A DNA stretch of 64,000 bases from Qaidamihabitans albus (lineage in GTDB: Bacteria > Actinomycetota > Actinomycetes > Mycobacteriales > Pseudonocardiaceae), in contig NZ_JAEHOB010000006.1 in assembly GCF_016464705.1 (NCBI RefSeq), positions 248,001 through 312,000 of the forward strand, written 5' to 3'. Every line of letters begins with the position of its first letter. Position 1 is the stretch's first letter. Of the stretch, positions 1 to 64,000 are shown piece after piece. The notes under the pieces were generated by a model. That model had not been told where the DNA came from. It saw only the letters and a list, made by a program, of their open reading frames with translations, and searched no databases. The position numbers and the translations under genes were made by a program.

Positions 1-118
1 GGGCGGCCGGGGGCGGGGTTTCGTCGTCGCGGTCCCACAGCAGCAGCACCGCCACGACGGCCACGGCGGCGAACACGGCTACCGCGGCCAGCAGCTGGCG
101 GACGTGCTTGCTCGGCAT
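1..118 (-). CDS. Membrane-anchored protein, N-terminal fragment (cut by window edge)
   Basis: Only the first 39 codons are present. The protein starts MPSKHVRQLLAAVAVFAAVAV, so a short basic head is followed by one hydrophobic segment (about residues 8-27) and then an acidic, proline-rich stretch (WDRDDETPPP). This looks like a single-pass membrane anchor or uncleaved signal sequence with the rest of the protein outside the cell. A GAGAGG Shine-Dalgarno sits just upstream of the ATG. No family can be named from this fragment. Confidence 0.55.
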   Translation of the reverse strand, partial: MPSKHVRQLLAAVAVFAAVAVVAVLLLWDRDDETPPPAA

Positions 119-210
119 GTCACCACCCTCTCCGGCTCGTCCGGCCACCTCCCTTACTAGTGGATCACGTCCGGGCCCGCAGCGGGCAGTGCCAATCGGG
201 GCCGATCGCG

Positions 211-1233
211 CTACGGCACGAGCACAGCGGCACCGTTCACCCCGTCGGCGGCCAGGTCCGCCAGCGCGCGGTCGGCGGCGTCCAGCGGGTAGGAGGTCGT
301 GCTGACCCGAAGCCGGTGCCGCGCCGCGAACCCCAGGAACTGCCGCGCGTCCTCGCGCGTGTTCGCGGTGACACTGCGCAGCTGGCGCTCCTGGAAAAGG
401 TGCCGGCCGTAGTTCAGCGGCGGGATGTCGGAAAGATGGATGCCCGCGATCGCCAGCGTCCCTCCGCCGTCCAGCGCGGCGAGCGCAGGTGGCACCAGCT
501 CGCCGACCGGGGCGAACAGGATCGCCGCGTCGAGCGGCTCGGGCGGCGGGTCGGCCGCGCCCTGCGCCGACGCTGCGCCCAGCTCGCGGGCCAGCTCGGC
601 GGCCCGCTCGCTGCGGGTCATCACGTGCACGCGCATTCCCTCGGCCAGCGCCACCTGCGCGGCGAGGTGCCCGCTGGCACCGAACCCGTAGATGCCGACC
701 CGGCCGCCTGCGGGTGGCTCCGCGCGGCGCAGTGCGCGGTAGCCGATGATGCCGGCACACAGCAGAGGCGCCAGCTCGGCGTCGGTGTAGCCGTCCGGCA
801 GCGGGTGCGCGTACGCCGCCGGCACGGTGGTGAACTCCGCATAGCCGCCGTCCGCGTCCCAGCCCGTGTACACCGAGTCCGGGCAGAGGTTCTCGGCGCC
901 ACGCTCGCAGAAGCGGCAGTGCCCGCAGGTGCCGCGCAGCCAGGCCACCCCCACCCGGTCGCCGACCGCGAATCCGGGCGCTGCCGCCGGATCGACGGCG
1001 ACGACCTCGCCGACCACCTCGTGCCCCGGCGTGACCGCCTGCCGGTGCACCGGCAGGTCCCCTTCCGACACGTGCAGGTCGGTGCGGCACACACCGCACA
1101 CCAGTACGCGCAGCAGCAGCTCGCCCGCTGCGGGCTCCGGCACCGGCGTGGTGCGCAGTTCCAGCGGCCCGGTGGCGATGGGGCCGGGCCGGACGACGTG
1201 CCAGGCACGCATCACCGGATCATGGGCGCTCAT
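211..1233 (-). CDS. Zinc-dependent alcohol dehydrogenase (AdhA-like, MDR superfamily)
   Basis: A 340-residue medium-chain dehydrogenase expected to interconvert alcohols and aldehydes with NAD(P). The GroES-like half shows [16 protein letters not shown] with the catalytic Cys, GHEVVGEV with the zinc His-Glu, and four structural-zinc cysteines in [17 protein letters not shown]. The Rossmann motif is [11 protein letters not shown]. The ATG at 1233 is chosen because GGGGAGGA lies just upstream; a longer in-frame start at 1260 has no such site. It is divergent from the DoxX-like gene. In other actinobacteria this type of ADH often lies in hypoxia (DosR-type) islands, which fits the neighbours here. 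Confidence 0.88.
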
Positions 1234-1314
1234 CGCATCCTCCCCTTCGGATGTCCTCACCGGACACTACGACGTCCGCGGTTCCCGCACCGGTGACGAT
1301 CGCCTCGCCATCGT

Positions 1315-1328
1315 GGGCACTTCGGCCC
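1315..1328. promoter_or_regulatory. Possible DosR/DevR-like box between ADH and DoxX-like genes
   Basis: The 14-mer GGGCACTTCGGCCC lies in the divergent intergenic region. It keeps the outer GGG...CCC spacing of the better GGGAC boxes at 4933 and 2839, but deviates at positions 4-5. It could serve either gene. This is a weak match and its role is inferred only from the island context. Confidence 0.3.
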
Positions 1329-1401
1329 CAGTAGCCGCGCGGCGACGACACGACACTGGAGGTGACGAGACGTCGACAACGAACGAGGAATGGAGCGCAC
1401 C

Positions 1402-2013
1402 ATGTCTCTCCGAGAGCAGAGCCGGACCGAGGGCTCGATGCAGATTCCACCGCAACGGGCCGCGGAGACGGCGCCCGTGCACGGTGCCGTGATGACGACG
1501 ACGGCCGGAATGCTCGTCGCCACCCTCCGGATCGCCACGGGCCTGGTGTTCCTGTGGGCCTTCCTGGACAAGACGTTCGGCTGGGGCTACGCCACGGCCG
1601 CCGACAAGGCATGGGTCAACGGCGGCTCGCCGACCGAGGGGTTCCTGAGCCGCGTCGAGGTGGGGCCGTTCGCGGAGACGCTGCGGTCGTGGGCGGGCGC
1701 GGGCTGGGCCGACTGGCTGTTCATGCTCGGCCTCGGGGGCATCGCCGTGGCCCTGCTGCTCGGCGTGTGCCTGCGGCTCGCGGCGGTCGCCGGAACCGTG
1801 ATGATGCTGCTCATGTGGGCGGCCGAATGGCCGCTCGACCGGGTCACCGAGGCCGGCGAGCCCACGATGTCCACCAACCCGCTCATCGAGTACCACATCA
1901 TCTACGCGCTGGTGCTGATCGTGCTGGCGGCCGTGTACGCCGGCAACACGTGGGGCCTCGGCCGGCGGTGGGCCGACCTCGGCTTCGTGCGGCGGAACCA
2001 CTGGCTGCGCTGA
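1402..2013 (+). CDS. DoxX-family membrane protein
   Basis: A 203-residue protein with a polar head and about four membrane segments: VATLRIATGLVFLWAFLDK, LFMLGLGGIAVALLLGVCL, VAGTVMMLLMWAAEW and IYALVLIVLAAVYAG. The pattern RxxxGLxFLWAxLDK resembles DoxX/TQO small-subunit-like proteins, which are linked to quinone-coupled redox chemistry; a specific role is not visible. The ATG at 1402 follows GGAG at good spacing, whereas the ATG at 1390 is too close to its GAGG. It is divergent from ADH and convergent with the Rv1733c-like gene. Confidence 0.75.
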   Translation: MSLREQSRTEGSMQIPPQRAAETAPVHGAVMTTTAGMLVATLRIATGLVFLWAFLDKTFGWGYATAADKAWVNGGSPTEGFLSRVEVGPFAETLRSWAGAGWADWLFMLGLGGIAVALLLGVCLRLAAVAGTVMMLLMWAAEWPLDRVTEAGEPTMSTNPLIEYHIIYALVLIVLAAVYAGNTWGLGRRWADLGFVRRNHWLR

Positions 2014-2020
2014 ATGGCGA

Positions 2021-2050
2021 GGGTGCGTGGCCGGCGGCCGCGCACCCTTT
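2021..2050. terminator. Bidirectional intrinsic terminator
   Basis: The stem GGGTGCG (2021-2027) pairs with CGCACCC (2041-2047). Inside it GGCCG and CGGCC extend the stem, and TTT follows on the plus strand. It lies 8 nt after the DoxX-like stop and before the end of the convergent Rv1733c-like gene, so it can serve both. Confidence 0.75.
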
Positions 2051-2064
2051 CCCTGTGCGGTGGT

Positions 2065-2652
2065 TCAGCTGCGGGACCACTCCCGCTCCACGCGGGCCCA
2101 CTCCTGGGCCCAGCGCTGCGCGTGCGAGCGGGTCACGAGCAGGCGGGCGACGCCGAACACGACGCCACAAAGGACGGTGAAGCCGAGCCAGATCGTCAGC
2201 CCGGCACCGACCCCCTCGAACGCCGCACCGGCCGTCGTGGTGGGCGCGCCCGTCACCGCGCCGGACCGATCCACCCAGACGGTGACCTCCGTGCCCTCGG
2301 TCGCTCCCGAGTACGCGGGCACCTGGCCGGTGTGCTCGGTGCCGTCGGGCAGTGTCCAGCGCGCCGGTACGTGCGGCGGCCGTGCGGCCGGCGCTCCCAT
2401 GCTCATCAGAGCGTCGGCGAGCAGCTCCGCCGTGACCTGCTCCCGCGAGGCGGACTCCGCGCGCGCCGCATCGAGCCTGCTGGTATAGGTCTCGGAGCCG
2501 ATCGCGGCGGCGACCGGGATCGCCAGCAAGGCGAGCAGCACGAGGACGACGAGCAACCGGGCCTCGAACCGGTCGCTGGGCCTGGCCAGGGGGTTGCGGC
2601 CGGGCCGCAGGAGACGCCACCAGCGCCCGATCCGGGTATCAGGTGAACGCAT
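2065..2652 (-). CDS. Rv1733c-family membrane protein
   Basis: A 195-residue protein with two membrane segments: RLLVVLVLLALLAIPVAAAIG (about residues 32-52) and GLTIWLGFTVLCGVVFGVARL near the C-terminus. An extracytoplasmic domain of about 100 residues lies between them, containing TEVTVWVDRSGAVTGAP. This two-TM architecture and the WVD..G motif match the Mycobacterium Rv1733c family, a DosR-regulon member of unknown biochemical role. The ATG at 2652 is 9 nt from AGGAGG; the GTG at 2658 is too close. It is convergent with the DoxX-like gene and divergent from the alpha/beta hydrolase. Confidence 0.78.
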   Translation of the reverse strand: MRSPDTRIGRWWRLLRPGRNPLARPSDRFEARLLVVLVLLALLAIPVAAAIGSETYTSRLDAARAESASREQVTAELLADALMSMGAPAARPPHVPARWTLPDGTEHTGQVPAYSGATEGTEVTVWVDRSGAVTGAPTTTAGAAFEGVGAGLTIWLGFTVLCGVVFGVARLLVTRSHAQRWAQEWARVEREWSRS

Positions 2653-2958
2653 CGCCACCGACCTCCTTCACACGCTCCCCGGCGGAGCCCTCGACCGGAT
2701 TCGCCCCGGTAAGCCGATGCGAGTCATTATCCCGAAGGAGGCGGGGGTGGTTTCAACGTGACCTGGTACTGGGAAAACCCAGGAGTCGGTGATCAACAGG
2801 CAGGCGCCCGTCGCTGCCGAGATGCGCCTCGGTCCCGTGGGACGGTGTCCCCGCCCCCTCGAAACGTCCTGCTGGCGAGCGATGAGTTCGCGGGCCCGCC
2901 GGAGTCCTACCCCCGTCACCGCGACCGCGGCGACGACTCGAGGAAGGAATCACCGGCC
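2653..2958. promoter_or_regulatory. Divergent promoter region (306 bp) with a GGGAC-type palindrome
   Basis: This is the gap between the Rv1733c-like gene (minus) and the alpha/beta hydrolase (plus). It contains GGGACGGTGTCCCC at 2839-2852, close to the DosR/DevR consensus (GGGAC-N4-GNCCC), and a second inverted repeat, CTGGG-AAAA-CCCAG, at 2769-2782. No coding potential with good context was seen. Regulation of both neighbours by a DevR-type factor is an inference. Confidence 0.45.
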
Positions 2959-3786
2959 ATGACTACCAACCACACCATCAAGGTCCCCGGCGCGCGCCTG
3001 CACTACGAGGTCCGCGGCTCGGGACCGCTGCTGCTCGTCATGGGATCCCCGATGGACGCCGCGGCGTTCGCGCCGCTGGCCGACGCGCTCGCCGGCGACC
3101 ACACCGTCGTCACCCACGACCCGCGGGGCATCTCGGGCAGTGCTCTCGACGACCCCACGCAGGATTCGACGCCCGAGCTGCGAGCGGACGACGTCGCCGC
3201 GCTGCTCGACGCCCTCGGGGAAGGGTCCGCCGACGTCTTCGGCAGCAGCGGGGGCGCGGTGACGGGGCTCGCCCTGGCTGCGCGGCACCCCGGAAGGGTA
3301 CGCACGCTCGTCGCCCACGAGCCGCCGCTGCTGGAGCTGCTACCCGACGCCGCCGAGCGGCGCGCCGAGACCGAGGACCTGATCGAGACGTTCCACCGCG
3401 ACGGTGTGGCGGCCGCATGGGGCAAGTTCATGGCCAACGCCGGATTCGGCGAGGGGGATGGCGGTGCTGGCGGGACACCCGCCGAGGCCCCCGATGAGCC
3501 TTCACTCCAGGACCTCGCCAACAGCGCCCGCTTCTTCGCGCACGAGCTCCGGGGCACCACCCGCTACGTGTCCGACATCGACGCGCTGACGAAGGGCGCG
3601 GCCCGCGTCGTCGTCGGCATCGGTGCCGCCTCGGGCGACCTGAGCACGTACCGGACCTCGATGGCACTCGCCGACCTGCTCGGCACGGCACCGGTCGAGT
3701 TCCCCGGCGACCACGGCGGCTTCATCGGGCAGCCCGCCGAGTTCGCCGACGTCCTGCGGAAGACGCTGGCGCCGCTGCTCCGGTGA
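2959..3786 (+). CDS. Alpha/beta hydrolase
   Basis: A 275-residue single-domain alpha/beta-hydrolase. The oxyanion region is LLVMGSPMDAAAF, the nucleophile elbow GSSGGAVTG places Ser near residue 102, and the C-terminal catalytic His lies in FPGDHGGFIGQP. The acid residue is probably an Asp between them. No signal peptide is seen, so it is cytosolic, and the substrate is unknown. The ATG at 2959 follows GAGGAAGGAAT; an upstream extension in frame reads through non-coding sequence. The gene ends at a strong hairpin shared with the universal stress protein gene. Confidence 0.85.
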   Translation: MTTNHTIKVPGARLHYEVRGSGPLLLVMGSPMDAAAFAPLADALAGDHTVVTHDPRGISGSALDDPTQDSTPELRADDVAALLDALGEGSADVFGSSGGAVTGLALAARHPGRVRTLVAHEPPLLELLPDAAERRAETEDLIETFHRDGVAAAWGKFMANAGFGEGDGGAGGTPAEAPDEPSLQDLANSARFFAHELRGTTRYVSDIDALTKGAARVVVGIGAASGDLSTYRTSMALADLLGTAPVEFPGDHGGFIGQPAEFADVLRKTLAPLLR

Positions 3787-3828
3787 GCGGCCCGCCCGCC
3801 GATGCCGTGGCGCGTCACGGTGACGACA

Positions 3829-3861
3829 GTGTCCGGCCGGGCCACCGGACCGGCCGGACAC
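3829..3861. terminator. Strong hairpin between convergent genes
   Basis: Perfect 12-bp arms, GTGTCCGGCCGG (3829-3840) and CCGGCCGGACAC (3850-3861), enclose a 9-nt loop between the stop of the alpha/beta hydrolase and the stop of the universal stress protein. There is no clear U tract, as is usual in GC-rich actinomycetes. The symmetric position suggests a bidirectional terminator. Confidence 0.75.
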
Positions 3862-3865
3862 GCGG

Positions 3866-4852
3866 TCAGCGGGGCGACCGGACGACGGCCACCGGGCAGG
3901 GCGCATGGTGCAGCAGCGTCCTGCTGGTCGAGCCAAGCAGGATACCCGCGACCGGACCGTGCCCGTGCGATCCGACGACGATCAGTTGCGCGTGCCGGGC
4001 GGCGCCGAGCAGGGCGTCGGCCGCCCGGTCCGCCCGCACCACGGCCTCGCTCACCTCGACGTCGGGGTACTTCTCCCGCCAGCCGGTCAGCTCCTGCCGC
4101 AAAGAGTGCGTCTCCGCTTCGCCGATGGCCTCGACCTCGCCGCGCTCGGCGAGGCCGTCCCAGGCCGCGTCGGCTGAGGGAACGCGCCACGCACGGACGG
4201 CGATCAGCCGGGCGCGCCTGGCGGCGGCCTGGTCGAAGGCGAACGACAGCACCTCGCCGCTCGTCGCCGAGGCGTCCACGCCGACGACCACATGACCGCC
4301 GTCCGCGGTCACCGTGCCCTCCCGCACCACGACCACCGGACTGTGCGCGTGCGCCGCGCTCGCCATGGCGACCGAGCCTACGAGCATCCGGCGGAAACCA
4401 CCGAGACCGCGCGATCCCACGGCGAGCATCCGGGCGCCCGCGGACTCCTCGACGAGAACGTCGACGACCCGGCCGACGCGGACGTCCCAGTCGACGTCCA
4501 CGCCCGGAGCAGCCTCGGCGGCGTCCGCGGCCGCCTCCCGCAGCCACTCGTGTCCCGACTCGACCAGCGCGTCCTCATAGCTCCGGGGCAGCGGTGTGCG
4601 CGCCCGCGGGTTGAATGGCGGCAGGTCGCAGACATGCGTCAGCCGCAGCGGGGCGCCGAGACGGGCGGCCTCCCGCGCCGCCCACCGCGTCGCCTCCCGC
4701 GCGGCGGCCGAGCCGTCCACGGCGACCACCACGGGCCGCGATCGCGCGCCGTCCTCCTGCGCCGGTTCCGTGCTGCCACGGCTGCCCCGCTCCCGCTCCG
4801 AGTACAGAGCGGCCGCGACGGTGTTGTAGATCGCCCGGTCCACGTCCCTCAT
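3866..4852 (-). CDS. Tandem-domain universal stress protein
   Basis: A 328-residue protein with two UspA domains (about residues 40-180 and 190-328) after a 38-residue head. Each has the ATP-binding signature: GSRGLGGFRRMLVGS in the first and GSHGHGPVAGILLGS in the second. The beta-1 strands are VVVAVDGS and VVVGVDAS. Tandem USPs of this type are a hallmark of DosR-controlled dormancy regulons. The ATG at 4852 follows AGGAAGGAAAG. Two GGGAC boxes lie 60-95 nt upstream, supporting control by a DevR-like response regulator. Confidence 0.9.
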   Translation of the reverse strand: MRDVDRAIYNTVAAALYSERERGSRGSTEPAQEDGARSRPVVVAVDGSAAAREATRWAAREAARLGAPLRLTHVCDLPPFNPRARTPLPRSYEDALVESGHEWLREAAADAAEAAPGVDVDWDVRVGRVVDVLVEESAGARMLAVGSRGLGGFRRMLVGSVAMASAAHAHSPVVVVREGTVTADGGHVVVGVDASATSGEVLSFAFDQAAARRARLIAVRAWRVPSADAAWDGLAERGEVEAIGEAETHSLRQELTGWREKYPDVEVSEAVVRADRAADALLGAARHAQLIVVGSHGHGPVAGILLGSTSRTLLHHAPCPVAVVRSPR

Positions 4853-4911
4853 TGGTCTTTCCTTCCTCGCTCGATGACTCCACGATTCCGGGTGAGCGCG
4901 TCCGGCGAGAC

Positions 4912-4947
4912 GGGACAAGGGTCGCTGTCGAGGGGACCAAGGTCCCC
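4912..4947 (-). promoter_or_regulatory. Paired DosR/DevR-like boxes upstream of the USP gene
   Basis: A perfect 16-bp palindrome, GGGGACC-AA-GGTCCCC (4932-4947), is accompanied 21 bp away by a degenerate copy, GGGACAAGGGTCGC (4912-4925). Paired boxes about two helical turns apart are typical of DosR/DevR-type promoters. The pair lies 60-95 nt upstream of the USP ATG, within the gap after the acetyltransferase gene. The sequence is seen directly; the regulator is inferred, since no DevR gene is in the window. Confidence 0.6.
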
Positions 4948-4968
4948 GGCGCGGCCCTGCTTTCGGCT

Positions 4969-7620
4969 TCAGGACCTGAGAGAGCGCAGGAACGGGTCCC
5001 CCGCCAGGCACCGGCGCGCGCGCACGCGGCTGTCCAGCACGATGCAGTCTCGTCCGGTGGCGACGAGCGGGTTGAGATCGAGCTCGGCCACCTCGGGGAT
5101 GGCCTCCGCGAGCGCCCCGAGGCGCAGCAGGACGTCGCGCACGGCCCCCACCGGCAGTCCGGCGGCGAGCCGCGGCGACGAGCGGAGCCCGCCGATCAGG
5201 CGATCGGCGTCGCGCTCGGTCAGCGGCGCGAGCCGCGCGGCCCGGTCGGCGATGAGGTCCGTGTCGACACCGCCGAGCCCGAAGACGACCAGCGGACCGA
5301 ACACGTCGTCGGAGCTGATACCGGCGAGCAGTTCCCGGCCGCGTGGCGCCATCGGCTGCACCACCACACCCCGCAGTGCGGTACCGAACCGCTCCCGGAA
5401 ACCGGCCACGGTGCCACGGACCCCCGCCGCGTCGCGCACGTCGAGCACCACACCACCACCCGCGCTCTTGTGCAGCAAGCCCTCGGCACTCGCCTTGACC
5501 GCCACCGGCCCTCCCCCGAACCGGCCGAACAGTTCCACGGCGGCATCCTCGTTGGCGGCGAAACCGGTGGGCACCACCGGAATACCGAAGCAGCCGAGCA
5601 GCTCCGTGGTCTCCTCCGCGCTCAGCCAGCCCTCCCCCGCCTGCCCGGCAAGCCTGCGCCCGATCAGCTCCCTCGCGGCCGGCACATCCAGGCCGGGCAA
5701 CGTGGGCGGTGTCCCCGCCGGCTCGGCCAGCCAGCGGCCGTACCGCGCCAGCCTGCCGAGTGCCTGCGCGGCAGGCTCCGGATCGGCGTAGCTCGGCAGG
5801 CGCCGCCCGCCGTCCGGGGCCGGAACCACGGTCGCCGGCTGGCCGGGACGTACCACCAGAACCGGCTTGCCCAGCCGCGCCGCGCGCCCCGCCAGCCCGG
5901 TCACCGGATCGCCGACGGCGGTGGGCAGGGCGGCGACGATGACCGCGTCCACGGCGTCGTCTGCCGTGACCGCGTCCACGCAGGCGCCGAAGGTCTCCGG
6001 GGACACGGCGGCGGTGGTGTCGACCGGGTTGCGCGTGCTCGCCGGTCCCGGCAGTAACGCGCGCAGCCGCGCCGTCGTCTTCTTGTGAAGTTCGGGCACC
6101 TCGAGTCCGTGCCGGGCGCACGCGTCGACGGCGAGCACTCCGGTGCCGCCCGCGTTGCTGACCACTGCCACCCTGGCGCCCCGGGGCAACGGCTGCCAGC
6201 TCAGCGCGGCCAGCACGGCGAGCAGCTCGCTGACGGTGTCCACCGCAATGACCCCGGCCTGTTCGAACAGCGCGTCCCTGGTGACGGCCGGGGTGGCCGC
6301 GGCCGCGGTGTGCGACGCAGCGGCGCGCTGCGCCAGCTCGGTGCTCGCCGCACGTACCGCGAGCACCGGCTTCTCCCGGGCCAGGCCGCGGGCGAGATGT
6401 CCGAACTTGCGCGGGTTGCCGAACGACTCGAGGTACAGCACCGCCGCCGCGGTCCGCGGGTCGTGCTGCCACCACAGGAGCAGGTCGTTGCCGCTGACGT
6501 CGTGCTTGTCACCCGCCGAGACCAGCGAGGAGACGCCGAGCCCGACCGAGGCCAGCAGCTGGGTGAGCGCGATCGCGATGCCCCCGGACTGGGTCATAAG
6601 CCCGATCTCGCCCGGCGGCACGTCCTCGCGGAGGAACGTGGCGTTCAGCCGCACCTCCGGGTCGGTGTTCGCGATGCCGATGCAGTTGGGCCCGACGACG
6701 CGCAGCCCGTGGCGCCGTACAGCGTCCCGCACGCGCCCGGCCGCGGCCAGGTCGAGCCCCGCGGTGATGATCACGACGGCACGCACGCCCCGGCGGCCGC
6801 AGTCCTCGACGGCATCGGCCACCGAGGCCGCCGGGACGGCGACGACCGCGAGCTCGGGGCAGTCCGGCAGGTCGGCCACCGAAGGGTGGCAGGCGACACC
6901 GACGATCTCCCTGGCGTGCGGGTTGACCGCCTGGAGCCGCCCGGTGAACCCGGCCCGGACGAGATTGCGCAGTACCGCGTGCCCCACCGCGCCCGCGCGC
7001 CGGCTCGCGCCGATCACCGCGACCGAGCGCGGTTCGAGGACGTGTCGCAGGCTGGCCACCTCCGCCACGCCCTCCCTGGCGGTGACGGAGTCGAGGTACC
7101 CCCCGCCGGGGGTGAGCTGCAACGTCACCTCGCGCTCAGCCCCGGTGCCCGTGACGGTCAGCGGCAGGCCGAGGTCGTCCAGCACCCGCAGCATCCGCCT
7201 GTTCTCCGCCGAGACCACGGCGAGCAGTCGCGTGACGCCGTGCCGGCGGGCCGTCGAAACGAGGTCCTCGAACAGCAGGGTGCCGACTCCCCCGGCCTGC
7301 GCCGTGCCGTCCACGACAAGCGCGATCTCGGCCAGCGCCGGATCGGTGAGCACCTCGTAGCTGCCGACCCCGATCAGCACACCTTCGAGGAAGGCGCCGA
7401 CCGCGGCTCTCCGCTCGCCGCCGGCGACGATCCTGCGTGCGAAGGCGTCCAGTGTGGAGGGAAGAGGGCCGAGGAAGCGGAAGTGGGTGTCGCGTTCGGA
7501 CAGACGCCGGTGCAGTGCCGCGACCGCAGCCGCGTCGGCGGGCACCAGCGGAGCGACGAGCACGACCCTGCCGTCGGCGAGCAGGGACCGCCAGCCCGCC
7601 CGTTCGGTGGTCACCGTCAT
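4969..7620 (-). CDS. GNAT plus acyl-CoA synthetase (NDP-forming-like) fusion, PatA-type protein acetyltransferase
   Basis: An 883-residue fusion. An N-terminal GNAT domain (about residues 15-175) is followed by a CoA-binding Rossmann domain starting at RSVAVIGASRRAGAVG, then succinyl-CoA-ligase-like domains with MTQSGG and AASHTAAAA, and a C-terminal ATP-grasp domain (from about residue 660, with PVAVKASAEGLLHKSAGGG). The GNAT-first order is that of actinomycete PatA-type lysine acetyltransferases, which modify acetyl-CoA synthetase; direct acyl-CoA synthetase activity cannot be excluded. The ATG at 7620 overlaps the stop of the upstream CBS gene by 4 nt, so the two are translationally coupled. 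Confidence 0.82.
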   Translation of the reverse strand: MTVTTERAGWRSLLADGRVVLVAPLVPADAAAVAALHRRLSERDTHFRFLGPLPSTLDAFARRIVAGGERRAAVGAFLEGVLIGVGSYEVLTDPALAEIALVVDGTAQAGGVGTLLFEDLVSTARRHGVTRLLAVVSAENRRMLRVLDDLGLPLTVTGTGAEREVTLQLTPGGGYLDSVTAREGVAEVASLRHVLEPRSVAVIGASRRAGAVGHAVLRNLVRAGFTGRLQAVNPHAREIVGVACHPSVADLPDCPELAVVAVPAASVADAVEDCGRRGVRAVVIITAGLDLAAAGRVRDAVRRHGLRVVGPNCIGIANTDPEVRLNATFLREDVPPGEIGLMTQSGGIAIALTQLLASVGLGVSSLVSAGDKHDVSGNDLLLWWQHDPRTAAAVLYLESFGNPRKFGHLARGLAREKPVLAVRAASTELAQRAAASHTAAAATPAVTRDALFEQAGVIAVDTVSELLAVLAALSWQPLPRGARVAVVSNAGGTGVLAVDACARHGLEVPELHKKTTARLRALLPGPASTRNPVDTTAAVSPETFGACVDAVTADDAVDAVIVAALPTAVGDPVTGLAGRAARLGKPVLVVRPGQPATVVPAPDGGRRLPSYADPEPAAQALGRLARYGRWLAEPAGTPPTLPGLDVPAARELIGRRLAGQAGEGWLSAEETTELLGCFGIPVVPTGFAANEDAAVELFGRFGGGPVAVKASAEGLLHKSAGGGVVLDVRDAAGVRGTVAGFRERFGTALRGVVVQPMAPRGRELLAGISSDDVFGPLVVFGLGGVDTDLIADRAARLAPLTERDADRLIGGLRSSPRLAAGLPVGAVRDVLLRLGALAEAIPEVAELDLNPLVATGRDCIVLDSRVRARRCLAGDPFLRSLRS

Positions 7621-8387
7621 GAGCGCATCCGTGCCCGCTTGCCGTCCGGGTGGTCTTTCCACACGTAGTCCAGCCGGTTGCGCACCGCGACGACGCCGGG
7701 TACCTCCCCGGCGAGCCGCCCGGCCAGCGCCGCGTCACTGCTCCGCTCAAGGCGGCCGAGCAGTGTCACGACACCATGTTCGACCGCGATACCCACCGTG
7801 TCGGGCTCCACCCAGAGCACCCGGATGAACACCTCCCGTGCGATGTCGTGCCGGATCTCGTCGTCGGAGCGCAGGTAGCCGCGCAGCAGATCGCGCCGCG
7901 CGAGCACGCCCACGAGCCTGCCACCCGACACCACGAACAGGCGCCGCACACCGCGGCGGTCCAGCTCCCGCGCCGCGGCGGACAGCGGCTCGCCGGCATC
8001 GACCGTCAGTGCCGGAGCGGTCATCAGCTCCCGCGCGCGCGTGCCACCGGCCTTCCGCAGCCGCTCGCGGGTGGTGTGCCGGGCGAAGTGCGCACGCCGG
8101 CCCGCGCGCCCGCTCTCCTCCCGCTTGTGCAGCAGGTCCGCCTCGGACACCACACCGAGGAGGTGTCCCTCGGCGTCCACGACCGGGACGGCGCTTACGG
8201 CCCGGTTGGCGAGCAGCGCCGCGATCTCCTTGTACCCGGTGCCGGGGCCGACGGTGTACGGGTTCGGCGTCATGGCCGTCCGCACGGTGAGCGCCTCCGT
8301 GGCGCCCTCCCCGGGGCATGCGGGGCAGCTCATCGCGTGCCCTCCGAACTCGTCGCCGGAGCCCGTGTCGTTCACCGGTACGTTCAT
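7617..8387 (-). CDS. CBS-domain pair plus BON domain protein
   Basis: A 256-residue cytosolic protein with two CBS motifs (TAMTPNPYTVGPGTGYKEIAALL near residue 37 and ELMTAPALTVDAGEPLSAAA near residue 120) and a C-terminal BON-like segment (VEHGVVTLLGRLERSSDAALAGRL). CBS pairs sense adenylates, and CBS-BON proteins are frequent in mycobacterial and actinomycete hypoxia regulons. The short head has a CPAC motif. The ATG at 8387 follows AGGGAGAAACGTG. It forms a two-gene operon with the acetyltransferase fusion through an ATGA overlap, suggesting nucleotide-dependent control of acetylation. Confidence 0.85.
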   Translation of the reverse strand: MNVPVNDTGSGDEFGGHAMSCPACPGEGATEALTVRTAMTPNPYTVGPGTGYKEIAALLANRAVSAVPVVDAEGHLLGVVSEADLLHKREESGRAGRRAHFARHTTRERLRKAGGTRARELMTAPALTVDAGEPLSAAARELDRRGVRRLFVVSGGRLVGVLARRDLLRGYLRSDDEIRHDIAREVFIRVLWVEPDTVGIAVEHGVVTLLGRLERSSDAALAGRLAGEVPGVVAVRNRLDYVWKDHPDGKRARMRS

Positions 8388-8446
8388 CACGTTTCTCCCT
8401 CGTCCTCGCTGTTTCCGACGATCGCCGAGGCCGGGAGAACCGGGTA

Positions 8447-8482
8447 GGGACCAACTGCCCCGATCAGCGGGACGGTCGGCCC
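8447..8482 (-). promoter_or_regulatory. Paired GGGAC boxes upstream of the CBS-BON operon
   Basis: Two imperfect 14-mers, GGGACCAACTGCCC (8447-8460) and GGGACGGTCGGCCC (8469-8482), are spaced 22 bp start to start. They repeat the paired arrangement in front of the USP gene (21 bp). They lie 60-95 nt upstream of the CBS-BON start. The repeated geometry supports a shared DevR/DosR-type regulator. Confidence 0.5.
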
Positions 8483-8502
8483 GCGCGCGCCGAAGCGGTG
8501 GC

Positions 8503-8518
8503 GTATAGATCGTTATAC
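8503..8518. promoter_or_regulatory. AT-rich inverted repeat upstream of the ABC transporter operon
   Basis: GTATA-GATCGT-TATAC forms an inverted repeat inside an unusually AT-rich island (about 8501-8545) about 90 nt before the substrate-binding protein start. It resembles GntR- or TetR-type operators. No regulator gene is adjacent, so this is only a candidate operator and promoter for the transport operon. Confidence 0.4.
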
Positions 8519-8604
8519 AAGGTGATTTTGATCTATTCATTAACCCACCTGAGTGACACACTGGACGGGTTCCGGAAAGCGTCCCGGCGCACGAAGGAGT
8601 GCCC

Positions 8605-9609
8605 ATGCCGACCCGTGCACGTTCGTCCGTCCGTCCGTTCCGCAGGCTCGGCGCGCTCATGGCCGCGGCACTGCTGTCGGTGGCGGCCGCCTGCGGCGGT
8701 GGCGACTCCGGCGGCTCCGCGACCGGCGACGGGCCGGTCACCGTCCGGGTCGGCGTGATCCCCATCGGGGACGTCGCTCCCCTGTACCTGGGCCGGGAAC
8801 AGGGCTTCTTCGAGGCCGAGGGGCTCAGGGTCGAGCCGCAGGAGTTCGCGGGCGGTGCCGAGATCCTGCCTGCCGTGCAGAGCGGCGACCTCCAGTTCGG
8901 GTTCTCCAACACGACGTCCCTGCTCATCGCGGGCAGCCGTGGGCTGCCCGTCCGCATCGTCGCGCAGGGCGTGCAGGAAGCCGCAGACGAGGAGAACTCC
9001 TGGTCGCACATCTACGTCCGGTCCGACAGCGACATCCGATCGCCTAAGGACCTCGAGGGCAAGCGGATCAGCCTCAACACGCTGAGCAACATCACCGAGG
9101 TGACCGCGAAGGCCTCGCTGGAGGCCCACGGCGTGGACATCTCCACGCTGCAGTTCGTGGAGGTGCCGTTCCCCGAGGCGAACCAGGCGCTCGAACAGGG
9201 CGAGGTCGACGCCATCTACGTCGTCGAGCCGTTCGACACCGTGGCCAGGCAGAGCGGCGCGCGGCCCATCGTGGCCCCGCTGTACGAGACCGAGCCCAGC
9301 CTCACCGTCGCGACCTACTTCACCACCCAGCAGTACATCGAAGGCAACCAGGACGTGGTGGAGCGCTTCGTCCGCGCCATGGACAAGTCCCTCCAGTACG
9401 CCGCCGCCAACCCGGACGAGGTCCGCACGACGCTCGGCGGCTACACCAAGATCCCGGAGGAGCTGCTCGGCGACGTCCGGCTCGGCCAGTGGGGCACGGA
9501 CCTCAACCGGTCCTCGATCGAACGGATCGCCGAGCTGAGCCAGAAGTACGGGCTGCTCGAACAGCCGCCCAACCTGGACGAGCTGATCTGGACGCCCGGC
9601 GGGAGCTGA
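8605..9609 (+). CDS. ABC transporter substrate-binding lipoprotein (NitT/TauT, NMT1-like)
   Basis: A 334-residue lipoprotein with an N-terminal signal peptide ending in the lipobox VAAAC. The mature part carries the periplasmic-binding fold of the NMT1/SsuA type: VRVGVIPIGDVAPLYLGREQGFFEAEGL, then AGGAEILPAVQSGDLQFGF and a C-terminal domain with YIEGNQDVVERFVRAMDKS. Such proteins bind sulfonates, taurine, nitrate or pyrimidine precursors; the ligand cannot be read here. ATG 8605 follows AAGGAG. It is the first gene of a four-gene transport operon, and its stop overlaps the next ATG (TGATG). Confidence 0.87.
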   Translation: MPTRARSSVRPFRRLGALMAAALLSVAAACGGGDSGGSATGDGPVTVRVGVIPIGDVAPLYLGREQGFFEAEGLRVEPQEFAGGAEILPAVQSGDLQFGFSNTTSLLIAGSRGLPVRIVAQGVQEAADEENSWSHIYVRSDSDIRSPKDLEGKRISLNTLSNITEVTAKASLEAHGVDISTLQFVEVPFPEANQALEQGEVDAIYVVEPFDTVARQSGARPIVAPLYETEPSLTVATYFTTQQYIEGNQDVVERFVRAMDKSLQYAAANPDEVRTTLGGYTKIPEELLGDVRLGQWGTDLNRSSIERIAELSQKYGLLEQPPNLDELIWTPGGS

Positions 9610-10400
9610 TGACGGAGGCACCGCGCATGTCCCGCCGCGCTCGCGGGTGGGCGCAGACCTGGGCCGGGGTGGCCGCCGTGCTCGTGCTGGCCGAGGTGGC
9701 CGCCCGCACCGAACTGGTACCCAGCCGCTACTTCCCGCCCATGTCACGTACCTTCGCCGAGCTGGCAGGCCAGCTCGGCGAGGGGGCGTTCTGGGCGGCG
9801 GTCGGCCAGACGTTGCAGGGCTGGGCACTGGGGCTCGGCATCGCGGCCGCTTTCGCCGTGCCGGCCGGCATGATCCTCGGTACCAGCGTGGTGCGGTACC
9901 GGGCCTTCCGGGTGATCATCGAGTTCCTCCGGCCGATCCCGTCCGTGGCCCTGATCCCACTGGCCATCCTGGTCTACGGCGCCGGCCTGGAGAGCAAGGT
10001 GTTCCTGGCGGCGTTCGCCGCGTTCTGGCCGCTGCTCATCCAGACGCTCTACGGCATGCAGGACGTCGACCCTGTCGCCGTCGACACGGCACGGGTGTTC
10101 GGCCTGAGCAGGCTGGAGCGGCTGACGCGGGTGGTGCTGCCCGGCGCGGTGCCCTATCTCGCCACGGGGCTGCGCATCTCCTCCTCCGTGTCGCTCATCC
10201 TCGCCGTGACCGCGGAGCTGGTGATCGGCGCGCCCGGCCTCGGCCGCGAGATCAACGCCGCCCGCGTCGGCGGCGCCACCGAACTGCTCTATGCACTGAT
10301 CATCGTCACCGGCCTGCTCGGCTGGGCGCTGAACTCCGGCTTCGCCACGGCCGAACGCCGCGTGCTGCACTGGCATCCGGCCCAGCGAGGTGCGCGATGA
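9609..10400 (+). CDS. ABC transporter permease (SsuC/TauC-like), first subunit
   Basis: A 263-residue membrane protein with about six membrane segments. It has the BPD_transp_1 EAA loop near residue 157, seen as VDTARVFGLSRLERLTRVVLP. Start ATG 9609 overlaps the stop of the binding-protein gene by one base; an ATG at 9627 with upstream ACGGAGG is an alternative. It is followed by a second permease overlapping by 4 nt, so the channel is probably a heterodimer rather than the usual SsuC homodimer. Confidence 0.87.
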   Translation: MTEAPRMSRRARGWAQTWAGVAAVLVLAEVAARTELVPSRYFPPMSRTFAELAGQLGEGAFWAAVGQTLQGWALGLGIAAAFAVPAGMILGTSVVRYRAFRVIIEFLRPIPSVALIPLAILVYGAGLESKVFLAAFAAFWPLLIQTLYGMQDVDPVAVDTARVFGLSRLERLTRVVLPGAVPYLATGLRISSSVSLILAVTAELVIGAPGLGREINAARVGGATELLYALIIVTGLLGWALNSGFATAERRVLHWHPAQRGAR

Positions 10401-11173
10401 ACCGGCGCCGCGCCCTGCTGATCGCGCTGGAGGCGGGGGTTCCGCTGGCCGCACTGGTGACCTGGTGGGTCTGGTCGGCGCAGGCGGGCAGCTTCTACTT
10501 CCCGCCGCTCGCGGACATCCTGACGACCTTCGCCGACACCTGGGTGTTCGAACGGGTCGGCAGCGACGTGCTGCCGAGCCTGGCCCGGCTCGCCGCGGGT
10601 TTCGGCGCGGCGGTCGTCCTCGGCGTCGCCGTGGGCACGGCGCTCGGCTCCTTCCCGCTCGCCCGGCGGGTCGCGGGTCCGCTCGTCGAGTTCGGCCGCG
10701 CCATCCCGCCGCCCGCCCTGCTGCCGTTCGCCATCCTGGTACTCGGCGTCGGTGACGCGATGAAAGTGTTCGTGATCGCGGTGGTGTGCCTGTGGCCGGT
10801 CCTGCTCAACACCGTCGACGGCGTCCGCGGCGTCGACCCCACGATGCTGGAGACGGCCCGGGTGTACGGCATCCGCGGAGCCCAGCGGCTCCGGACGATC
10901 ATCTGGCCCGCCGCGCTGCCGCAGATCTTCGCGGGCATGCGGACCAGCCTCTCGCTCGCCCTGATCCTGATGGTGATCAGCGAGATGGTGGCCAGCACGC
11001 ATGGGATCGGCTACTTCGTCCTGCAGGCGCAGCGCTCGTTCGCGATTCCCGAGATGTGGTCGGGGATCGTGCTGCTCGGGCTGCTCGGGTACCTCCTCAA
11101 CGCCGCCCTCGCCCTCGTGGAACGGCGCGTGCTGCGCTGGCACCGCGGTGCGCGGTCGAGCGCGCTCCAGTGA
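10397..11173 (+). CDS. ABC transporter permease (SsuC/TauC-like), second subunit
   Basis: A 258-residue paralogue of the preceding permease with the same layout: an N-terminal TM, AGFGAAVVLGVAVGTALGSF, and the EAA loop LETARVYGIRGAQRLRTIIWP. The final TM is followed by a basic tail (ERRVLRWHRGARSS), as in the first permease. Its ATG overlaps the upstream stop (ATGA). The pair was probably produced by tandem duplication and forms a heterodimeric pore. Confidence 0.87.
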   Translation: MNRRRALLIALEAGVPLAALVTWWVWSAQAGSFYFPPLADILTTFADTWVFERVGSDVLPSLARLAAGFGAAVVLGVAVGTALGSFPLARRVAGPLVEFGRAIPPPALLPFAILVLGVGDAMKVFVIAVVCLWPVLLNTVDGVRGVDPTMLETARVYGIRGAQRLRTIIWPAALPQIFAGMRTSLSLALILMVISEMVASTHGIGYFVLQAQRSFAIPEMWSGIVLLGLLGYLLNAALALVERRVLRWHRGARSSALQ

Positions 11174-11193
11174 TCCGACAACCAGAGGTGACC

Positions 11194-11979
11194 ATGCTGG
11201 AAGTCAGTGGCCTTTCCAAGACCTACGGTGAGGGCGCGCGTGCCACGCACGCGATCGCGGAGCTGAGCTTCACGGTGCACGAGGGCGAGTTCGTGTGCGT
11301 CGTGGGCCCTTCCGGGTGCGGCAAGACGACCCTGCTGCGCTGCCTGGCCGGGCTGCTTCCCCCTTCGGCCGGCCGCGTCACCCTGCGGGGCCGGCCGGTC
11401 TCCGGACCGCCGGAGGAGGTCGGCTTCGTCTTCCAGGAGTACAGCCGCTCGCTCATGCCGTGGCTGTCGGTCCGTGAGAACATCGCGCTGCCACTGCGCC
11501 ACAAGCGGCTCGGCAGGGCGGAGCGCGACCGGCTCGTCGAGGAGGCCGTCGAGTCGGTGGCACTGACCGGTTTCATCGACCACTACCCGTGGGAGCTCTC
11601 CGGCGGCATGCAGCAGCGGGTGGCCATCGCCCGTGCGCTCGCCTACCAGCCGGAGATCCTGCTGATGGACGAGCCGTTCGCCTCCGTCGACGCCCAGACC
11701 CGCGCCGACCTCGAAGACCTGCTGCTGCGGGTGCGCGCCGCATACGGGGTCACGGTCGTCTTCGTGACCCACGACATCGACGAGGCCGTGTACCTCGGGC
11801 AGCGCATCGTTGTGCTCACCCCGCCCCCGACCTCCGTGCAGGAGGTGCTCGACGTGACGCTGCCCGAGCCGCGCGATCAGGTGGAGACCAAGGAACTGCC
11901 CGAGTTCGCGCACCTGCGCGCGCACATCTTCCGCTCCATCAAGCGCAGGCAGTCTTTACAGGGTCAGGGGCCGGGATGA
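11194..11979 (+). CDS. ABC transporter ATPase (NitT/TauT family)
   Basis: A 261-residue nucleotide-binding subunit. It shows Walker [10 protein letters not shown] (near residue 43), the Q-loop FVFQEYSRS, signature LSGGMQQR, Walker [10 protein letters not shown] and the switch His in FVTHD. It energises the two upstream permeases. ATG 11194 follows GAGGTG; an upstream GTG at 11170 would overlap the permease stop as GTGA and is a possible alternative. The C-terminal extension ([14 protein letters not shown]) is basic and short. Confidence 0.9.
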
Positions 11980-12028
11980 GACTGCTGACGACGCTTCTCG
12001 AGTGAGCCAGCCACACACCGGGGGAACC

Positions 12029-14761
12029 GTGCCGTTGCCGATCACCATACCGAGCGGTGCCCCTTCCCGCCCGGTCGCGCTCGCCGTCGCCTTCGCCACC
12101 GTCGCACTTCCGGCGGTCGCGGCGGGTGGCGCCGCCGCGGCCGGACCGGCGCTCGGCTGGGACCTGCTGTTCCTTGCCTGCTACGGCGCCGGCCTTTGGC
12201 TGGGCACGGTGGCGGCCTCCTGGGTTGCCTGGACCCCGCGGGTGGCGGCCGCGGCCCGCTTCGGCCGCACCGCGACCGTGCTCACCGTGCTCGCCGGGAC
12301 CTTGCAGAGCCTGCTGCCGGGCCACGCCGCCGCCGCGGCGGCCACCGTGAAGTACTCGGCCGCCCTGTCCGCCACGCTGATCGCCGGCTGCGGCGCCACC
12401 ATCCTCGCGTGGCGCTGCGCCGCGCACTCGGCGCGCCGCCTGGCGCGGCGGGCCGCGAAGGACCTTGACGCCGTGCCGCCCCGGCCGCTGGAGCCGGACG
12501 ACCCGCTCGCCCCTTCGCCCGAGCGGTCCACCCCCGACGCCGAGGCCACCCGCTGGCGCAACGCGTACACGGTGCCCGGCGTGGACCCGGCGGAGGTCAA
12601 CGCCCGCTGGGCGCGCGGCGAGCACACCACGGGCTGCTGCCTCTCCGGCGGCGGCATCCGCGCCGCCGCCGTCGCGATGGGTGCGCTGCAGTCCCTGCGC
12701 GGCGAGCTGCTCGGTGCCGACCATCTGGTGTCGGTCTCCGGCGGCGGCTACACCGCGGGCGCGCTGCAACAGGCCCTCACCGGCGCGTCGCCACCCGGCG
12801 GCCCGCCGGTGCGTGGCGAGGTGCTGCGCGATCCGGAGTCCGCCTACCGGGAGGGCAGCGCGGAGCTGCACCACATCCGGCGGCATTCGAGCTACCTGGC
12901 CGACACGCCGGGACAGCTGCTGGCGGCGCTCGGCCGGGTCGCCCGCGGGCTGGTGCTCTCACTGGCCCTGCTGTTCGGCCCGGCGATCGCGCTCGGGGTG
13001 GCAGCGGGCTGGCTGTACCGGCACGTCCCCTTCACCGATCCCGCGCTCGGCCCGCTCGCGTTCCCCGTACCGCGGCCCGCGACGCTGGCGGCACTCGGGG
13101 TGGTCGCCGTCGCCGCGTTCCTGCTCGCGCTGTTCGCCGCGGGCGCCGCCGCCGAACGGCCCCGCTCCGCGCGGCTGGCCCGGCAACTGGCGACGCTGGC
13201 GGGGCTGACCGCCGTGCTCACCCTCGCCGTCCCCGCGCTCGGCTGGCTCGCCGGGTGGCTGCTCGCCAGGACCGGCCAGGGCGTGGAGATCGCCGGGCCG
13301 GTCGGCACCGTGCTGCTGACCTTCGCCGCCACGCTCGCCTCGATCGCGTGGCGGCATCGCGGCGCGCTCGGGCGGCGGCTCTCCGGCCTGACGCGGTCCC
13401 GCCGCGACGGTGCGGTGCCCGCGGCACTGCCCAACGGGGTCCTGCAGCGGCTGCTGGTGATCGGCACGCTCGGCGTGCTGGCGGGGGCGTGGCTGCTCGT
13501 CTTCGCCGGTTCGGCGACGACGCGCGGAGCGCCCGCGGCGCTGGTGACCGGCGCCCTCGTGCTCGCGGTGCTGGTGGTGCTCGGCGCGCTGTTCGACGTC
13601 ACCTCGCTGAGCCTGCACCCCTTCTTCCGGCAGCGGCTGGCCGCCGCGTTCGCCGTGCGGGCGGTGCGGCGCGCCGGGGACGGCCAGGTCGTCGCGGTGC
13701 CGTACGAGCCCGCCGAGCGCACGACCCTGTCCTCGTACGGCAGGGTGGCCGAGGGGGTCCGGTTTCCCCGGCTGGTGTTCGCCGCGGCGGCGAACCTCAC
13801 CGGCGAGGGCCGCACGGCGCCGGGGCTCAACGCCGTGTCGTACACGATGAGCGCCGACTGGACCGGTGGCCCCGACGTGGGCTGGGTGCGGACCCGCGAC
13901 CTGGAGGGCAGCGTGCCGCCGCGGTTCCGGCGGGACCTCACGGTGCAGGGCGCCGTGGCGGTCAGCGGCGCCGCGTTCGCGTCGGCGATGGGCAGGGCCA
14001 GCCGGTGGTACCAGGTGCTGTTCGCGGTGTCCGGCGCCCGGCTGGGCGCATGGCTGCCCAACCCCGGTTTCCTCCGGCGTGCCCACGAGGCGGCCGGCCG
14101 GGGACACTGGACGCATCCCTGGCTGCCGAGGGCGCGGCGGCTGCCGTACCTGTGGCGCGAGGTGTTCGGCAGCCACCCGCACCGCGACCCGCTCCTGCAC
14201 GTCACCGACGGCGGGCACTACGACAACCTCGGCCTGGTCGAGCTGTTGCGCCGGCGCTGCACCCGGATCTTCTGCGTCGACGCGACCGGCGACGCCCCAC
14301 CCTCGGCGACCGCGCTCGCGCAGGCACTGACGCTGGCGCACCAGGAGCTCGGCGTCCGGGTGGAACTCGACGAACCGTGGCTGGCCGAACCGGGCACCGG
14401 GCAGCCGTGGGAGGGCGGGCATCCGCTCAACTCCCGGCTGTCGCAGAGCCCGGTGCTCACGGGCACGATCGTCTACCCGCCGGAGAGCGGGCTCGACGCC
14501 GAGATCCGCGGCCGGCTGGTGGTCGCGAAGGCGCTGCTGTGGCGGGATCTGCCGTACCCGCTGCTGTCCTACGCCGCGCGGCACCCCGAGTTCCCGCACG
14601 ACTCCACCGGTGACCAGTGGTTCGGCCACGAGAAGTTCTCCGCCTACACCGAGCTGGGCAGGCACATCGGTGCCGCGGCCCGGGAGGCGGCGGACCCTTT
14701 GCACGTCCCGCTCGCCACGCCGGACGACACCGAGGTGGTGCTCACCACCGATCCCTCGTGA
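12029..14761 (+). CDS. Large multi-spanning membrane protein with patatin-like phospholipase domain
   Basis: About 910 residues. A membrane-spanning N-terminal part (roughly residues 15-130) precedes the patatin oxyanion motif CLSGGGIRAAAVAMG (near residue 205) and a Ser nucleophile in VSVSGGGY (near 236). A second hydrophobic block with several TM segments (about 300-530) is inserted before the catalytic Asp motif VTDGGHYDNLGLVEL (near 725). A lipid acyl hydrolase acting at the membrane is expected. GTG 12029 is preferred because GGGGGA precedes it; GTG 12002 is in frame but lacks an RBS. It starts 49 nt after the ABC ATPase. The stop codon lies inside a dispersed inverted repeat. Confidence 0.72.
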   Translation: MPLPITIPSGAPSRPVALAVAFATVALPAVAAGGAAAAGPALGWDLLFLACYGAGLWLGTVAASWVAWTPRVAAAARFGRTATVLTVLAGTLQSLLPGHAAAAAATVKYSAALSATLIAGCGATILAWRCAAHSARRLARRAAKDLDAVPPRPLEPDDPLAPSPERSTPDAEATRWRNAYTVPGVDPAEVNARWARGEHTTGCCLSGGGIRAAAVAMGALQSLRGELLGADHLVSVSGGGYTAGALQQALTGASPPGGPPVRGEVLRDPESAYREGSAELHHIRRHSSYLADTPGQLLAALGRVARGLVLSLALLFGPAIALGVAAGWLYRHVPFTDPALGPLAFPVPRPATLAALGVVAVAAFLLALFAAGAAAERPRSARLARQLATLAGLTAVLTLAVPALGWLAGWLLARTGQGVEIAGPVGTVLLTFAATLASIAWRHRGALGRRLSGLTRSRRDGAVPAALPNGVLQRLLVIGTLGVLAGAWLLVFAGSATTRGAPAALVTGALVLAVLVVLGALFDVTSLSLHPFFRQRLAAAFAVRAVRRAGDGQVVAVPYEPAERTTLSSYGRVAEGVRFPRLVFAAAANLTGEGRTAPGLNAVSYTMSADWTGGPDVGWVRTRDLEGSVPPRFRRDLTVQGAVAVSGAAFASAMGRASRWYQVLFAVSGARLGAWLPNPGFLRRAHEAAGRGHWTHPWLPRARRLPYLWREVFGSHPHRDPLLHVTDGGHYDNLGLVELLRRRCTRIFCVDATGDAPPSATALAQALTLAHQELGVRVELDEPWLAEPGTGQPWEGGHPLNSRLSQSPVLTGTIVYPPESGLDAEIRGRLVVAKALLWRDLPYPLLSYAARHPEFPHDSTGDQWFGHEKFSAYTELGRHIGAAAREAADPLHVPLATPDDTEVVLTTDPS

Positions 14762-14799
14762 GTGCGCACCCGCGTTGGAACTCGTGTGGCCACTCACGA
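14756..14799. repeat. Dispersed 44-nt inverted repeat, copy A
   Basis: Arms TCGTGAGTG and CACTCACGA flank a core that contains ACCCGCGTTGGAAC. A second copy of the same length, arms and core pattern lies at 37849-37892. The TGA in the left arm is the stop codon of the patatin-like gene, and the element fills the gap to the convergent ALDH gene. It could act as a terminator, but the conserved loop suggests a repeat family rather than a simple hairpin. Confidence 0.75.
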
Positions 14800-16275
14800 C
14801 TACGGGCGCTCGGCTCCGCTGATCGTCACGGTTTTCACCTGGGTGTACTCGCGCACGGCGTCGGCACCCATCGTGCGCCCGTAGCCGCTGTTCTTGTACC
14901 CGCCGAACGGCGCGCCGATGACGCCGAACGAACCGGAGGTGTTCACCGCGACCTGCCCCGCCTCGATCCTCTTCGCCAGCCGTGCCGCACGGCCGACGTC
15001 GGCCGTCCACACCGACGCCGCGAGCCCGTAGTCGGTTCCGTTGGCCACGTCGAGTGCCTGCTCCTCGCCGTCGACCGGGATCACCGACAGCACCGGGCCG
15101 AAGATCTCCTCCTGCGCGATCCGCATTCCCGGCTCGACGTCACCGAAGATCGTGGGCTCGACGAAGAACCCGTGCTCGAACTCCGGGCCGGTGAGCTTGC
15201 GGCCGCCGGTGAGCAGCGTCGCGCCCTCCTTCCGCCCGATCTCCAGGTACTCCAGGACCCGCGCCTCCTGCCGCGCGTTGATGAGGGGGCCCATGTCGAC
15301 GTTCTCGTGCCACCGGCCGACGCGCACCTTGGCGAACCCGTCGGTGAGCGCGCGCACGACCTCGTCGTAGCGGCTCCGGTCGACCACGACGCGGGAGCCC
15401 GCCGCGCAGACCTGCCCGGTGTTCAGGGTGATGCTGCGGATCATCGCCGGGACCGCGCGTTGCAGGTCGGCGTCACGCAGCACCACCTGAGGTGACTTGC
15501 CGCCGAGCTCGAGGTGCAGCGGCGTCAGGTTCCGCGCGCACGCGGCCATCACCTCGGCACCGGTCGGTGGCGACCCGGTGAAGCTCATCCGCCGGACCCT
15601 CCGGTGCGCGGGCAGCGCCGCGCCCGCCTCCGCGCCGTAACCCGTCACCACGTTCACCACCCCGGGCGGGATACCGGCCTCCATCGCGAGCCGGGCGAGC
15701 AGCAGCGCCGCCAGCGGCGCGTCCTCGGCCGGCTTGACGACGATGGTGTTGCCCGCGCCGATCGCCGGGGCCACGTCGTTGACGAACATCGGCGCGGGGG
15801 CGTTCCACGGGACGATGCTCCCGACGACGCCGTAGGGCTCGCGCAGGGTCAGCGCGATGTCGTCGGAGTCGTGAGTCGGCAGCGAGCGCCCGGAGACCTT
15901 GTCCACCTGCCCGGCGATGAACATCAGCATCCGGCGCAGCGGCGACGGCCCCCAGTGCGGCCTGCCGACCTCCATGGACTCAAGCACGTCGAGTTCGTGT
16001 TCGTAACGCCCGGCCAGCTCCGCCCAGCGGTACAGCAGTTCGGCGCGGACCGCCGGGCTGGTGTCCCGCCAGCGCGGGAACGCGGCGGCGGCGGCCCGCA
16101 CGGCGTCGGCGATGTCGTCCGCGCCACCGCGCGGCACCGGCAGCAGCAGTTCCTGCGTGGCAGGGTTGAGCACGTCGATCGTCCCGCCGCCACGGGCGGC
16201 GACCCACTCACCACCGACGAGGTGCGTACGCGCGGTCAGCAACGAGGTGATGTCGATCCGCTCCGGCGCGGTCAT
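14800..16275 (-). CDS. NAD(P)-dependent aldehyde dehydrogenase
   Basis: A 491-residue ALDH-superfamily enzyme oxidising an aldehyde to its acid. Visible motifs are the Asn-type IVPWNAPAP, the NAD-binding FTGSPPTG, the general-base Glu in LELGGKSPQ, and the catalytic Cys in NTGQVCAAGSRV. IFGPVLSV follows, and the length is normal. ATG 16275 overlaps the stop of the NDMA-type ADH (ATGA), so ADH and ALDH form an alcohol-to-acid pair. Both lie downstream of the IclR regulator on the same strand. The substrate is unknown. Confidence 0.9.
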   Translation of the reverse strand: MTAPERIDITSLLTARTHLVGGEWVAARGGGTIDVLNPATQELLLPVPRGGADDIADAVRAAAAAFPRWRDTSPAVRAELLYRWAELAGRYEHELDVLESMEVGRPHWGPSPLRRMLMFIAGQVDKVSGRSLPTHDSDDIALTLREPYGVVGSIVPWNAPAPMFVNDVAPAIGAGNTIVVKPAEDAPLAALLLARLAMEAGIPPGVVNVVTGYGAEAGAALPAHRRVRRMSFTGSPPTGAEVMAACARNLTPLHLELGGKSPQVVLRDADLQRAVPAMIRSITLNTGQVCAAGSRVVVDRSRYDEVVRALTDGFAKVRVGRWHENVDMGPLINARQEARVLEYLEIGRKEGATLLTGGRKLTGPEFEHGFFVEPTIFGDVEPGMRIAQEEIFGPVLSVIPVDGEEQALDVANGTDYGLAASVWTADVGRAARLAKRIEAGQVAVNTSGSFGVIGAPFGGYKNSGYGRTMGADAVREYTQVKTVTISGAERP

Positions 16276-17393
16276 GCGCCGAAGCCACTGTGGACGATGA
16301 CGCCACGGATGTTCCGGCCCGCCAGCATGTCGTCGCAGGCCTGGTCCACCTGGTCGAGCGAGTAGCGCGTGGTGACCAGCTCGTCCAGCTTGAGATCGCC
16401 GGCCCGGTAGAGGCCGATCAGCCTCGGGATGTCGTAGAGCGGGTTGCAGCTGCCGAACAGCGCACCGCGGATGGTGCGCTCGAAGCCGATCAGCAGCCCG
16501 CTGCCGACCTTGACCTGCTGCTCGCCCAGCGCGCCGACGGCGGTGACGGTGATCCGGCCGCGCTTGCCCGTGACGGCCACGGCGCTGTCCACGACGTCCT
16601 CGGTGAGCACGCCCTGGGTCAGGATCGCGTGGTCGGCCAGCCGTCCCCACGTGGTCTCGACGACGAACTCGTGAGCGGCGCCGGCGTCGGTGAACGTGTG
16701 CGTGGCACCGAAGACCTTGGCCATCTCCAGCTTGAACGGCACCGGATCGACCACCACGACGTTCTTCGCACCCGCGTACCGGGCGCCCTGCACGGCGTTG
16801 CTGCCGACACCGCCCGCGCCGTAGATCACCACCGTCTGCCCGGCCCGCACCTCCGCGGCGTACACGGCGGAGCCCCAGCCGGTGGGCACGCCGCAGCCCA
16901 GCAGTGCCGCGATCTCGAACGGAAGATCGTCCTCCAGTGGCACGCAGGACCGCTCGGAGACCACCGCGTACTCGGCGAACGTGCCGAGGCTGCAGAAGCC
17001 GCCGAGGTCCTCGTCACCGGAGTGGAACCGGAAGGTACCGTCGAGGAACATGCCGGTCGAGGCGTTGATCCCGGACTCGCACAGGTTCTGGTGCCCGGTG
17101 GAGCAGGGCCCGCAGGTGCCGCACACGGGGATGTAGGAGCAGACGATCCGGTCGCCCTCCCGCACCCTGGTGACGCCGGGACCGACCGCGTCGACGACGC
17201 CGGCGCCCTCGTGGCCGCCCACCATCGGGTAGCGCACGGGCGCGTCGCCGGTGCGCACATGGTCATCGGAGTGGCACAGCCCGGCCGCCGCGAAACGGAC
17301 CCGCACCTCCCCCGTTCCCGGCTCGTCCAGCTCCAGTTCCGTGATCTCCCAAGGAATCCCGGGGCCACGCGAGATCGCCGCCTTCGTCTTCAT
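16272..17393 (-). CDS. NDMA-dependent-type zinc alcohol dehydrogenase
   Basis: A 373-residue zinc-dependent MDR alcohol dehydrogenase. The catalytic zinc residues are in AGLCHSDDHV and GGHEGAGVV, the structural cysteines in CGTCGPCSTGHQNLC, and the nucleotide-binding loop in IYGAGGVGSNAVQGA. The sequence is typical of the mycothiol-era actinobacterial NDMA-dependent alcohol dehydrogenases (tightly bound cofactor, Rxyl_3153-like); this subfamily call is from overall resemblance. GGAGG lies 5 nt before ATG 17393. It is coupled to the downstream ALDH. Confidence 0.88.
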   Translation of the reverse strand: MKTKAAISRGPGIPWEITELELDEPGTGEVRVRFAAAGLCHSDDHVRTGDAPVRYPMVGGHEGAGVVDAVGPGVTRVREGDRIVCSYIPVCGTCGPCSTGHQNLCESGINASTGMFLDGTFRFHSGDEDLGGFCSLGTFAEYAVVSERSCVPLEDDLPFEIAALLGCGVPTGWGSAVYAAEVRAGQTVVIYGAGGVGSNAVQGARYAGAKNVVVVDPVPFKLEMAKVFGATHTFTDAGAAHEFVVETTWGRLADHAILTQGVLTEDVVDSAVAVTGKRGRITVTAVGALGEQQVKVGSGLLIGFERTIRGALFGSCNPLYDIPRLIGLYRAGDLKLDELVTTRYSLDQVDQACDDMLAGRNIRGVIVHSGFGA

Positions 17394-17613
17394 TCCCGCC
17401 TCCAGTCGGACTCGCCACCGCCGCCAATCCTGTGCCGCGGCGGCACTGCTCACAATGACGATTCCGCCGGACGGAAAAGCCCCAGTACGTCCACTGTAGA
17501 CAGACACGCGAGTCCCTCGCCGGTGCCCGCGAGTTCCCCGTCGGCGGCGTGGCGGATGTGCCGTTCGCGAAGCGCGAGGCACGGACCAGCGGCCGGATTG
17601 CGCAAGCCGCGGA

Positions 17614-17655
17614 CCTGAGTGCGGGACTCGCGGGCCTGAGCGGGGGACTTGCGGG
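17614..17655. repeat. Two tandem copies of a 21-bp intergenic repeat
   Basis: Unit A (17614-17634) and unit B (17635-17655) follow the consensus CCTGAG-YGCGGGACTYGCGGG, differing at a few positions. They end directly at the IclR stop codon. Related units in inverse orientation occur at 51902-51943, also between two gene ends. The rest of the 262-nt gap (17394-17613) holds a probable ADH promoter but no feature I can support. Confidence 0.65.
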
Positions 17656-18534
17656 TTAGTGCCGCGCGCCGAGCGCCCGCGAGATGCGCCGCGCGGTGGT
17701 GACGACCGCGGGGACGATGGTCTGCTGCTTCCAGCCGCCGGCCGGGGGCCGCTCCGTGCCCCGGGGCGCGAACCCGTTGCTCGGCACCACCACGCCGACG
17801 GCCGACACGACCTCGCCGTCGGCCCCGTGGACGGGGCTGGCGATCGCGACCGCACCCGGCGTGATCTGCCCGTCGGTGACCGCGACCCGCGTGCGCTTCA
17901 CCTCCGCAAGGGCCTGGCGCAACGTGCGGGAGTCGCAGATCGTCTTGCTCGTGAACCGTTGGAGCGGCCCGCTGAGCACCTGCTCCTGCACGTCGTAGCC
18001 GGCGTGTGCGAGCAGCACGAGACCGGTACCGGTGGCATGCAGCGGCCAGCGCCCGCCGATGCGGCTCAGGATCTCGACGCCGCCGGGGGCGTGCAACCGC
18101 TCGACGTACACGATCTCCAGCCCGGCCCGGACGGCGAGATGCACGTTCTCCTTCGTCGCGGCGTGCAGGTCCATCAGGTACGGCATCGCGATCTCGCGGA
18201 GCTCCAGGCCCCTGGTCGAGGACGCCGCCAGTTCGAGCACGCGGATGCCGATCCGGTACTGGCGGTCGTGTCGCTCGAGCGCACCCCATTCGGTCAGCTC
18301 ACCGACCAGCCGGTGCGTGGTGGTCAGTGACAGGCCGGCCCGCCTGCTGATGTCCGTCAACGACAGTGATGCGCCGCTCGTGGCGGCGAACGCCGAAAGC
18401 ACGGCGAGCACGCGAGCACAGGCGGTCTGCTTGTCACCGGATTCCCGTGGGCCGGCCCCGGCCGCGACATGCACGTCACGCCGCTTCCCGTTGCTTGCGG
18501 ACCGTTCCTTCGGCTGAACGTGCACCGATCCCAC
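17656..18534 (-). CDS. IclR-family transcriptional regulator
   Basis: A 292-residue regulator. An N-terminal winged helix (about residues 38-95, with SLTDISRRAGLSLTTTHRLVGEL) precedes the IclR effector domain (AATKENVHLAVRAGLEIVYVERL ... CDSRTLRQALAEVKRTRVAVTDGQ ... AIASPVHGADGEVVSAVGVV). It carries an unusually long polar head of about 35 residues. GTG 18534 sits 5 nt after AGGAGG. It is encoded on the same strand just upstream of the ADH-ALDH pair, which it most likely controls; the effector is unknown. Confidence 0.88.
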   Translation of the reverse strand: MGSVHVQPKERSASNGKRRDVHVAAGAGPRESGDKQTACARVLAVLSAFAATSGASLSLTDISRRAGLSLTTTHRLVGELTEWGALERHDRQYRIGIRVLELAASSTRGLELREIAMPYLMDLHAATKENVHLAVRAGLEIVYVERLHAPGGVEILSRIGGRWPLHATGTGLVLLAHAGYDVQEQVLSGPLQRFTSKTICDSRTLRQALAEVKRTRVAVTDGQITPGAVAIASPVHGADGEVVSAVGVVVPSNGFAPRGTERPPAGGWKQQTIVPAVVTTARRISRALGARH

Positions 18535-18647
18535 CGTGCCCTCCTGTGCTCCGCTGCATAGGCGACAAGGGGGCCATCGTGACGCAGATTTGTGACGTCC
18601 GTCAACTAAGAGACCTTCCTGTGACCTCTCGTGCGGGCCCGCCGAAC

Positions 18648-18687
18648 GGCAGCAGCCCCCGAACCGGACGGCTCGGGGGCTGCTGCC
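18648..18687 (-). terminator. Terminator of the conservon-monooxygenase operon
   Basis: Perfect 15-bp arms, GGCAGCAGCCCCCGA (18648-18662) and TCGGGGGCTGCTGCC (18673-18687), enclose a 10-nt loop. The hairpin lies 11 nt beyond the stop of the StyA-like gene on the minus strand and ends the operon that starts with cvnA. Confidence 0.85.
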
Positions 18688-18697
18688 GGGAACGGGA

Positions 18698-19936
18698 TCA
18701 GGAGGCGGCCGACACGCTCGCCAGGTAGTCGGCGGCCTTGCCCGGGTCCATGAACCAGCGCTCGTAGTCGGAAGGATCGCTGAACCCGTTGACGAAGCGC
18801 CGGGCGACCACGTCGTTCGACTGCGCCGCGCCGAGGATGTCCATCACGTGCGGCGGTGGCGGCTGCAGCATCGCGTTGGTCCAGTCGGTGACGTGCCGCG
18901 CGTACTCCCAGTAGCGCTCGAACGTGTTCTCCATCCACTCCGCGTCGTACGGGCGATCGCCGCGCTCCAGAATGCTGTCCAGATAGGACTGAGCGCATTT
19001 GCTGGCGTTGTTGGAGCCCTGGCCGGTGATGGGATCGTTCGCCACCACCACGTCCGCCATGCCCAGCACCGCACCGCCCGAGGGCAGCCGGCCGACCGGA
19101 TGGCGCACCACCGGCGTGTAGCCGCCGGAGAGCGTGGCCCGCGGATCGGTGAGCTCCACACCGCGGCAGCGCTCGTACTCCCACGGCAGGTACTGCTTCA
19201 TCAGTCCGAGCATGCGCTCCAGATGCTCGGCGGGGCCGGGCCGATCCGACCAGCAGTCCAGCGGTCCGCCCGGGATCCCCTCGAAGAAGAGGATCTCGCA
19301 GTTGCCGGTCAACGTGTAGCCCGGGATCATGAACAGCTCGCCCACCCCGGGAATGATGTTGAACCGCACCGCGGCGAACTCCGGGTGCTCGGGTCGGCGG
19401 CCCGCGCCGTGGACATACACCACCGACAACGTCCGCTGCGGAGTCGTGTACGGGGACCGGTCGGGATTGCGATCGAACAGCTCGACCAGCTCGCCCTTGC
19501 CCGCCGAGACGATCACGAGGTCGTACATCATCGCCAGCGCGTCGAGGTCGGCGGTGGTGACGCCGTGGATGATGAGCTTGCCGCCGCGCTGCTCGAACAA
19601 CTCCAGCCAGCCGGCCATCTTCACCCGCTGGTCGACCGACTGCGCGTAGTTGTCGAGCCGGCCGACCCAGTCCATCGCGCGGCTGGAGTCGGGCGCCGCG
19701 ATCGACACGCCGAGGCCCTCGACCGGTTGCGCCTGCTCCTCCCACAGGTTCAGCCCGTGGTCCCGCTCGTGCTGCAGCGCGTCGTGGAACATGCACTGGG
19801 TGGACATCACCCGCCCGTTGCGGATCTCGTCGGGCGTGCGGGCCGACATCAGCGTGACGTCGTAGTCGTGCTCCCTCAGGGTCAGCGCGAGCTGCAGGCC
19901 CGACTGGCCCGCGCCGATGATCAGAATCTTACGCAT
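18698..19936 (-). CDS. Styrene/indole-monooxygenase-type FAD flavoprotein (StyA-like)
   Basis: A 412-residue flavoprotein. It has the FAD-binding motif ILIIGAGQSGLQLALTL at residues 4-20 and a second FAD motif, GGAVLGMADVVVANDPITGQGSNNA, near residue 285. The spacing and the substrate-domain pattern (FEGIPGGPLDCWSD) resemble StyA of two-component epoxidases, which need a separate flavin reductase; none is nearby. Its ATG overlaps the CvnD stop by 8 nt (ATGCGTAA), making it the fifth gene of the conservon operon. That is the place a cytochrome P450 (CvnE) occupies in some Streptomyces conservons. The substrate is unknown. Confidence 0.82.
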   Translation of the reverse strand: MRKILIIGAGQSGLQLALTLREHDYDVTLMSARTPDEIRNGRVMSTQCMFHDALQHERDHGLNLWEEQAQPVEGLGVSIAAPDSSRAMDWVGRLDNYAQSVDQRVKMAGWLELFEQRGGKLIIHGVTTADLDALAMMYDLVIVSAGKGELVELFDRNPDRSPYTTPQRTLSVVYVHGAGRRPEHPEFAAVRFNIIPGVGELFMIPGYTLTGNCEILFFEGIPGGPLDCWSDRPGPAEHLERMLGLMKQYLPWEYERCRGVELTDPRATLSGGYTPVVRHPVGRLPSGGAVLGMADVVVANDPITGQGSNNASKCAQSYLDSILERGDRPYDAEWMENTFERYWEYARHVTDWTNAMLQPPPPHVMDILGAAQSNDVVARRFVNGFSDPSDYERWFMDPGKAADYLASVSAAS

Positions 19937-20594
19937 GAGCCCGCATCCTCCCCGGTTCCGAGAGCTCGGCGAGCGAGAGGGTGTAGGAGACCAGTTCGCG
20001 CAGCGCCTCCGCCGTGGACGCCGGATTGCGGGCGTCACAGGTGATCAGCGGGATCTCGGGGTTCAGCGCGAGGGCGTCGCGCACCTCGTCGAGATCGTGC
20101 TTGAGCTCGCCGTCGAAGAGGTTGACGGCGACGATGAACGGCAGGTCGGAGTCGTTCTCGAAGTAGTTGATCGCCGCGAACGACTGGTCGATGCGGTTCG
20201 TGTCGACCAGCACGATCGCGCCGAGCGCACCGCGGGCGAGGTCGTCCCACAGGAACCAGAAGCGCGCCTGTCCCGGTGTCCCGAACAGGTACAACAGCAG
20301 ATCGGGGTGCAGCGTGATCCGGCCGAAGTCCATCGCGACGGTGGTGGTCGACTTGCTGCCGTTGGGCGGCAGGTCGTCCACCCCCTCACCGGCCTCCGTC
20401 ATCCACGCCTCGGTGTTGAGCGGTGCGACCTCGGAGACGGACGCGACGAAGGTGGTCTTCCCGACACCGAAGCCGCCCGCGATGACGATCTTCGCGGAGA
20501 CCGTGAGCAGCCCCGCGTCCGTTTCCCCCACCTGCTCGGCGCCTTGCCCGGTGGCCGCGACCGCCTCGTCAGACCGGTAGCCGCTTGAGTCCAT
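19929..20594 (-). CDS. cvnD: CvnD-like GTP/ATP-binding protein (conservon)
   Basis: A 221-residue MglA-type small GTPase-like protein. It shows the P-loop GGFGVGKTT (near residue 37), the switch region STTTVAMDFG and the G3-like LFGTPGQARFWF, with G4 and G5 regions degenerate (VAVNLFDGE, ITCDARN). The last gene of the cvnA-D set, it acts as a cytosolic switch downstream of the CvnA kinase and CvnB. The ATG at 20594 lies inside the end of cvnC (26-nt overlap), a usual arrangement in conservons, and its own end overlaps the StyA-like gene. Confidence 0.9.
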   Translation of the reverse strand: MDSSGYRSDEAVAATGQGAEQVGETDAGLLTVSAKIVIAGGFGVGKTTFVASVSEVAPLNTEAWMTEAGEGVDDLPPNGSKSTTTVAMDFGRITLHPDLLLYLFGTPGQARFWFLWDDLARGALGAIVLVDTNRIDQSFAAINYFENDSDLPFIVAVNLFDGELKHDLDEVRDALALNPEIPLITCDARNPASTAEALRELVSYTLSLAELSEPGRMRAHA

Positions 20595-20946
20595 CGAGGA
20601 TCCTCTCGAGTACGTTCCGATCGTGCTGATAGGCGTGGGCTGTCGGGTGGATGTAGACCGCACCCTGCGCCGCCAGGTCGCTGACCAGGACGCGCACCAC
20701 ACCGAGCGGCATCTCCAGCAGCACCGAGAGCTCGGCGATCGACACCCGGGTGCGGGCGCGCTCGTACAGCTTCCGGGACTCGGGCATCAGCGAGTCGCTC
20801 AGGCTCGGATCGTAGTGCGGCACCGAGATCAGCGACTCCACCAGAAGGTCGTAGCGCGTCCTGGTCCGGCCGCCGGTGAGCGTGTACGGGCGGATCCGCT
20901 TGCTGCGCATCCGCTGCTGCCGACCGGGTCCGCTGTCATTGGACAC
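20569..20946 (-). CDS. cvnC: CvnC-like DUF742 protein (conservon)
   Basis: A protein of about 125 residues of the DUF742 family. The conserved elements are RIRPYTLTGGRTRT, the middle winged-helix-like SIAELSVLLEMPLGVVRVLVSDLA, and VLERILDGLKRLPV at the C-terminus. GTG 20946 is chosen from GAGG spacing; a GTG at 20955 is also in frame. It lies 23 nt downstream of cvnB and overlaps cvnD. The function in other actinomycetes is membrane-complex assembly with CvnA, B and D. Confidence 0.9.
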   Translation of the reverse strand: MSNDSGPGRQQRMRSKRIRPYTLTGGRTRTRYDLLVESLISVPHYDPSLSDSLMPESRKLYERARTRVSIAELSVLLEMPLGVVRVLVSDLAAQGAVYIHPTAHAYQHDRNVLERILDGLKRLPV

Positions 20947-20969
20947 AGTGATCACATCCTCGGCCCGGT

Positions 20970-21422
20970 TCAGACCTGCGAACGGCGTGCGGTGAGCACC
21001 CGTCGCAGGTCGGCGCGTATCTCGGGAGTCAGCGCGTGGCCTGCGTTGGTCACGAACTGCGTCATCTCGTAGGCCACGACCTTCATGTCGCAGTCGGGGC
21101 CGGTCAGTACGGCGAGACCGGCGCCGGAGCCGATGCCCATGAACAGGAAGTAGCCACGGCTCAGCCGGATGATGATCTGCTCGCAGGTGCCCTTGTCGAA
21201 CAGCGAGGCGCTGTTGTGCGCCAGGCTGAGCAGGCCGCTGGAGATGGCGGCCAGCTGCTCCGCGTCATCGGTGCTGACCGCATCCGACGCCGTCAACGGG
21301 AACCCGTCGGACGACATGATCAGCGCGTGGCTGACGCCGTGGACCTTGCGGACGAAATCGTTGAGCAGCCAGGTGAAGTCGGGCTTGCGGGGGCTGTAGC
21401 TGTCGGAACTGTTCGCCGTCAC
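20970..21422 (-). CDS. cvnB: CvnB-like Roadblock/LC7 protein (conservon)
   Basis: A 150-residue Roadblock/LC7-domain protein, an MglB-like partner of CvnD. Core features are LNDFVRKVHGVSHALIMSSDGFPLTAS, AEQLAAISSGLLSLA and GYFLFMGIGSGAGLAVL. Its GTG start overlaps the cvnA stop as GTGA, so translation is coupled to the sensor kinase. It probably acts as the GTPase regulator of CvnD. Confidence 0.92.
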   Translation of the reverse strand: MTANSSDSYSPRKPDFTWLLNDFVRKVHGVSHALIMSSDGFPLTASDAVSTDDAEQLAAISSGLLSLAHNSASLFDKGTCEQIIIRLSRGYFLFMGIGSGAGLAVLTGPDCDMKVVAYEMTQFVTNAGHALTPEIRADLRRVLTARRSQV

Positions 21423-22771
21423 TGCTCTTCCTCGGATGCTGCGTCCACGTCACCGCGCGTGCTGTCCTGTCGCCGCTCCAGTGCGGCCTGCTCGCCGTCG
21501 GCGAAGGCGCCCAGGTCCGCGAGCAGTTGCTCGTGGCCCCCGCTCTCGGCCCGGTTCTCGCCACCGTCACCGCCGTTGCCACCGTCACCGCTCGCCGGTC
21601 CGCCGTCCTGCCGCGGTGTCTCGTCTCCCGACGGCTTCCGCAGGCTGCGCGACACCCGGCGTGGCAGGCCGCTGGCCGTCGTACCGCCGGTGGCCGGTAC
21701 CGGAGCCGGGCGGTGGCGCGGGGCCGGCTCGCCGTTGCCGGAAGGCACCCGCCGGGGCAGGCCGCTCGCCGTCGTGGCGGGTTCGGTGGCCGGGTCCGGC
21801 GTGAACATGTCCGCCGTGCCCTCAGCGGACACAGCGGGCGCGGTGGGCTCGGTGGGCTCGGCGGGCACAGACGGCTCGGCCGCACGGCCGTTCGCCGCGA
21901 ACACCACCGTTCGCGAACCGGACCAGCTCGCCTCGGGCAGCTCACAGACGAGTGAGGTCGGCAGCAGCACGGTGGCGGTGGTGCCGTGCGGTACGCGCCG
22001 GTCCAGCGCCGCCCGCATGTCGTGCCGCCCGGCGAGCCTGCGCACGACGGCGAGGCCCATGTGCCGCACGGCGTCGTCGTCGAGCACCGGGTCGCCGGAG
22101 AGCCGCTCGTTGAGCTCGCGCAGCCGCTCCGGCGGCAGGCCGATGCCCTCGTCCTCGATCCGGACGAGCACGCTGCCCTGTTCGGTCAGGTGGGCGCTGA
22201 CGCGCACCGAGGAGTTGGGCGGCGACTGGTTGGCGGCGTTGTCGAGCAGCTCGGCCAGCAGCCGGCTCAGGTCCTCGGCGGCGAAGCCGACGACACCCAG
22301 CGACACGACGCGCCCGATGGAGATGCGTGAGTAGTGGTCGATCGAGGACATGGCGGCGCGGACCACGTCGACCAGCGACACGGTGTCGGACGCCGTGTCG
22401 CCGGCGTCCCGTCCGGCGAGCACCCGCAGGTTCTCCGCGTTGCGGCGGAGCCTGGTCGCGAGGTGGTCGAGCCGGTAGAGCTCGGCCAGCCGGTCCTCGT
22501 CCTCCTCCTTCGCCTCCATCTCCTCGAGGCGCGACAGCAGCGAGTCGACGAGGTTGAGGTCGCGCAGCGCGACACTCGCGCAGATGTCGACCAGCACCTG
22601 TTCCCTGGCGCTGGGCGGTGGTTCGGGCGGCGCGGCCTCGATGGCCGGCCTCGCCGCCTGCGGTTCGGGATGCCGTGGCGCCGCGAGGAACTGCGCGGCC
22701 GCCTCGCGGGAACGGTCCAGCACCACCCGGGAGCGGTCCAGCAGCTCTCGCGCTCTCGCCCGCCTCGCCAT
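21419..22771 (-). CDS. cvnA: CvnA-like sensor histidine kinase lacking TM and sensor domains
   Basis: A 450-residue protein. The phosphoacceptor-like helix is RLDHLATRLRRNAENLRVLAG (near residue 125), followed by a HATPase_c domain (N-box LLDNAANQSPPNSS, G1 RIEDEGIGLP, residues about 180-310) and a long Pro/Thr/Arg-rich tail with repeated TTASGLPRRV motifs. Unlike most CvnA proteins it shows no transmembrane segment or extracellular sensor region, so input must come from a partner. ATG 22771 is preferred to upstream starts. It heads the cvnA-B-C-D-monooxygenase operon. Confidence 0.85.
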   Translation of the reverse strand: MARRARARELLDRSRVVLDRSREAAAQFLAAPRHPEPQAARPAIEAAPPEPPPSAREQVLVDICASVALRDLNLVDSLLSRLEEMEAKEEDEDRLAELYRLDHLATRLRRNAENLRVLAGRDAGDTASDTVSLVDVVRAAMSSIDHYSRISIGRVVSLGVVGFAAEDLSRLLAELLDNAANQSPPNSSVRVSAHLTEQGSVLVRIEDEGIGLPPERLRELNERLSGDPVLDDDAVRHMGLAVVRRLAGRHDMRAALDRRVPHGTTATVLLPTSLVCELPEASWSGSRTVVFAANGRAAEPSVPAEPTEPTAPAVSAEGTADMFTPDPATEPATTASGLPRRVPSGNGEPAPRHRPAPVPATGGTTASGLPRRVSRSLRKPSGDETPRQDGGPASGDGGNGGDGGENRAESGGHEQLLADLGAFADGEQAALERRQDSTRGDVDAASEEEQ

Positions 22772-22963
22772 GTGTTCACTACCTTCTCGTCGCGTACGGG
22801 CCTCGTGAATCGGCCACCCCCTCACCGACGGACGCTATGCAAGCAGAGACCACGAGTCTTGTCCACAACCGGTCCCCGTCACGTCGCTCGCAGTGATCTA
22901 CGCGATCGGACGTTCCGGACAGCGGCCGCCCGGCGGCACCGCGGCTGCGGCGCCGGTACGAGG

Positions 22964-24298
22964 TCATTCGCCCGTCCGGCCGCCTGCCGGGTCGGTCGGG
23001 TCCGTGTCGGTCGACTCGGTCGTGTCCTGGTGCACATCCGGGACTCCGTCGGCGTCCGCGTCGAGATTCTCGGCCTCGCAGGCCCGCCGGTGCACGCCGT
23101 CGCGGACGCGCAGGATCACCGTGGCGATCAGGGCCGCGGTCAGCGAGCCGGCCAGCACCCCGGCCTTGACGTGCTCGGCATGGTCGCTGCCAGCGCCGAA
23201 GGCCAGCTCGCCGACCAGCAGTGACACGGTGAACCCGATCCCGCCGAGCACCGCGACACCCGCGACGTCGATCCAGGACAGCGGTGGCGGCGGCCGGAGC
23301 CCGGTGATCCTGGCGACGACGTAGGTCGCCCCGAGGATCCCGGCCGTCTTGCCGAGCACGAGCCCGGCGATGACGCCGAGTGCGACGCTGTCCCCGAGCG
23401 AGTTGCCGAGCCCTTCGAGGCCGCCGAAGTCGACCCCCGCGGCGAAGAAGGCGAACACCGGTACCGCGAAGCCCGCCGACAGCGGCCGGAAGCGGTACTC
23501 GAAGTGCTCGGCCAGCCCGGGCCCCTCGCCGTGCCTGCGCAGGACCGGGACCGCGAAGCCGAGCAGGACGCCCGCGACGGTCGCGTGAATGCCCGAGGCG
23601 TGCACGAGCGCCCACACCGCCACGGCGAGCGGCAGCAGCAGCCACCACGACCGCACCCTGCGCTGGACGAGATACGTGAACGCGGCGAGCGGAGGCAGCG
23701 CGAGCAGCAGCGGCACGAACTCCAGCTCGTCGGTGTAGTAGCCGGCGATGATCACGATGGCGATCAGGTCGTCGACGACGGCGAGGGTCAGCAGGAACGT
23801 CCGCAGCGCCGACGGCAGGTTCCGGCCCACCACGGCGAGCACAGCGAGGGCGAACGCGATGTCGGTGGCGGTCGGCACCGCCCAGCCTTCGAGCGCGTCG
23901 CCGCCTGCACCGGAGTTGATCGCGACGAAGATCACCGCGGGCAGCACCACACCCGCGAACGCGGCCGTGACCGGAACGCTCGCCCGCCGCGGGTCCCGCA
24001 GGTCCCCGGCCGCGAACTCCCGCTTCAGCTCCAGCCCGGCCACGAAGAAGAACACGGCGAGCAGGCCGTCGGCGGCCCACTCCGCGAGGGTGAGGTCGAG
24101 GTGCAGGGCCGCCGGGCCGAAGGTGCGCTCGCCGAGCGCGGTATAGCCCTCCGCCCACGGCGAGTTGGCCAGCGCGAGGCCGAGCGCCGCGCCGGCCAGC
24201 AGCAGCGCACCGCCGATGGTCTCCTTGCGCAGCACCTCACCGAGGCGCCGCCGCTCCGGCCACGAGCGCAGGCCGATCAGCGCGAGTCGGTTGCTCAC
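22964..24298 (-). CDS. nhaA: Na+/H+ antiporter NhaA with acidic calcium-motif-like tail
   Basis: A 444-residue NhaA-family antiporter with about 12 membrane segments. The transport Asp pair is visible in [17 protein letters not shown], with [11 protein letters not shown] and [15 protein letters not shown]. Length is normal apart from a polar tail of about 45 residues, [13 protein letters not shown]..., which matches a single thrombospondin type-3-like calcium loop (DxDxDG) and is rich in Asp and Thr. GTG 24298 follows GAGGGGGAAC. It is transcribed toward cvnA; the 192-nt gap (22772-22963) holds the cvnA promoter, but no clear consensus. Confidence 0.9.
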
Positions 24299-24485
24299 GT
24301 TCCCCCTCGGACGTGCGGTCGCCGGTACGCGAAGACCACGAAGACCGTAGCCGCCACCACCACGATCCGCAGAAGTATCGTCGATCCCGAACCCTGATCG
24401 ACAGGCCGGCGAGCGAGTTGGCAAGATACGGGCCTTCGGGCGCAGCTTGCAGCTCGCGCGGGACGCGACCTTGGAAGGATCATCC

Positions 24486-24992
24486 GTGAATTCCCAGACC
24501 GCTCAGGTCGACGACATCCGGCTCGTCGCACTGCCCAGCGCCGTGAACTGCACCGACATCTTCATCCGGTTCTCGCTCACCGAGTGGTCGCTCCCCGGGC
24601 TCATGGACGACGCCTCCGCGGCCGCGCGGCGGCTGGTGAAGGCCATCGTCGACCGCACCGACTCCAGGGCGCCGGGCTTCGTCACCGTGCGTGCCCGGGT
24701 CACGAGCGACTGCCTCGTGATCGAGGTGGAGGACGACGAGCCCGCCGCGCCGAACGCGGCACCGCCCGCGCTGGACGGCCTGCGGACCGGTGTCGTCCCG
24801 CTCAACGCCAGGGGGAAGCTGGTGTGGTGCGAACTGCCGCTGCCTGCGGGGGTGTCGGGGACCGAGGTGCGGCTACCCCGGCGCGACGCACGGCGGTCCC
24901 TCGTGGCCGAGCAGGCCGACGGCGACCGGTCCCAGATCGATCCCGAGCTCGTCGAGCGTGTGCTGGTGGGGCTCAACCGCCGCGAGTGGTGA
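24486..24992 (+). CDS. Orphan HATPase/anti-sigma-factor-like protein
   Basis: A 168-residue protein whose pattern ([55 protein letters not shown]) resembles the RsbW/SpoIIAB-like HATPase fold of actinomycete anti-sigma regulatory proteins. The canonical N-box Asn and the glycine-rich ATP lid are hard to recognise, so ATP binding may be weak or lost. GTG 24486 follows GGAAGGA. No sigma or anti-anti-sigma gene is adjacent; it is divergent from nhaA and convergent with the inositol operon. The family call is tentative. Confidence 0.55.
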
Positions 24993-25022
24993 GCCGCGGG
25001 CACGGCCCGTGCCTCACGCGGC
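24993..25022. terminator. Hairpin between convergent genes (end of the inositol operon)
   Basis: GCCGCG-GGCACG pairs with CGTGCC-CGCGGC around a 3-nt loop, with a 3-nt bulge. The bulge is the stop codon of the last inositol gene (25014-25016), and the hairpin starts right after the HATPase stop. It is a compact bidirectional terminator. Confidence 0.7.
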
Positions 25023-25874
25023 GAGCTCCCTGCTGACGCGGTCGAGCATCGACCTGCTCGACTCGACGGCGCGCTCCTCCCAGGCGAACACGCAGACGGT
25101 GGCGACGCCGTCGAAGTCCAGCTCCCGCAGGGTGCCGAAGAAGGAGTCCCAGTCGACCTCGCCCTGGCCGACGTCCAGATGCTGGTGCACCCTCGCCTGG
25201 GTTCCCGGCGGGTTGAGGATGTAGCGCAGCCCGGACGATCCCTTGTGGTTGAAGGAGTCGGCGATGTGCACGTGCCGCAGCCGGTCACCGGCGTAGCGCA
25301 GCATGCCGGCGACGTCACCGGTGCCGTCGGAGAGGTGGAACGTGTGCGGGGCGCAGTACAGGTAGTTCACCCAGTCCTTGTTGATCGCCCGCACCAGGTC
25401 CACCGCCGGATCGTTGAGCTCGCAGAAGTCGTCCGGATGGGCCTCCAGGTTGAGCGCGATGCCCTCGCGCTCGAACACCGGCAGCAGCTCCTCGAGCGAG
25501 CGCCAGAACGCCGCCTCGCTCTCCGCGGCGCGTTCCGGGCGGCCGTTGAACTCGGAGTTCATCAGCGGGCACTCCAGCTCGGCGGTCACCTCGATCATGC
25601 GCCGCCAGTAGCGCACGGCGGCCAGCCGCTCGGCCTCGTCGGGGCTCGACCACCGGTACAGCGGCAGCGTGCTGGACAGCTGGACACCGGTCTCGCGTAG
25701 CACCTTCCGCAGCCGGGCGACCTGCTCGTCGTCGGCCCTCGGGTGCAGGAAGAAGGGCATGAACTCGGCTCGCGGGGACAGCTCGATGTACTCGTAGCCG
25801 ATCTCCGCCACGGTGCGCGCCATCTCCTCCATCGGCAGCGCGCGCAGCATGTAGGGGTCGAGTGCGATCTTCAT
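25014..25874 (-). CDS. Sugar phosphate isomerase/epimerase (TIM barrel, IolI/IolH-like)
   Basis: A 286-residue xylose-isomerase-like TIM barrel. Metal-site residues are visible in YIELSPRAEF, MNSEFNGRP (Glu), LNLEAHPDDF (Glu and His), HTFHLSDG and RHVHIADS, ending with VATVCVFAWEE. It is the last gene of the inositol operon, one base after iolG. It probably isomerises or epimerises inosose-type intermediates, as IolI or IolH do; its exact step is not fixed by sequence. Confidence 0.78.
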   Translation of the reverse strand: MKIALDPYMLRALPMEEMARTVAEIGYEYIELSPRAEFMPFFLHPRADDEQVARLRKVLRETGVQLSSTLPLYRWSSPDEAERLAAVRYWRRMIEVTAELECPLMNSEFNGRPERAAESEAAFWRSLEELLPVFEREGIALNLEAHPDDFCELNDPAVDLVRAINKDWVNYLYCAPHTFHLSDGTGDVAGMLRYAGDRLRHVHIADSFNHKGSSGLRYILNPPGTQARVHQHLDVGQGEVDWDSFFGTLRELDFDGVATVCVFAWEERAVESSRSMLDRVSRELAA

Positions 25875-25875
25875 G

Positions 25876-26883
25876 TCAGCTCCCGTAGAAGGTCGGCCGG
25901 TCCTTCATGCGGACCTCGGCGGGACGGCCGGTGTGCAGGGCCTCGACCGTCGTGTCGCAGATGACCGCCGCGGCGTAGCCGTCCCAGGCGCTCGGCCCGG
26001 CGGGCTTGCCCTCACGCACCGAGGCGGCCCATTCGACGAACTCCAGGTCGAACGCCGCCCCGAAACGCCGCTGCCAGTCCTGTAGCACGCCGGTGCGCAG
26101 GTTCCCGGCCTGGCGCAGCCACACGTCCGCGGGATCGGGCAGGCGGACCGCCCCGGTCTCCCCCACCGTCTCGCACTGGATGTCGTAGCCGTACTGGCAG
26201 TTCACGAACACCTCCAGGTCGATCCGCACCCCGCCCGCGGTCTCGAACAACATGAGCTGCGGGTCCCGCAGGTGCGGGAACCGCCTCGACGTGGAGCGCG
26301 GCGTGAGCACCTGGACCGTGACGATCTCGTCCGCGAGCAGCCAGCGGATGGTGTCGATCTCGTGCACGGCCGTGTCGTGCGTGGCCATCTCGGAGTGGTA
26401 CGACTCCGGCACCGTCGGATTGCGGTGCGCGCAGTGCATCAGCAGCGGCGCACCGATCTCCCCAGCGTCGAGCACCCGCTTCAGCGCGCGGTACCCGGCG
26501 TCGTAGCGCCGCATGAAACCGACCTGCACCAGCCGCCGCCCGCCGGCCTGCTCCGCCTGCACGATCCGCAGGCAGTCCTCGGCCGCCGTGGCCAGCGGCT
26601 TCTCGCAGAACACGTACTTGCCCGCCTCGACGGCCGCCAGCACGTACTCGGCGTGCGTGGGGCCCCACGACGTGACCACGACCGCGTCCACCCGCGGATC
26701 GGCGATCACGTCCTGCCCGGACGGCAGCGCACTCGCGCCGACCACGGAGGCGGCTTCCTCCGCCCGCACCGGGTCGACGTCGGACACGACCACCACCTCG
26801 GCGTCCGGCACCACCTCGGTGATGCGCCGGATGTGCTCCCGCCCGATCATCCCGGTGCCGATCACTCCGATTCGGACGGTCAT
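25876..26883 (-). CDS. iolG: Inositol 2-dehydrogenase-like oxidoreductase (Gfo/Idh/MocA)
   Basis: A 335-residue Gfo/Idh/MocA protein. The N-terminal Rossmann motif is IGVIGTGMIGREH, then EKPLA with the conserved Lys, and the catalytic-site region THDTAVHEIDTIRWLL with the conserved Asp-x3-His. It is expected to oxidise myo- or scyllo-inositol to inosose with NAD. ATG 26883 overlaps the upstream stop (ATGA). Assignment as IolG rests on operon context as much as on sequence. Confidence 0.8.
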   Translation of the reverse strand: MTVRIGVIGTGMIGREHIRRITEVVPDAEVVVVSDVDPVRAEEAASVVGASALPSGQDVIADPRVDAVVVTSWGPTHAEYVLAAVEAGKYVFCEKPLATAAEDCLRIVQAEQAGGRRLVQVGFMRRYDAGYRALKRVLDAGEIGAPLLMHCAHRNPTVPESYHSEMATHDTAVHEIDTIRWLLADEIVTVQVLTPRSTSRRFPHLRDPQLMLFETAGGVRIDLEVFVNCQYGYDIQCETVGETGAVRLPDPADVWLRQAGNLRTGVLQDWQRRFGAAFDLEFVEWAASVREGKPAGPSAWDGYAAAVICDTTVEALHTGRPAEVRMKDRPTFYGS

Positions 26884-27854
26884 GAACGGCCCCTCTCCCC
26901 GGGCCGCCGGGTGCCGGAGAGGCCGCGCCCGTTCAGGTACTCGCGGGTGCGGAGCGCGATCGGCAGCGGAACGTCCGGGGCGCACGGGTAGAGGTCCTGC
27001 TCGACGACGACGAACAGCTCGGCGTCCAGCGTGGCCAGCTCGTCGATGATCGTCGCGGGATCCGGCACGCCCGCTGGCGGCTCGACGCAGACCCCCCGCT
27101 GCACGGCCTCACCGAAGGACAGGTCCTCGGCGGCCACCTGGTCGAGCACGGCGGGGTCCATCTGCTTGATGTGCACGTAGCCGATCCGTTCCGCGTAGCG
27201 GCGGATCAGGTCCACGTTGTCCCCGCGGCCGTAGGCGACGTGGCCGGTGTCCAGGCACAGGTTGGCGTAGCGGGAGTCGGAGTTGTCGAGGTAGCGCTCG
27301 ATCTCGGTCTGGCTCTGGATATGACTGTCGGCGTGCGGGTGCAGGCACAGCCGCACGCCGTACTCCTCCAGCAGGATCCTGCCCAGCTCGCCGGCCCGGC
27401 CGCCGAAGGCGTTCCACTGCTCGGCCGTGAACTCGGGAGAGTCGGTGAACTCGCCGGTCTTCTCGTCGCGGTACATCGGCGGGATGTAGACCAGGTGGCG
27501 GGCGCCGGTCGCGGCGGTGAGCTCGGCGACCTTGCGCGTGGTGGCCAGCATCTCGTCCCACTCGTCCGGGCGGTGCAGCGCGCCGAAGGTGGTGCCGCCG
27601 GACACCCGTAGGCCACGGGTGCCGAGCTCGTCGGAAAGGCGCTGCGGATCGGTCGGCAGGTAGCCGAACGGCCCCAGTTCCAGCCATTCGTAGCCGGCCT
27701 CGACGAGCTCGTCGAGAAACCGGGTGTACGGCGGCTGGTGCTCGTCGTGGGGGAACCAGACCCCCCAGGAGTCGGGGGCGCTGCCGAGGCAGAGGTTGCC
27801 GATGACGGTGCGCGGCGATTGCGCGGGCGAGGACGGCGAGGACGGCACTGTCAT
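26880..27854 (-). CDS. TIM-barrel inosose dehydratase/isomerase (IolE/IolH-like)
   Basis: A 324-residue xylose-isomerase-like TIM barrel starting with GSAPDSWGVWFPHD after a short head, followed by YEWLELGPFGYLP, RLCLHPHADSHIQ (metal His), LCLDTGHVAYG (Asp and His) and YVHIKQMDP. The opening motif is typical of IolE/IolH-type inositol proteins. As no other gene in the operon looks like 2-keto-myo-inositol dehydratase, this one probably fills the IolE step. ATG 27854 is preceded by GGAGCTCC close to the iolA stop. Confidence 0.72.
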   Translation of the reverse strand: MTVPSSPSSPAQSPRTVIGNLCLGSAPDSWGVWFPHDEHQPPYTRFLDELVEAGYEWLELGPFGYLPTDPQRLSDELGTRGLRVSGGTTFGALHRPDEWDEMLATTRKVAELTAATGARHLVYIPPMYRDEKTGEFTDSPEFTAEQWNAFGGRAGELGRILLEEYGVRLCLHPHADSHIQSQTEIERYLDNSDSRYANLCLDTGHVAYGRGDNVDLIRRYAERIGYVHIKQMDPAVLDQVAAEDLSFGEAVQRGVCVEPPAGVPDPATIIDELATLDAELFVVVEQDLYPCAPDVPLPIALRTREYLNGRGLSGTRRPGERGRS

Positions 27855-27863
27855 GAGGAGCTC

Positions 27864-29360
27864 CTAGCTGGACGTCGGGAAGTTGAAGGCGGCCTCGACC
27901 GAGCGGCCGCCCCGCGGCCAGCGCGACGTGACGACCTTGGCACGGGTGTGGAAGCGCACACCTTCGGGACCGTGGATGGGTGAGTCGCCGATGAGCGAGT
28001 CCTTCCAGCCGCCGAAGGAGTAGTAGGACATCGGGACCGGGACGGGCACGTTGACGCCGACCATGCCCACGGTGACCTCGCGCTGGAAGCGGCGGGCCGC
28101 CTCGCCGCCCGCGGTGAACAGCGCGGTGCCGTTGCCGTAGGGGTTGGCGTTGATCAGGCCGATGGCCTCGTCGAGGTCGGCCGCGCGCACGATCGCCAGC
28201 ACGGGGCCGAAGACCTCGTCGCGGTAGACATCCATCTCCGCGGTGACGTGGTCGAGCAGCGAGGGGCCGACGAAGAAGCCGCCCTCGTGACCGGGAACGG
28301 TGAGCCCGCGGCCGTCGGCGACCACGGTGGCGCCCTGCTCGGCGGCTCTGCCAACGGCCTGGGCGACGCGTTCGCACGCGGCCCGGGTGATCACCGGGCC
28401 CATGTCGCTGCCGGGCCGGTCACCGGGGCCCACGGTGATCTCGGCCGTCTTCCGCCCCAGCGTCTCCACGAGTGCGTCCGCCGCCTCGCCGACGGCCACC
28501 GCGACGGAGACGGCCATGCAGCGCTGCCCGGCGGAGCCGAACGCGGCGGCGGTGAGGTGACTCGCGGCGAAGTCCAGGTCGGCGTCGGGCAGCACGACGG
28601 CGTGGTTCTTCGCCCCGCCGAGGGCCTGCACCCGCTTGCCGGTGGCGGTGGCCTGTTCGTGCACGTACCTGGCGACCGGGGTGGAGCCGACGAACGACAC
28701 GGCCGCGATACCGGGGTGCCGCAGGATCGCGTCCACGGCCGTCTTGTCGCCGTGGACGACGTTGAAGACGCCGTCCGGAAGCCCGGCCTCGGCGTAGAGC
28801 TCGGCGACGAGGCCGGAGACGGACGGGTCGCGCTCGCTGGGCTTGAGCAGGAACGTGTTGCCGGTGGCGATCGCGATCGGATGCATCCACAGCGGCACCA
28901 TGATCGGGAAGTTGAACGGGGTGATGCCCGCGCAGACTCCGAGTGGCTGCCGGAAGGAGTGCAGGTCGACGTCGCGCGAGACCTGGCCGGAGAAGCCGCC
29001 CTTGAGCACCTCGGCGATGCCGCACGCGTACTCGACGACCTCGCGGCCCCGCACGATCTCACCACGCGCGTCGTCGACCATCTTGCCGTGCTCGGCCGAG
29101 ATGAGCCGGGCCAGCTCGTCCTCGTGCCGCACCAGCAGCTCGCGGAAGGCGAACATGACGCGCATCCGCTGGGACAGCGACGAGTTCCCCCACGACTCGA
29201 ACGCCTTGCCCGCCGCGGCGGCGGCGGTGTCCACATCGGATGGTTCGGCCAGCAGGACGGAGGCCTGCCTTCGGCCGGTGGCCGGGTCGTGGACGGGCGC
29301 GGTGCGGACCGAGCCCGCCGGAGTGCGGGCGCCGTCGATCCAGTGCTCGATGGTGTTCAC
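27864..29360 (-). CDS. iolA: CoA-acylating methylmalonate-semialdehyde dehydrogenase
   Basis: A 498-residue MmsA/IolA-type ALDH. Motifs are ITPFNFPIMVPLWM, FVGSTPVARYVHEQA, GGAKNHAVVLPDADLD in place of the usual LELGGK (diagnostic of the CoA-acylating group), and the catalytic Cys in GSAGQRCMAVSVAV. It converts malonate semialdehyde to acetyl-CoA and CO2 at the end of inositol breakdown. GTG 29360 follows GAGG and starts 7 nt after iolD. Confidence 0.92.
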   Translation of the reverse strand: MNTIEHWIDGARTPAGSVRTAPVHDPATGRRQASVLLAEPSDVDTAAAAAGKAFESWGNSSLSQRMRVMFAFRELLVRHEDELARLISAEHGKMVDDARGEIVRGREVVEYACGIAEVLKGGFSGQVSRDVDLHSFRQPLGVCAGITPFNFPIMVPLWMHPIAIATGNTFLLKPSERDPSVSGLVAELYAEAGLPDGVFNVVHGDKTAVDAILRHPGIAAVSFVGSTPVARYVHEQATATGKRVQALGGAKNHAVVLPDADLDFAASHLTAAAFGSAGQRCMAVSVAVAVGEAADALVETLGRKTAEITVGPGDRPGSDMGPVITRAACERVAQAVGRAAEQGATVVADGRGLTVPGHEGGFFVGPSLLDHVTAEMDVYRDEVFGPVLAIVRAADLDEAIGLINANPYGNGTALFTAGGEAARRFQREVTVGMVGVNVPVPVPMSYYSFGGWKDSLIGDSPIHGPEGVRFHTRAKVVTSRWPRGGRSVEAAFNFPTSS

Positions 29361-29367
29361 GTGGTCC

Positions 29368-31251
29368 TCACAGGTAGTGCCGCTGGGCGGCCTTGGCGGC
29401 GGTGTACTTCTCGCGGGCCTCGCGTGTCGAGTCCAGTTCGGACACCTCGCTGACCGGCACGTCCCACCAGCCGGACCCGGGCGGGCCGGGCGCGAACAGG
29501 TCGACCTCGACGTGCACCACGGTGGTGCGCTCGTTCGCCCTGGCCCTGGTGATCGCGTCGCGGAACCCGGTGACGCCGTCGGCCCTGATGACGTCGGCGC
29601 CGAGGCTCGCGGCGTTGGCGGCGAGGTCGACGGGAAGCACGCCGCCGTCGAGCAGGCCGGTCTCCGCGCTGCGGTAGCGATAGGCGGTGCCGAAGCGCTG
29701 GGAGCCAAGCGATTCCGAGAGCGCGCCGATGGAGGCGAACCCGTGGTTCTGCACCAGCACGATGATCACCTTCAGGCCCTCGGCGACCATCGTGACGATC
29801 TCCTGCGACATCATCAGGTACGAGCCGTCGCCGACGAGCACGAAGACCTCGCGGGACGGGTCGGCCATCCTGGTGCCGACCCCGGCGGCGACCTCGTAGC
29901 CCATGCAGGAGTAGGCGTACTCGACGTGGTAAGCCTTCGGGTCCCGCGCCCGCCACAGCATCTGCAGGTCGCCCGGCATCGATCCGGCGGCGTTGATCAC
30001 CACGTCCCGGTCGTCCACGATCTCGTTCAGCGCGCCGAGGATCTCGGTCTGCGCGGGCAGCGGGCCCGGCCCGGGCGCGCGGCACTCGTCGGCCGCGCGC
30101 CGCCAGTCCGCGGCCAGCGTGCGGGCACGCGCCCGGTAGGCGTCGCCGACCTGCCAGCCCTCCAGCGCGCCGTGCAGCGCCTCGATACCGAGCCGGGCGT
30201 CGGCGAGCAGCATCTCCGCGGAGTGTTTGGCCGCGTCCAGCCTGGCGACGTTGAGGTTGACGAACGTGACGCCGGGCTCGGCGAACACGGTGTGGCTGGC
30301 GGTGGTGAAGTCGCTGTAGCGGGTGCCGATGCCGAGGACCACGTCCGCCCCGGCCGCGAGGGTGTTGGCGGCCGTGGTCCCGGTGGAGCCGAGGCCGCCG
30401 ACGGCGCACGGGTGGTCCCAGGGCAGCGCACCCTTTCCGGCGTGCGTGTCGGCGACCGGGATGCCGGTGGCCTCGGCGAAGGCACGCAGCTGCCCGGTGG
30501 CGCCGGAGTAGACGACGCCGCCGCCCGCGACGATCAACGGGGACCTGGCGCCACGCAGGATCCGCGCCGCGCGGGCGAGCGCCGGCGGTTCCGGCACCGG
30601 CCTGCCCACGCGCCACACCCGGTGCCGGAAGAAGTCCTCGGGCCAGTCGTACGCCTCGGCCTGAACGTCCTGCGGCAGGCACAGGGTGACGGCGCCGGTC
30701 TCCACGGGGTCGGTCAGCACCCGCATCGCCGCCAGCGCGGCGGGGATCAGCTGTTCCGGGCGGGTGATCCGGTCGAAGAACTTCGACACCGGCCGCAGCG
30801 TGTCGTTGACGGTCACGTCGCCGCCGCGCGTGTCCTCCAGCTGTTGCAGCACCGGATCCGGGTAGCGCGTGGCGAACATGTCACTGGGCAGCAGCAGCAC
30901 CGGCAACCGGTTCGCCGTCGCCAGTGCCGCACCGGTGACCATGTTCGTCGAACCCGGCCCGGTCGAGGCGGTGCAGGCGAAGGTCTGCAACCGGTCGCGC
31001 ATCTTCGCGAACGCAGCCGCCGCGTGCACCATGCCCTGCTCGTTGCGCGCGAGGTAGTAGGGCAGCTCACCGTGTTCGGGCGTGCCAGTGCGGGCGGCCT
31101 GCAGCAGCGCCTGTCCCAGCCCGGCCACGTTGCCGTGCCCGAAGATGCCCCACACGCCGGGGATCAGCCGCCGCTCGGTCCCGTCGCGCTCGCTGTACTG
31201 CGCGATCAGGAACCGCACCAGGGCCTGCGCCGTCGTCAGCCGGACGGTCAC
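29368..31251 (-). CDS. iolD: 3D-(3,5/4)-trihydroxycyclohexane-1,2-dione hydrolase
   Basis: A 627-residue TPP enzyme. The N-terminal PYR domain carries ARNEQGMVHAAAAFAKM with the catalytic Glu, a central domain follows, and the C-terminal PP domain has the GDGSYLMM...VQNHG TPP-magnesium motif. IolD hydrolytically opens the inositol-derived ring to 5-deoxyglucuronate. The length is normal for IolD. GTG 31251 overlaps the iolB stop (GTGA). Confidence 0.93.
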   Translation of the reverse strand: MTVRLTTAQALVRFLIAQYSERDGTERRLIPGVWGIFGHGNVAGLGQALLQAARTGTPEHGELPYYLARNEQGMVHAAAAFAKMRDRLQTFACTASTGPGSTNMVTGAALATANRLPVLLLPSDMFATRYPDPVLQQLEDTRGGDVTVNDTLRPVSKFFDRITRPEQLIPAALAAMRVLTDPVETGAVTLCLPQDVQAEAYDWPEDFFRHRVWRVGRPVPEPPALARAARILRGARSPLIVAGGGVVYSGATGQLRAFAEATGIPVADTHAGKGALPWDHPCAVGGLGSTGTTAANTLAAGADVVLGIGTRYSDFTTASHTVFAEPGVTFVNLNVARLDAAKHSAEMLLADARLGIEALHGALEGWQVGDAYRARARTLAADWRRAADECRAPGPGPLPAQTEILGALNEIVDDRDVVINAAGSMPGDLQMLWRARDPKAYHVEYAYSCMGYEVAAGVGTRMADPSREVFVLVGDGSYLMMSQEIVTMVAEGLKVIIVLVQNHGFASIGALSESLGSQRFGTAYRYRSAETGLLDGGVLPVDLAANAASLGADVIRADGVTGFRDAITRARANERTTVVHVEVDLFAPGPPGSGWWDVPVSEVSELDSTREAREKYTAAKAAQRHYL

Positions 31252-32108
31252 GACGACCTCCCGAACGGCAGCCGCGGGTCGACCTGCTGCGACTCCCAGG
31301 TCCGGCGGACCCAGCCGTGCGCGGGGTCGTCACAGATCAGCCACGCCCGGTCCTGGCCGGGACCGGCCATCACGTTGAGGTAGTAGAGGTCGTAGCCGGG
31401 CACGGCCATCGACGGCCCGTGCCAGCCGTGCGGGATCAGCACCACGTCCCCGGTGCGCACCTCGGCGAGCACGTCGACCGGCCGCTCGTCGGTTCCGTAG
31501 ACGCGCTGGTATCCCATGCCGGGCCCGCCGGGTCCGGAGGCGACCTCGAAGTAGTAGATCTCCTCCAGTTCGCTCTCCCCCTCGCGAGCCTCGTCGTGCT
31601 TGTGCGGCGGGTACGACGACCAGTTGCCGCCCGGCGTCAGCACCTCGCACACGAGCAGCTGATCCGCTTCGAAGGTGTGCGGCAGGCAGTAGTTGTTCAC
31701 CTGGCGGCTGCACCGATCCGCGCCGCGCAGCTCGGCGGGCACGTTCCCGGCGGGCCCGTAGCGGGCGGGCAGCCTGCGCTCGCAGCGCGCCGAGGGCAGC
31801 GCGAACCGGCCGGTGCCCGTGATCGTGGCCTCCGCGTCGCGGGGCAGGTAGGCGAAGTCGGTGACCGCGTCGAACACCCCGGCCCGCCCGGCCAGCTCGA
31901 AGCTCTCTCCGTCGACCGTGACCGTGCAGCCACCGGAAAGCGGCAGCACCAGCGTTTCGGCTTCACCGGTGGTGATGGTCTCGGTGCGCCCTCCGAGCTC
32001 CACGACGCGCAGTCCCGAATAGCTCCATCCTGCCGACTCCGGCGTGACCACCAGCTCGAAGGGCCCTTCGGCGGTGCTTCCCGCCGGCCGGTACGGCTTC
32101 TCGTTCAC
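31248..32108 (-). CDS. iolB: 5-deoxy-glucuronate isomerase
   Basis: A 286-residue bicupin. The C-terminal cupin contains the metal-site motif YPPHKHDEAREGESELEEIYYFE and a later IPHGWHGPSMAVPGYDLYYLNVMAG, both strongly conserved in IolB. It isomerises 5-deoxyglucuronate to 2-deoxy-5-keto-gluconate. Its GTG start overlaps the aldolase stop by 4 nt. Confidence 0.95.
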   Translation of the reverse strand: MNEKPYRPAGSTAEGPFELVVTPESAGWSYSGLRVVELGGRTETITTGEAETLVLPLSGGCTVTVDGESFELAGRAGVFDAVTDFAYLPRDAEATITGTGRFALPSARCERRLPARYGPAGNVPAELRGADRCSRQVNNYCLPHTFEADQLLVCEVLTPGGNWSSYPPHKHDEAREGESELEEIYYFEVASGPGGPGMGYQRVYGTDERPVDVLAEVRTGDVVLIPHGWHGPSMAVPGYDLYYLNVMAGPGQDRAWLICDDPAHGWVRRTWESQQVDPRLPFGRSS

Positions 32109-32974
32109 AGCAACCCCACAGCGGTGTCGACGGCTTCCGCGACGTCGCCGTCCCGCGGATACAGCAGCGAGCGGCCGACGACGAGGCCCTGCACGGTGGG
32201 CAGGGAAAGGGCCTTCCGCCAGGCGGCGAAGGCGGCGTCCGGGTCTCTGACCTCCCCGCCGAGCAGAACCGCGGGCAGCGTCGAAGCGGCGAGCACCCGT
32301 TCCATGTCGGCCACGACGGGCAGCTTCAGCCAGGTGCGGGCGGAGGAGCGGCCGAGCCCGGAGACGATCGTGACCGACCTGATCACGGCCTCGGGCGACA
32401 GGTCGTTACGGAGCCTGCCTTCGGCCCACCGGGAGAGGAACGGCTCGACCATCGCGATCAGCCCGGCCTCGGCGAGCTCGTTCACCGCGCGCGCGGTGTT
32501 CTCCAGTACCGACGGCGTCGCCGGGTCCTCAAGGCAGATCCGGGTGAGCATCTTGCCGCCGTCGAAGCGCATCCGCGCGATCGACGCGGCGTCGTGGCAG
32601 GCGAAACGATCGTCGACCTCGAAGGTGGATCCCGCCAGCCCGGTGCGGTTCATCGAGCCGAACACGGACTTGCCGTCGAGCACGCCGAGCAGCAGCAGGT
32701 CGTCGAGGATGTCCGCCGTCGCGAGCACGCCGGTGACGCCGGGACGCTCCAGCGCCAGGCACAGCCGCTCCAGCAGCTCACTGCGATCGGCCATCGCGAG
32801 CGGGTCCGCGCCGACGGCGTTGGCGCCCCGCGCCGGGTGGTCGGCAGCGATGATCATCGTCCGGCGGTGGTCGCCGAACGGGGAGGTTGCCCGTTCCCGC
32901 CTGGCCGCGGCCTCGGCGATCGCCTCCGGCTCGCGCACCCTGGCCGTCACGATCCGGCTCACCAGCTCAGACAC
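32105..32974 (-). CDS. Cgl0158-type (beta/alpha)8-barrel aldolase of inositol catabolism
   Basis: A 289-residue protein with MIIAADHPARGANAVGADPLAMADR near the N-terminus and GGKMLTRICLEDP, IAMVEPFLSRW and WLKLPVV further on. It belongs to the DhnA-like class I aldolase group found in corynebacterial inositol clusters. It probably cleaves 2-deoxy-5-keto-gluconate-6-phosphate (IolJ role) to DHAP and malonate semialdehyde. GTG 32974 overlaps the iolC stop by 8 nt. Confidence 0.82.
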   Translation of the reverse strand: MSELVSRIVTARVREPEAIAEAAARRERATSPFGDHRRTMIIAADHPARGANAVGADPLAMADRSELLERLCLALERPGVTGVLATADILDDLLLLGVLDGKSVFGSMNRTGLAGSTFEVDDRFACHDAASIARMRFDGGKMLTRICLEDPATPSVLENTARAVNELAEAGLIAMVEPFLSRWAEGRLRNDLSPEAVIRSVTIVSGLGRSSARTWLKLPVVADMERVLAASTLPAVLLGGEVRDPDAAFAAWRKALSLPTVQGLVVGRSLLYPRDGDVAEAVDTAVGLL

Positions 32975-33926
32975 CGGCCACCTCCGCCAGCCTCGCCTCG
33001 ACCTGTGCCTCGGTCGGCATGGCCTCCGAGCACGCCAGCTCACCCGCGACGTGGGCACCGGCGGCGTTGGCGAAGCGCATGATCCGCTCGGTCGGCCAGC
33101 CCGAAAGCAGGCCGTGGCACAGCGCGCCGCCGAACGCGTCCCCGGCGCCGAGCCCGTTGACGACCTCCACCGGCACCGCCGGCACCTCCACCTCGCCGGT
33201 GCCGTCGGCCGCCAGCACCCCCTTCGGTCCCTGCTTGACCACGGCCAGCGACGCCCCGGCCCCGCGCAGTGCCGCGGCCGTGGCGGCCGGTGTGCCTGCC
33301 GGGCCGACCGCGACCTCGCACTCGTGCAGGTTCCCGACGGCCACGGTGACGTACGGCAGCAGCTCGCGGACCCAGCGTGTGGCCTCGCCCGCCGAGTCCC
33401 AGAACATCGGCCGGTAGTCCAGATCGAGCACGGTGATCCCGGCGCGGTCGCGCGCCCGCAGCGCCGCCAGCGTCGCCGAGCGGCTCGGCTCCTGGCACAG
33501 TCCCGTCACCGTGACCCAGAAGATGCTCGCGTCGCGGATGGCACCGACGTCGAGCTCGTCCGGGTGGATGTCCAGATCGGGCGCCTTCGGGAAGCGGTAG
33601 AAGTACAGCGGGAAGTCGTCCGGCGGGAAGATCTCGCAGAACGTCACCGGCGTCGGCAGGTGCTCGGAGGTGCCGACGAGGCGGTCGTCGACGCCGTACC
33701 CGGTGAGGGCCCGGCGGACGAACCGGCCGAACGGGTCGGCGCCGGTCTTGGTCACCACGGCGGCGCGCCTGCCGTACCGGGCCGCCGCGACCGCGACGTC
33801 CGTGGGGCTACCGCCGAGGAACCTGCCGAACGTCTCGACGTCCTCCAGCCGCACCCCCACCTGCCGCGGGTAGATGTCCACCCCGACCCGTCCCATCGTG
33901 ACGACGTCGAACGCGCCAGCAGTCAC
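32967..33926 (-). CDS. iolC: 5-dehydro-2-deoxygluconokinase
   Basis: A 319-residue PfkB-family sugar kinase. The N-terminal motif GGSPTDVAVAAARYG and the C-terminal signature NGLGAGDAFGGALCHGLL (catalytic Asp) are clear. FYRFPKAPDLDI is typical of IolC. It phosphorylates 2-deoxy-5-keto-gluconate. GTG 33926 sits 7 nt after AGGAGG; GTG 33932 is too close. It is the first gene of the eight-gene inositol operon. Confidence 0.93.
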   Translation of the reverse strand: MTAGAFDVVTMGRVGVDIYPRQVGVRLEDVETFGRFLGGSPTDVAVAAARYGRRAAVVTKTGADPFGRFVRRALTGYGVDDRLVGTSEHLPTPVTFCEIFPPDDFPLYFYRFPKAPDLDIHPDELDVGAIRDASIFWVTVTGLCQEPSRSATLAALRARDRAGITVLDLDYRPMFWDSAGEATRWVRELLPYVTVAVGNLHECEVAVGPAGTPAATAAALRGAGASLAVVKQGPKGVLAADGTGEVEVPAVPVEVVNGLGAGDAFGGALCHGLLSGWPTERIMRFANAAGAHVAGELACSEAMPTEAQVEARLAEVAGV

Positions 33927-33972
33927 GGACACACCTCCTCGTGCACGGCACCGGACGCGCCGGGGATCACTT

Positions 33973-33999
33973 CTAGCGCGCTCTACTAGCGCGCTCTAG
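33973..33999 (-). promoter_or_regulatory. Tandem 13-bp operator of the inositol operon
   Basis: CTAGCGCGCTCTA occurs twice without a gap (33973-33985 and 33986-33998), each with the palindromic core AGCGCGCT, and a final G completes CTAG. The pair lies directly downstream of the -10 element at 34007-34012, overlapping the predicted start of transcription, a position that suits a repressor. No regulator gene is in or beside the operon. Confidence 0.7.
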
Positions 34000-34006
34000 T
34001 TTCGGT

Positions 34007-34036
34007 ACTATGCCCGCCGTCACACAACCCTGTCAA
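34007..34036 (-). promoter_or_regulatory. Sigma-70-type promoter of the inositol operon
   Basis: On the minus strand TTGACA (34031-34036) and CATAGT (34007-34012) are separated by 18 nt. This is close to the housekeeping consensus, which is unusual for such GC-rich DNA. Transcription should start near 34000, inside the tandem operator, leaving a leader of about 75 nt to iolC. Confidence 0.72.
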
Positions 34037-34065
34037 TACGCCCGCAGCGGGGGTTCGTAGAGTCG

Positions 34066-34698
34066 GTGCGCGTGTCCACCGACTTCTACGACCTCATCCG
34101 GCGGCGCCGGGACGTCCGCGCCGAGTTCACCGGCGCCCCGATCGACGACGCACTGCTGGAGCGCGTGCTCTCCGCCGCGCACGCGGCGCCGAGCGTCGGC
34201 ATGAGCCAGCCATGGGACTTCGTGCTGATCCGGGACCGGGACACCCGGGAACGGTTCCGCGAGCACGTCCGGCGGGAGCGGGACACCTTCGCGGCCGAGC
34301 TGAGCGGCGAGCGGGCCGAGACGTTCCGCCGGATCAAGGTGGAGGGCATCCTCGAGTCGACCCTGTCGGTCGTGGTGACCTACGACCCCGAGCGCGGCTC
34401 ACCCGCCGTACTCGGCAGGCACGCGATCGCCGACGCCGGTCTGTACTCGGTGTGCCTCGCCATCCAGAACCTGTGGCTGGCGGCCACCGCGGAGGGGCTC
34501 GGCGTCGGCTGGGTCAGCTTCTACCGCGAGGACTTCCTGCGCGGGCTGCTCGGCATCCCGGCCGGGGTGCGGCCGGTGGCGTGGTTGTGCCTCGGGCCCG
34601 TAACGCACCTGCAGGACGTGCCCGACCTCGAACGGCACGGGTGGCGCGACCGGCTGCCGCTCGATGCGGTCGTGCACAACGAGCGCTATCCGGGCTGA
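34066..34698 (+). CDS. bluB: 5,6-dimethylbenzimidazole synthase
   Basis: A 210-residue nitroreductase-family flavoenzyme of the BluB type: FYDLIRRRRDVRAEF, AHAAPSVGMSQPWDF, and the BluB-specific AIQNLWLAATAEGLGVGWVSFY. It converts reduced FMN and oxygen to the lower ligand of cobalamin. GTG 34066 or GTG 34072 are both possible; neither has a strong RBS. It is divergent from the inositol promoter, and no cobalamin riboswitch was seen in the 130-nt gap. No other cobalamin gene is nearby. Confidence 0.9.
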   Translation: MRVSTDFYDLIRRRRDVRAEFTGAPIDDALLERVLSAAHAAPSVGMSQPWDFVLIRDRDTRERFREHVRRERDTFAAELSGERAETFRRIKVEGILESTLSVVVTYDPERGSPAVLGRHAIADAGLYSVCLAIQNLWLAATAEGLGVGWVSFYREDFLRGLLGIPAGVRPVAWLCLGPVTHLQDVPDLERHGWRDRLPLDAVVHNERYPG

Positions 34699-36062
34699 TC
34701 CGCGGCGGCCCGCAGGATCGCCGCGGCGGAGCGTTCCACGTCGGCCTCGGTGGTCGACCAGTTCGACACCGCGATGCGCATCAGCCGCCTGCCGCGCCAG
34801 GTCGTGCCACCGAGCCAGCAGGTGCCGTCGCGCTGCACGGCGTCGATGATCCGCTCGGTCCGGGCGTCGTCGCCGAATCCGACGAGCACCTGGTTGAGCA
34901 CCACGTCGTTGACGACCTCCGCCCCGCCGCCCGCCAGCAGGGCGGCGAAGCGGCGGGCCAGCCCGCAACAGCGCTCGACCAGCTGGGCGGCGCCGTCCCG
35001 GCCCAGCTCGCGCAGCGCCGCCCAGACGGCGAAACCGCGGGCCCTGCGGGAGGACTCGAGCGTGAAGTCCGCGCCCGCCGCTGCGCCGCCCGAGCCGACC
35101 AGGTAGGAGGCGCTGTAGGCGACGGCGGCGGCGTGCACGGCGGGACGGGAACAGAAGGCGAACCCGGAGTCGTAGGGCACGTTGAGCCACTTGTGGCCGT
35201 CGCAGGCCCACGAGTCCGCGAGCTCCACGCCGTCGACGAGCGCGGCAGTGCCGGGGTTTGCGGCGGCCCAGAGCCCGAACGCGCCGTCGACGTGCGCCCA
35301 GCCACGATGGCGGTGCGCGAGCTCGCAGCCGGTGCGCAGGTCGTCGCAGGCGCCGGTGTTCACGTTGCCCGCCTGCAGGCACACGATCGGGGGAGCACCG
35401 CCCCGGGCCAGCACACGTTCCAGGTCGTCTGCGTCGATCGCGCCGTCGCGGCCGGTGCGCACCGGCTCCACCAGCGCGGTGCCGAAGCCGAGCAGCCGCA
35501 GCGAGCGGTCGATCGTGGCGTGCCGCTCCTCGCTCGCCACGACACGCAGGCGCGGCGCGCCGGCGAGCCCGTCCCGCTCGACGTCCCAGCCCTGCTCGGC
35601 GAGCAGGTGGTGACGCGCGGCGGCCAGGCCGACGGTGTTCGCCGACTGCCCGCCGGTCACGAAGCCTGCGGACGCCGTACCCGGAATGCCCAGCAGATCC
35701 TTGAGCCACTCCCCCGCACACCGTTCCGCGGCCACGGCCGCCGGAGCGACCACGGCGTTGAACGCGCACTGGTCCCAGCCGGTGGTCAGCACGTCCGCCG
35801 CCGTGGCGGCGGGCAGGGAACCACCGATGACGAAGCCGAAGAAGCGCGGCCCCGCGGTGCCGACCAGGCCGCCACCGGCCACCCGGATCAGCTCGTCGAC
35901 GACCTCACCGGGCGGCCTGGGCTCGTTCGGCAGCGCGCCGCCGAAGGCCGCGCGCAGCTCCTCCTGATCGACCGGGCCCGCCACCGGACGTTCCGGCAGG
36001 CCCGCCCGGTACCCCGCGGCGGTGGCCGCCGCCCTGCCCAGCAGGTCCCGCAGCTCTTCCAC
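34686..36062 (-). CDS. PLP-dependent group II decarboxylase/aminotransferase-like enzyme
   Basis: A 458-residue fold-type I PLP enzyme. The PLP lysine is in SWACDGHKWLNVPYDSGF. FVTGGQSANTVGLAAARHHL and GWAHVDGAFGLWA complete the cofactor site. It resembles pyridoxal-dependent amino-acid decarboxylases of actinomycetes; the amino acid is unknown. GTG 36062 is taken as start, but ATG 36092 is also in frame. The 5' end is overlapped in another frame by the tail of the EamA gene. It is convergent with bluB, with 13 nt overlap of the 3' ends. Confidence 0.8.
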   Translation of the reverse strand: MEELRDLLGRAAATAAGYRAGLPERPVAGPVDQEELRAAFGGALPNEPRPPGEVVDELIRVAGGGLVGTAGPRFFGFVIGGSLPAATAADVLTTGWDQCAFNAVVAPAAVAAERCAGEWLKDLLGIPGTASAGFVTGGQSANTVGLAAARHHLLAEQGWDVERDGLAGAPRLRVVASEERHATIDRSLRLLGFGTALVEPVRTGRDGAIDADDLERVLARGGAPPIVCLQAGNVNTGACDDLRTGCELAHRHRGWAHVDGAFGLWAAANPGTAALVDGVELADSWACDGHKWLNVPYDSGFAFCSRPAVHAAAVAYSASYLVGSGGAAAGADFTLESSRRARGFAVWAALRELGRDGAAQLVERCCGLARRFAALLAGGGAEVVNDVVLNQVLVGFGDDARTERIIDAVQRDGTCWLGGTTWRGRRLMRIAVSNWSTTEADVERSAAAILRAAADQPG

Positions 36063-36930
36063 GGGGTTCGACTCTACGCATCCGCACCGCACCGGCGCTC
36101 GCGGCGATCACCAGACCGATGCCGATCGTCTCGACGAGGGAGAGCAGCTGGTGCAGCACCAGGAAACCGGCCAGCGCCGCGACGGCGGGCCCGAGGCTCA
36201 TCAGCACGGCGAAGGTGGCGGCGGGCAGCCTGCGCAGCGCCAGCAGTTCCAGGGTGTACGGCAGCATGGACGACAGCAGGGCCACCACCGCGCCGAGCCC
36301 GAGCGTGACCGGGTCGAGCAGGGCGGGACCCGCGGCGGCCACGCCGAGCGGCAGGCTCAGCACCGCGCCCGCGGTCAGCGCCAGCGCCAGCCCGTCGGCT
36401 CGGGCGAAGCGCGCGCCCACCCGGGCGCTGAGCAGGATGTAGCAGGCCCACAGCGCCCCCGCGCCGAGCGCGAAGGCGACTCCCGCGGCGTTGAGCTCGG
36501 CGAACCCGCCGCGGCCGAGGAGGAACACCCCGCACAGCGCCAGCACGGCCCACAGCAGGCTGGCGAGCCTGCGCGAGGCCAGTACCGACAGCGTGAGCGG
36601 GCCGAGTACCTCCAGCGTCACGGTCGCGCCGAGCGGGATCCGTTCGATGGCCTGATAGAACAGCGTGTTCAGGCCGCCGAGGGTCACCCCGAACGCGGCG
36701 ACGTGCGCCCAGTCCGCCCTGGTGTACCCGCGCCACCGCGGCCGGCAGACGAGCAGCATCAGTGCCGCCGCGAACACCAGCCGCAGGGTCACCACACCGA
36801 GCGCGCCTGCGCGCGGGAACAGCAGCGCGGCCAGCGCCGCGCCGAACTGCAGCGACAGCGCGCCGCCGAGCACCAGCGCGACCGCGCCCGGCTGTGCTCG
36901 CCGCGCCGCGCGGGTCGAAACCTCGGTCAT
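35905..36930 (-). CDS. EamA/RhtA-type exporter with anomalous C-terminal extension
   Basis: A 341-residue membrane protein with about ten TM segments in two EamA repeats (GVTLGGLNTLFYQAIERIPLGATVTLEVLGPL and AVLMSLGPAVAALAGFLVLHQ), typical of RhtA-like threonine/homoserine or drug exporters. The family normally ends soon after IGIGLVIAASAGAVR. Here the frame runs on for about 55 Gly/Arg/Ala residues across the start of the decarboxylase gene. A one-base shift near 36075 would give a TAG at the expected place. The ATG at 36930 faces the LysR gene. Confidence 0.78.
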   Translation of the reverse strand: MTEVSTRAARRAQPGAVALVLGGALSLQFGAALAALLFPRAGALGVVTLRLVFAAALMLLVCRPRWRGYTRADWAHVAAFGVTLGGLNTLFYQAIERIPLGATVTLEVLGPLTLSVLASRRLASLLWAVLALCGVFLLGRGGFAELNAAGVAFALGAGALWACYILLSARVGARFARADGLALALTAGAVLSLPLGVAAAGPALLDPVTLGLGAVVALLSSMLPYTLELLALRRLPAATFAVLMSLGPAVAALAGFLVLHQLLSLVETIGIGLVIAASAGAVRMRRVEPRGRAAGPAGQGGGHRRGVPGGPAGTSGGGPGRSGGAARGLRRRAAERAQAAR

Positions 36931-36948
36931 GACCTGGACGCTAGGCAG

Positions 36949-36960
36949 CCGCGATCGCGG
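36949..36960. promoter_or_regulatory. 12-bp palindrome between EamA and LysR genes
   Basis: CCGCGATCGCGG is a perfect palindrome in the 69-nt divergent gap, 19 nt from the EamA ATG and 40 nt from the LysR ATG. LysR regulators usually control their divergent neighbour, so this is a plausible operator for exporter control and autoregulation. Confidence 0.4.
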
Positions 36961-36999
36961 TGTGAAATGCCGATCCAGCTCCCGTTATGCTTGGCACGC

Positions 37000-37854
37000 A
37001 TGACCGCTGAGCTGCGCCATCTCCGCTGCTTCCTCGCCGTCGCCGAGGAGGGCAACGTCACCCGCGCGGCCGAGCGGCTGCATCTCACGCAGCCCGCCGT
37101 CTCCCGCACCCTGCGCCAGCTCGAAGTACATCTCGGCGTCCGGCTCGTCGACCGCTCCACGCACCGTCTCGCGCTCACCGCCGAGGGCAACGCGTTCCGG
37201 GACAAGGCGGCCGCCGCCGTCGCGGCGGTGGACGACGCACTCGATCCTGCAAGGCTGTTCCCGTGGCCACTGCGGTTCGGGCATGCCTGGGCGGCCGTGG
37301 GCGGTCACACGGCCGAGCTGCTGCGGCGGTGGGAGCAGCGGCACCCGGACACACCGCTCGAACTGCTGCGCATCGACGACCGGACCGCGGGCCTGACCGG
37401 CGGCAAGGTCGATGTGGCGCTGCTGCGCGGCCCCGTCCGCGCGGCGGGGCTCGTCACCGAGCCGCTGATGACCGAGTCGCGGGTGGCCGCCGTGCCCACC
37501 GGCAGCCCGCTCGCCGGGCGGGAGTCGCTGACCCTGGCGGACTTCACCGGTGAGACCGTGGCCGTCAACCACGTCTCGGGAGTGACGACCCTGGACCTGT
37601 GGCCGCCGGAGCTGCGGCCGGCGCGGACGCTGCCCGTGGCCAACACCGACGACTGGCTCGCCGCCATCGCGGCCCGCCGCGCCGTCGGGGTCACGACCTC
37701 GGCGACCGCGCGCATCCACTCCTATCCCGGGGTGGCCTTCGTACCCCTCACCGGCGCGCCCGGCATTCCAGTGGTGCTCGCCTGGCGGCGTGCCCCCGGG
37801 CATCCGGCGATCGCCGACCTGGTCGCGCTCGCGCACGAGGTGGTCGGCTCGTGA
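37000..37854 (+). CDS. LysR-family transcriptional regulator
   Basis: A 284-residue LysR protein. The N-terminal helix-turn-helix is LRCFLAVAEEGNVTRAAERL...PAVSRTLRQLEVHLGVRLVDRS, followed by a substrate-binding domain (LRFGHAWAAVGGHTAELL..., VDVALLRGP). ATG 37000 gives the normal LysR N-terminus. It is divergent from the EamA exporter, its likely target. The stop codon lies inside copy B of a dispersed inverted repeat. Confidence 0.92.
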   Translation: MTAELRHLRCFLAVAEEGNVTRAAERLHLTQPAVSRTLRQLEVHLGVRLVDRSTHRLALTAEGNAFRDKAAAAVAAVDDALDPARLFPWPLRFGHAWAAVGGHTAELLRRWEQRHPDTPLELLRIDDRTAGLTGGKVDVALLRGPVRAAGLVTEPLMTESRVAAVPTGSPLAGRESLTLADFTGETVAVNHVSGVTTLDLWPPELRPARTLPVANTDDWLAAIAARRAVGVTTSATARIHSYPGVAFVPLTGAPGIPVVLAWRRAPGHPAIADLVALAHEVVGS

Positions 37855-37895
37855 GTGCCTACCCGAGTTAGAACACTGTTACGCACTCACGAGCC
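37846..37895. repeat. Dispersed inverted repeat, copy B
   Basis: Perfect 13-bp arms, GGCTCGTGAGTGC (37846-37858) and GCACTCACGAGCC (37883-37895), enclose a 24-nt loop containing ACCCGAGTTAGAAC. The central 44 nt align without gaps to copy A at 14756-14799, loop included. The TGA in the left arm is the LysR stop codon, as it is the patatin stop in copy A. It may terminate LysR transcription. Confidence 0.8.
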
Positions 37896-37955
37896 GGGCA
37901 CGCGAGAGGGCACGGGACAGTGGCCGCCGGGGACGCCGCGTGGGACGGTAGGGCC

Positions 37956-39101
37956 ATGATGATCGAGTCCATGACCAGGCGCCGCCCGGCTGCGGGCGCG
38001 ACCGGCGTCACGCTCGCCGGCCGGCGGGTGAGCCTGCTCGACCGCGCCCGGGTCTACGCGTGCGGCATCACCCCGTACGACGTGACCCACCTCGGACACG
38101 CGAGCACGTTCGTGTGGGTGGACACGCTCAGCCGCGTGCTCCGGGTGCTCGGGGTGGAACCGGTCGTGTGCCGCAACGTCACCGACATCGACGACGTCCT
38201 GGACACCGCGGCACAGCAGGCCGGGGTCCGTTACGACCACTTCGCGGCCTTCCAGCAGTTCCGGTTCGAGGACGACATGGCCGCGCTCAACGTGCGCGCC
38301 CCCGACCACGAGCCGCGCGCGCACAGCTACGTCGACCCGGTGATCCGGCTCGCCGGTGCGCTCGCCGAGAGCGGCAGCGCGTACGTGCGGGAGGGCAGCG
38401 TCTACTTCCGTGGCCGTGCCGTGCTCGACCGCAGCGGGCTGGCCGAGGCGGAGGCGCTGCGGCTGGCCCGCGAGTACGGCGGGCGGCCCGACGACCAGGC
38501 CAAGGAGGACCCGTTCGACGTCGCGGTGTGGCAGGCCGCCGAGCCGGAGCATCCGGCGTGGGACTCACCGTGGGGTCCCGGCCGTCCCGGCTGGCACGCC
38601 GAATGCGTCGCGATGTCGCTTTCGGTGTTCGGCGTCGGCGTCGACGTCCACGCCGGTGGCGCGGACCTGCGGTTCCCGCACCACGCCTACCACGCGGCGA
38701 TGGCCGAGGCGCTCACCGGCGTGGCGCCGTACGCGCGCGCCTGGCTGCACGCGGGCACGGTCACCGTCGACGGCGCGAAGATGGCCAAGTCGGCAGGCAA
38801 CCTGGTGCTGGTGAAGAACCTGCTCGCCGGACATCCGGCGCCGGTGGTCCGCCTCATGATCGTCGACCGTCCGTGGGCGCAGGGCTGGGACTACACCCCG
38901 GACCTGCTCGACCGGGCCGCCACCCGGCTGGAGAGCCTGCACCGCGCGGCCGGCCGCCCGCTGGAGGCTCGCGAGAGCGAGATCGAGCGGCTGCGCCGCT
39001 TGCTGGGCACCGACCTCGACGTGCCGGCCGCGATCGACCTGGCCGTCGAGACCGGCGGGAGCGCGGCCCGCCTGCTCACCGCTGCTCTCGGCCTCAGCTG
39101 A
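37956..39101 (+). CDS. MshC/CysRS-like cysteine ligase paralogue
   Basis: A 381-residue class I synthetase core without a tRNA anticodon domain. Motifs are YACGITPYDVTHLGH (HIGH-type HLGH at residues 45-48 with a zinc-type Cys), WHAECVAMS (second Cys), GGADLRFPHH and KMAKS replacing KMSKS. LHAGTVTVDGAKMAKSAGNLV reads like MshC, which joins cysteine to GlcN-inositol in mycothiol synthesis. The HHE motif of CysRS and MshC is HHA here, so zinc binding or specificity may differ. It could be a second MshC or a natural-product cysteine ligase. ATG 37956 follows a weak RBS. Confidence 0.7.
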   Translation: MMIESMTRRRPAAGATGVTLAGRRVSLLDRARVYACGITPYDVTHLGHASTFVWVDTLSRVLRVLGVEPVVCRNVTDIDDVLDTAAQQAGVRYDHFAAFQQFRFEDDMAALNVRAPDHEPRAHSYVDPVIRLAGALAESGSAYVREGSVYFRGRAVLDRSGLAEAEALRLAREYGGRPDDQAKEDPFDVAVWQAAEPEHPAWDSPWGPGRPGWHAECVAMSLSVFGVGVDVHAGGADLRFPHHAYHAAMAEALTGVAPYARAWLHAGTVTVDGAKMAKSAGNLVLVKNLLAGHPAPVVRLMIVDRPWAQGWDYTPDLLDRAATRLESLHRAAGRPLEARESEIERLRRLLGTDLDVPAAIDLAVETGGSAARLLTAALGLS

Positions 39102-39112
39102 GCGGCCCGGAC

Positions 39113-39155
39113 CCGGTGCGGGCCACCCGGCCGCCGCCGGCGTGGCCCGCACCGG
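39113..39155. terminator. Hairpin between convergent genes
   Basis: Perfect 14-bp arms, CCGGTGCGGGCCAC (39113-39126) and GTGGCCCGCACCGG (39142-39155), lie between the ends of the MshC-like gene and the livK-like gene. It is a strong bidirectional terminator closing the Liv operon. Confidence 0.82.
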
Positions 39156-39162
39156 ACAACGA

Positions 39163-40494
39163 TCAGCCGACCGGCTCGACGTTCGGGATGCCGTTCTCCG
39201 GCGGCGGCGCGTGCTCCTCCGTGTACTCGGTGATCTCGGCGTCCCCGTTGTCGGTGACCATCACCGGGCTCAGCTCCTTCGTCGTGGTGCCGGTGATCTG
39301 GACGACCTTCACCCCGGACAGGCCGGCGTGCGAGTCCGGCGAGTAACGGTACGGCACCAGCGCGGGTCCCTGCAGGTCCTGGCCGACCTGTTCCAGTGCG
39401 TCGACGATGCCCTCACGGGTCGGCTCCGGGCCGGCGGCCTGCAGCGCCTGGACGAACGTGTACGCCTGGGACATGCCGTAGATGCGGTAGTTGCTGAGGT
39501 CGCCCTCACCGCCGTGCTCGTCCCAGATCCGCTGCCAGAGCTGGGTCCACGGGTTGTCCGCCTCGTCGACGCCGGGCAGGTACTCGGTGGTGATCGCGCC
39601 GTCGAGCATGCTCGCGTCGGTCACCTTGCCCTCGGAGAAACGCCCGAGCAGCGAACCCACCAGCGCCGGGTCCGAGCCGACATTGCTGTAGATCCACTGC
39701 GGCTCGTAGTTCGACCGCATCGCGGTGAGCTGGCTCAGCGCGGTGTAGGACGGCACGTTGAAGCCGATCACCAGATCCGCCCCGGACGCCTGCAGCGCGG
39801 CGATCTGCGGCGCCACGTCCGTGTTGCCCGGCGCGTAGCGCTCGGCGGCCACGATCTGGTCGTCGATGTAGGCCCGCGCTCCCTTCTCGCCGTCGTCGCC
39901 GAAGTCGTCGTCCTGCAGGAACAGCCCGACCTTGGCGTCCGGGAAGTTCTGCTTCACGTACTGGCCGATGATCTTGCCCTCGACCTCGTAGTCCGGCTGC
40001 CAGCCGAAGGTCATCGGGTTCTTCTCCGGCTGGTCCCACAACAGCGATCCGGAGGACACGAACAGGTCCGGCACGCCGTTGCTGTTCAGGAAGTCCAGCA
40101 CCGCGCTGTGGGTCGGGGTGCCGAGGCCGCCCACCATCGCGAAGATCTCGTCCTGCAGCACCAGCTCGTTGACCACCTGGCTGGTGTTGGTGGGGTTGTA
40201 CGCGTCGTCCCGGAAGACGTAGTCGATCGTGCGCCCGTGCACCCCGCCGTTGGCGTTGACGTAGTCGAAGTACGCCTTGGCACCGGTGGGGATGGCGCTG
40301 TACCCCGGCGCCGCCACCCCGGTCAGCGGGAAGTGCGCGCCGACCTTGACGCTGTCCTCGGTCACGCCGACCTCGGCGGCACCGCCCTCGTTCTCGTCCG
40401 GCCTGCCGCCCGCACCGCACGCCGAGGCGATCACCGCCACTGCCGTGGCCACCGCCACGATGCCCGCACCGCGGCGTCTCACCCGCTTGCTCAT
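39163..40494 (-). CDS. livK: Branched-chain-amino-acid-type ABC substrate-binding lipoprotein
   Basis: A 443-residue lipoprotein. The signal peptide ends in IASAC, followed by a type I periplasmic-binding fold (SVKVGAHFPLTGVAAPGYSAIPTGAKAYFDYVNANGGVHG, DDFGDDGEKGARAYID). Liv-type binding proteins take up branched-chain amino acids, amides, urea or aromatic acids; the ligand is not evident. ATG 40494 overlaps the livM stop (ATGA) and has AAGGAGG upstream. It is the last gene of the Liv operon. Confidence 0.88.
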   Translation of the reverse strand: MSKRVRRRGAGIVAVATAVAVIASACGAGGRPDENEGGAAEVGVTEDSVKVGAHFPLTGVAAPGYSAIPTGAKAYFDYVNANGGVHGRTIDYVFRDDAYNPTNTSQVVNELVLQDEIFAMVGGLGTPTHSAVLDFLNSNGVPDLFVSSGSLLWDQPEKNPMTFGWQPDYEVEGKIIGQYVKQNFPDAKVGLFLQDDDFGDDGEKGARAYIDDQIVAAERYAPGNTDVAPQIAALQASGADLVIGFNVPSYTALSQLTAMRSNYEPQWIYSNVGSDPALVGSLLGRFSEGKVTDASMLDGAITTEYLPGVDEADNPWTQLWQRIWDEHGGEGDLSNYRIYGMSQAYTFVQALQAAGPEPTREGIVDALEQVGQDLQGPALVPYRYSPDSHAGLSGVKVVQITGTTTKELSPVMVTDNGDAEITEYTEEHAPPPENGIPNVEPVG

Positions 40495-41612
40495 CCTCGT
40501 CCTCCTTGATCGGTTGCCCCGACGCCTTGTTTCCCGGCCGCCGGCCGGGACGGACCGCCGCGCCCCCTGGCACGGCGCCCGGCGTGCCGCAGCCTGCGCA
40601 CGATCCCCATCACCCCGCCCGGCGCGGCGAGCATCACGACCACCAGCACCACGCCGTAGACGAACGGCGCGAGCTGCGCGGCCTGAACCCCCGACATGCC
40701 GAGGTCCGTTCCGATGTCGGTCACGGCGGGCGGGAGGAACACCAGCAGCGCGCTGCCGAGCAGCGCACCGCCGAGGCTGCCGAGCCCGCCGACGACGACG
40801 GCGGTGAGCAGCGCCAGCGAAAGCACGATCGTGAACCCGCTCGGCGCGGCCAGCCGCACCACCATCGCGAGCACGGCGCCCGCGAGACCGGCGCACGCGG
40901 CGCTCACCACGAACGCGAGCACCCGCATCCGGCCGAGCCGGACCCCGGCAAGCTCGGCGGCGATCTCGTCGTCCCGCACCGCGCGCCAGATCCGGCCGTA
41001 GCGGCCGGCGATCAGGTTCGCCAGCAGCAGCACGACCAGCAGCAGCGTCCCCCAGCCGATGTAGGCGAGGTAGCGGGCGCTGGTCATCTCCCCCGCGGTG
41101 AGGAAGTACATCGCGTCGGCGAACCAGTCGGGCGGCGTCGGCGAGGAGATGCGCAGGCCCTGCTCGCCGCCGAGCAGGCCGTCGAAGTAGATCGCGATCC
41201 CGGGCACGCCGACGGCCAGCGCCAGCGTCGCGCCGGCCAGGTACGGGCCGTGCAGGCGGGCGGCCGCCGCACCGACCACGATTCCGGCGACCGCGGTGAC
41301 GACCATCGCGGCGAGCATCGCCACGGGGAACGGCATCGCCTCGTTCTCCAGCAGCAGGCCGGTGGTGTATGCGCCCACGGCCATCAGGGCGCCGTGCCCC
41401 AGGGATATCTGCCCGTTGAGTCCGGTGAGGACGGTCAGGCCCACGGCCGCGATGGCGTAGTACGACATCGTGGCCAGCTGTGAGTTGCGGAACGGGCTCG
41501 TCAGCTCCAGCACGAGCACCACCGCGACCAGCGCGACCAGCACGGTGAGCAGGTTGCGGCCGAACACGGAGGAAGGCAGGAAGCGGCGGGCGGCCGCGGT
41601 CGGCGCGCTCAT
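40491..41612 (-). CDS. livM: LivM-type ABC permease
   Basis: A 373-residue permease with about ten TM segments. The LivM motif GLNGQISLGHGALMAVGAY and the EAA-like loop RYGRIWRAVRDDEIAAELAGV are clear. A basic tail of about 35 residues follows the last TM. ATG 41612 is preferred because GAGG lies 8 nt upstream; GTG 41615 precedes it. The start overlaps the livH stop. Confidence 0.88.
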   Translation of the reverse strand: MSAPTAAARRFLPSSVFGRNLLTVLVALVAVVLVLELTSPFRNSQLATMSYYAIAAVGLTVLTGLNGQISLGHGALMAVGAYTTGLLLENEAMPFPVAMLAAMVVTAVAGIVVGAAAARLHGPYLAGATLALAVGVPGIAIYFDGLLGGEQGLRISSPTPPDWFADAMYFLTAGEMTSARYLAYIGWGTLLLVVLLLANLIAGRYGRIWRAVRDDEIAAELAGVRLGRMRVLAFVVSAACAGLAGAVLAMVVRLAAPSGFTIVLSLALLTAVVVGGLGSLGGALLGSALLVFLPPAVTDIGTDLGMSGVQAAQLAPFVYGVVLVVVMLAAPGGVMGIVRRLRHAGRRARGRGGPSRPAAGKQGVGATDQGGRG

Positions 41613-42490
41613 CACACCCGCCTCGCCGTCGTCCGGCTGAACAGCCCGTGCGGTCGCACGAGCAGTACCGCCACGAGGATGCCCAGGGCCGCCAGCGTCA
41701 CCAGCTCACTGCCGAGGTAACCGCTCACATAGGACAGTGCCAGCCCGATCAGCAGGCCGCCGACCACCGCGCCCGCCGGGCTCTCCAGCCCCCCGAGCAC
41801 GGCGGCAACGAAACCGTAGACGATGACCGGATCCATGTACGCCGGGTGCACCAGGTTGCCGCCGGCGATGAGCAGGCCGGCGAGCGAGCCGACCACCGCG
41901 GCGAACGCCCAGCCGAGCGTCAGCATGTTGCCGACCCGGACGCCGAGCAGCCGGGCCACTTCCTGGTTGAAGGCCGAGGCACGCATGCGCAGCCCGATGT
42001 CGGTGAACCGGAACAGCGCCACCAGCGCCAGCATCACGACGACAACCGAGCCGATCACGAAGGCGCTGAACGGGGTGAACGCGACGGTGAACTCGCCCAC
42101 GCTGAACCCGCTCAGCCCGAAGGGGGCCGGGAAGGACTCGAAGCTGGCGCCGAAGAGGATCGCCGCCAGCGCCTGGATCGCCACGAAGAGGCCGAGTGTC
42201 ACGATCACCGCGTTGAGCTCGGGGCCGCCTTCGACGGGGCGGATCACCACCCGCTCGATCAGCGCCCCGAGCACGAGTCCGGCCAGCAGCGCGGCCGCGA
42301 AGCCGGCCCAGTAGGACTGCCCGCTCTCGATCAGCACGAGCGCGATGTAGGTGCTGAACATCGCCATGGAGCCCTGCGCGAAGTTGATGATCCTCGTGGC
42401 ACGCCAGATCAGCACGAGCGCCAGCGCGAAGGCCGCATAGATGGCGCCCTGGCTGAGCCCGCCGAGGGTGACGTTCAGGAACTGTTGCAT
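41612..42490 (-). CDS. livH: LivH-type ABC permease
   Basis: A 292-residue permease with about eight TM segments: LGGLSQGAIYAAFALALVLIWRATRIINFAQG at the N-terminus and the coupling loop FTDIGLRMRASAFNQEVARLLGVRV, both typical of LivH. It pairs with livM to form the channel. ATG 42490 lies 64 nt after the livF stop. Confidence 0.9.
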   Translation of the reverse strand: MQQFLNVTLGGLSQGAIYAAFALALVLIWRATRIINFAQGSMAMFSTYIALVLIESGQSYWAGFAAALLAGLVLGALIERVVIRPVEGGPELNAVIVTLGLFVAIQALAAILFGASFESFPAPFGLSGFSVGEFTVAFTPFSAFVIGSVVVVMLALVALFRFTDIGLRMRASAFNQEVARLLGVRVGNMLTLGWAFAAVVGSLAGLLIAGGNLVHPAYMDPVIVYGFVAAVLGGLESPAGAVVGGLLIGLALSYVSGYLGSELVTLAALGILVAVLLVRPHGLFSRTTARRV

Positions 42491-42554
42491 CGTCTTGCTT
42501 GTCCTCCTTGGATGAACCGCGCAGAGAGAGCTGTCCTTCGCGGGACCGCGAGCG

Positions 42555-43269
<715 letters not shown>

Positions 43270-43277
<8 letters not shown>

Positions 43278-44103
43278 GCTCTCCTCCCCGGTCGGCCGCT
43301 TCGCCGAGATAGGCGTCGATGACGGCCGGGTCGTCCCGGACCTCGCCGGGGCTGCCTGCCGCGACGACCCGCCCGAAGTCGAGCACGGTGATCCGGTCGC
43401 AGGCCGACATCACCAGGTCCATGTGGTGGTCGACGAGAATCACCGCCATCCGTTCGGTGAGCCCGCGGACGAAGGCCCCCAGCTCCTCGATCTCGTCGTG
43501 GCCGAGGCCGCTCGCCGGCTCGTCGAGCAGCAGCAGGTCCGGCTCGGTGGCCAGCGCGCGGGCCAGCGCCACCCGCTTCTGCACCGGATACGGCAGGCTG
43601 CCGGGGTAGGCAGCGGCGTAGCCGGCCACCCCGGCTTCGCTCATCGCGTGCCACGCCCGCTCCCGCAGCCGCCGCTCGTCCGCGGTCGACCGGGGCAGCG
43701 CGAACAGGCCGGACAGGAAGCCGGAACGGTGGAACCGGTCGGCACCGACCATCACGTTCTCCACGACGGTCAGGCCCCGGAACAGTCCGAGCCCCTGCAA
43801 CGTCCGGGCGATGCCCATGCCCGCGAGCCGGTGCGGGCGCAGGTCGCCGATCTCGCGGCCCCGCCAGCTCAGAGTTCCCGCATCGGGCCGCACGAAGCCG
43901 CAGCAGACGTTGAACAGGGTGGTCTTGCCCGCACCGTTGGGACCGATGACCCCGTGCACCTCACGGGGCAGCGCGGCGAGCGAGACGTCGTCGAGCGCCG
44001 TGAGGCCGCCGAACCGGACCGTGACGCCGGTGGCCGCGAAGAGCGGCGCCGGATCGGTTCGCGTGCCCAGATAGCGCGTCTCGGATACTCCCGGCGACGT
44101 CAC
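43270..44103 (-). CDS. livG: LivG-type ABC ATPase
   Basis: A 277-residue ATPase with Walker A IGPNGAGKTT, LivG-type GIARTLQGLGLFRGLTVVENVMVG, a degenerate signature (SLPYPVQKRVALARAL in place of LSGGQQR), Walker B LLLLDEPASGL and switch VDHHMDLV. The signature change is unusual but within a LivG-like frame. GTG 44103 follows GGGAGG at 8 nt. First gene of the Liv operon, divergent from a PucR regulator. Confidence 0.85.
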
Positions 44104-44185
44104 AGCCGCGCCTCCCGACGTTGGGTGGATGGAATGCCGCGTGTCGTCCGACACAGCGGAGGTCCCTAAGACTGATGCGCGGCGC

Positions 44186-44251
44186 CCAATCCGGGCCATA
44201 GGCGCCGCGCCCAAAGATGACCCGGATTTATGGGCTCCGCGCCCGGATTGG
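44186..44251. promoter_or_regulatory. Inverted repeat in the livG/PucR divergent promoter
   Basis: CCAATCCGGGC (44186-44196) and GCCCGGATTGG (44241-44251) are perfect 11-bp inverted arms 44 nt apart, with a further half site CCCGGATTT at 44221. The region lies between livG (minus) and the PucR-type gene (plus), so it may be the operator by which that regulator controls the transporter. Confidence 0.5.
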
Positions 44252-44288
44252 CTGGACGCGATGCAGCGCTCCGTGCAATTGTCTGCCC

Positions 44289-45509
44289 ATGAGATCGACG
44301 GCGGACGACTCGGCGACCGCCGAGTCCTCCGGACCTGCCAAGGACGCGCTGCACATTCTCAGCCGCGTCCTGCTGGACAACCTGGAGAGCCTCGCGGACC
44401 GGCTGACGCTCATGGTGCTCCAGTGCGAGCCCGCCTACGCCCAGCTCGGTGTGTCCGCGCCCGACGAGCTGCGGGAGAACCTGCGCGGCAACATCGAGCG
44501 AGGCATCCAGTCTCTTGGCGCGAACGTGCCCGATGGCGCGGATCCGCAGGACACGTCGATAGAGACCGGCCGGGTCCGGGCGCGTCAGGGCGTGCCGCTC
44601 GAAGCGGTGCTGCGGGCCTACCGGCTCGGCGGGCGGGTGATCTGGGAGGGGCTGCTGGCCACCTCGCGCGAGCGTTTCGACGGCCGCTACGACCATGCTC
44701 TGCTCGACGCGGCGGCATACGTGTGGCGGGTGATCGACTCGAGTTCCTCCGCGCTCGTCGACGCCTACCGGCTGGAGGAGTCCCGGCTGCGCAGCCAGGA
44801 GCTGAGCAGGCGGCATGCGTTCCTCAACGCGCTGCTGGAAGGGCGTGGCGGCGACCCCGCGCTGGCCGCGGACGCGGCGGCGGCGCTCGGGCTGCCCACC
44901 GACACGCCGATGCTCGTCGTCGTGGCCCCGGTCGACTCACCCCGCGACGACCCGCTGCGCTCGCCCCGGGACGTGCTCGCCACGCAGGGCGTCGTGTCGT
45001 CGTGGCATGTCCGCCCGGCGGACATCGTCGGGCTGGTCGCACTGGGCGAGCGCTCCCCCGCCGCCGTACTCGACGCCCTGGAGCCCGCGGTCGCGGGCCG
45101 GGTCGGCGCCTCGCCGGTGATCCACTCGCTCGCCGAGGTCGGCGACGCCTACACGCTGGCGCACACCGCCGCGCGCACGCTGAGCGAGTTCGGCGTCGCG
45201 ATGCTCGACGACCGGCTGCCGGAGGCACTGCTTGTCGGCAGCCCGCAGCTCATGCCGCGGCTGCAGGAGGCCGCCTTCCGCGACCTGCTGCGGCTTCCCG
45301 CGCAGGAGCGCGACACCATGCTGGAGACGCTCGAGGCGATGATCGAGAGTGGCGGCTCGCCCACCCACGCCGCGCAGCGCCTGTACTGCCACCGGAACAC
45401 GGTCATCTACCGGCTGCAGCGGATCGAGTCGGTGACCGGCCGCAAGGTCGCCGAGCCCCGGGACCGGCTGCTGCTCACCCTCGGCCTGATGGCGCACAAG
45501 CAGCGCTGA
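44289..45509 (+). CDS. PucR/CdaR-type transcriptional regulator (regulator 1)
   Basis: A 406-residue protein. An N-terminal helical domain (RILSRVLLDNLESLADRLTLMVL-like, with IERGIQSLGANVPD) is followed by a GGDEF-like central part and a C-terminal PucR helix-turn-helix: GSPTHAAQRLYCHRNTVIYRLQRIE. Such regulators often activate nitrogen-compound catabolism. ATG 44289 has no strong RBS. It is divergent from the Liv operon and directly upstream of the diiron-oxidase operon, so it may control either. Confidence 0.85.
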   Translation: MRSTADDSATAESSGPAKDALHILSRVLLDNLESLADRLTLMVLQCEPAYAQLGVSAPDELRENLRGNIERGIQSLGANVPDGADPQDTSIETGRVRARQGVPLEAVLRAYRLGGRVIWEGLLATSRERFDGRYDHALLDAAAYVWRVIDSSSSALVDAYRLEESRLRSQELSRRHAFLNALLEGRGGDPALAADAAAALGLPTDTPMLVVVAPVDSPRDDPLRSPRDVLATQGVVSSWHVRPADIVGLVALGERSPAAVLDALEPAVAGRVGASPVIHSLAEVGDAYTLAHTAARTLSEFGVAMLDDRLPEALLVGSPQLMPRLQEAAFRDLLRLPAQERDTMLETLEAMIESGGSPTHAAQRLYCHRNTVIYRLQRIESVTGRKVAEPRDRLLLTLGLMAHKQR

Positions 45510-45521
45510 CCCACCCACAGC

Positions 45522-45560
45522 GTGCACAGGAGATCGCGGGAACTCCTGTGCACTCTGTCC
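45522..45560. promoter_or_regulatory. Palindromic operator upstream of the diiron-oxidase operon
   Basis: GTGCACAGGAG (45522-45532) and CTCCTGTGCAC (45543-45553) are perfect 11-bp arms, 79 nt before the oxidase ATG. The right arm continues into CCTGTGCACTCTGTCC (45545-45560), which recurs with one mismatch at 52506-52521. The GTGCACA-N18-TGTGCAC pattern recurs at 55716-55746 with N17. A regulator of this cluster, perhaps one of the two PucR proteins, is the likely ligand. Confidence 0.68.
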
Positions 45561-45631
45561 GTGGAGGGCGTCACCTGCACCTCCGTAGCTTCTGGTTACG
45601 GCAGCAGACCCGACGGCCAGAAGGTGATGAC

Positions 45632-46345
45632 ATGACCGAGCTTCTCCCGCAGGCGGAATTCCGCGCCGCACTCGAGGATGCGATCAAAGGACGCGAGGCG
45701 AAGAACGCCTCCTTCAGCAAGGCCTGGGCGGACGGCGATCTCCAGCGGCATCACTTCGCGCGCTGGGCGGAGAACCACTTCCACTACGTCGGCCCGTTCG
45801 CCGACTACCTCGGCTACATCTACGGCAACACGCCGGAGCAGTACACCGGCGCGAAGGACTTCCTGCTGCAGAACATGTACGAGGAGGAACTCGCCGACAT
45901 CCGGCACACCGACCTGCTGATCCGCTTCGCGGAGGCGTGCGGGACCACGCGCGAGCGGGTCGAGAACCCGGACAACATGAACGCGGTGACGCGGGGATTG
46001 CAGGCATGGTGCTACGCGACATCGATGCGCGAGCATTTCGCCGTCGCCACCGCGGCGCTCGTCGTCGGCCTCGAATCACAGGTGCCGAGCATCTACAAGA
46101 AGCAGATCATCCCGCTGCGCGGCGTGTACGGCTTCACCGAGGACGAGATCGAGTTCTTCGACCTGCACATCACCTCGGACGAGGTGCACGGCGAGCGCGG
46201 CTTCCAGATCGTGCTCGACCACGCCGACACACCCGAACTCCAGCAACGCTGCCTGAAGTTCGTCCGATGGGGCGCGGAGATGCGGTTCGCCTACACCAAG
46301 GCGCTCTACGACAACTACGTCGCACCGGACCTCGTCGCCGCATGA
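45632..46345 (+). CDS. Haem-oxygenase-like diiron oxidase (TenA/PqqC/CADD-like)
   Basis: A 237-residue all-helical protein of the iron-containing redox enzyme group. All six ligands expected from the HDO family are visible: E85 and H92 (E-x6-H in EEELADIRH), E148 (GLESQ), and H179, D183, H186 (H-x3-D-x2-H in HITSDEVH). Known relatives cleave, N-oxygenate or decarboxylate amino-acid-like and fatty substrates using oxygen. ATG 45632 follows AAGGTG. It is followed by two Rieske proteins, an FAD reductase and ALDH, which suggests an oxygenase with its own electron-transfer chain. The substrate is unknown. Confidence 0.82.
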   Translation: MTELLPQAEFRAALEDAIKGREAKNASFSKAWADGDLQRHHFARWAENHFHYVGPFADYLGYIYGNTPEQYTGAKDFLLQNMYEEELADIRHTDLLIRFAEACGTTRERVENPDNMNAVTRGLQAWCYATSMREHFAVATAALVVGLESQVPSIYKKQIIPLRGVYGFTEDEIEFFDLHITSDEVHGERGFQIVLDHADTPELQQRCLKFVRWGAEMRFAYTKALYDNYVAPDLVAA

Positions 46346-46416
46346 GCAGCCCGTGCGGGCCGGCCGCCACGGATGGCCGGCCCGCACCGGCTCGGATCCC
46401 CGGAGGGACCGCCACG

Positions 46417-46794
46417 ATGCAGGAGTGGGTTTACCTCGCCGACGTGAGTGAGCTCGCGCGGCGCAAGAAGAAACGAGTCGAGGCCGGTGGCCGGAGCATC
46501 GCGCTGTTCTACATCGACGGTGACGTATACGCACTGCACGACGTCTGTGTCCACAAGCAACGGTCGCTGAGCAAGGGAACCGTGCTGCAGGGCCGCATCG
46601 TCTGCCCTGGCCACCAATGGCGGTTCGATCCGGCGACCGGCGCGGCGGACGATCAGCCGCTGTGCCAGCCGACCTACGACGTGCGCGTCGAGGACGGCCG
46701 GGTCTATGTCAACCCGCTGCGGCCCCGCCGGGCCCCCGGCTCCGCGCCGGACGTACGGGGAGGGGACCGAGCATGCTCTCCGACATCGTCCTGA
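46417..46794 (+). CDS. Rieske [2Fe-2S] ferredoxin-type protein 1
   Basis: A 125-residue soluble Rieske protein. The cluster ligands are CVHKQRSLSKG (C-x-H) and CPGHQWRFD (C-x2-H), the pattern of ferredoxin components of ring and amine oxygenases. It is expected to carry electrons from the adjacent FAD reductase to the diiron oxidase. CGGAGGG lies upstream of ATG 46417. Its last 22 nt overlap the reductase gene. Confidence 0.88.
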   Translation: MQEWVYLADVSELARRKKKRVEAGGRSIALFYIDGDVYALHDVCVHKQRSLSKGTVLQGRIVCPGHQWRFDPATGAADDQPLCQPTYDVRVEDGRVYVNPLRPRRAPGSAPDVRGGDRACSPTSS

Positions 46795-47993
46795 TCGGCG
46801 CAGGCCAGTCGGCCGCCGTGGCCGCGCGAACCCTCCGCAGGCACGGCTTCGACGGCCGCATCGAGATCATCGGCGCCGAACCGGACCCGCCCTACCAGCG
46901 GCCTCCACTGTCCAAGGAGTACCTGGAGTCCGGGGATCCCGAGGGCCTTTTCCTGCTCACCGAGCCCTGGTGCGCCGAGAAGGACGTGCGGCTGAGGCTG
47001 GGCGAGCGGGTGAGCGGCATCGACCCGGCGGCCGGGCGGGTCCTGCTCGCGAGCGGCGGGTCGGTACGCGCCGACGCCGCGCTGATCGCCACCGGGGCGC
47101 GGGCCCGGACCCTGCCGGGCATCACCGGTGAGCGGGTCCACACTCTGCGCACGAAGCACGACGCCGACCGGCTGCGGGAGTACCTGCGGCCGGGTGCGCG
47201 GATCGTCGTGATCGGCGCCGGGTTCATCGGCTCGGAAGTCGCCTCGACCGCACGGGCCAAAGGTGCGGAGGTGGTCCTCCTCGACGCGCTGGAGACACCG
47301 CTGCGTCATGTGCTCGGTGCCGAGATGGGCGAGGTTTGCGCGAGCCTGCACCGGGCGAACGGCGTGGAACTGCGGCCACGCGAGACCGTGGAGTCGGTCA
47401 CGGAAAGCAGCACGGGGATCGGCGTGCTGACGTCAGGCCACCGGTGGATCGACGCCGACGCCGTGGTGGTCGGGACCGGCGTCGAACTCAACGTGGACGT
47501 CGCGACCGCGTCCGGGATCGAGGTGAACGGCGGCATCGTGGTGGACGAATGCGGCCGCACCAGCGTGCCGTCGGTGTTCGCCGCCGGAGATGCCGCCAGC
47601 CGGTACCACCCGCTCTTCGGCGAGCACATTCGCGGCGAGCACTTCGACAGCGCCAGCCGGCTCGCCACGGCGGCGGCGAACGCGATGCTCGGCAGGCACG
47701 CGGCCGCCGTCGACCCGCCCTGGTTCTGGTCGGACCAGTACGGCGTGAACCTGCAGTACACCGGCCACGCCCGCGAGTGGGACGAGCTGGTGATCCGCGG
47801 CTCGGTGGCCGAACTGGACTTCTGCGCCTTCTACCTGGTGGGCGGCGTGGTGCGGGCGGCTTTCGCCGCCGACCGGGGCGGTGACGTCATGGGCGCCAAG
47901 GAGCTCATCGCCTGCGGCCGCGCGGTGAATCCGGCCGCGCTGCGCGACGAGGACACGGACCTGCTCGAACTGACGATGGACGGGGCCCGATGA
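46773..47993 (+). CDS. FAD-dependent ferredoxin reductase
   Basis: A 406-residue pyridine-nucleotide-disulphide-type reductase. FAD motif IVLIGAGQSAAVAARTL, PYQRPPLSKEYL (oxygenase-reductase signature), NAD motif IVVIGAGFIGSEVAS, and VFAAGDAAS. No redox disulphide is present, as in ferredoxin/rubredoxin reductases of P450 and Rieske oxygenase systems. It should pass NADH electrons to one or both Rieske proteins. ATG 46773 follows GGGGAGGGG. Confidence 0.9.
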   Translation: MLSDIVLIGAGQSAAVAARTLRRHGFDGRIEIIGAEPDPPYQRPPLSKEYLESGDPEGLFLLTEPWCAEKDVRLRLGERVSGIDPAAGRVLLASGGSVRADAALIATGARARTLPGITGERVHTLRTKHDADRLREYLRPGARIVVIGAGFIGSEVASTARAKGAEVVLLDALETPLRHVLGAEMGEVCASLHRANGVELRPRETVESVTESSTGIGVLTSGHRWIDADAVVVGTGVELNVDVATASGIEVNGGIVVDECGRTSVPSVFAAGDAASRYHPLFGEHIRGEHFDSASRLATAAANAMLGRHAAAVDPPWFWSDQYGVNLQYTGHAREWDELVIRGSVAELDFCAFYLVGGVVRAAFAADRGGDVMGAKELIACGRAVNPAALRDEDTDLLELTMDGAR

Positions 47994-49435
47994 CGGCGAA
48001 CCTGATCGGCGGCGAATGGACCGGCGCCGCGAACGACCGCTGGACCGAACGGCGCAACCCCGCCGACACCAGAGAGGTCGTGGCCTCCGCGCCCGACTCG
48101 GCCGCCGAGGACGCCCGCTCGGCGGTCGGCGCCGTCGCGGCCGGCTACCACGAGTGGGCGCGGACCAGCCCGGAACGGCGGGCCGAGGTGCTGGACACCG
48201 CCGCGACGGTCCTGGAACGGGACCCGGAGAAGCTGGCGACGGAACTCGTCGCCGAGGAAGGCAAGACACTGGCCGAAGCGCTCGGCGAGGTGCGCCGCAC
48301 CCCCGCCAACCTGCGCTTCTACGCGGGCGAGGCGCTGCGGCTGACCGGCCGGACCTACCCCGCCGCCGGCGGGCTCGTCTACTCCGCACGGCAGCCGGTC
48401 GGTGTCGTGGCCGCGATCACCCCGTGGAACTTCCCGCTCAACATCCCGTCCCGCAAGCTCGGCCCGGCGCTGGCCGCCGGCAACGGCGTGGTGTTCAAAC
48501 CGAGCGAGGTGACGCCGGTACTCGCCCGGCGGCTCGTCGAGGCGCTGCTGGAGGCCGGGCTACCGGCCGGTGCGATCGCGCTCGTGCACGGCGGCGGTGA
48601 GGTCGGCGCCGCCCTGGCGGCCGACGACCGGGTCGGCGCGGTGACCTTCACCGGTTCCACCACGGTCGGCGGGCGCATCCATGCCACGGTGGGCCCGAGC
48701 CGGCGTACCCAGCTGGAGATGGGCGGTAAGAACCCGGTGGTGGTGCTGGAGGACGCCGACCTCGACCGGGCGGCCGACATCGTGGTGCGGGGCGCGTTCG
48801 GGCTCTCCGGCCAGGCCTGCACCGGCACCAGCCGGGTGATCGCCCACGACGCCGTGCACGACGAGCTGCTCGACCGGGTGGTGCGGCGCGCCGAGCGGCT
48901 GCGCGTCGGCAACGGGCTCTCCGAGGGCGTCCAGATGGGGCCGCTGGCCACGCGGGAACAGTACGACAAGGTGCGCGAGTACGTGCGGATCGGGATCGCC
49001 GAGGGCGCGCGCCTGCACACCGGTGGCGAACCACCCGAGGGCACGGACGTCCGGCACGGCCACTTCGTCCGGCCCGCGGTGTTCTCCGGTGTCACACCGG
49101 GTTCGCGGCTCGCCCAGGAGGAGGTCTTCGGGCCCGTACTCGGCTTCCTTCGCGTCGGCTCGTTCGACGAGGCGGTGCGCGTCGCCGACGGCACCTCGTA
49201 CGGCCTCTCCGCCGGCATCGTGACCCCGGACCTGGCCCGCGCGCTCGCGTTCGCGGAGCGGGTCGAGTCCGGTCTGGTGAAGGTGAACCAACCCACCACG
49301 GGGATGGCGATGAACGCCCCGTTCGGCGGCGTGAAGGACTCGAGCACGCAGACGTCGAAGGAACAGGCCGGCGAGCAGATGACCCACTTCTACACCATCG
49401 ACAAGACGGTCTACCTCACCCCCGAGGCACGGTGA
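47990..49435 (+). CDS. Aldehyde dehydrogenase of the oxidase operon
   Basis: A 481-residue ALDH with ITPWNFPLNIP, FTGSTTVGGRI, LEMGGKNPVVVLEDADL (Glu) and SGQACTGTSRV (catalytic Cys). The sequence is of the ketoglutarate-semialdehyde/benzaldehyde DH type. It overlaps the reductase stop by ATGA. In this context it probably oxidises the aldehyde left after oxidative cleavage by the diiron oxidase. Confidence 0.9.
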   Translation: MTANLIGGEWTGAANDRWTERRNPADTREVVASAPDSAAEDARSAVGAVAAGYHEWARTSPERRAEVLDTAATVLERDPEKLATELVAEEGKTLAEALGEVRRTPANLRFYAGEALRLTGRTYPAAGGLVYSARQPVGVVAAITPWNFPLNIPSRKLGPALAAGNGVVFKPSEVTPVLARRLVEALLEAGLPAGAIALVHGGGEVGAALAADDRVGAVTFTGSTTVGGRIHATVGPSRRTQLEMGGKNPVVVLEDADLDRAADIVVRGAFGLSGQACTGTSRVIAHDAVHDELLDRVVRRAERLRVGNGLSEGVQMGPLATREQYDKVREYVRIGIAEGARLHTGGEPPEGTDVRHGHFVRPAVFSGVTPGSRLAQEEVFGPVLGFLRVGSFDEAVRVADGTSYGLSAGIVTPDLARALAFAERVESGLVKVNQPTTGMAMNAPFGGVKDSSTQTSKEQAGEQMTHFYTIDKTVYLTPEAR

Positions 49436-49457
49436 ACAGGCGCTGAAGGAGAACAGC

Positions 49458-49814
49458 ATGGAGTTCGTCAGGGTGGCCCGCTCCGGCCAGGTTCCGGACG
49501 GCTACGTCCGCCGGTTCTACGCCGGGGAACTGGAGGTCGCGGTCGCGCGGTTGCGCGGAACGGCATACGCGACGTCGAACTACTGCACACACCTGGACTG
49601 CCTGCTCTCCTCGGGCAAGCTGGTCGACGAGGGCATCGGCTGCTCGTGCCACGGCAGCGTCTTCGACCTGGAGAGCGGGGAACCAGTGTGCCCGCCGGCC
49701 ACCGAGCCGATCCGCACCTACCCGGTCAAGGAGGAGGACGGCGAGATCTTCGTCGGGGTGACCGAACAGGACCTCGCCGACGGCGGCCCGCGCCGCCGCG
49801 GAGCCGTGGGGTAG
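49458..49814 (+). CDS. Rieske [2Fe-2S] ferredoxin-type protein 2
   Basis: A 118-residue Rieske protein with ligands CTHLDC (C-x-H) and CSCHGSVFD (C-x2-H), distinct from the first Rieske in the operon. AAGGAG precedes ATG 49458. Two different Rieske carriers in one operon could mean two oxygenase steps or an adaptor for another oxygenase outside the cluster. Confidence 0.88.
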   Translation: MEFVRVARSGQVPDGYVRRFYAGELEVAVARLRGTAYATSNYCTHLDCLLSSGKLVDEGIGCSCHGSVFDLESGEPVCPPATEPIRTYPVKEEDGEIFVGVTEQDLADGGPRRRGAVG

Positions 49815-49820
49815 CCGGCG

Positions 49821-51434
49821 ATGCGGCGGCATACCTGGCCGGAACCCGCTCGCGCCGCCGTGCTCGGCAGCAGACACCTCGCGGCGGCCGCCCACCCGGC
49901 GGTGAGCGCCGCCGGGCACGAGGTCCTGGCGGGCGGAGGCAACGCCGTGGACGCCACCCTGGCGATGGCCGCGCACTGCTGGCTCACGCTACCGGGCCAG
50001 TGCGGGGTCGGCGGGGACGCGTTCGCGATCGTCCGGGAACCGGACGGTTCGGTGTGGACGGTCTGCGGCAGCGGTTTCGGCCCGGACGGCGGAGACTCCC
50101 GGTTCTACCGCGAGCGGGGATTCGGCGCGGTTCCGGTGCGCGGACCGCTGTCGGTGGCCGCACCGGGCGCGGTCGGCGCGCTGGCGACGCTGCACGCCCG
50201 CGCCGCGACCCGCCCGCTGACGCGGCTGTGGCGGCCTGCGATCGATGCGGCCGTCAACGGAGTGCCGTGCACGGGCAAGACCCGGGACGACATCGTGGCG
50301 CACGAGGCGCTGCTGCGCGCCGACCCGGGCGCCGCCGCGATGTTCCTGCCGGGCGGTGCGCCACCTGCCGTCGGCTCGCGGCTCGTCTTCGGCGAGTTCG
50401 CCGGCACCCTCCGTGCTCTCGCCGAGGACCCGGCCGCGCTGTACTCGGGTGCGCTGGCACAGCGGGCGGTCGCGGCGCTGACCGCGGCCGGCGCGCCGTT
50501 CGCGGGCGGCGAGTGGGAGGCGAGCGCGGCGGCGCCGGCCGCTGCCGCGATCACGGCCGAGTACCAGGGGCTCACGGTTCACCAGACACCACCGCCCGCA
50601 CCGGGCTGGATGATGCTGCAGCAGGCGGCGATCTGCGCCGGCTCGCTCAGCGATCTGGCACCGCTGGGCGCCGAGGCGGTGCACTGGATGGCGGCCGCGG
50701 CCCGGCGCGCATTCCATGACCGCTTCGCGCACTGTGGCGCGGATTCCACGGCGTGGCGGGCCCTGCTGGAGCCGGGTGCCGTCGCCGCCGCACGGGCGGA
50801 GATCGCCGCCGGTGCGCTCGCCGCAGCGGCGGGTGTGCGCGCCGGCGGCGACACGACGTCGACGGTCGCGGTCGACGCCGACGGCCGCGCGGTGAGCTTC
50901 ATCCACTCGCTCGCCTTCACCTTCGGATCCGGGGTCACGGTGCCCGGCACCGGGATTGTGCTGAACAACCGGTTCGGCCGCGGCGCCTACCTGCTCGACG
51001 GCCATCCGAACGAGGCCCGGCCCCGCAGGCGCCCGCTGCACACCCTCAACGCGTGGATCGTCACCGACGGGGTGGGGCGGCTCCGGTTCACCGGGAACAC
51101 ACCGGGCGGCGACGGGCAGGTGCAGTGGAACACGCAGCTTCTCTCCCACCTCGCCGACCACGACCTCGATCCGCAGCAGGCCGTGTCCGCGCCGCGGTTC
51201 ACCGTCCACCCCGGCAGTGACGCCGACACGCTCGGCGCCGCACCGGAGCTGCGCTGCGAGGACCGGCTCGGCGACGAGGTGCTGCACGGCCTGCGGGCCC
51301 GCGGGCACGACGTGCGGCGGCTGGGCGGATGGGACGCAGGCGGCTCGGCGCTGGTCATCGCGGCCGACCACGAGCGCGGCTGCCTCTCCGGCGGCGCCGA
51401 TCCACGGCAGGACGGGGTGGTGCTCGGTGCCTGA
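49821..51434 (+). CDS. Gamma-glutamyltransferase-like Ntn hydrolase, probably cytosolic
   Basis: A 537-residue GGT-superfamily proenzyme. VSAAGHEVLAGGGNAVDATLAM and PGQCGVGGDAF belong to the large subunit; the self-cleaving Thr is in GGDTTSTVAVDADGRAVSFIHSL, followed by GSGVTVPGTGIVLNN and the GGDGQVQWN loop. No signal peptide is seen, unlike classical secreted GGT, so it should act in the cytosol on a gamma-glutamyl or acylated intermediate of the pathway. The start ATG 49821 lies 6 nt after the Rieske stop. Confidence 0.85.
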   Translation: MRRHTWPEPARAAVLGSRHLAAAAHPAVSAAGHEVLAGGGNAVDATLAMAAHCWLTLPGQCGVGGDAFAIVREPDGSVWTVCGSGFGPDGGDSRFYRERGFGAVPVRGPLSVAAPGAVGALATLHARAATRPLTRLWRPAIDAAVNGVPCTGKTRDDIVAHEALLRADPGAAAMFLPGGAPPAVGSRLVFGEFAGTLRALAEDPAALYSGALAQRAVAALTAAGAPFAGGEWEASAAAPAAAAITAEYQGLTVHQTPPPAPGWMMLQQAAICAGSLSDLAPLGAEAVHWMAAAARRAFHDRFAHCGADSTAWRALLEPGAVAAARAEIAAGALAAAAGVRAGGDTTSTVAVDADGRAVSFIHSLAFTFGSGVTVPGTGIVLNNRFGRGAYLLDGHPNEARPRRRPLHTLNAWIVTDGVGRLRFTGNTPGGDGQVQWNTQLLSHLADHDLDPQQAVSAPRFTVHPGSDADTLGAAPELRCEDRLGDEVLHGLRARGHDVRRLGGWDAGGSALVIAADHERGCLSGGADPRQDGVVLGA

Positions 51435-51897
51435 GCGAGCGGCTGACAACCGTGCCGTGCCCGCCGGAGATACGTCGCCGGCGGGCCCGCGGCCCCAGGG
51501 CGACTACGTGCCGGCCGTGGTGCACGGCGGGCTGGCGTTCAGCGCGGGCATGACGCCGCGGGCCGGCGGGACGCTGCGGGTGCGCGGCCGGGTCGGCGCC
51601 GAGGTCGGGGCCGCGACCGCGCGGCGGGCGGCGGCGCTGGCGGCCGCGAACGCGCTGCTCGCGGTCGCGGAGGCCGCGGGCGGGCTCGACCGGATCGCCC
51701 GATGCCTGCGGTTGACCGTCTACCTCGCGTGTTCCGACGACTTCACCGGGCACACCGCCGTGGCCGACGGCGCATCGGAGACCCTGCGGGCGTGGCTCGG
51801 CGAGCGGGGTGCGGCGGCCCGCACGGCGGTGGGCGTGCGAACCCTGCCCTCCGGCGCCCCGGTCGAGGTGGACCTCACCGCCGCCCTGACCACCTGA
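51427..51897 (+). CDS. RidA/YjgF-family protein
   Basis: A 156-residue RidA-like protein: GDYVPAVVHGGLAFSAGMTPR, AANALLAVAEAAGGLDRIARCLRLTVYLACSDDF and a C-terminal GVRTLPSGAPVEVDLTAAL, here lacking the usual Arg-x-x motif context of archetypal RidA. RidA proteins hydrolyse enamine and imine intermediates. GTG 51427 overlaps the GGT-like stop by 8 nt; a later GTG is possible. Its presence suggests amine or imine chemistry in the operon. Confidence 0.82.
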   Translation: MPERAADNRAVPAGDTSPAGPRPQGDYVPAVVHGGLAFSAGMTPRAGGTLRVRGRVGAEVGAATARRAAALAAANALLAVAEAAGGLDRIARCLRLTVYLACSDDFTGHTAVADGASETLRAWLGERGAAARTAVGVRTLPSGAPVEVDLTAALTT

Positions 51898-51901
51898 CCT
51901 C

Positions 51902-51943
51902 CCCGCGAGTCCCCCGCCCCAACCCGAGAGTTCCGCGCTCCAC
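51902..51943. repeat. 21-bp intergenic repeats, inverse orientation
   Basis: Two adjacent 21-nt units (51902-51922 and 51923-51943) begin CCCGCGAGTCCC and CCCGAGAGTTCC. They are the reverse complement type of the units at 17614-17655. They lie between the convergent ends of the RidA and HbpS/GlcG genes. Confidence 0.6.
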
Positions 51944-51957
51944 CTCCGCCGCGGCGC

Positions 51958-52410
51958 TCACCCGGCGCGCACCCCGGCCATCAGGTCGGCGAACGCGCCC
52001 AGCGCCGCCGCCCCGACCGCCTTGTCCTGCTCACCGTTGCCACCGCTGACCCCCACCGCACCGACGATCTGCCCGTCGTACTCGATCGGGAAGCCACCGA
52101 CGAAGATCGCGAACTTGCCGGGCAGCATGTGGCTGATGCCGAAAGCCTCGTTGCCCGGGAGTGCGGGGCCGTCCGGCGGCTCGTTGAACCTGTGGGTCGC
52201 CCGCTCGTGCCCGGCCGCGGTGAACGCCTTCGCCATCGCGATCTCCACGCCGGTCAGCCGCGCGCCCGGCAGCCGGTGCAGCGCGATGACGTGACCGCCG
52301 TCGTCGCAGACGCAGATCGTCTGCCTGACCCCGATCTCCTCCGCCTTGGCACGGGCCGCGGCCAGCATCGGCAAGGCGTCGTCCAGCGTGATCCGGTTGA
52401 CCGTGTGCAC
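51958..52410 (-). CDS. HbpS/GlcG-family haem-binding-like protein
   Basis: A 150-residue GlcG/HbpS protein: ITLDDALPMLAAARAKAEEIG, ICVCDDGGHVIALHRLPGA, AKAFTAAGHERATH, GGFPIEYDGQIVGAVGVSGGNGEQD. The family binds haem or corrinoid-like cofactors and often accompanies diol and amine catabolism. GTG 52410 is 8 nt from GAGGAGG. It is divergent from the second PucR regulator and convergent with RidA, so it borders the oxidase operon. Confidence 0.85.
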   Translation of the reverse strand: MHTVNRITLDDALPMLAAARAKAEEIGVRQTICVCDDGGHVIALHRLPGARLTGVEIAMAKAFTAAGHERATHRFNEPPDGPALPGNEAFGISHMLPGKFAIFVGGFPIEYDGQIVGAVGVSGGNGEQDKAVGAAALGAFADLMAGVRAG

Positions 52411-52495
52411 GGTAGTCCTCCTCGGCTGTAGTGCGATGGTGACCAATCTGCCCCTTGCGCCGAACCGCCAACAATGGTCAAGCTGCCGTAACGCG

Positions 52496-52521
52496 ACAGG
52501 GAAAACCTGTGCAGTCTGTCC
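52496..52521. promoter_or_regulatory. Operator-like repeat before PucR regulator 2
   Basis: ACAGG-GAAAA-CCTGT, continuing as CCTGTGCAGTCTGTCC (52506-52521), shares 15 of 16 bases with 45545-45560. It ends 13 nt before the PucR GTG and lies about 90-110 nt upstream of the divergent HbpS/GlcG start. It may mediate autoregulation or HbpS expression. Confidence 0.55.
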
Positions 52522-52534
52522 ATAAGGGGGCAGC

Positions 52535-54205
52535 GTGGAAGAACGGTCACCCAGCGAGCTCACCCTGTCCCGGTTGTTGCAGGAGCGGCTGTTCCGTGAC
52601 GCCGGGGTGATCGAACCGGACGCGGGCGACGACCGCGTGGTGACCTGGTGCCTGCCCTGGGAGCAGGCGGTCACCAGTGCGGCGGAGCTCGACGGCGTGC
52701 TCGTCTTCGCCCGCGAGCCGCAGCTCGACGAAGGTGAGCTGGCACGGCTGTGCCGGCGCGGGCCTGCGGCGCTGCTCGTGTCCGGCGCCGGGAGCCGCCG
52801 GTGGCCTTCCGCGGCGACCGGGACGGTGCCCGTGGTGCCCGTCGGCGAGCACACCGGCTTCCCCGAGGTCGGCCGCCTGGTGGCGGAGCTGACACTGGCC
52901 CACGAGGCGCACGTGCTCCGTTACGGCGTCACGGTGCACCGCGCACTCGCCGAGCTGCTCTACCGGGGCGCCGGCATCTCCGCGCTCTGTCACCAGATGT
53001 CCCGCCTTTCCCACTGTTCGGTGGCCATTCTGGACAGTCAGGCCCGGGTGCTCGCCTTCGTGCAGCCGCCGGCCGGTGACCTCGACCCCGACGCGCTCGC
53101 CCAGCAGCTCACGGAGGACCCGCCCGGCCTGTTCGCCACGTCGCTGGACGGCGGGCGAGGCCCCGCCGTCGGCGAGGTGAACTTCGGCGACCGGGCGCTG
53201 ACCTGTGTCGTGGGCCCGATCGTGCTCGGCGGCCGGCACGACGGCTGGGTGCTGCTCATCGAACCCGCGCTTCGCCCGCATCCGCACGACCTCGCGCAGC
53301 ACCGGGTCGTCGTCGAGCAGGCGGTGACCATCGTGGGAACCGAGATGCTGCGGGTCCGCAGCATCTCGGAGGCCGAGGAGCGGGCCAGGGGCGACTTCGT
53401 GCATGCCCTGCTGCACGGGCGGTTCGCCACCGAGAGCGATCTGGCGGCCAGGGCCGAGCACTACGACTTCCCCACCGGTTCCACCTACGGAGTGCTCGTC
53501 GCGGGCGGATTCCGGGCCGGTGGCGCCGATCCGGCGAGCACGGTGCCGAACGTGGCCAGGGAGGTCGGCAGGCTCGCACCGCAGGGCACGCAGACCCTGG
53601 CGGCCGCGGTGGGCGACGTGCTCGCGGTCATCTACCAGTTCGACCCACCACGGCGGGCCACGGCCGATGCGGCGAACCGGATCGTCGCCGACCACGCCGC
53701 CGCGCTGGAACGCGACCTCGCGCAGCGCGTGCGCAGCGGCGTGCAGGTCGCCTACGGACGGCCGGTCACCGGTGCCGTGCGCATCACCGACAGCTACCGC
53801 GAGGCGCGGATCGCGCTCGGCCTGCGCCAGCAGCTGGGGCTCGGCGACGTCTGCGGCTTCCACGACCTGCGCGTGTTCGCCACGCTCGCGGACCTGGCGG
53901 CGAGCACCGCGGGGCGGACGTTCGCCGAGGAGCTGCTGGCGCCGCTGCGCACGGGCGGCGCCGGCGGGCCGGACCTGGAGCGCGCGGTCGTGGCCTACAT
54001 CGAGTGCGGCGGCAACGTCAACGCCGCGGCCCGCAGGCTGCACGTGCACCGCAACACCATGCTCTACAAGCTCGAACGCGCCTCCCGGGCACTGCACGTG
54101 GACCTGCGCGAGGCCGAGCACCAGTTTTCCCTGTGGCTTGCCTGCAAGCTGGATCTGCTCGCCAGGACAACGGGCTCCGTGGACCGGGAGCTGCGGCCGA
54201 GCTGA
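52535..54205 (+). CDS. PucR-family transcriptional regulator (regulator 2)
   Basis: A 556-residue PucR-type regulator. The N-terminal PucR-like domain ([45 protein letters not shown]) and a central domain are followed by the C-terminal [36 protein letters not shown]. It is a different subtype from regulator 1. GTG 52535 follows GGGGGCAGC. Its position at the right end of the operon and the shared operator suggest control of the oxidase genes. Confidence 0.9.
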
Positions 54206-54215
54206 CCGCGAACGC

Positions 54216-55592
54216 TCAGACCGGTGCCGGGTCCCGGCCGGCGAAGCTGACGAGCAGACCGGCCAGTGCGAAGGCGGCGGCGCCGCCGAAGAGCACCAGC
54301 GGCGGGGCGTGCGTGTAGCTCAGGCCCACCCAGACGGTGCCCAGTGTCGCGCCGCCGAAGCGAAGCGTGTTGAACAGGCCGAGCGCCGCGCCCGCCTGTC
54401 CCGCGGCCGAGCGGGTCGCACCGGCGGCGGCGGGAGTCTGCACGAGCGCCACACCGGCGCCGATCGCCACCAGCAGGATGCACAGCACGACCAGGTCGCC
54501 GCCCTGCGCGGTCACGTATACGCCGAGCCCCAGTTCCGCGGCGACCAGCGTGCCCAGCCCGCCGCGCAGCACCCACCGCGGCCGGGTGCGCTCGCTGAGC
54601 CTGCCGACCACCGTCGCGAGCACCGCCATCGTCGCGGGCAGCGCGAACACCAGCACGCCGGCGAGCGCGGTCGGCAGCCCCAGCGCCCCCGTGACGTAGA
54701 GCGGCATCGCGACGAGGGTGGCGCCGAGGCAGAACATCTGCGCGCACGCCGCCACGCCGCTGCGCAGGAACCGCGGCTCGACCAGCAGCGCGGGCGGGAC
54801 GAACGGCTCCGCGGCCCGGCGCGAAACCAGGACGAACACGATGAGGCCGCCGACGCCGACCAGGCCGAGCGCCCCGAGCCACCACCACGGCAGGACGCCG
54901 CCCGGCGCGAGCGCGGCGGCCGCCATCAACAGCGCGATGCCGGTCGTGAACGCCACCGTGCCCGGCCAGTGCAGTCGTCTCGGCCGGGCACGCTCGGCGG
55001 GCACCAGCCACACCAGCGCCACCACGAGCAGCGCGCTGACCGGCACGAGCAGCCAGAAGATCGCCCGCCATCCCCACGGTCCCGCCACCAGCCCGCCCAG
55101 TGGCGGACCGAGCGCCTGACCGATGCCGTTGGCCGCGGCCCACGCGCCCATCGTGCGGTTGCGCCGCGCGGGCCCGTAGACGCTGGCGAGCATGCCCATC
55201 ACGCACGGCGGCGCGGCCGCGCATGCCAGGCCCTGCAGTGCCCTGGACGCCGCGAGCACCGGCAGCGACGGCGCGAGCGCCGCGCCGACCATCCCGGCCA
55301 GCAACAGCACCTGCGCGACGATCAGCGTCCGCCTGCGCCCGAAGCGGTCGCCGACCCAGCCCATCAGCGGCATCGTCGCCGCGAGCACGAGCACGAACGA
55401 GGCCACCGCAAGCACACCGGCGGACAGCGGCACACCGAGCTCCCGGCTGATGTCGCGCAACGGCACGTTGATCACGTTGTTGCTCACCGTGCCGAGCAGC
55501 GTCACCGCGAGCAGCGTGAGCAGTACCCGCCTGCCGGGTCCGGCCGTCGCGCTCGTCCGGTGCACCGCGGGCCGCGCGGTCGTCTTCGCCAC
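54216..55592 (-). CDS. MFS transporter (DHA-type exporter)
   Basis: A 458-residue MFS protein with about 14 TM segments. The loop motif GDRFGRRRTLIV after TM2 and the GPPLGGLVAG motif C of antiporters are clear. It probably exports a small molecule by proton antiport. GTG 55592 is used. It is convergent with the PucR regulator (11 nt apart) and divergent from the large permease. Confidence 0.9.
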   Translation of the reverse strand: MAKTTARPAVHRTSATAGPGRRVLLTLLAVTLLGTVSNNVINVPLRDISRELGVPLSAGVLAVASFVLVLAATMPLMGWVGDRFGRRRTLIVAQVLLLAGMVGAALAPSLPVLAASRALQGLACAAAPPCVMGMLASVYGPARRNRTMGAWAAANGIGQALGPPLGGLVAGPWGWRAIFWLLVPVSALLVVALVWLVPAERARPRRLHWPGTVAFTTGIALLMAAAALAPGGVLPWWWLGALGLVGVGGLIVFVLVSRRAAEPFVPPALLVEPRFLRSGVAACAQMFCLGATLVAMPLYVTGALGLPTALAGVLVFALPATMAVLATVVGRLSERTRPRWVLRGGLGTLVAAELGLGVYVTAQGGDLVVLCILLVAIGAGVALVQTPAAAGATRSAAGQAGAALGLFNTLRFGGATLGTVWVGLSYTHAPPLVLFGGAAAFALAGLLVSFAGRDPAPV

Positions 55593-55715
55593 GGGCAGCG
55601 GACCTCCGGAATCGTCCGAACAGGAAGCCGGCCGTTGTCGCGCCGGTGTTACGCCGTCATTGCGATCTGTTCCATTTCAGACTGCTCCGGTGACAACCGG
55701 TGAAGCTAGGGCAAC

Positions 55716-55746
55716 GTGCACAAACTTGGCGGCTTGTGCTGTGCAC
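55716..55746. promoter_or_regulatory. Palindromic operator upstream of the permease gene
   Basis: GTGCACA (55716-55722) and TGTGCAC (55740-55746) are separated by 17 nt, and end 78 nt before the permease ATG. At the diiron-oxidase promoter the same heptamers are 18 nt apart and end 79 nt before the start. Both promoters also carry a CTTC(T)GGTTA(A)CG stretch 41-43 nt downstream of the right arm, a possible core promoter element. Confidence 0.65.
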
Positions 55747-55823
55747 ATGGCTGGTAGACGGTATACCGGTCCGGCGCGGAACCTCTTCGGTTAACGCCAT
55801 GACCGCCGCCGAAGGGAAACCCG

Positions 55824-57392
55824 ATGCAATTGACAGCAGCACACTGGGTGTATCTGTCAGGGGTCGTCGTCATTCTCGGTACGATGATCGCCCGCAAGAA
55901 CATCGTCGTCCCCGCTGTGGTCGCGACCTTCCTGACCGCGCTGGTGTTCTCCGGCAGCCTCGTCACCGGGATCACGTCGGTGTTCAACGCCAGCCTGGTC
56001 GCCGCCACCAACCTGTTCAACATCTTCCTGATCATCGCGCTGGTCACCGCGATGCTGCATTCGCTTCAGGTGCTCGGCGCCGACCGGAAGATGGTCGCGC
56101 CGTTCCGCCGGGTCATGCGCAACGGCCACCTGGCCTTCTGGGGCCTGGTGGTCGTCACCTACTTCATGTCCCTGTTCTTCTGGCCGACACCGGCAGTTCC
56201 GTTGATCGGCGCCGTGCTGATCCCGGTCGCGATCAGGGCCGGCCTGCGGCCCATGGCGGTCGGCATGGTGGTCGCTTGCGCCGGCCAGGGCATGGCGCTG
56301 TCCTCGGACTACGTGATGCGCGTCGCCCCCGGGCTGTCCGCACAGGCGGGCGGGCTCGACCCGAACTCGGTGGCCGACCGGGCGATGGTGCTCTCGATCG
56401 TGGTGGGCGTCGTGGCGCTGCTCGTCGGGTACGCGACCGAGTTCCGCAAGATGCGGGCACCGTCGGCACAGCTCCTCGCCGAGTGGGAGGGCCGCGGCAA
56501 GAGCCTGGACCCGGGGGCCACGCCGCCGCGGGAGCGGGAGCTGGTCGAGACCCCCGCCGGTGCGCGCACCGCCGCCCCGGCACCGGCGGCCGCCGGCGGT
56601 GGCACCGTGATCACCGGTGAGCCCGGCGAACCGGACGGGCCCCCCTGCCCCGCGGAAGATCCGCCCCAGACCCCACCGGCGACCCACCCGGCGGCGTCCA
56701 CGTTCTTCGCGTTCCTGGTCCCGCTGGCCTATCTGTCGCTGATCGGGTACATGGTCGCGGCCAAGGCCTCGGGCGGGATCCCGGACCTTGAGGCGGGCGA
56801 GGCGGCAGGGCTGGTCGGCGGCGTCGCGGCGATCATCGTGCTGTTCGCGTCGCTGGTCGGCGAGGGCCGGGGCTTCCTGGAGTCCTCGGCCACCCATGTG
56901 GTGAACGGCCTCGTGTTCGCGTTCAAGGCGATGGGCGTGGTACTGCCGATCGCGGGGTTCTTCTTCATCGGCAACGGGGAGTTCGCCTCGGAGATCCTCG
57001 GCACCGAGAACGCCGGAGACGGCATCCTCTTCGACCTCGTCGCCGCCGCGCAGCAGCACATTCCGGACAGCCCGTTCATCGCCGCCTTCGGCATCCTCCT
57101 GGTCGGCCTGGTCGCCGGCCTCGACGGATCGGGCTTCTCCGGGCTCCCGCTCACCGGCACGCTCGCCGGCGGGCTCGGTGAGAGCGCGGGCATGAGCGCG
57201 GACACGCTGGCCGCGCTCGGGCAGATGGGCAACATCTGGTCAGGCGGCGGCACGCTGGTGGCGTGGTCGTCGCTGATCGCCGTCGCCGGATTCGCCAGGG
57301 TGCCGGTGCTCGACCTCGCGCGGCGGTGCTTCCTCCCCGTCATGTGCGGTCTGGCCGCGGCGGCGGTGGTCGCCGTGGTGTTCCTCGGCTGA
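55824..57392 (+). CDS. Large multi-TM permease (ion-transporter-superfamily-like)
   Basis: A 522-residue membrane protein with about 12 TM segments and a hydrophilic loop of about 100 residues (from ATEFRKMRAPSAQLLAEWEG to PPATHPAA). FFWPTPAVPLIGAVLIPVAIRAGLRPM and GLDGSGFSGLPLTGTLAGG are notable conserved-looking re-entrant-type motifs. It resembles anion/dicarboxylate-type transporters of the IT superfamily, but the family is not certain. ATG 55824 follows GAAGGGAAA. It shares its operator with the diiron-oxidase operon, so it may be the substrate transporter. Confidence 0.72.
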   Translation: MQLTAAHWVYLSGVVVILGTMIARKNIVVPAVVATFLTALVFSGSLVTGITSVFNASLVAATNLFNIFLIIALVTAMLHSLQVLGADRKMVAPFRRVMRNGHLAFWGLVVVTYFMSLFFWPTPAVPLIGAVLIPVAIRAGLRPMAVGMVVACAGQGMALSSDYVMRVAPGLSAQAGGLDPNSVADRAMVLSIVVGVVALLVGYATEFRKMRAPSAQLLAEWEGRGKSLDPGATPPRERELVETPAGARTAAPAPAAAGGGTVITGEPGEPDGPPCPAEDPPQTPPATHPAASTFFAFLVPLAYLSLIGYMVAAKASGGIPDLEAGEAAGLVGGVAAIIVLFASLVGEGRGFLESSATHVVNGLVFAFKAMGVVLPIAGFFFIGNGEFASEILGTENAGDGILFDLVAAAQQHIPDSPFIAAFGILLVGLVAGLDGSGFSGLPLTGTLAGGLGESAGMSADTLAALGQMGNIWSGGGTLVAWSSLIAVAGFARVPVLDLARRCFLPVMCGLAAAAVVAVVFLG

Positions 57393-57421
57393 CGACGCCG
57401 GCGTGCGCGCGGTCCGGGACC

Positions 57422-57484
57422 GTGGACACGCGTGCGTAGACGGCGGACACGCGTGCGCGAAGCGCGGACACGCGGGTTTGGCAG
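57422..57484. repeat. Three tandem 21-bp units
   Basis: The units at 57422-57442, 57443-57463 and 57464-57484 start with G(T/C)GGACACGCG and diverge toward their ends. They fill most of the 147-nt gap between the permease and the TPP enzyme. The sequence differs from the CCTGAG-type 21-bp repeats elsewhere in the window, though the period is the same. The reading frame is not coding in a recognised gene. Confidence 0.65.
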
Positions 57485-57539
57485 CCTGGGCTCCGGGAAG
57501 CCCTTCCATGGCATATCGCAGCGAGTCATGGGAGTAGTA

Positions 57540-59339
57540 ATGCAGCAGGTGGCCGATTACATCGTCGGCCGTCTCCGGGAATGGGGCGTCCACCGCGTCT
57601 ACGGGTATCCCGGCGACGGCATCAACGGGTTGCTCGGGGCGTTCGACCGTGCCGAGGGTGACCCGCAGTTCGTCCAGACCCGGCACGAGGAGATGGCGGC
57701 CTTCATGGCCTGCGGCCATGCCAAGTTCACCGGCGAGGTGGGCTGCTGCGTGTCCACCTCGGGGCCCGGCGCCATCCACCTGCTGAACGGCCTGTACGAC
57801 GCGAAGCTCGACCACCAGCCCGTGGTGGCCGTCGTCGGGCAGCAGAAGCGGATCTCGCAGGGCGCGCACTACCAGCAGGAGGTGCACCTCGAGAGCCTCT
57901 TCGCCGACGTGTCCGAGTTCATCCAGTCGTGCATGCACCCCGGCCAGGTCCGCCACGTGATCGACCGGGCGTTCAAGACCGCGCTGACCACGCGCAGCGT
58001 CGCGACGATCGTGGTGCCGGTGGACCTCCAGGAGGAGGAGGCCCAGCCCGCACCGCCCCGGACGCACGGTGCCGTCTACTCGAGCGTCGGCTGGAGCCAG
58101 CCGCGTGTCCTCCCGAACCGCGAGGAGCTCGGCAAGGCCGCGGAGGTGCTCAACGAGGGCAGCAAGGTCGCGATGCTCATCGGCCAGGGCGCCAAGCATG
58201 CCGAGAGCGAGGTGGTCGAGGCCGCCGAACTGCTCGGCGCCGGCGTCGCCAAGGCGCTGCTGGGCCGCGAGGTGCTTGACGACGACCTGCCGTTCGTGAC
58301 CGGCCCCATCGGCCTGCTCGGCTCGCAACCCAGCGACGACATGGTGATGAACTGCGACACCCTGTTCATGATCGGCAGCAGCTTCCCCTACGCCGAGTGG
58401 CTGCCCGAGGAGGGCAGCGCCCGTGGGGTCGAGATCGACATCGACGGGAGCATGATCGGGGTCCGCTACCCGATGGACGCCCATCTCGTCGGTGACGCCA
58501 AGGAGACGCTCAAGGAGCTCATCCCGCTGCTGAAGCGCAAGGAGGATCGCAGCTGGCGCGAGCGGATCGAGGAAAACATCCGCACGTGGAACCGCACCAT
58601 GGAGGACCGGGCGGGCCAGCACTTCCAGGGCCAGATCAACCCGCAGGCGGTTGCGCAGGTGCTGTCGCCGCTGCTGCCGGACGACTGCATCCTCACCGCC
58701 GACTCCGGCTCGGCCACGAACTGGTGGGCGCGGCACCTCAAGCTGCGCAACGGAATGCGAGCGTCGCTTTCGGGCACACTGGCCACGATGGGGCCAGGGG
58801 TGCCGTACGCCATCGCGGCCAAGTTCGACTACCCGGACCACCCGGTGATCGCCTTCGTCGGCGACGGTGCGTTCCAGATGAACGGCATGAACGAAATGAT
58901 CACCGTCCAGCGCTACGCCGAGCAGCTCGGTGGTTCCCCGCCGCTGATCTTCTGCGTGTTCAACAACCAGGACCTCAACCAGGTGACCTGGGAGCAGCGC
59001 GCGATGGGTGGCGACCCGAAGTTCATGGGCTCGCAGTACATCCCGGACGTGCCCTACGCCCAGTACGCCGAACTGCTTGGCATGAAGGGCATCTACTGCG
59101 AGGAGATCGGCAAGATCGAGGACTCGTGGCAGCAGGCGCTCGCCAGCGACCGCCCGGTCGTGCTGGAGTTCAAGGTGGACCAGGAGATCCCGCCGCTCCC
59201 GCCGCACATCAAGAAGGAGCAGGGCAAGAAGTCGGCCAAGGCGATGGTGCACGACCCGGAGAAGGTCGGCATCGGGGTGCGCGGCTTCCGCCACAAGCTC
59301 AGCGAGTTCTACGAGAATCTTCCCGGCCGCGACCGCTGA
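57540..59339 (+). CDS. TPP-dependent enzyme (pyruvate oxidase/acetolactate synthase family)
   Basis: A 599-residue TPP enzyme: catalytic Glu in TRHEEMAAFMACGHAKF, VSTSGPGAIHLLNGLYDAKLDHQPVVAVVGQ, a central domain, and the PP domain with GDGAFQMNGMNEMI...FNNQDLNQVTWEQ. This is the class of thiamine-pyrophosphate-requiring proteins related to pyruvate oxidase. The last 40 residues are Lys-rich. ATG 57540 follows GGGAG at 5 nt; ATG 57528 is four codons upstream. TGATG overlap with the next gene. The substrate is probably a 2-oxo acid. Confidence 0.85.
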   Translation: MQQVADYIVGRLREWGVHRVYGYPGDGINGLLGAFDRAEGDPQFVQTRHEEMAAFMACGHAKFTGEVGCCVSTSGPGAIHLLNGLYDAKLDHQPVVAVVGQQKRISQGAHYQQEVHLESLFADVSEFIQSCMHPGQVRHVIDRAFKTALTTRSVATIVVPVDLQEEEAQPAPPRTHGAVYSSVGWSQPRVLPNREELGKAAEVLNEGSKVAMLIGQGAKHAESEVVEAAELLGAGVAKALLGREVLDDDLPFVTGPIGLLGSQPSDDMVMNCDTLFMIGSSFPYAEWLPEEGSARGVEIDIDGSMIGVRYPMDAHLVGDAKETLKELIPLLKRKEDRSWRERIEENIRTWNRTMEDRAGQHFQGQINPQAVAQVLSPLLPDDCILTADSGSATNWWARHLKLRNGMRASLSGTLATMGPGVPYAIAAKFDYPDHPVIAFVGDGAFQMNGMNEMITVQRYAEQLGGSPPLIFCVFNNQDLNQVTWEQRAMGGDPKFMGSQYIPDVPYAQYAELLGMKGIYCEEIGKIEDSWQQALASDRPVVLEFKVDQEIPPLPPHIKKEQGKKSAKAMVHDPEKVGIGVRGFRHKLSEFYENLPGRDR

Positions 59340-60472
59340 TGGTGGCGGTCTCCGAGGCGGTGCCGGTCGAGGCCGTCGAGGCCCACGCCTTCACGGTGCC
59401 CACCGACGGTCCGGGCGGCGTGGAGACCGACGGCACGCTGGAGTGGGACTCGACCACGATGGTGCTCGTCCAGGTGCACGGCGGCGGCTTCACCGGGACC
59501 GGCTACACCTATGGTGACGTGGCCGTCGCGACGTTGGTCGAGTCGAAACTCGCCTCGATCGTCCGCGGCGGCGACGCACTCGCCCCGCCCGCGTTGTGGC
59601 ACCGGATGTTCGCGGCCATCCGCAACGTCGGCCGCCCCGGCGCAGGCGCGATGGCGGTCTCCGCCGTGGACATCGCCCTGTGGGACCTGAAGGCGCGGCT
59701 ACTGGGGTTGCCGCTCTACCGCGCCGTGCCCACCTTCCACGACGAGGTGCCGGTCTACGGCAGCGGCGGGTTCGCCAACTACCCCGTCGACCGGCTCGTC
59801 GACCAGCTCGGCGGGTGGGTCGAGCAGGGGATCGGCCAGGTCAAACTGAAGACGTCCCGCAACCCCTCCGACGACCCGCACCGGCTGACCGCCGTCCGGC
59901 AGGCGATCGGCGTCGACCCGGCAATGCTCACCGACGCCAACGGTGCGCTGACGCGCAAGCAGGCGCTGTACTGGGCGCACCGCTTCGCCGAGGAATGGGA
60001 CGTGTGCTGGTTCGAGGAGCCGGTCAGCTCGGACGACGTGGACGGGCTCCGGCTGGTCCGCGACCGCGGTCCCGGCGGGCTCGACGTGGCCGCGGGCGAG
60101 TACGGGTTCGTCCTGCACGACTTCGCGGACCTGCTCGGCGCGGGCGCGGTCGACTGCCTGCAGGCGGACGTGACCCGCTGCGGCGGCGTCACCGGCCTGC
60201 TGGAGGTCTCCGGGCTGTCGGCGGTGCACCAGGTCGATCTGTCCGCACACTGCGCGCCGGCCGCCTCCGCGCACGCCTTCTGCGGAGTGAAACGGCTGCG
60301 GCATCTGGAGTACTTCCACGATCACGTCCGGGTCGAAGGACTCGCGTTCGACGGCACCCTCCGTCCCGCCGGGGGCATCCTGCGGCCGGATCCGCAGCAC
60401 CCGGGGCTGGGGCTCGACGTGCGATGGGCGGATCTGGAGCCGTACCGCGTCCACGGTTCGCGCGCCGGCTGA
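59339..60472 (+). CDS. Enolase-superfamily (mandelate racemase-type) enzyme
   Basis: A 377-residue member of the mandelate racemase/muconate lactonising group. The catalytic Lys is in GQVKLKTSR, metal ligands in LTDANGALT, WFEEPVS and AAGEYGF, and a possible His base in LSAHCAPAAS. Sugar-acid dehydration or racemisation is likely. The ATG overlaps the TPP-enzyme stop (TGATG), so the two are coupled. Confidence 0.86.
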   Translation: MVAVSEAVPVEAVEAHAFTVPTDGPGGVETDGTLEWDSTTMVLVQVHGGGFTGTGYTYGDVAVATLVESKLASIVRGGDALAPPALWHRMFAAIRNVGRPGAGAMAVSAVDIALWDLKARLLGLPLYRAVPTFHDEVPVYGSGGFANYPVDRLVDQLGGWVEQGIGQVKLKTSRNPSDDPHRLTAVRQAIGVDPAMLTDANGALTRKQALYWAHRFAEEWDVCWFEEPVSSDDVDGLRLVRDRGPGGLDVAAGEYGFVLHDFADLLGAGAVDCLQADVTRCGGVTGLLEVSGLSAVHQVDLSAHCAPAASAHAFCGVKRLRHLEYFHDHVRVEGLAFDGTLRPAGGILRPDPQHPGLGLDVRWADLEPYRVHGSRAG

Positions 60473-60504
60473 GCGTGCGCGCGGCAGAGTGAAAGGAGAT
60501 CGCC

Positions 60505-63500
60505 ATGGCCGGCACGGCTCGGCAGGCCGTGCGTGACGTACCGGCGAAGACTGATCCCGCGATCGCGGGACCGCCCCGGGGACGGGTGCGCGTCGACGTC
60601 CGCGCGCTGGAGCGCGCGCTGCGCGACGCGGTCGAGGGTGAGGTGCGGTTCGACACGGGATCCCTGGCGTTGTACGCCAACGACGCCTCCAACTACCGGC
60701 AGGTACCGATCGGCGTCGTCGTGCCGAAGACCCTCGACGACGTCGTCGCCACGCACCGGGTCAGCCACGGCTTCGGCGCCCCGATCCTCAACCGCGGCGG
60801 CGGCACCAGCCTGTCCGGGGAAACGGTGAACTACGCGGTGGTCATCGACCACACCAAGTACCTCACCGGCATCGGAACGTTCGACACCGGGCTGCGGCAG
60901 GTCACGTGCGAGCCGGGGGTGATCAACGAGCAGCTGAACATCGTCACCGGCCGGCAGGGACTGGTGTTCGGCCCCGATCCGTCGTCCCACTCCCGGTGCG
61001 CGATCGGCGGGAACATCGGCAACAACTCCTGCGGTATCCACTCCGTGCAGTCCCAGCTGTACGGGCCGGGACCGCGCACCTCCGACAACGTGCACGCGCT
61101 GGAGGTCCTCACCTACGACGGCGAGCGGTTCTGGGTGGGCGTCGACGAGGAGGACCGGCTCGACGAGATCATCGCCGCCGGCGGCCGCAAGGGCGAGATC
61201 TACGCGAAGCTGCGCGACCTGCGCGACCGTTACGCCGACGCCATCCGCCGCGGGTTCGCCCCGGTGTCGGAGGTACCGCGCCGCGTGTCCGGCTACAACC
61301 TCGACGAGCTGCTGCCGGAGCGCGGGTTCAACGTCGCCCGCGCGCTCGTCGGCACCGAGAGCACCTGCGTGACCGTGCTCCGCTCGACCCTGCTGCTCAC
61401 CCCGGCCATGCACCAGCGCACGCTGGTGGTGGTGCGCTATGCCGACATCGTGCGGGCCGGTGCGGAGGTCGCCGAGATCGTCGAGCGCTGGCGGCCGATC
61501 GGGCTGGAGGCCCTTGACGGCGAGCTCGTCCAGAGCCAGCAGGAACAGAACATGCAAGTCGAGGACATCGCCGAGCTGCCCGGTGATCGGCACGGTGCGT
61601 GGCTGCTCGTGCAGTTCGGCGCGGACACCGGCGAGGAGTCCCTCGGCACGGCGAACGAGTTCGTGCACTGGCTGCGGCGGGAGAAGGGTATTCGCGAGGA
61701 CGACATCGTCGTCGCGAAGAGCGTGCAGGAGGGTGGCAACAGCGAGGACATCTGGCAGATCCGCGAGGGCGGCCTCGGCGGCACCGCGTTCGCGCACGGC
61801 CGGGACAACTGGCCGGGCTGGGAGGACTCCGCGGTACCGCCCGCGCGGGTCGGCGAGTACCTGGCCGCTCTGCGCGCGAAGATGACCGAGTACGGCCTGC
61901 ACGGTGCGATGTACGGGCATCTGGCGCAGGGCTGCATCCACTCGCGCATCGACTTCGACCTGCGTAGCCGTGACGGCATCCGCAACTACCGCGCCTTTCT
62001 GGAGGACGCGGCCGACCTCGTGGTGTCCTTCGGTGGCAGCCTGTCCGGCGAGCACGGCGACGGCCAGCAGCGCGGCGAGCTGCTGGAGAAGCAGTACGGA
62101 CCGGAGCTGATCCAGGCCATGCGCGAGTTCAAGGCGATCTGGGACCCGGAGTGGAAGATGAGCCCGGGCAAGGTCGTCGATCCCTACCGCCTCGACGAGG
62201 ACCTTCGCCTCGGTACGGACTACAACCCCTGGCGGCCGGAGACGAAGCTGTCCTACCCGGAGGAGAAGGGCGACTTCGCCCACGCGGGGCTGCGCTGCGT
62301 CGGCATCGGCAAGTGCCGCAACCCGACGGCGACGCAGACCATGTGCCCCAGCTACCAGGTGACCCGCGAGGAGAAGCACAGCACACGTGGTCGCGCGCGG
62401 CTGCTGTTCGAGATGATGCAGGGCGACGTCGTCACCGACGGATGGCAGTCGAAGGAGGTCGCCGAGTCGCTGGATCTCTGCCTCGCCTGCAAGGGCTGCA
62501 CCAGCGACTGTCCGGTCACAGTGGACGTTCCCACGTACAAGGCGGAGTTCCGGCACCACCACTACCGGTCATGGCGGCGCTGGCGGCCACGGCACGCCTA
62601 CGCCTTCGGCTTCATCGACCAGGCCGCACGCCTCGCGGCCCGGATCCCCGGGCTGGCGAACGTGGCGACGCACGCGCCCGTGCTGTCCAGGATCGCGAAG
62701 TTCGCCGGCGGCATCGACCAGCGGCGGCCACTGCCCCGGTTCGCGCCGATGACCCTGCAGGAGTGGTTCCGCCGGCGCGGCGGGACCACCAACCCGAACG
62801 GCCGCCCGGTGGTGCTGTTCCCGGACACGTTCAACAACCACTTCCACACCGACGTGGGCGTCGCGTGCGTCGAGGAGATCGAGGCCGCGGGCTGGCGCGT
62901 GGTGATGCCCGCGCGGCACGTGTGCTGCGGCCGCCCGCTCTACGACTACGGATTCCTCGACGCGGCGGAACGCTACCTGCGCCGGGTGATCGACGAGCTG
63001 CGCGACTACGTGCGCGAGGACATTCCGATCGTCGGCATGGAGCCGAGCTGCCTCGCCGTGTTCAAGGACGAGTTGTTCCGCGTGCTGCCGCACGACGACG
63101 ATGCCCGGCGGCTGGCGAAGAACTCCTACCACTTCCCGGAGTTCTTCCGCACGTTCGGCATCGAGCCGCCCCGGCTGCGCGGACAGGCGTTGCTGTGGAC
63201 CCACTGCCACCAGCGCGCGACCGGGGGCACGGCACCCGGCGACGAGCTGCTGGAGCGGATGGGGCTCTCGGTGCGCAGCGTCGAGGGGGGCTGCTGCGGG
63301 CTCGCCGGCGCATGGGGATTCGAGGACGGCAAGTACGGCATCTCCATGGACTGCGGTGAGCAGGCGCTGCTGCCCACCGTGCGGGAGGCGGACGAGTCGA
63401 CCCTGGTCGTCGCGGACGGGTTCTCCTGCACCACGCAGATCGCCGACGCCGGAACCGGGCACGATGCCCTGCACACGGCACAGGTCATGCGGCACGCCCG

Positions 63501-63654
63501 CGGCCGCGGGGAGCGCGTGCCCGGCAGACCGGTACCGCCCGTCGCGCGCCGGGCGCTGCGGACCGGGCTGGCCGTGAGCGCCGCCGTGGGCGGCCTGTCC
63601 GCAGCGGGCTGGTCCGGGACACGGCTCGTGCGCCGCCTGGCAGGACGCCGATGA
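60505..63654 (+). CDS. FAD-binding/(Fe-S)-cluster oxidoreductase, D-lactate dehydrogenase-like, with terminal TM segment
   Basis: A 1049-residue fusion. The FAD_binding_4 part shows NRGGGTSLSGETVNYAVVIDHTKYL and GNIGNNSCG; the FAD-oxidase C-terminal part has GSLSGEHGDGQQRGELL. The iron-sulphur region contains LCLACKGCTSDCPVTVD with a preceding Cys set (CVGIGKCRNPTATQTMCPSY), followed by CCG-type domains (RHVCCGRPLYDYG, GGCCGLAGAWGFE). Oxidation of a 2-hydroxy acid to 2-oxo acid with quinone or cytochrome as acceptor is expected. A short hydrophobic tail (GLAVSAAVGGLSAAGW) may anchor it. AAAGGAG precedes ATG 60505. Confidence 0.9.
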   Translation: MAGTARQAVRDVPAKTDPAIAGPPRGRVRVDVRALERALRDAVEGEVRFDTGSLALYANDASNYRQVPIGVVVPKTLDDVVATHRVSHGFGAPILNRGGGTSLSGETVNYAVVIDHTKYLTGIGTFDTGLRQVTCEPGVINEQLNIVTGRQGLVFGPDPSSHSRCAIGGNIGNNSCGIHSVQSQLYGPGPRTSDNVHALEVLTYDGERFWVGVDEEDRLDEIIAAGGRKGEIYAKLRDLRDRYADAIRRGFAPVSEVPRRVSGYNLDELLPERGFNVARALVGTESTCVTVLRSTLLLTPAMHQRTLVVVRYADIVRAGAEVAEIVERWRPIGLEALDGELVQSQQEQNMQVEDIAELPGDRHGAWLLVQFGADTGEESLGTANEFVHWLRREKGIREDDIVVAKSVQEGGNSEDIWQIREGGLGGTAFAHGRDNWPGWEDSAVPPARVGEYLAALRAKMTEYGLHGAMYGHLAQGCIHSRIDFDLRSRDGIRNYRAFLEDAADLVVSFGGSLSGEHGDGQQRGELLEKQYGPELIQAMREFKAIWDPEWKMSPGKVVDPYRLDEDLRLGTDYNPWRPETKLSYPEEKGDFAHAGLRCVGIGKCRNPTATQTMCPSYQVTREEKHSTRGRARLLFEMMQGDVVTDGWQSKEVAESLDLCLACKGCTSDCPVTVDVPTYKAEFRHHHYRSWRRWRPRHAYAFGFIDQAARLAARIPGLANVATHAPVLSRIAKFAGGIDQRRPLPRFAPMTLQEWFRRRGGTTNPNGRPVVLFPDTFNNHFHTDVGVACVEEIEAAGWRVVMPARHVCCGRPLYDYGFLDAAERYLRRVIDELRDYVREDIPIVGMEPSCLAVFKDELFRVLPHDDDARRLAKNSYHFPEFFRTFGIEPPRLRGQALLWTHCHQRATGGTAPGDELLERMGLSVRSVEGGCCGLAGAWGFEDGKYGISMDCGEQALLPTVREADESTLVVADGFSCTTQIADAGTGHDALHTAQVMRHARGRGERVPGRPVPPVARRALRTGLAVSAAVGGLSAAGWSGTRLVRRLAGRR

Positions 63655-63683
63655 CAGAGCGTCCGAGATCCGGGGCCGCGCGA

Positions 63684-63709
63684 GGCCGATACCACTGGCC
63701 GATACCACT
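63684..63709. repeat. Tandem 13-bp repeat abutting the GH15 start codon
   Basis: GGCCGATACCACT occurs twice back to back (63684-63696, 63697-63709) and is followed directly by ATG at 63710. No Shine-Dalgarno is visible in it, so translation of the next gene may be leaderless-like, coupled, or start at the GTG three codons in. Confidence 0.6.
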
Positions 63710-64000
63710 ATGACGCCCGTGCCGAAGATCCTCCGCGAGTACGCGCTGCTCGCCGACGGGGAACGGGGAGCGTTGATCGGACCGCGCGGCGAGATCGTGT
63801 GGCTGTGCGCCCCCAGGTGGGACTCCGGTGCCGTCTTCACCGGGCTGCTCGGCGGCGAGGGTCGGTACACCGTACGCCCCGCCGACCCCTGGTTCGTGCC
63901 GGGCGGGTTCTACGAGGACGGCTCCCTGATCTGGCGGTCCAGGTGGCGCCGGTCGGGCGGTACCGTGGAATGCCGCGAGGCACTGGCGCTGCCCGGCGAT
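63710..64000 (+). CDS. Glycoside hydrolase family 15-like protein, N-terminal fragment
   Basis: The first 97 residues are present before the window ends: KILREYALLADGERGALIGPRGEIVWLCAPRWDSGAVF, LLGGEGRYTV. This matches the N-terminal beta domain of actinobacterial GH15 trehalase/glucoamylase-like proteins. The catalytic (alpha/alpha)6 barrel is beyond the edge. ATG 63710 is assumed; GTG 63719 is possible. Confidence 0.78.
   Translation, partial: MTPVPKILREYALLADGERGALIGPRGEIVWLCAPRWDSGAVFTGLLGGEGRYTVRPADPWFVPGGFYEDGSLIWRSRWRRSGGTVECREALALPGD

Follow-up and report, generated by a model that had tools for sequence, protein, structure and literature searches.

Related Systems

Diiron monooxygenases of the toluene 4-monooxygenase type receive their electrons from a Rieske ferredoxin and an FAD reductase, which feed a non-haem iron oxygenase. 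In the Rut (uracil) and Tgn (trigonelline) pathways, an oxygenase with its electron supply is combined with hydrolase, Rid and aldehyde dehydrogenase (ALDH) steps; these pathways use two-component flavin oxygenases and have neither a haem-oxygenase-fold diiron protein (HDO) nor Rieske proteins. To our knowledge, the CADD and PqqC systems have no redox partners. A 2026 paper describes the mangotoxin acetylenase MboA and its redox partner MboB, in its authors' tentative wording, as what may be the first dedicated pair of an HDO and its redox partner to be characterised; full conversion requires the flavin/2Fe-2S reductase MboB and NADH, and a two-electron product arises with Fe(II) alone (PMC13185094). 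Among the literature matches listed, MboAB is the sole HDO with a dedicated reductase in print, and no catabolic or Rieske-fed HDO is found.

The gene cluster of soil actinobacteria discussed here probably encodes an undescribed degradation route for a nitrogen-containing acid. It was analysed in a 64,000-nucleotide stretch of Qaidamihabitans albus DNA (the window, to which all positions refer). Like Rut and Tgn, the module pairs an oxygenase and its electron supply with a hydrolase, a Rid protein and an ALDH. With the toluene 4-monooxygenase type, HcaC/HcaD and AndAb/AndAa, it shares a Rieske ferredoxin, an FAD reductase and a non-haem iron oxygenase, but its terminal oxygenase has a predicted haem-oxygenase fold where those systems use a ferritin-like hydroxylase or the α subunit of a Rieske oxygenase, and it has two Rieske proteins. 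It resembles MboAB in that an HDO is encoded alongside a dedicated NADH-dependent flavin/2Fe-2S partner, a part that the co-conserved chain would play in our module. However, MboAB is biosynthetic and has a peptide substrate and a one-protein partner, and a search of the paper's text for the term 'Rieske' gave no occurrence (PMC13185094).

Organization and Conservation of the Locus

A sequence-only reading of the window had described a single-strand run of genes for an HDO, two Rieske proteins, an FAD reductase, an ALDH, a GGT-like hydrolase and RidA, with an HbpS/GlcG gene adjoining, a Liv-type importer beside it and two PucR regulators flanking it. All these genes were found where it had placed them when open reading frames were checked against Pfam and NCBIfam. 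The intergenic gaps from HDO to RidA range from -22 to 71 bases and three of the six are overlaps; thus, the run reads as an operon.

If the genes formed one system, they should recur together in relatives, and they do. In 60 actinobacterial loci whose 10-kb flanks were complete, the HDO was accompanied by both Rieske proteins and the reductase in all 60, by ALDH in 59, by RidA and HbpS in 58 each, by GGT in 55 and by an MFS transporter in 54. Several gene orders occur: Actinomadura has ALDH, GGT and RidA on the upstream side of HDO, and GGT/RidA are divergent from HDO in Pseudonocardia and some Streptomyces, with the gene set retained. The set almost certainly constitutes one functional unit. 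Its boundaries had to be redrawn. The run from HDO to RidA stood, but the conserved unit reaches position 57392, as HbpS, the second PucR regulator (PucR2), the MFS protein and a carrier also belong to it. The Liv-type importer (39163..44214, minus strand) and PucR1 (44217..45509, plus strand) merely adjoin: PucR1 was found in none of the 60 loci, and at an identity of at least 38%, LivF was found in no more than 2 and the other Liv genes in none. One relative keeps PucR1 and the Liv importer syntenic with HDO.

HDO is present in 12 of the 249 genomes of the family, and a survey of the phylum found a close homologue in 2 of 396 genomes, including the genome studied here. This patchy distribution fits an accessory pathway. 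A close Rieske-2 homologue (at least 63% identity) occurs in all 12 HDO genomes vs. 2 of the 237 others, one more having a homologue at 41%; a GGT orthologue (E<=1e-60, with only five candidates per genome scored) occurs in 9 of the 12 vs. none of the 237. Since both genes track HDO across the family, their co-inheritance exceeds chance (Fisher p 1e-18 for Rieske-2 and 2.5e-14 for GGT, calculated on phylogenetically non-independent genomes).

The Predicted Diiron Protein

The HDO (45632..46345, plus strand; 237 aa) is a predicted terminal oxygenase or oxidase that matches PF14518 (Haem_oxygenas_2) at 1.9e-34. Its six ligand positions, E85, H92, E148, H179, D183 and H186, are exactly those given in the sequence-only reading and constitute the three-His/three-carboxylate metal ligand set of the HDO superfamily. 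Loss of these ligands in close homologues would have spoken against the reading and was looked for in 95 fetched homologues (about 90 distinct ones, as five genomes were counted twice). Five ligands are invariant and E148 is kept in 94, with Lys in the remaining one. An AlphaFold2 model (pLDDT 84.9) has the predicted helical haem-oxygenase-like fold of the superfamily, with PqqC (Z 24.1), CADD (23.5), UndA (21.2) and HrmI (20.9) as matches over 212-226 residues at an rmsd of 2.1-2.7.

By sequence, too, CADD and PqqC are the nearest proteins of solved structure (1.9e-14 to 1.6e-9), and CADD shares the ligand positions. Nevertheless, the protein is neither of them. It scores 88.2 bits against the CADD/pABA synthase model TIGR04305 (cut-off 200) and 43.1 bits against the PqqC model TIGR02111 (cut-off 240). 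In an alignment, the positions of Tyr27 and Lys152, which we take to be the self-sacrificed residues in CADD numbering, are S29 and Q158 in 95/95 homologues.

The kinship with CADD and PqqC nonetheless invites a biosynthetic explanation, in which the HDO would make a small metabolite or cofactor, as in CADD (pABA), PqqC (PQQ), BesC, MboA and PolF, with ALDH and RidA tailoring or protecting the product and the MFS transporter, a neighbour in most loci, exporting it. A review of HDOs presents them from the standpoint of natural product biosynthesis, which also counts against a catabolic reading, as does the occurrence of ALDH, RidA and MFS proteins in biosynthetic clusters. We consider such an operon unlikely, given the substituted CADD residues and the scores below both cut-offs. 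Moreover, inspection by eye of the 27 ORF clusters that have at least 6 members in 80 loci showed no biosynthetic ligase, synthetase or transferase, and a carrier of importer type recurs.

Electron Supply

Rieske-1 (46417..46794, plus strand; 125 aa; PF00355, 1.6e-19) is a [2Fe-2S] ferredoxin-like protein, and Rieske-2 (49458..49814, plus strand; 118 aa; PF00355, 1.4e-17) has the same CxH-(16)-CxxH motif; the median identity of Rieske-2 is 74% vs. 55% for Rieske-1. The FAD/NAD(P)H ferredoxin reductase (46773..47993, plus strand; 406 aa; PF07992, Pyr_redox_2, and PF14759, Reductase_C) is of the HcaD/AndAa type. Thus, a Rieske ferredoxin and an FAD reductase are present as in the Hca and And systems, with scores under the equivalog cut-offs (325 bits for the reductase against NF042949, cut-off 450). 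No Rieske oxygenase α subunit turned up among the ten module-region proteins searched, and looking through the 27 larger ORF clusters by eye gave none either.

Informative in this respect are three loci from Burkholderiales, with HDOs 67-71% identical. They keep HDO, ALDH, HbpS and the carrier, and a search out to 14 kb (E<=1e-4) gave no Rieske-1, Rieske-2, ferredoxin reductase, GGT or RidA. Two of the loci were viewed one gene after another, and there the chain's place is taken by a 2Fe-2S/FAD reductase together with small 2Fe-2S proteins; the reductase is BenC-like according to a family search in one locus, and the content of the other was taken from its annotation. The electron chain is replaced non-orthologously here, by a 2Fe-2S ferredoxin and a BenC-like reductase whose make-up is similar to that described for MboB.

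The chain is thus co-conserved in actinobacteria and swapped, not lost, in Burkholderiales, which supports an NADH-driven HDO with dedicated carriers; it is fairly likely that the HDO is served by the Rieske/FAD chain encoded beside it. Such a chain had been called unusual for an HDO, with which the wording of the mangotoxin paper agrees, as does a 2026 HDO review, in the main text of which a term search found no occurrence of 'ferredoxin'.

Alternatively, the Rieske proteins and the reductase could serve another step or an oxygenase elsewhere, the HDO working as an oxidase without electrons from outside. Some HDO chemistry starts from reduced iron alone, as with the two-electron product of MboA. 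Besides, Rieske-2 occurs in two family genomes that lack HDO and thus can persist on its own, which also counts against the catabolic explanation preferred below. These two look like remnants; in one, Rieske-2 still comes directly after a reductase homologue (48%), as in the module. The constant company of chain and HDO, the chain's replacement in Burkholderiales and the lack, by eye, of any other recurring oxygenase among the larger ORF clusters make this separation improbable.

ALDH, Hydrolase and Rid Protein

The ALDH (47990..49435, plus strand; 481 aa; PF00171, 9.4e-151) has α-ketoglutaric semialdehyde and 2,5-dioxovalerate dehydrogenases as nearest models, both under cut-off (514 bits against NF052305, cut-off 750). 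The Rid-family protein (51427..51897, plus strand; PF01042/PF14588; GTG start uncertain) is PA0814-like and matches PDB 9bk9 at 5e-30. Its catalytic residues R132 and E147, presumably the counterparts of RidA Arg105 and Glu120, are kept in 30/30 sequences. Cupriavidus, Caballeronia and the distant actinobacterium G279 have, in place of RidA, an ornithine-cyclodeaminase (OCD)-like protein with pyrroline/piperideine-2-carboxylate reductases as best models, under cut-off. In G279 (HDO 77% identical), no reductase was found among the nearby ORFs and no carrier genome-wide at E<=1e-20, which speaks against the catabolic explanation preferred below.

The hydrolase (49821..51434, plus strand) belongs to the GGT superfamily of Ntn hydrolases (PF01019, 1.3e-85), and its name had suggested γ-glutamyl chemistry. 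It keeps the nucleophile T345 in a GDTT motif in 51/51 homologues. However, in an alignment with 2e0w, the positions of Arg114 and Asp433, which, with Ser462-Ser463, we take to be the γ-glutamyl-binding residues in E. coli GGT numbering, are Ser (S84) and His (H395; one Thr) in 51/51, and Ser462-Ser463 is replaced by His/Asn-Thr (H407-T408) in the 50 sequences with letters there. The protein reaches 201 of the 358 bits of TIGR00066, and 3 of the 12 family genomes have the other ten genes of the operon but lack this one there. The suggestion was therefore dropped, and γ-glutamyl or glutathione catabolism is very improbable. As GGT and RidA are missing from five and two of the full-flank loci, respectively, neither is an essential step everywhere; the hydrolase is dispensable and accessory.

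Transport and Regulation

The carrier (55824..57392, plus strand) matched no Pfam or NCBIfam family. Its model (pLDDT 83.3) has a predicted ion-transporter-superfamily fold, with MleN at Z 26.2 over 421 residues and Pho90/NaDC/INDY-type proteins at Z 20-23 over about 400. It occurs in all 12 HDO genomes of the family and in 42 of the 60 full-flank loci, its place falling at or past the flank end in many of the others, and it is the probable, model-based candidate for substrate import. The fold leaves its substrate unfixed. The MFS transporter (54216..55592, minus strand; 458 aa) matches PF07690 at 4.8e-53. Of the two PucR regulators proposed to flank the system, PucR2 (52535..54205, plus strand; PF13556 and PF17853) recurs in 58/60 loci, 53 of them at an identity of at least 38%, and is the probable regulator of the module; PucR1 was discarded with the Liv importer.

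Proposed Role

The ALDH, the importer-type carrier, RidA and the patchy distribution together argue for a catabolic rather than a biosynthetic role, which we regard as quite likely. The nitrogen-bearing carboxylate would be brought into the cell by the carrier. Electrons would pass from NADH via the FAD reductase and at least one of the two Rieske proteins to the diiron site of the HDO, which, once reduced, would activate O2 and oxidise the substrate at or next to the nitrogen. The products would be an aldehyde together with an imine or enamine. ALDH would oxidise the aldehyde, and RidA, or the OCD-like protein as imine reductase in Cupriavidus, Caballeronia and G279, would remove the imine. 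An amide form of the substrate may be opened by the hydrolase of the GGT superfamily or, in some lineages, by an amidase that comes with a second carrier copy, and PucR2 would control the module. For this oxygenative catabolic operon as a whole, we see about an even chance. The alternation of imine-handling genes, RidA with its catalytic residues kept or the OCD-like protein, favours nitrogen/imine chemistry, and the predicted carrier fold, common to carboxylate carriers, would favour carboxylate import; a nitrogen-containing carboxylate as substrate falls slightly short of even odds.

A sharper form of this explanation is the opening of an N-heterocycle, with the HDO replacing the LLM flavin oxygenase of a Rut/Tgn-type pathway to give an amide and an aldehyde, for hydrolase, ALDH and Rid to process. 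An Arthrobacter plasmid encodes a homologous carrier (39-42%) beside an LLM oxidoreductase, a flavin reductase, an amidase, an ALDH and a Rid protein, and an amidase is found in 13 of 80 HDO loci, in 10 beside a second carrier copy. But this is a single Arthrobacter locus and many HDO loci have neither hydrolase nor amidase, and we hold ring opening to be doubtful.

If the oxygenative catabolic operon is real, it would be a haem-oxygenase-fold counterpart of the multicomponent diiron monooxygenases, opening a degradation route. Tentatively, the HDO monooxygenases of this module may be the first class with a catabolic function, fed in actinomycetes by a Rieske/FAD and in Burkholderiales by a ferredoxin/BenC-like chain and degrading a nitrogen-containing, perhaps heterocyclic, carboxylate. 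As a widespread operon with the chain encoded beside the HDO in two non-homologous versions, it offers a ready system for studying HDO reduction and a test bed for multi-turnover oxygenation by an HDO. Through it, a degradation pathway so far overlooked could come to light in Mycolicibacterium, Rhodococcus, Streptomyces and Cupriavidus, and a function would be assigned to a carrier family without Pfam entry and to the HbpS-like protein. The latter (51958..52401, minus strand; 147 aa; PF03928, 7e-35) is, with a median identity of 82%, about as conserved as the HDO, and its gene also adjoins that for HDO in Cupriavidus and Caballeronia.

Composition and conservation of the HDO module

The gene for the haem-oxygenase-fold diiron protein (HDO; 45632-46345, plus strand) opens a plus-strand series of genes in the window that resembles an operon and in which it is followed by the genes for Rieske-1, an FAD reductase (FdR), ALDH, Rieske-2, a GGT-superfamily hydrolase and RidA, with intergenic gaps of -22 to 71 bases. 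Directly past the Rid gene lies an HbpS-like gene (minus strand), and then come PucR2 (plus strand), an MFS gene (minus strand) and the gene for a 522-aa carrier (plus strand), which matched no Pfam or NCBIfam model in a profile search. We refer to these eleven genes (45632-57392) as the module. Downstream of the carrier are genes for a three-domain TPP enzyme (57432-59339, plus strand) and for a 1049-aa FAD-linked oxidase with fused 4Fe-4S and CCG domains (60505-63654, plus strand). Elsewhere in the window, a minus-strand region (25876-31251) with a GFO/IDH/MocA dehydrogenase (25876-26985) and another TPP enzyme (29368-31251) is possibly concerned with myo-inositol catabolism, the labels IolG and IolD being guesses.

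Conservation was assessed in the best 80 of 258 actinobacterial HDO loci as ranked by identity, with HDOs 81-92% identical to that of the window. This set is rich in Mycolicibacterium and Rhodococcus, and its loci are, therefore, not independent. The main counts refer to the 60 loci whose flanks extend for the full 10 kb, the 20 short-flank loci being excluded. Rieske-1, the reductase and Rieske-2 were each present in all 60, ALDH in 59, RidA, HbpS and PucR2 in 58 each (PucR2 with at least 38% identity in 53), the GGT-like gene in 55 and the MFS gene in 54. The carrier was found in 42 of the 60; in many loci, the flank stops at or short of the place that this gene usually occupies. When all 80 loci were considered at a threshold of at least 38% identity, the counts were 79 for Rieske-1, 77 for FdR, 73 for Rieske-2, 72 for ALDH, 67 each for HbpS and RidA, 66 for the MFS gene, 63 for the GGT-like gene, 60 for PucR2 and 53 for the carrier. 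The ALDHs matched in Pseudonocardia and some Streptomyces show only 40-44% identity and may belong to a different ALDH subgroup. With a median identity of 82%, HbpS is about as conserved as the oxygenase itself (84%). The order of the module genes varies among lineages, which makes linkage through mere descent less likely; the mycobacterial copies adjoin rplN/rplX.

Some loci contain further genes. An amidase is encoded in 13 of the 80, ten of them with at least 38% identity to the amidase of locus L092 and the others (L033, L074 and L075) recognized via clustering. A second copy of the carrier gene lies beside the amidase gene in ten of these 13 loci, and the carrier stop and the amidase start overlap by 4 bases in six loci. 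A membrane protein of ~259 aa, DUF1275/YoaK-like by eye, is encoded near the module in 31 of the 80 loci (cluster 10; e.g., L071:3367-4146, minus strand).

The sequence-only reading had also included the neighbors on the upstream side of HDO, i.e., PucR1 (44217-45509, plus strand) and the Liv importer (39163-44214, minus strand). Their membership of the module was rejected, since among the full-flank loci PucR1 was found in 0/60, LivF in 2/60 and the remaining Liv genes in 0/60 at 38% identity or more. In genome G083, HDO, PucR1 and the Liv genes have the same order and place as in the window, and PucR1 and Liv may have a lineage-specific link to HDO.

Predicted functions of the module proteins

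The structural model of HDO (pLDDT 84.9) matches the folds of PqqC, CADD, UndA and the N-oxygenase HrmI with Z scores of 20-24. MboA, the HDO of mangotoxin synthesis, is absent from the list of fold matches, which says nothing on its closeness. The six metal ligands reported earlier (E85, H92, E148, H179, D183 and H186) were confirmed in the window sequence, and they are kept in 95/95 homologues (five genomes counted twice) save for a single change, E148K, in the HDO of Geodermatophilus sabuli (L075). This substitution may reflect decay, a sequencing error or an altered enzyme. The HDO match L013 in genome G073 has one in-frame TGA inside the open frame around it; L064 is the named copy in the same genome. 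The window's own genome encodes a second Haem_oxygenas_2 protein (L098; C12:68521-69048), which scores 202 bits against PF14518 vs. 120 for HDO.

A role of HDO as a 4-aminobenzoate or PQQ synthase was considered and dismissed, because the positions of Tyr27 and Lys152 of CADD are occupied by Ser and Gln, respectively, in the alignment of all 95 homologues, and because the CADD and PqqC models score HDO far under their cut-offs.

The GGT-like protein has kept its nucleophile (51/51) and lost the γ-glutamyl pocket. The γ-glutamyl chemistry proposed from the sequence alone was, therefore, abandoned, also because the gene is missing from the otherwise complete operons of genomes G044, G076 and G233, which retain the other ten genes, including those for Rieske-1 and ALDH. 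From its sequence, the protein is a predicted amidohydrolase, with no specificity assigned. In the Rid protein, Arg and Glu are kept in 30/30 sequences, and PA0814 is the nearest solved structure. ALDH is nearest to models of the α-ketoglutaric semialdehyde type, with scores below cut-off. The carrier model (pLDDT 83.3) fits MleN (Z 26.2) and carriers of the Pho90, NaDC and INDY type (Z 20-23).

Electron supply and proposed mechanism

HDO is also encoded on six of 72,556 plasmid records, four of Cupriavidus and two of Caballeronia, with 67-72% identity. At three of these plasmid loci, Rieske-1, Rieske-2, FdR, GGT and RidA were not found within 14 kb of HDO (E ≤ 1e-4); the same loci retain ALDH (46-48% identity), HbpS (54-61%) and the carrier (44-49%). 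Two plasmid loci were analyzed gene by gene, i.e., L095 of Cupriavidus metallidurans, for which ORFs were called here, and L096 of Caballeronia, for which the deposited annotation was used. Both carry a 2Fe-2S/FAD reductase, which in L095 is BenC-like with a score below cut-off, small 2Fe-2S proteins and an ornithine-cyclodeaminase (OCD)-like protein near HDO. The Burkholderiales have exchanged the electron-transfer chain for a non-homologous one and not lost it, which is the strongest argument that the chain serves HDO. An apparent exception is the actinobacterial genome G279, where no reductase was recognized near HDO. Its neighborhood contains a ferredoxin-like ORF (31% identity) and relatives of GGT (29%), OCD (34%), HbpS (48%) and ALDH (50%), and it is intermediate between the two versions.

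Most likely, electrons would pass from NADH via FdR and the Rieske protein(s) to the diiron HDO, which would oxidize an imported carboxylate near its nitrogen. ALDH would remove the resulting aldehyde, RidA or the OCD-like enzyme would remove an imine, and a hydrolase would handle an amide form of the substrate. The weakest step of this scheme is the substrate class, a nitrogen-containing carboxylate. HbpS, in spite of its high conservation, has no assigned role in it.

That an HDO can need a dedicated redox partner is shown by the published work on MboA and its partner MboB (PMC13185094), whose authors describe the pair as possibly the first of its kind. The word ferredoxin is absent from the main text of a 2026 review on HDOs. 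Among the matches listed from the open-licence PMC literature, neither a publication on the module nor a catabolic or Rieske-fed HDO was found. On this basis, the novelty of the module lies in its combining HDO chemistry with a multicomponent Rieske-type electron supply in what is apparently a catabolic operon. The sequence-only reading is partly supported; no support was obtained for its γ-glutamyl proposal or for counting PucR1 and the Liv importer as members.

On an Arthrobacter sulfonylureivorans plasmid, a carrier homologue is encoded together with an LLM oxidoreductase, a flavin reductase, an amidase, an ALDH, a Rid protein and a NIPSNAP protein (L100:11565-23642). No publication on these genes was found among the matches listed in a literature search; they look like a separate catabolic cluster.

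Co-inheritance in the family and the phylum

HDO is present in 12 of 249 Pseudonocardiaceae genomes. A close Rieske-2 homologue was found in all 12, whereas only two of the 237 other genomes (G050 and G154) have one; a more distant relative (41% identity) was found in G092 in the family genome scan. G154 has Rieske-2 without other module genes. In G050, as in the module order, Rieske-2 comes after a reductase gene, here a homologue with 48% identity and a seemingly disturbed frame. Hence, the loci in G050 and G154 may be what is left of a module that was lost. The Rieske-2 homologues of the two HDO-free genomes (L147:8786-10333 and L148:9918-10253; 65-66% identity) have similar surroundings, with a common 842-aa ORF and, by eye, a nuclease-like ORF; in L147, the reductase homologue with the seemingly disturbed frame lies ahead of the Rieske-2 homologue.

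With scoring limited to five candidates in each genome, a GGT orthologue was detected at E ≤ 1e-60 in 9/12 HDO genomes vs. 0/237 others. All 12 family genomes that have HDO also encode the carrier, which is absent from the three HDO-free family genomes tested and from G279. Across the phylum, an alignment search found the carrier in 1/396 genomes among the matches listed, a weak negative with three candidates per genome scored.

In the same phylum sample, 27/396 genomes matched HDO at E ≤ 1e-8. Close homologues were restricted to the window's own genome and G279 (77% identity), and the next match showed 32% identity, a drop which indicates that the HDO group is sharply bounded.
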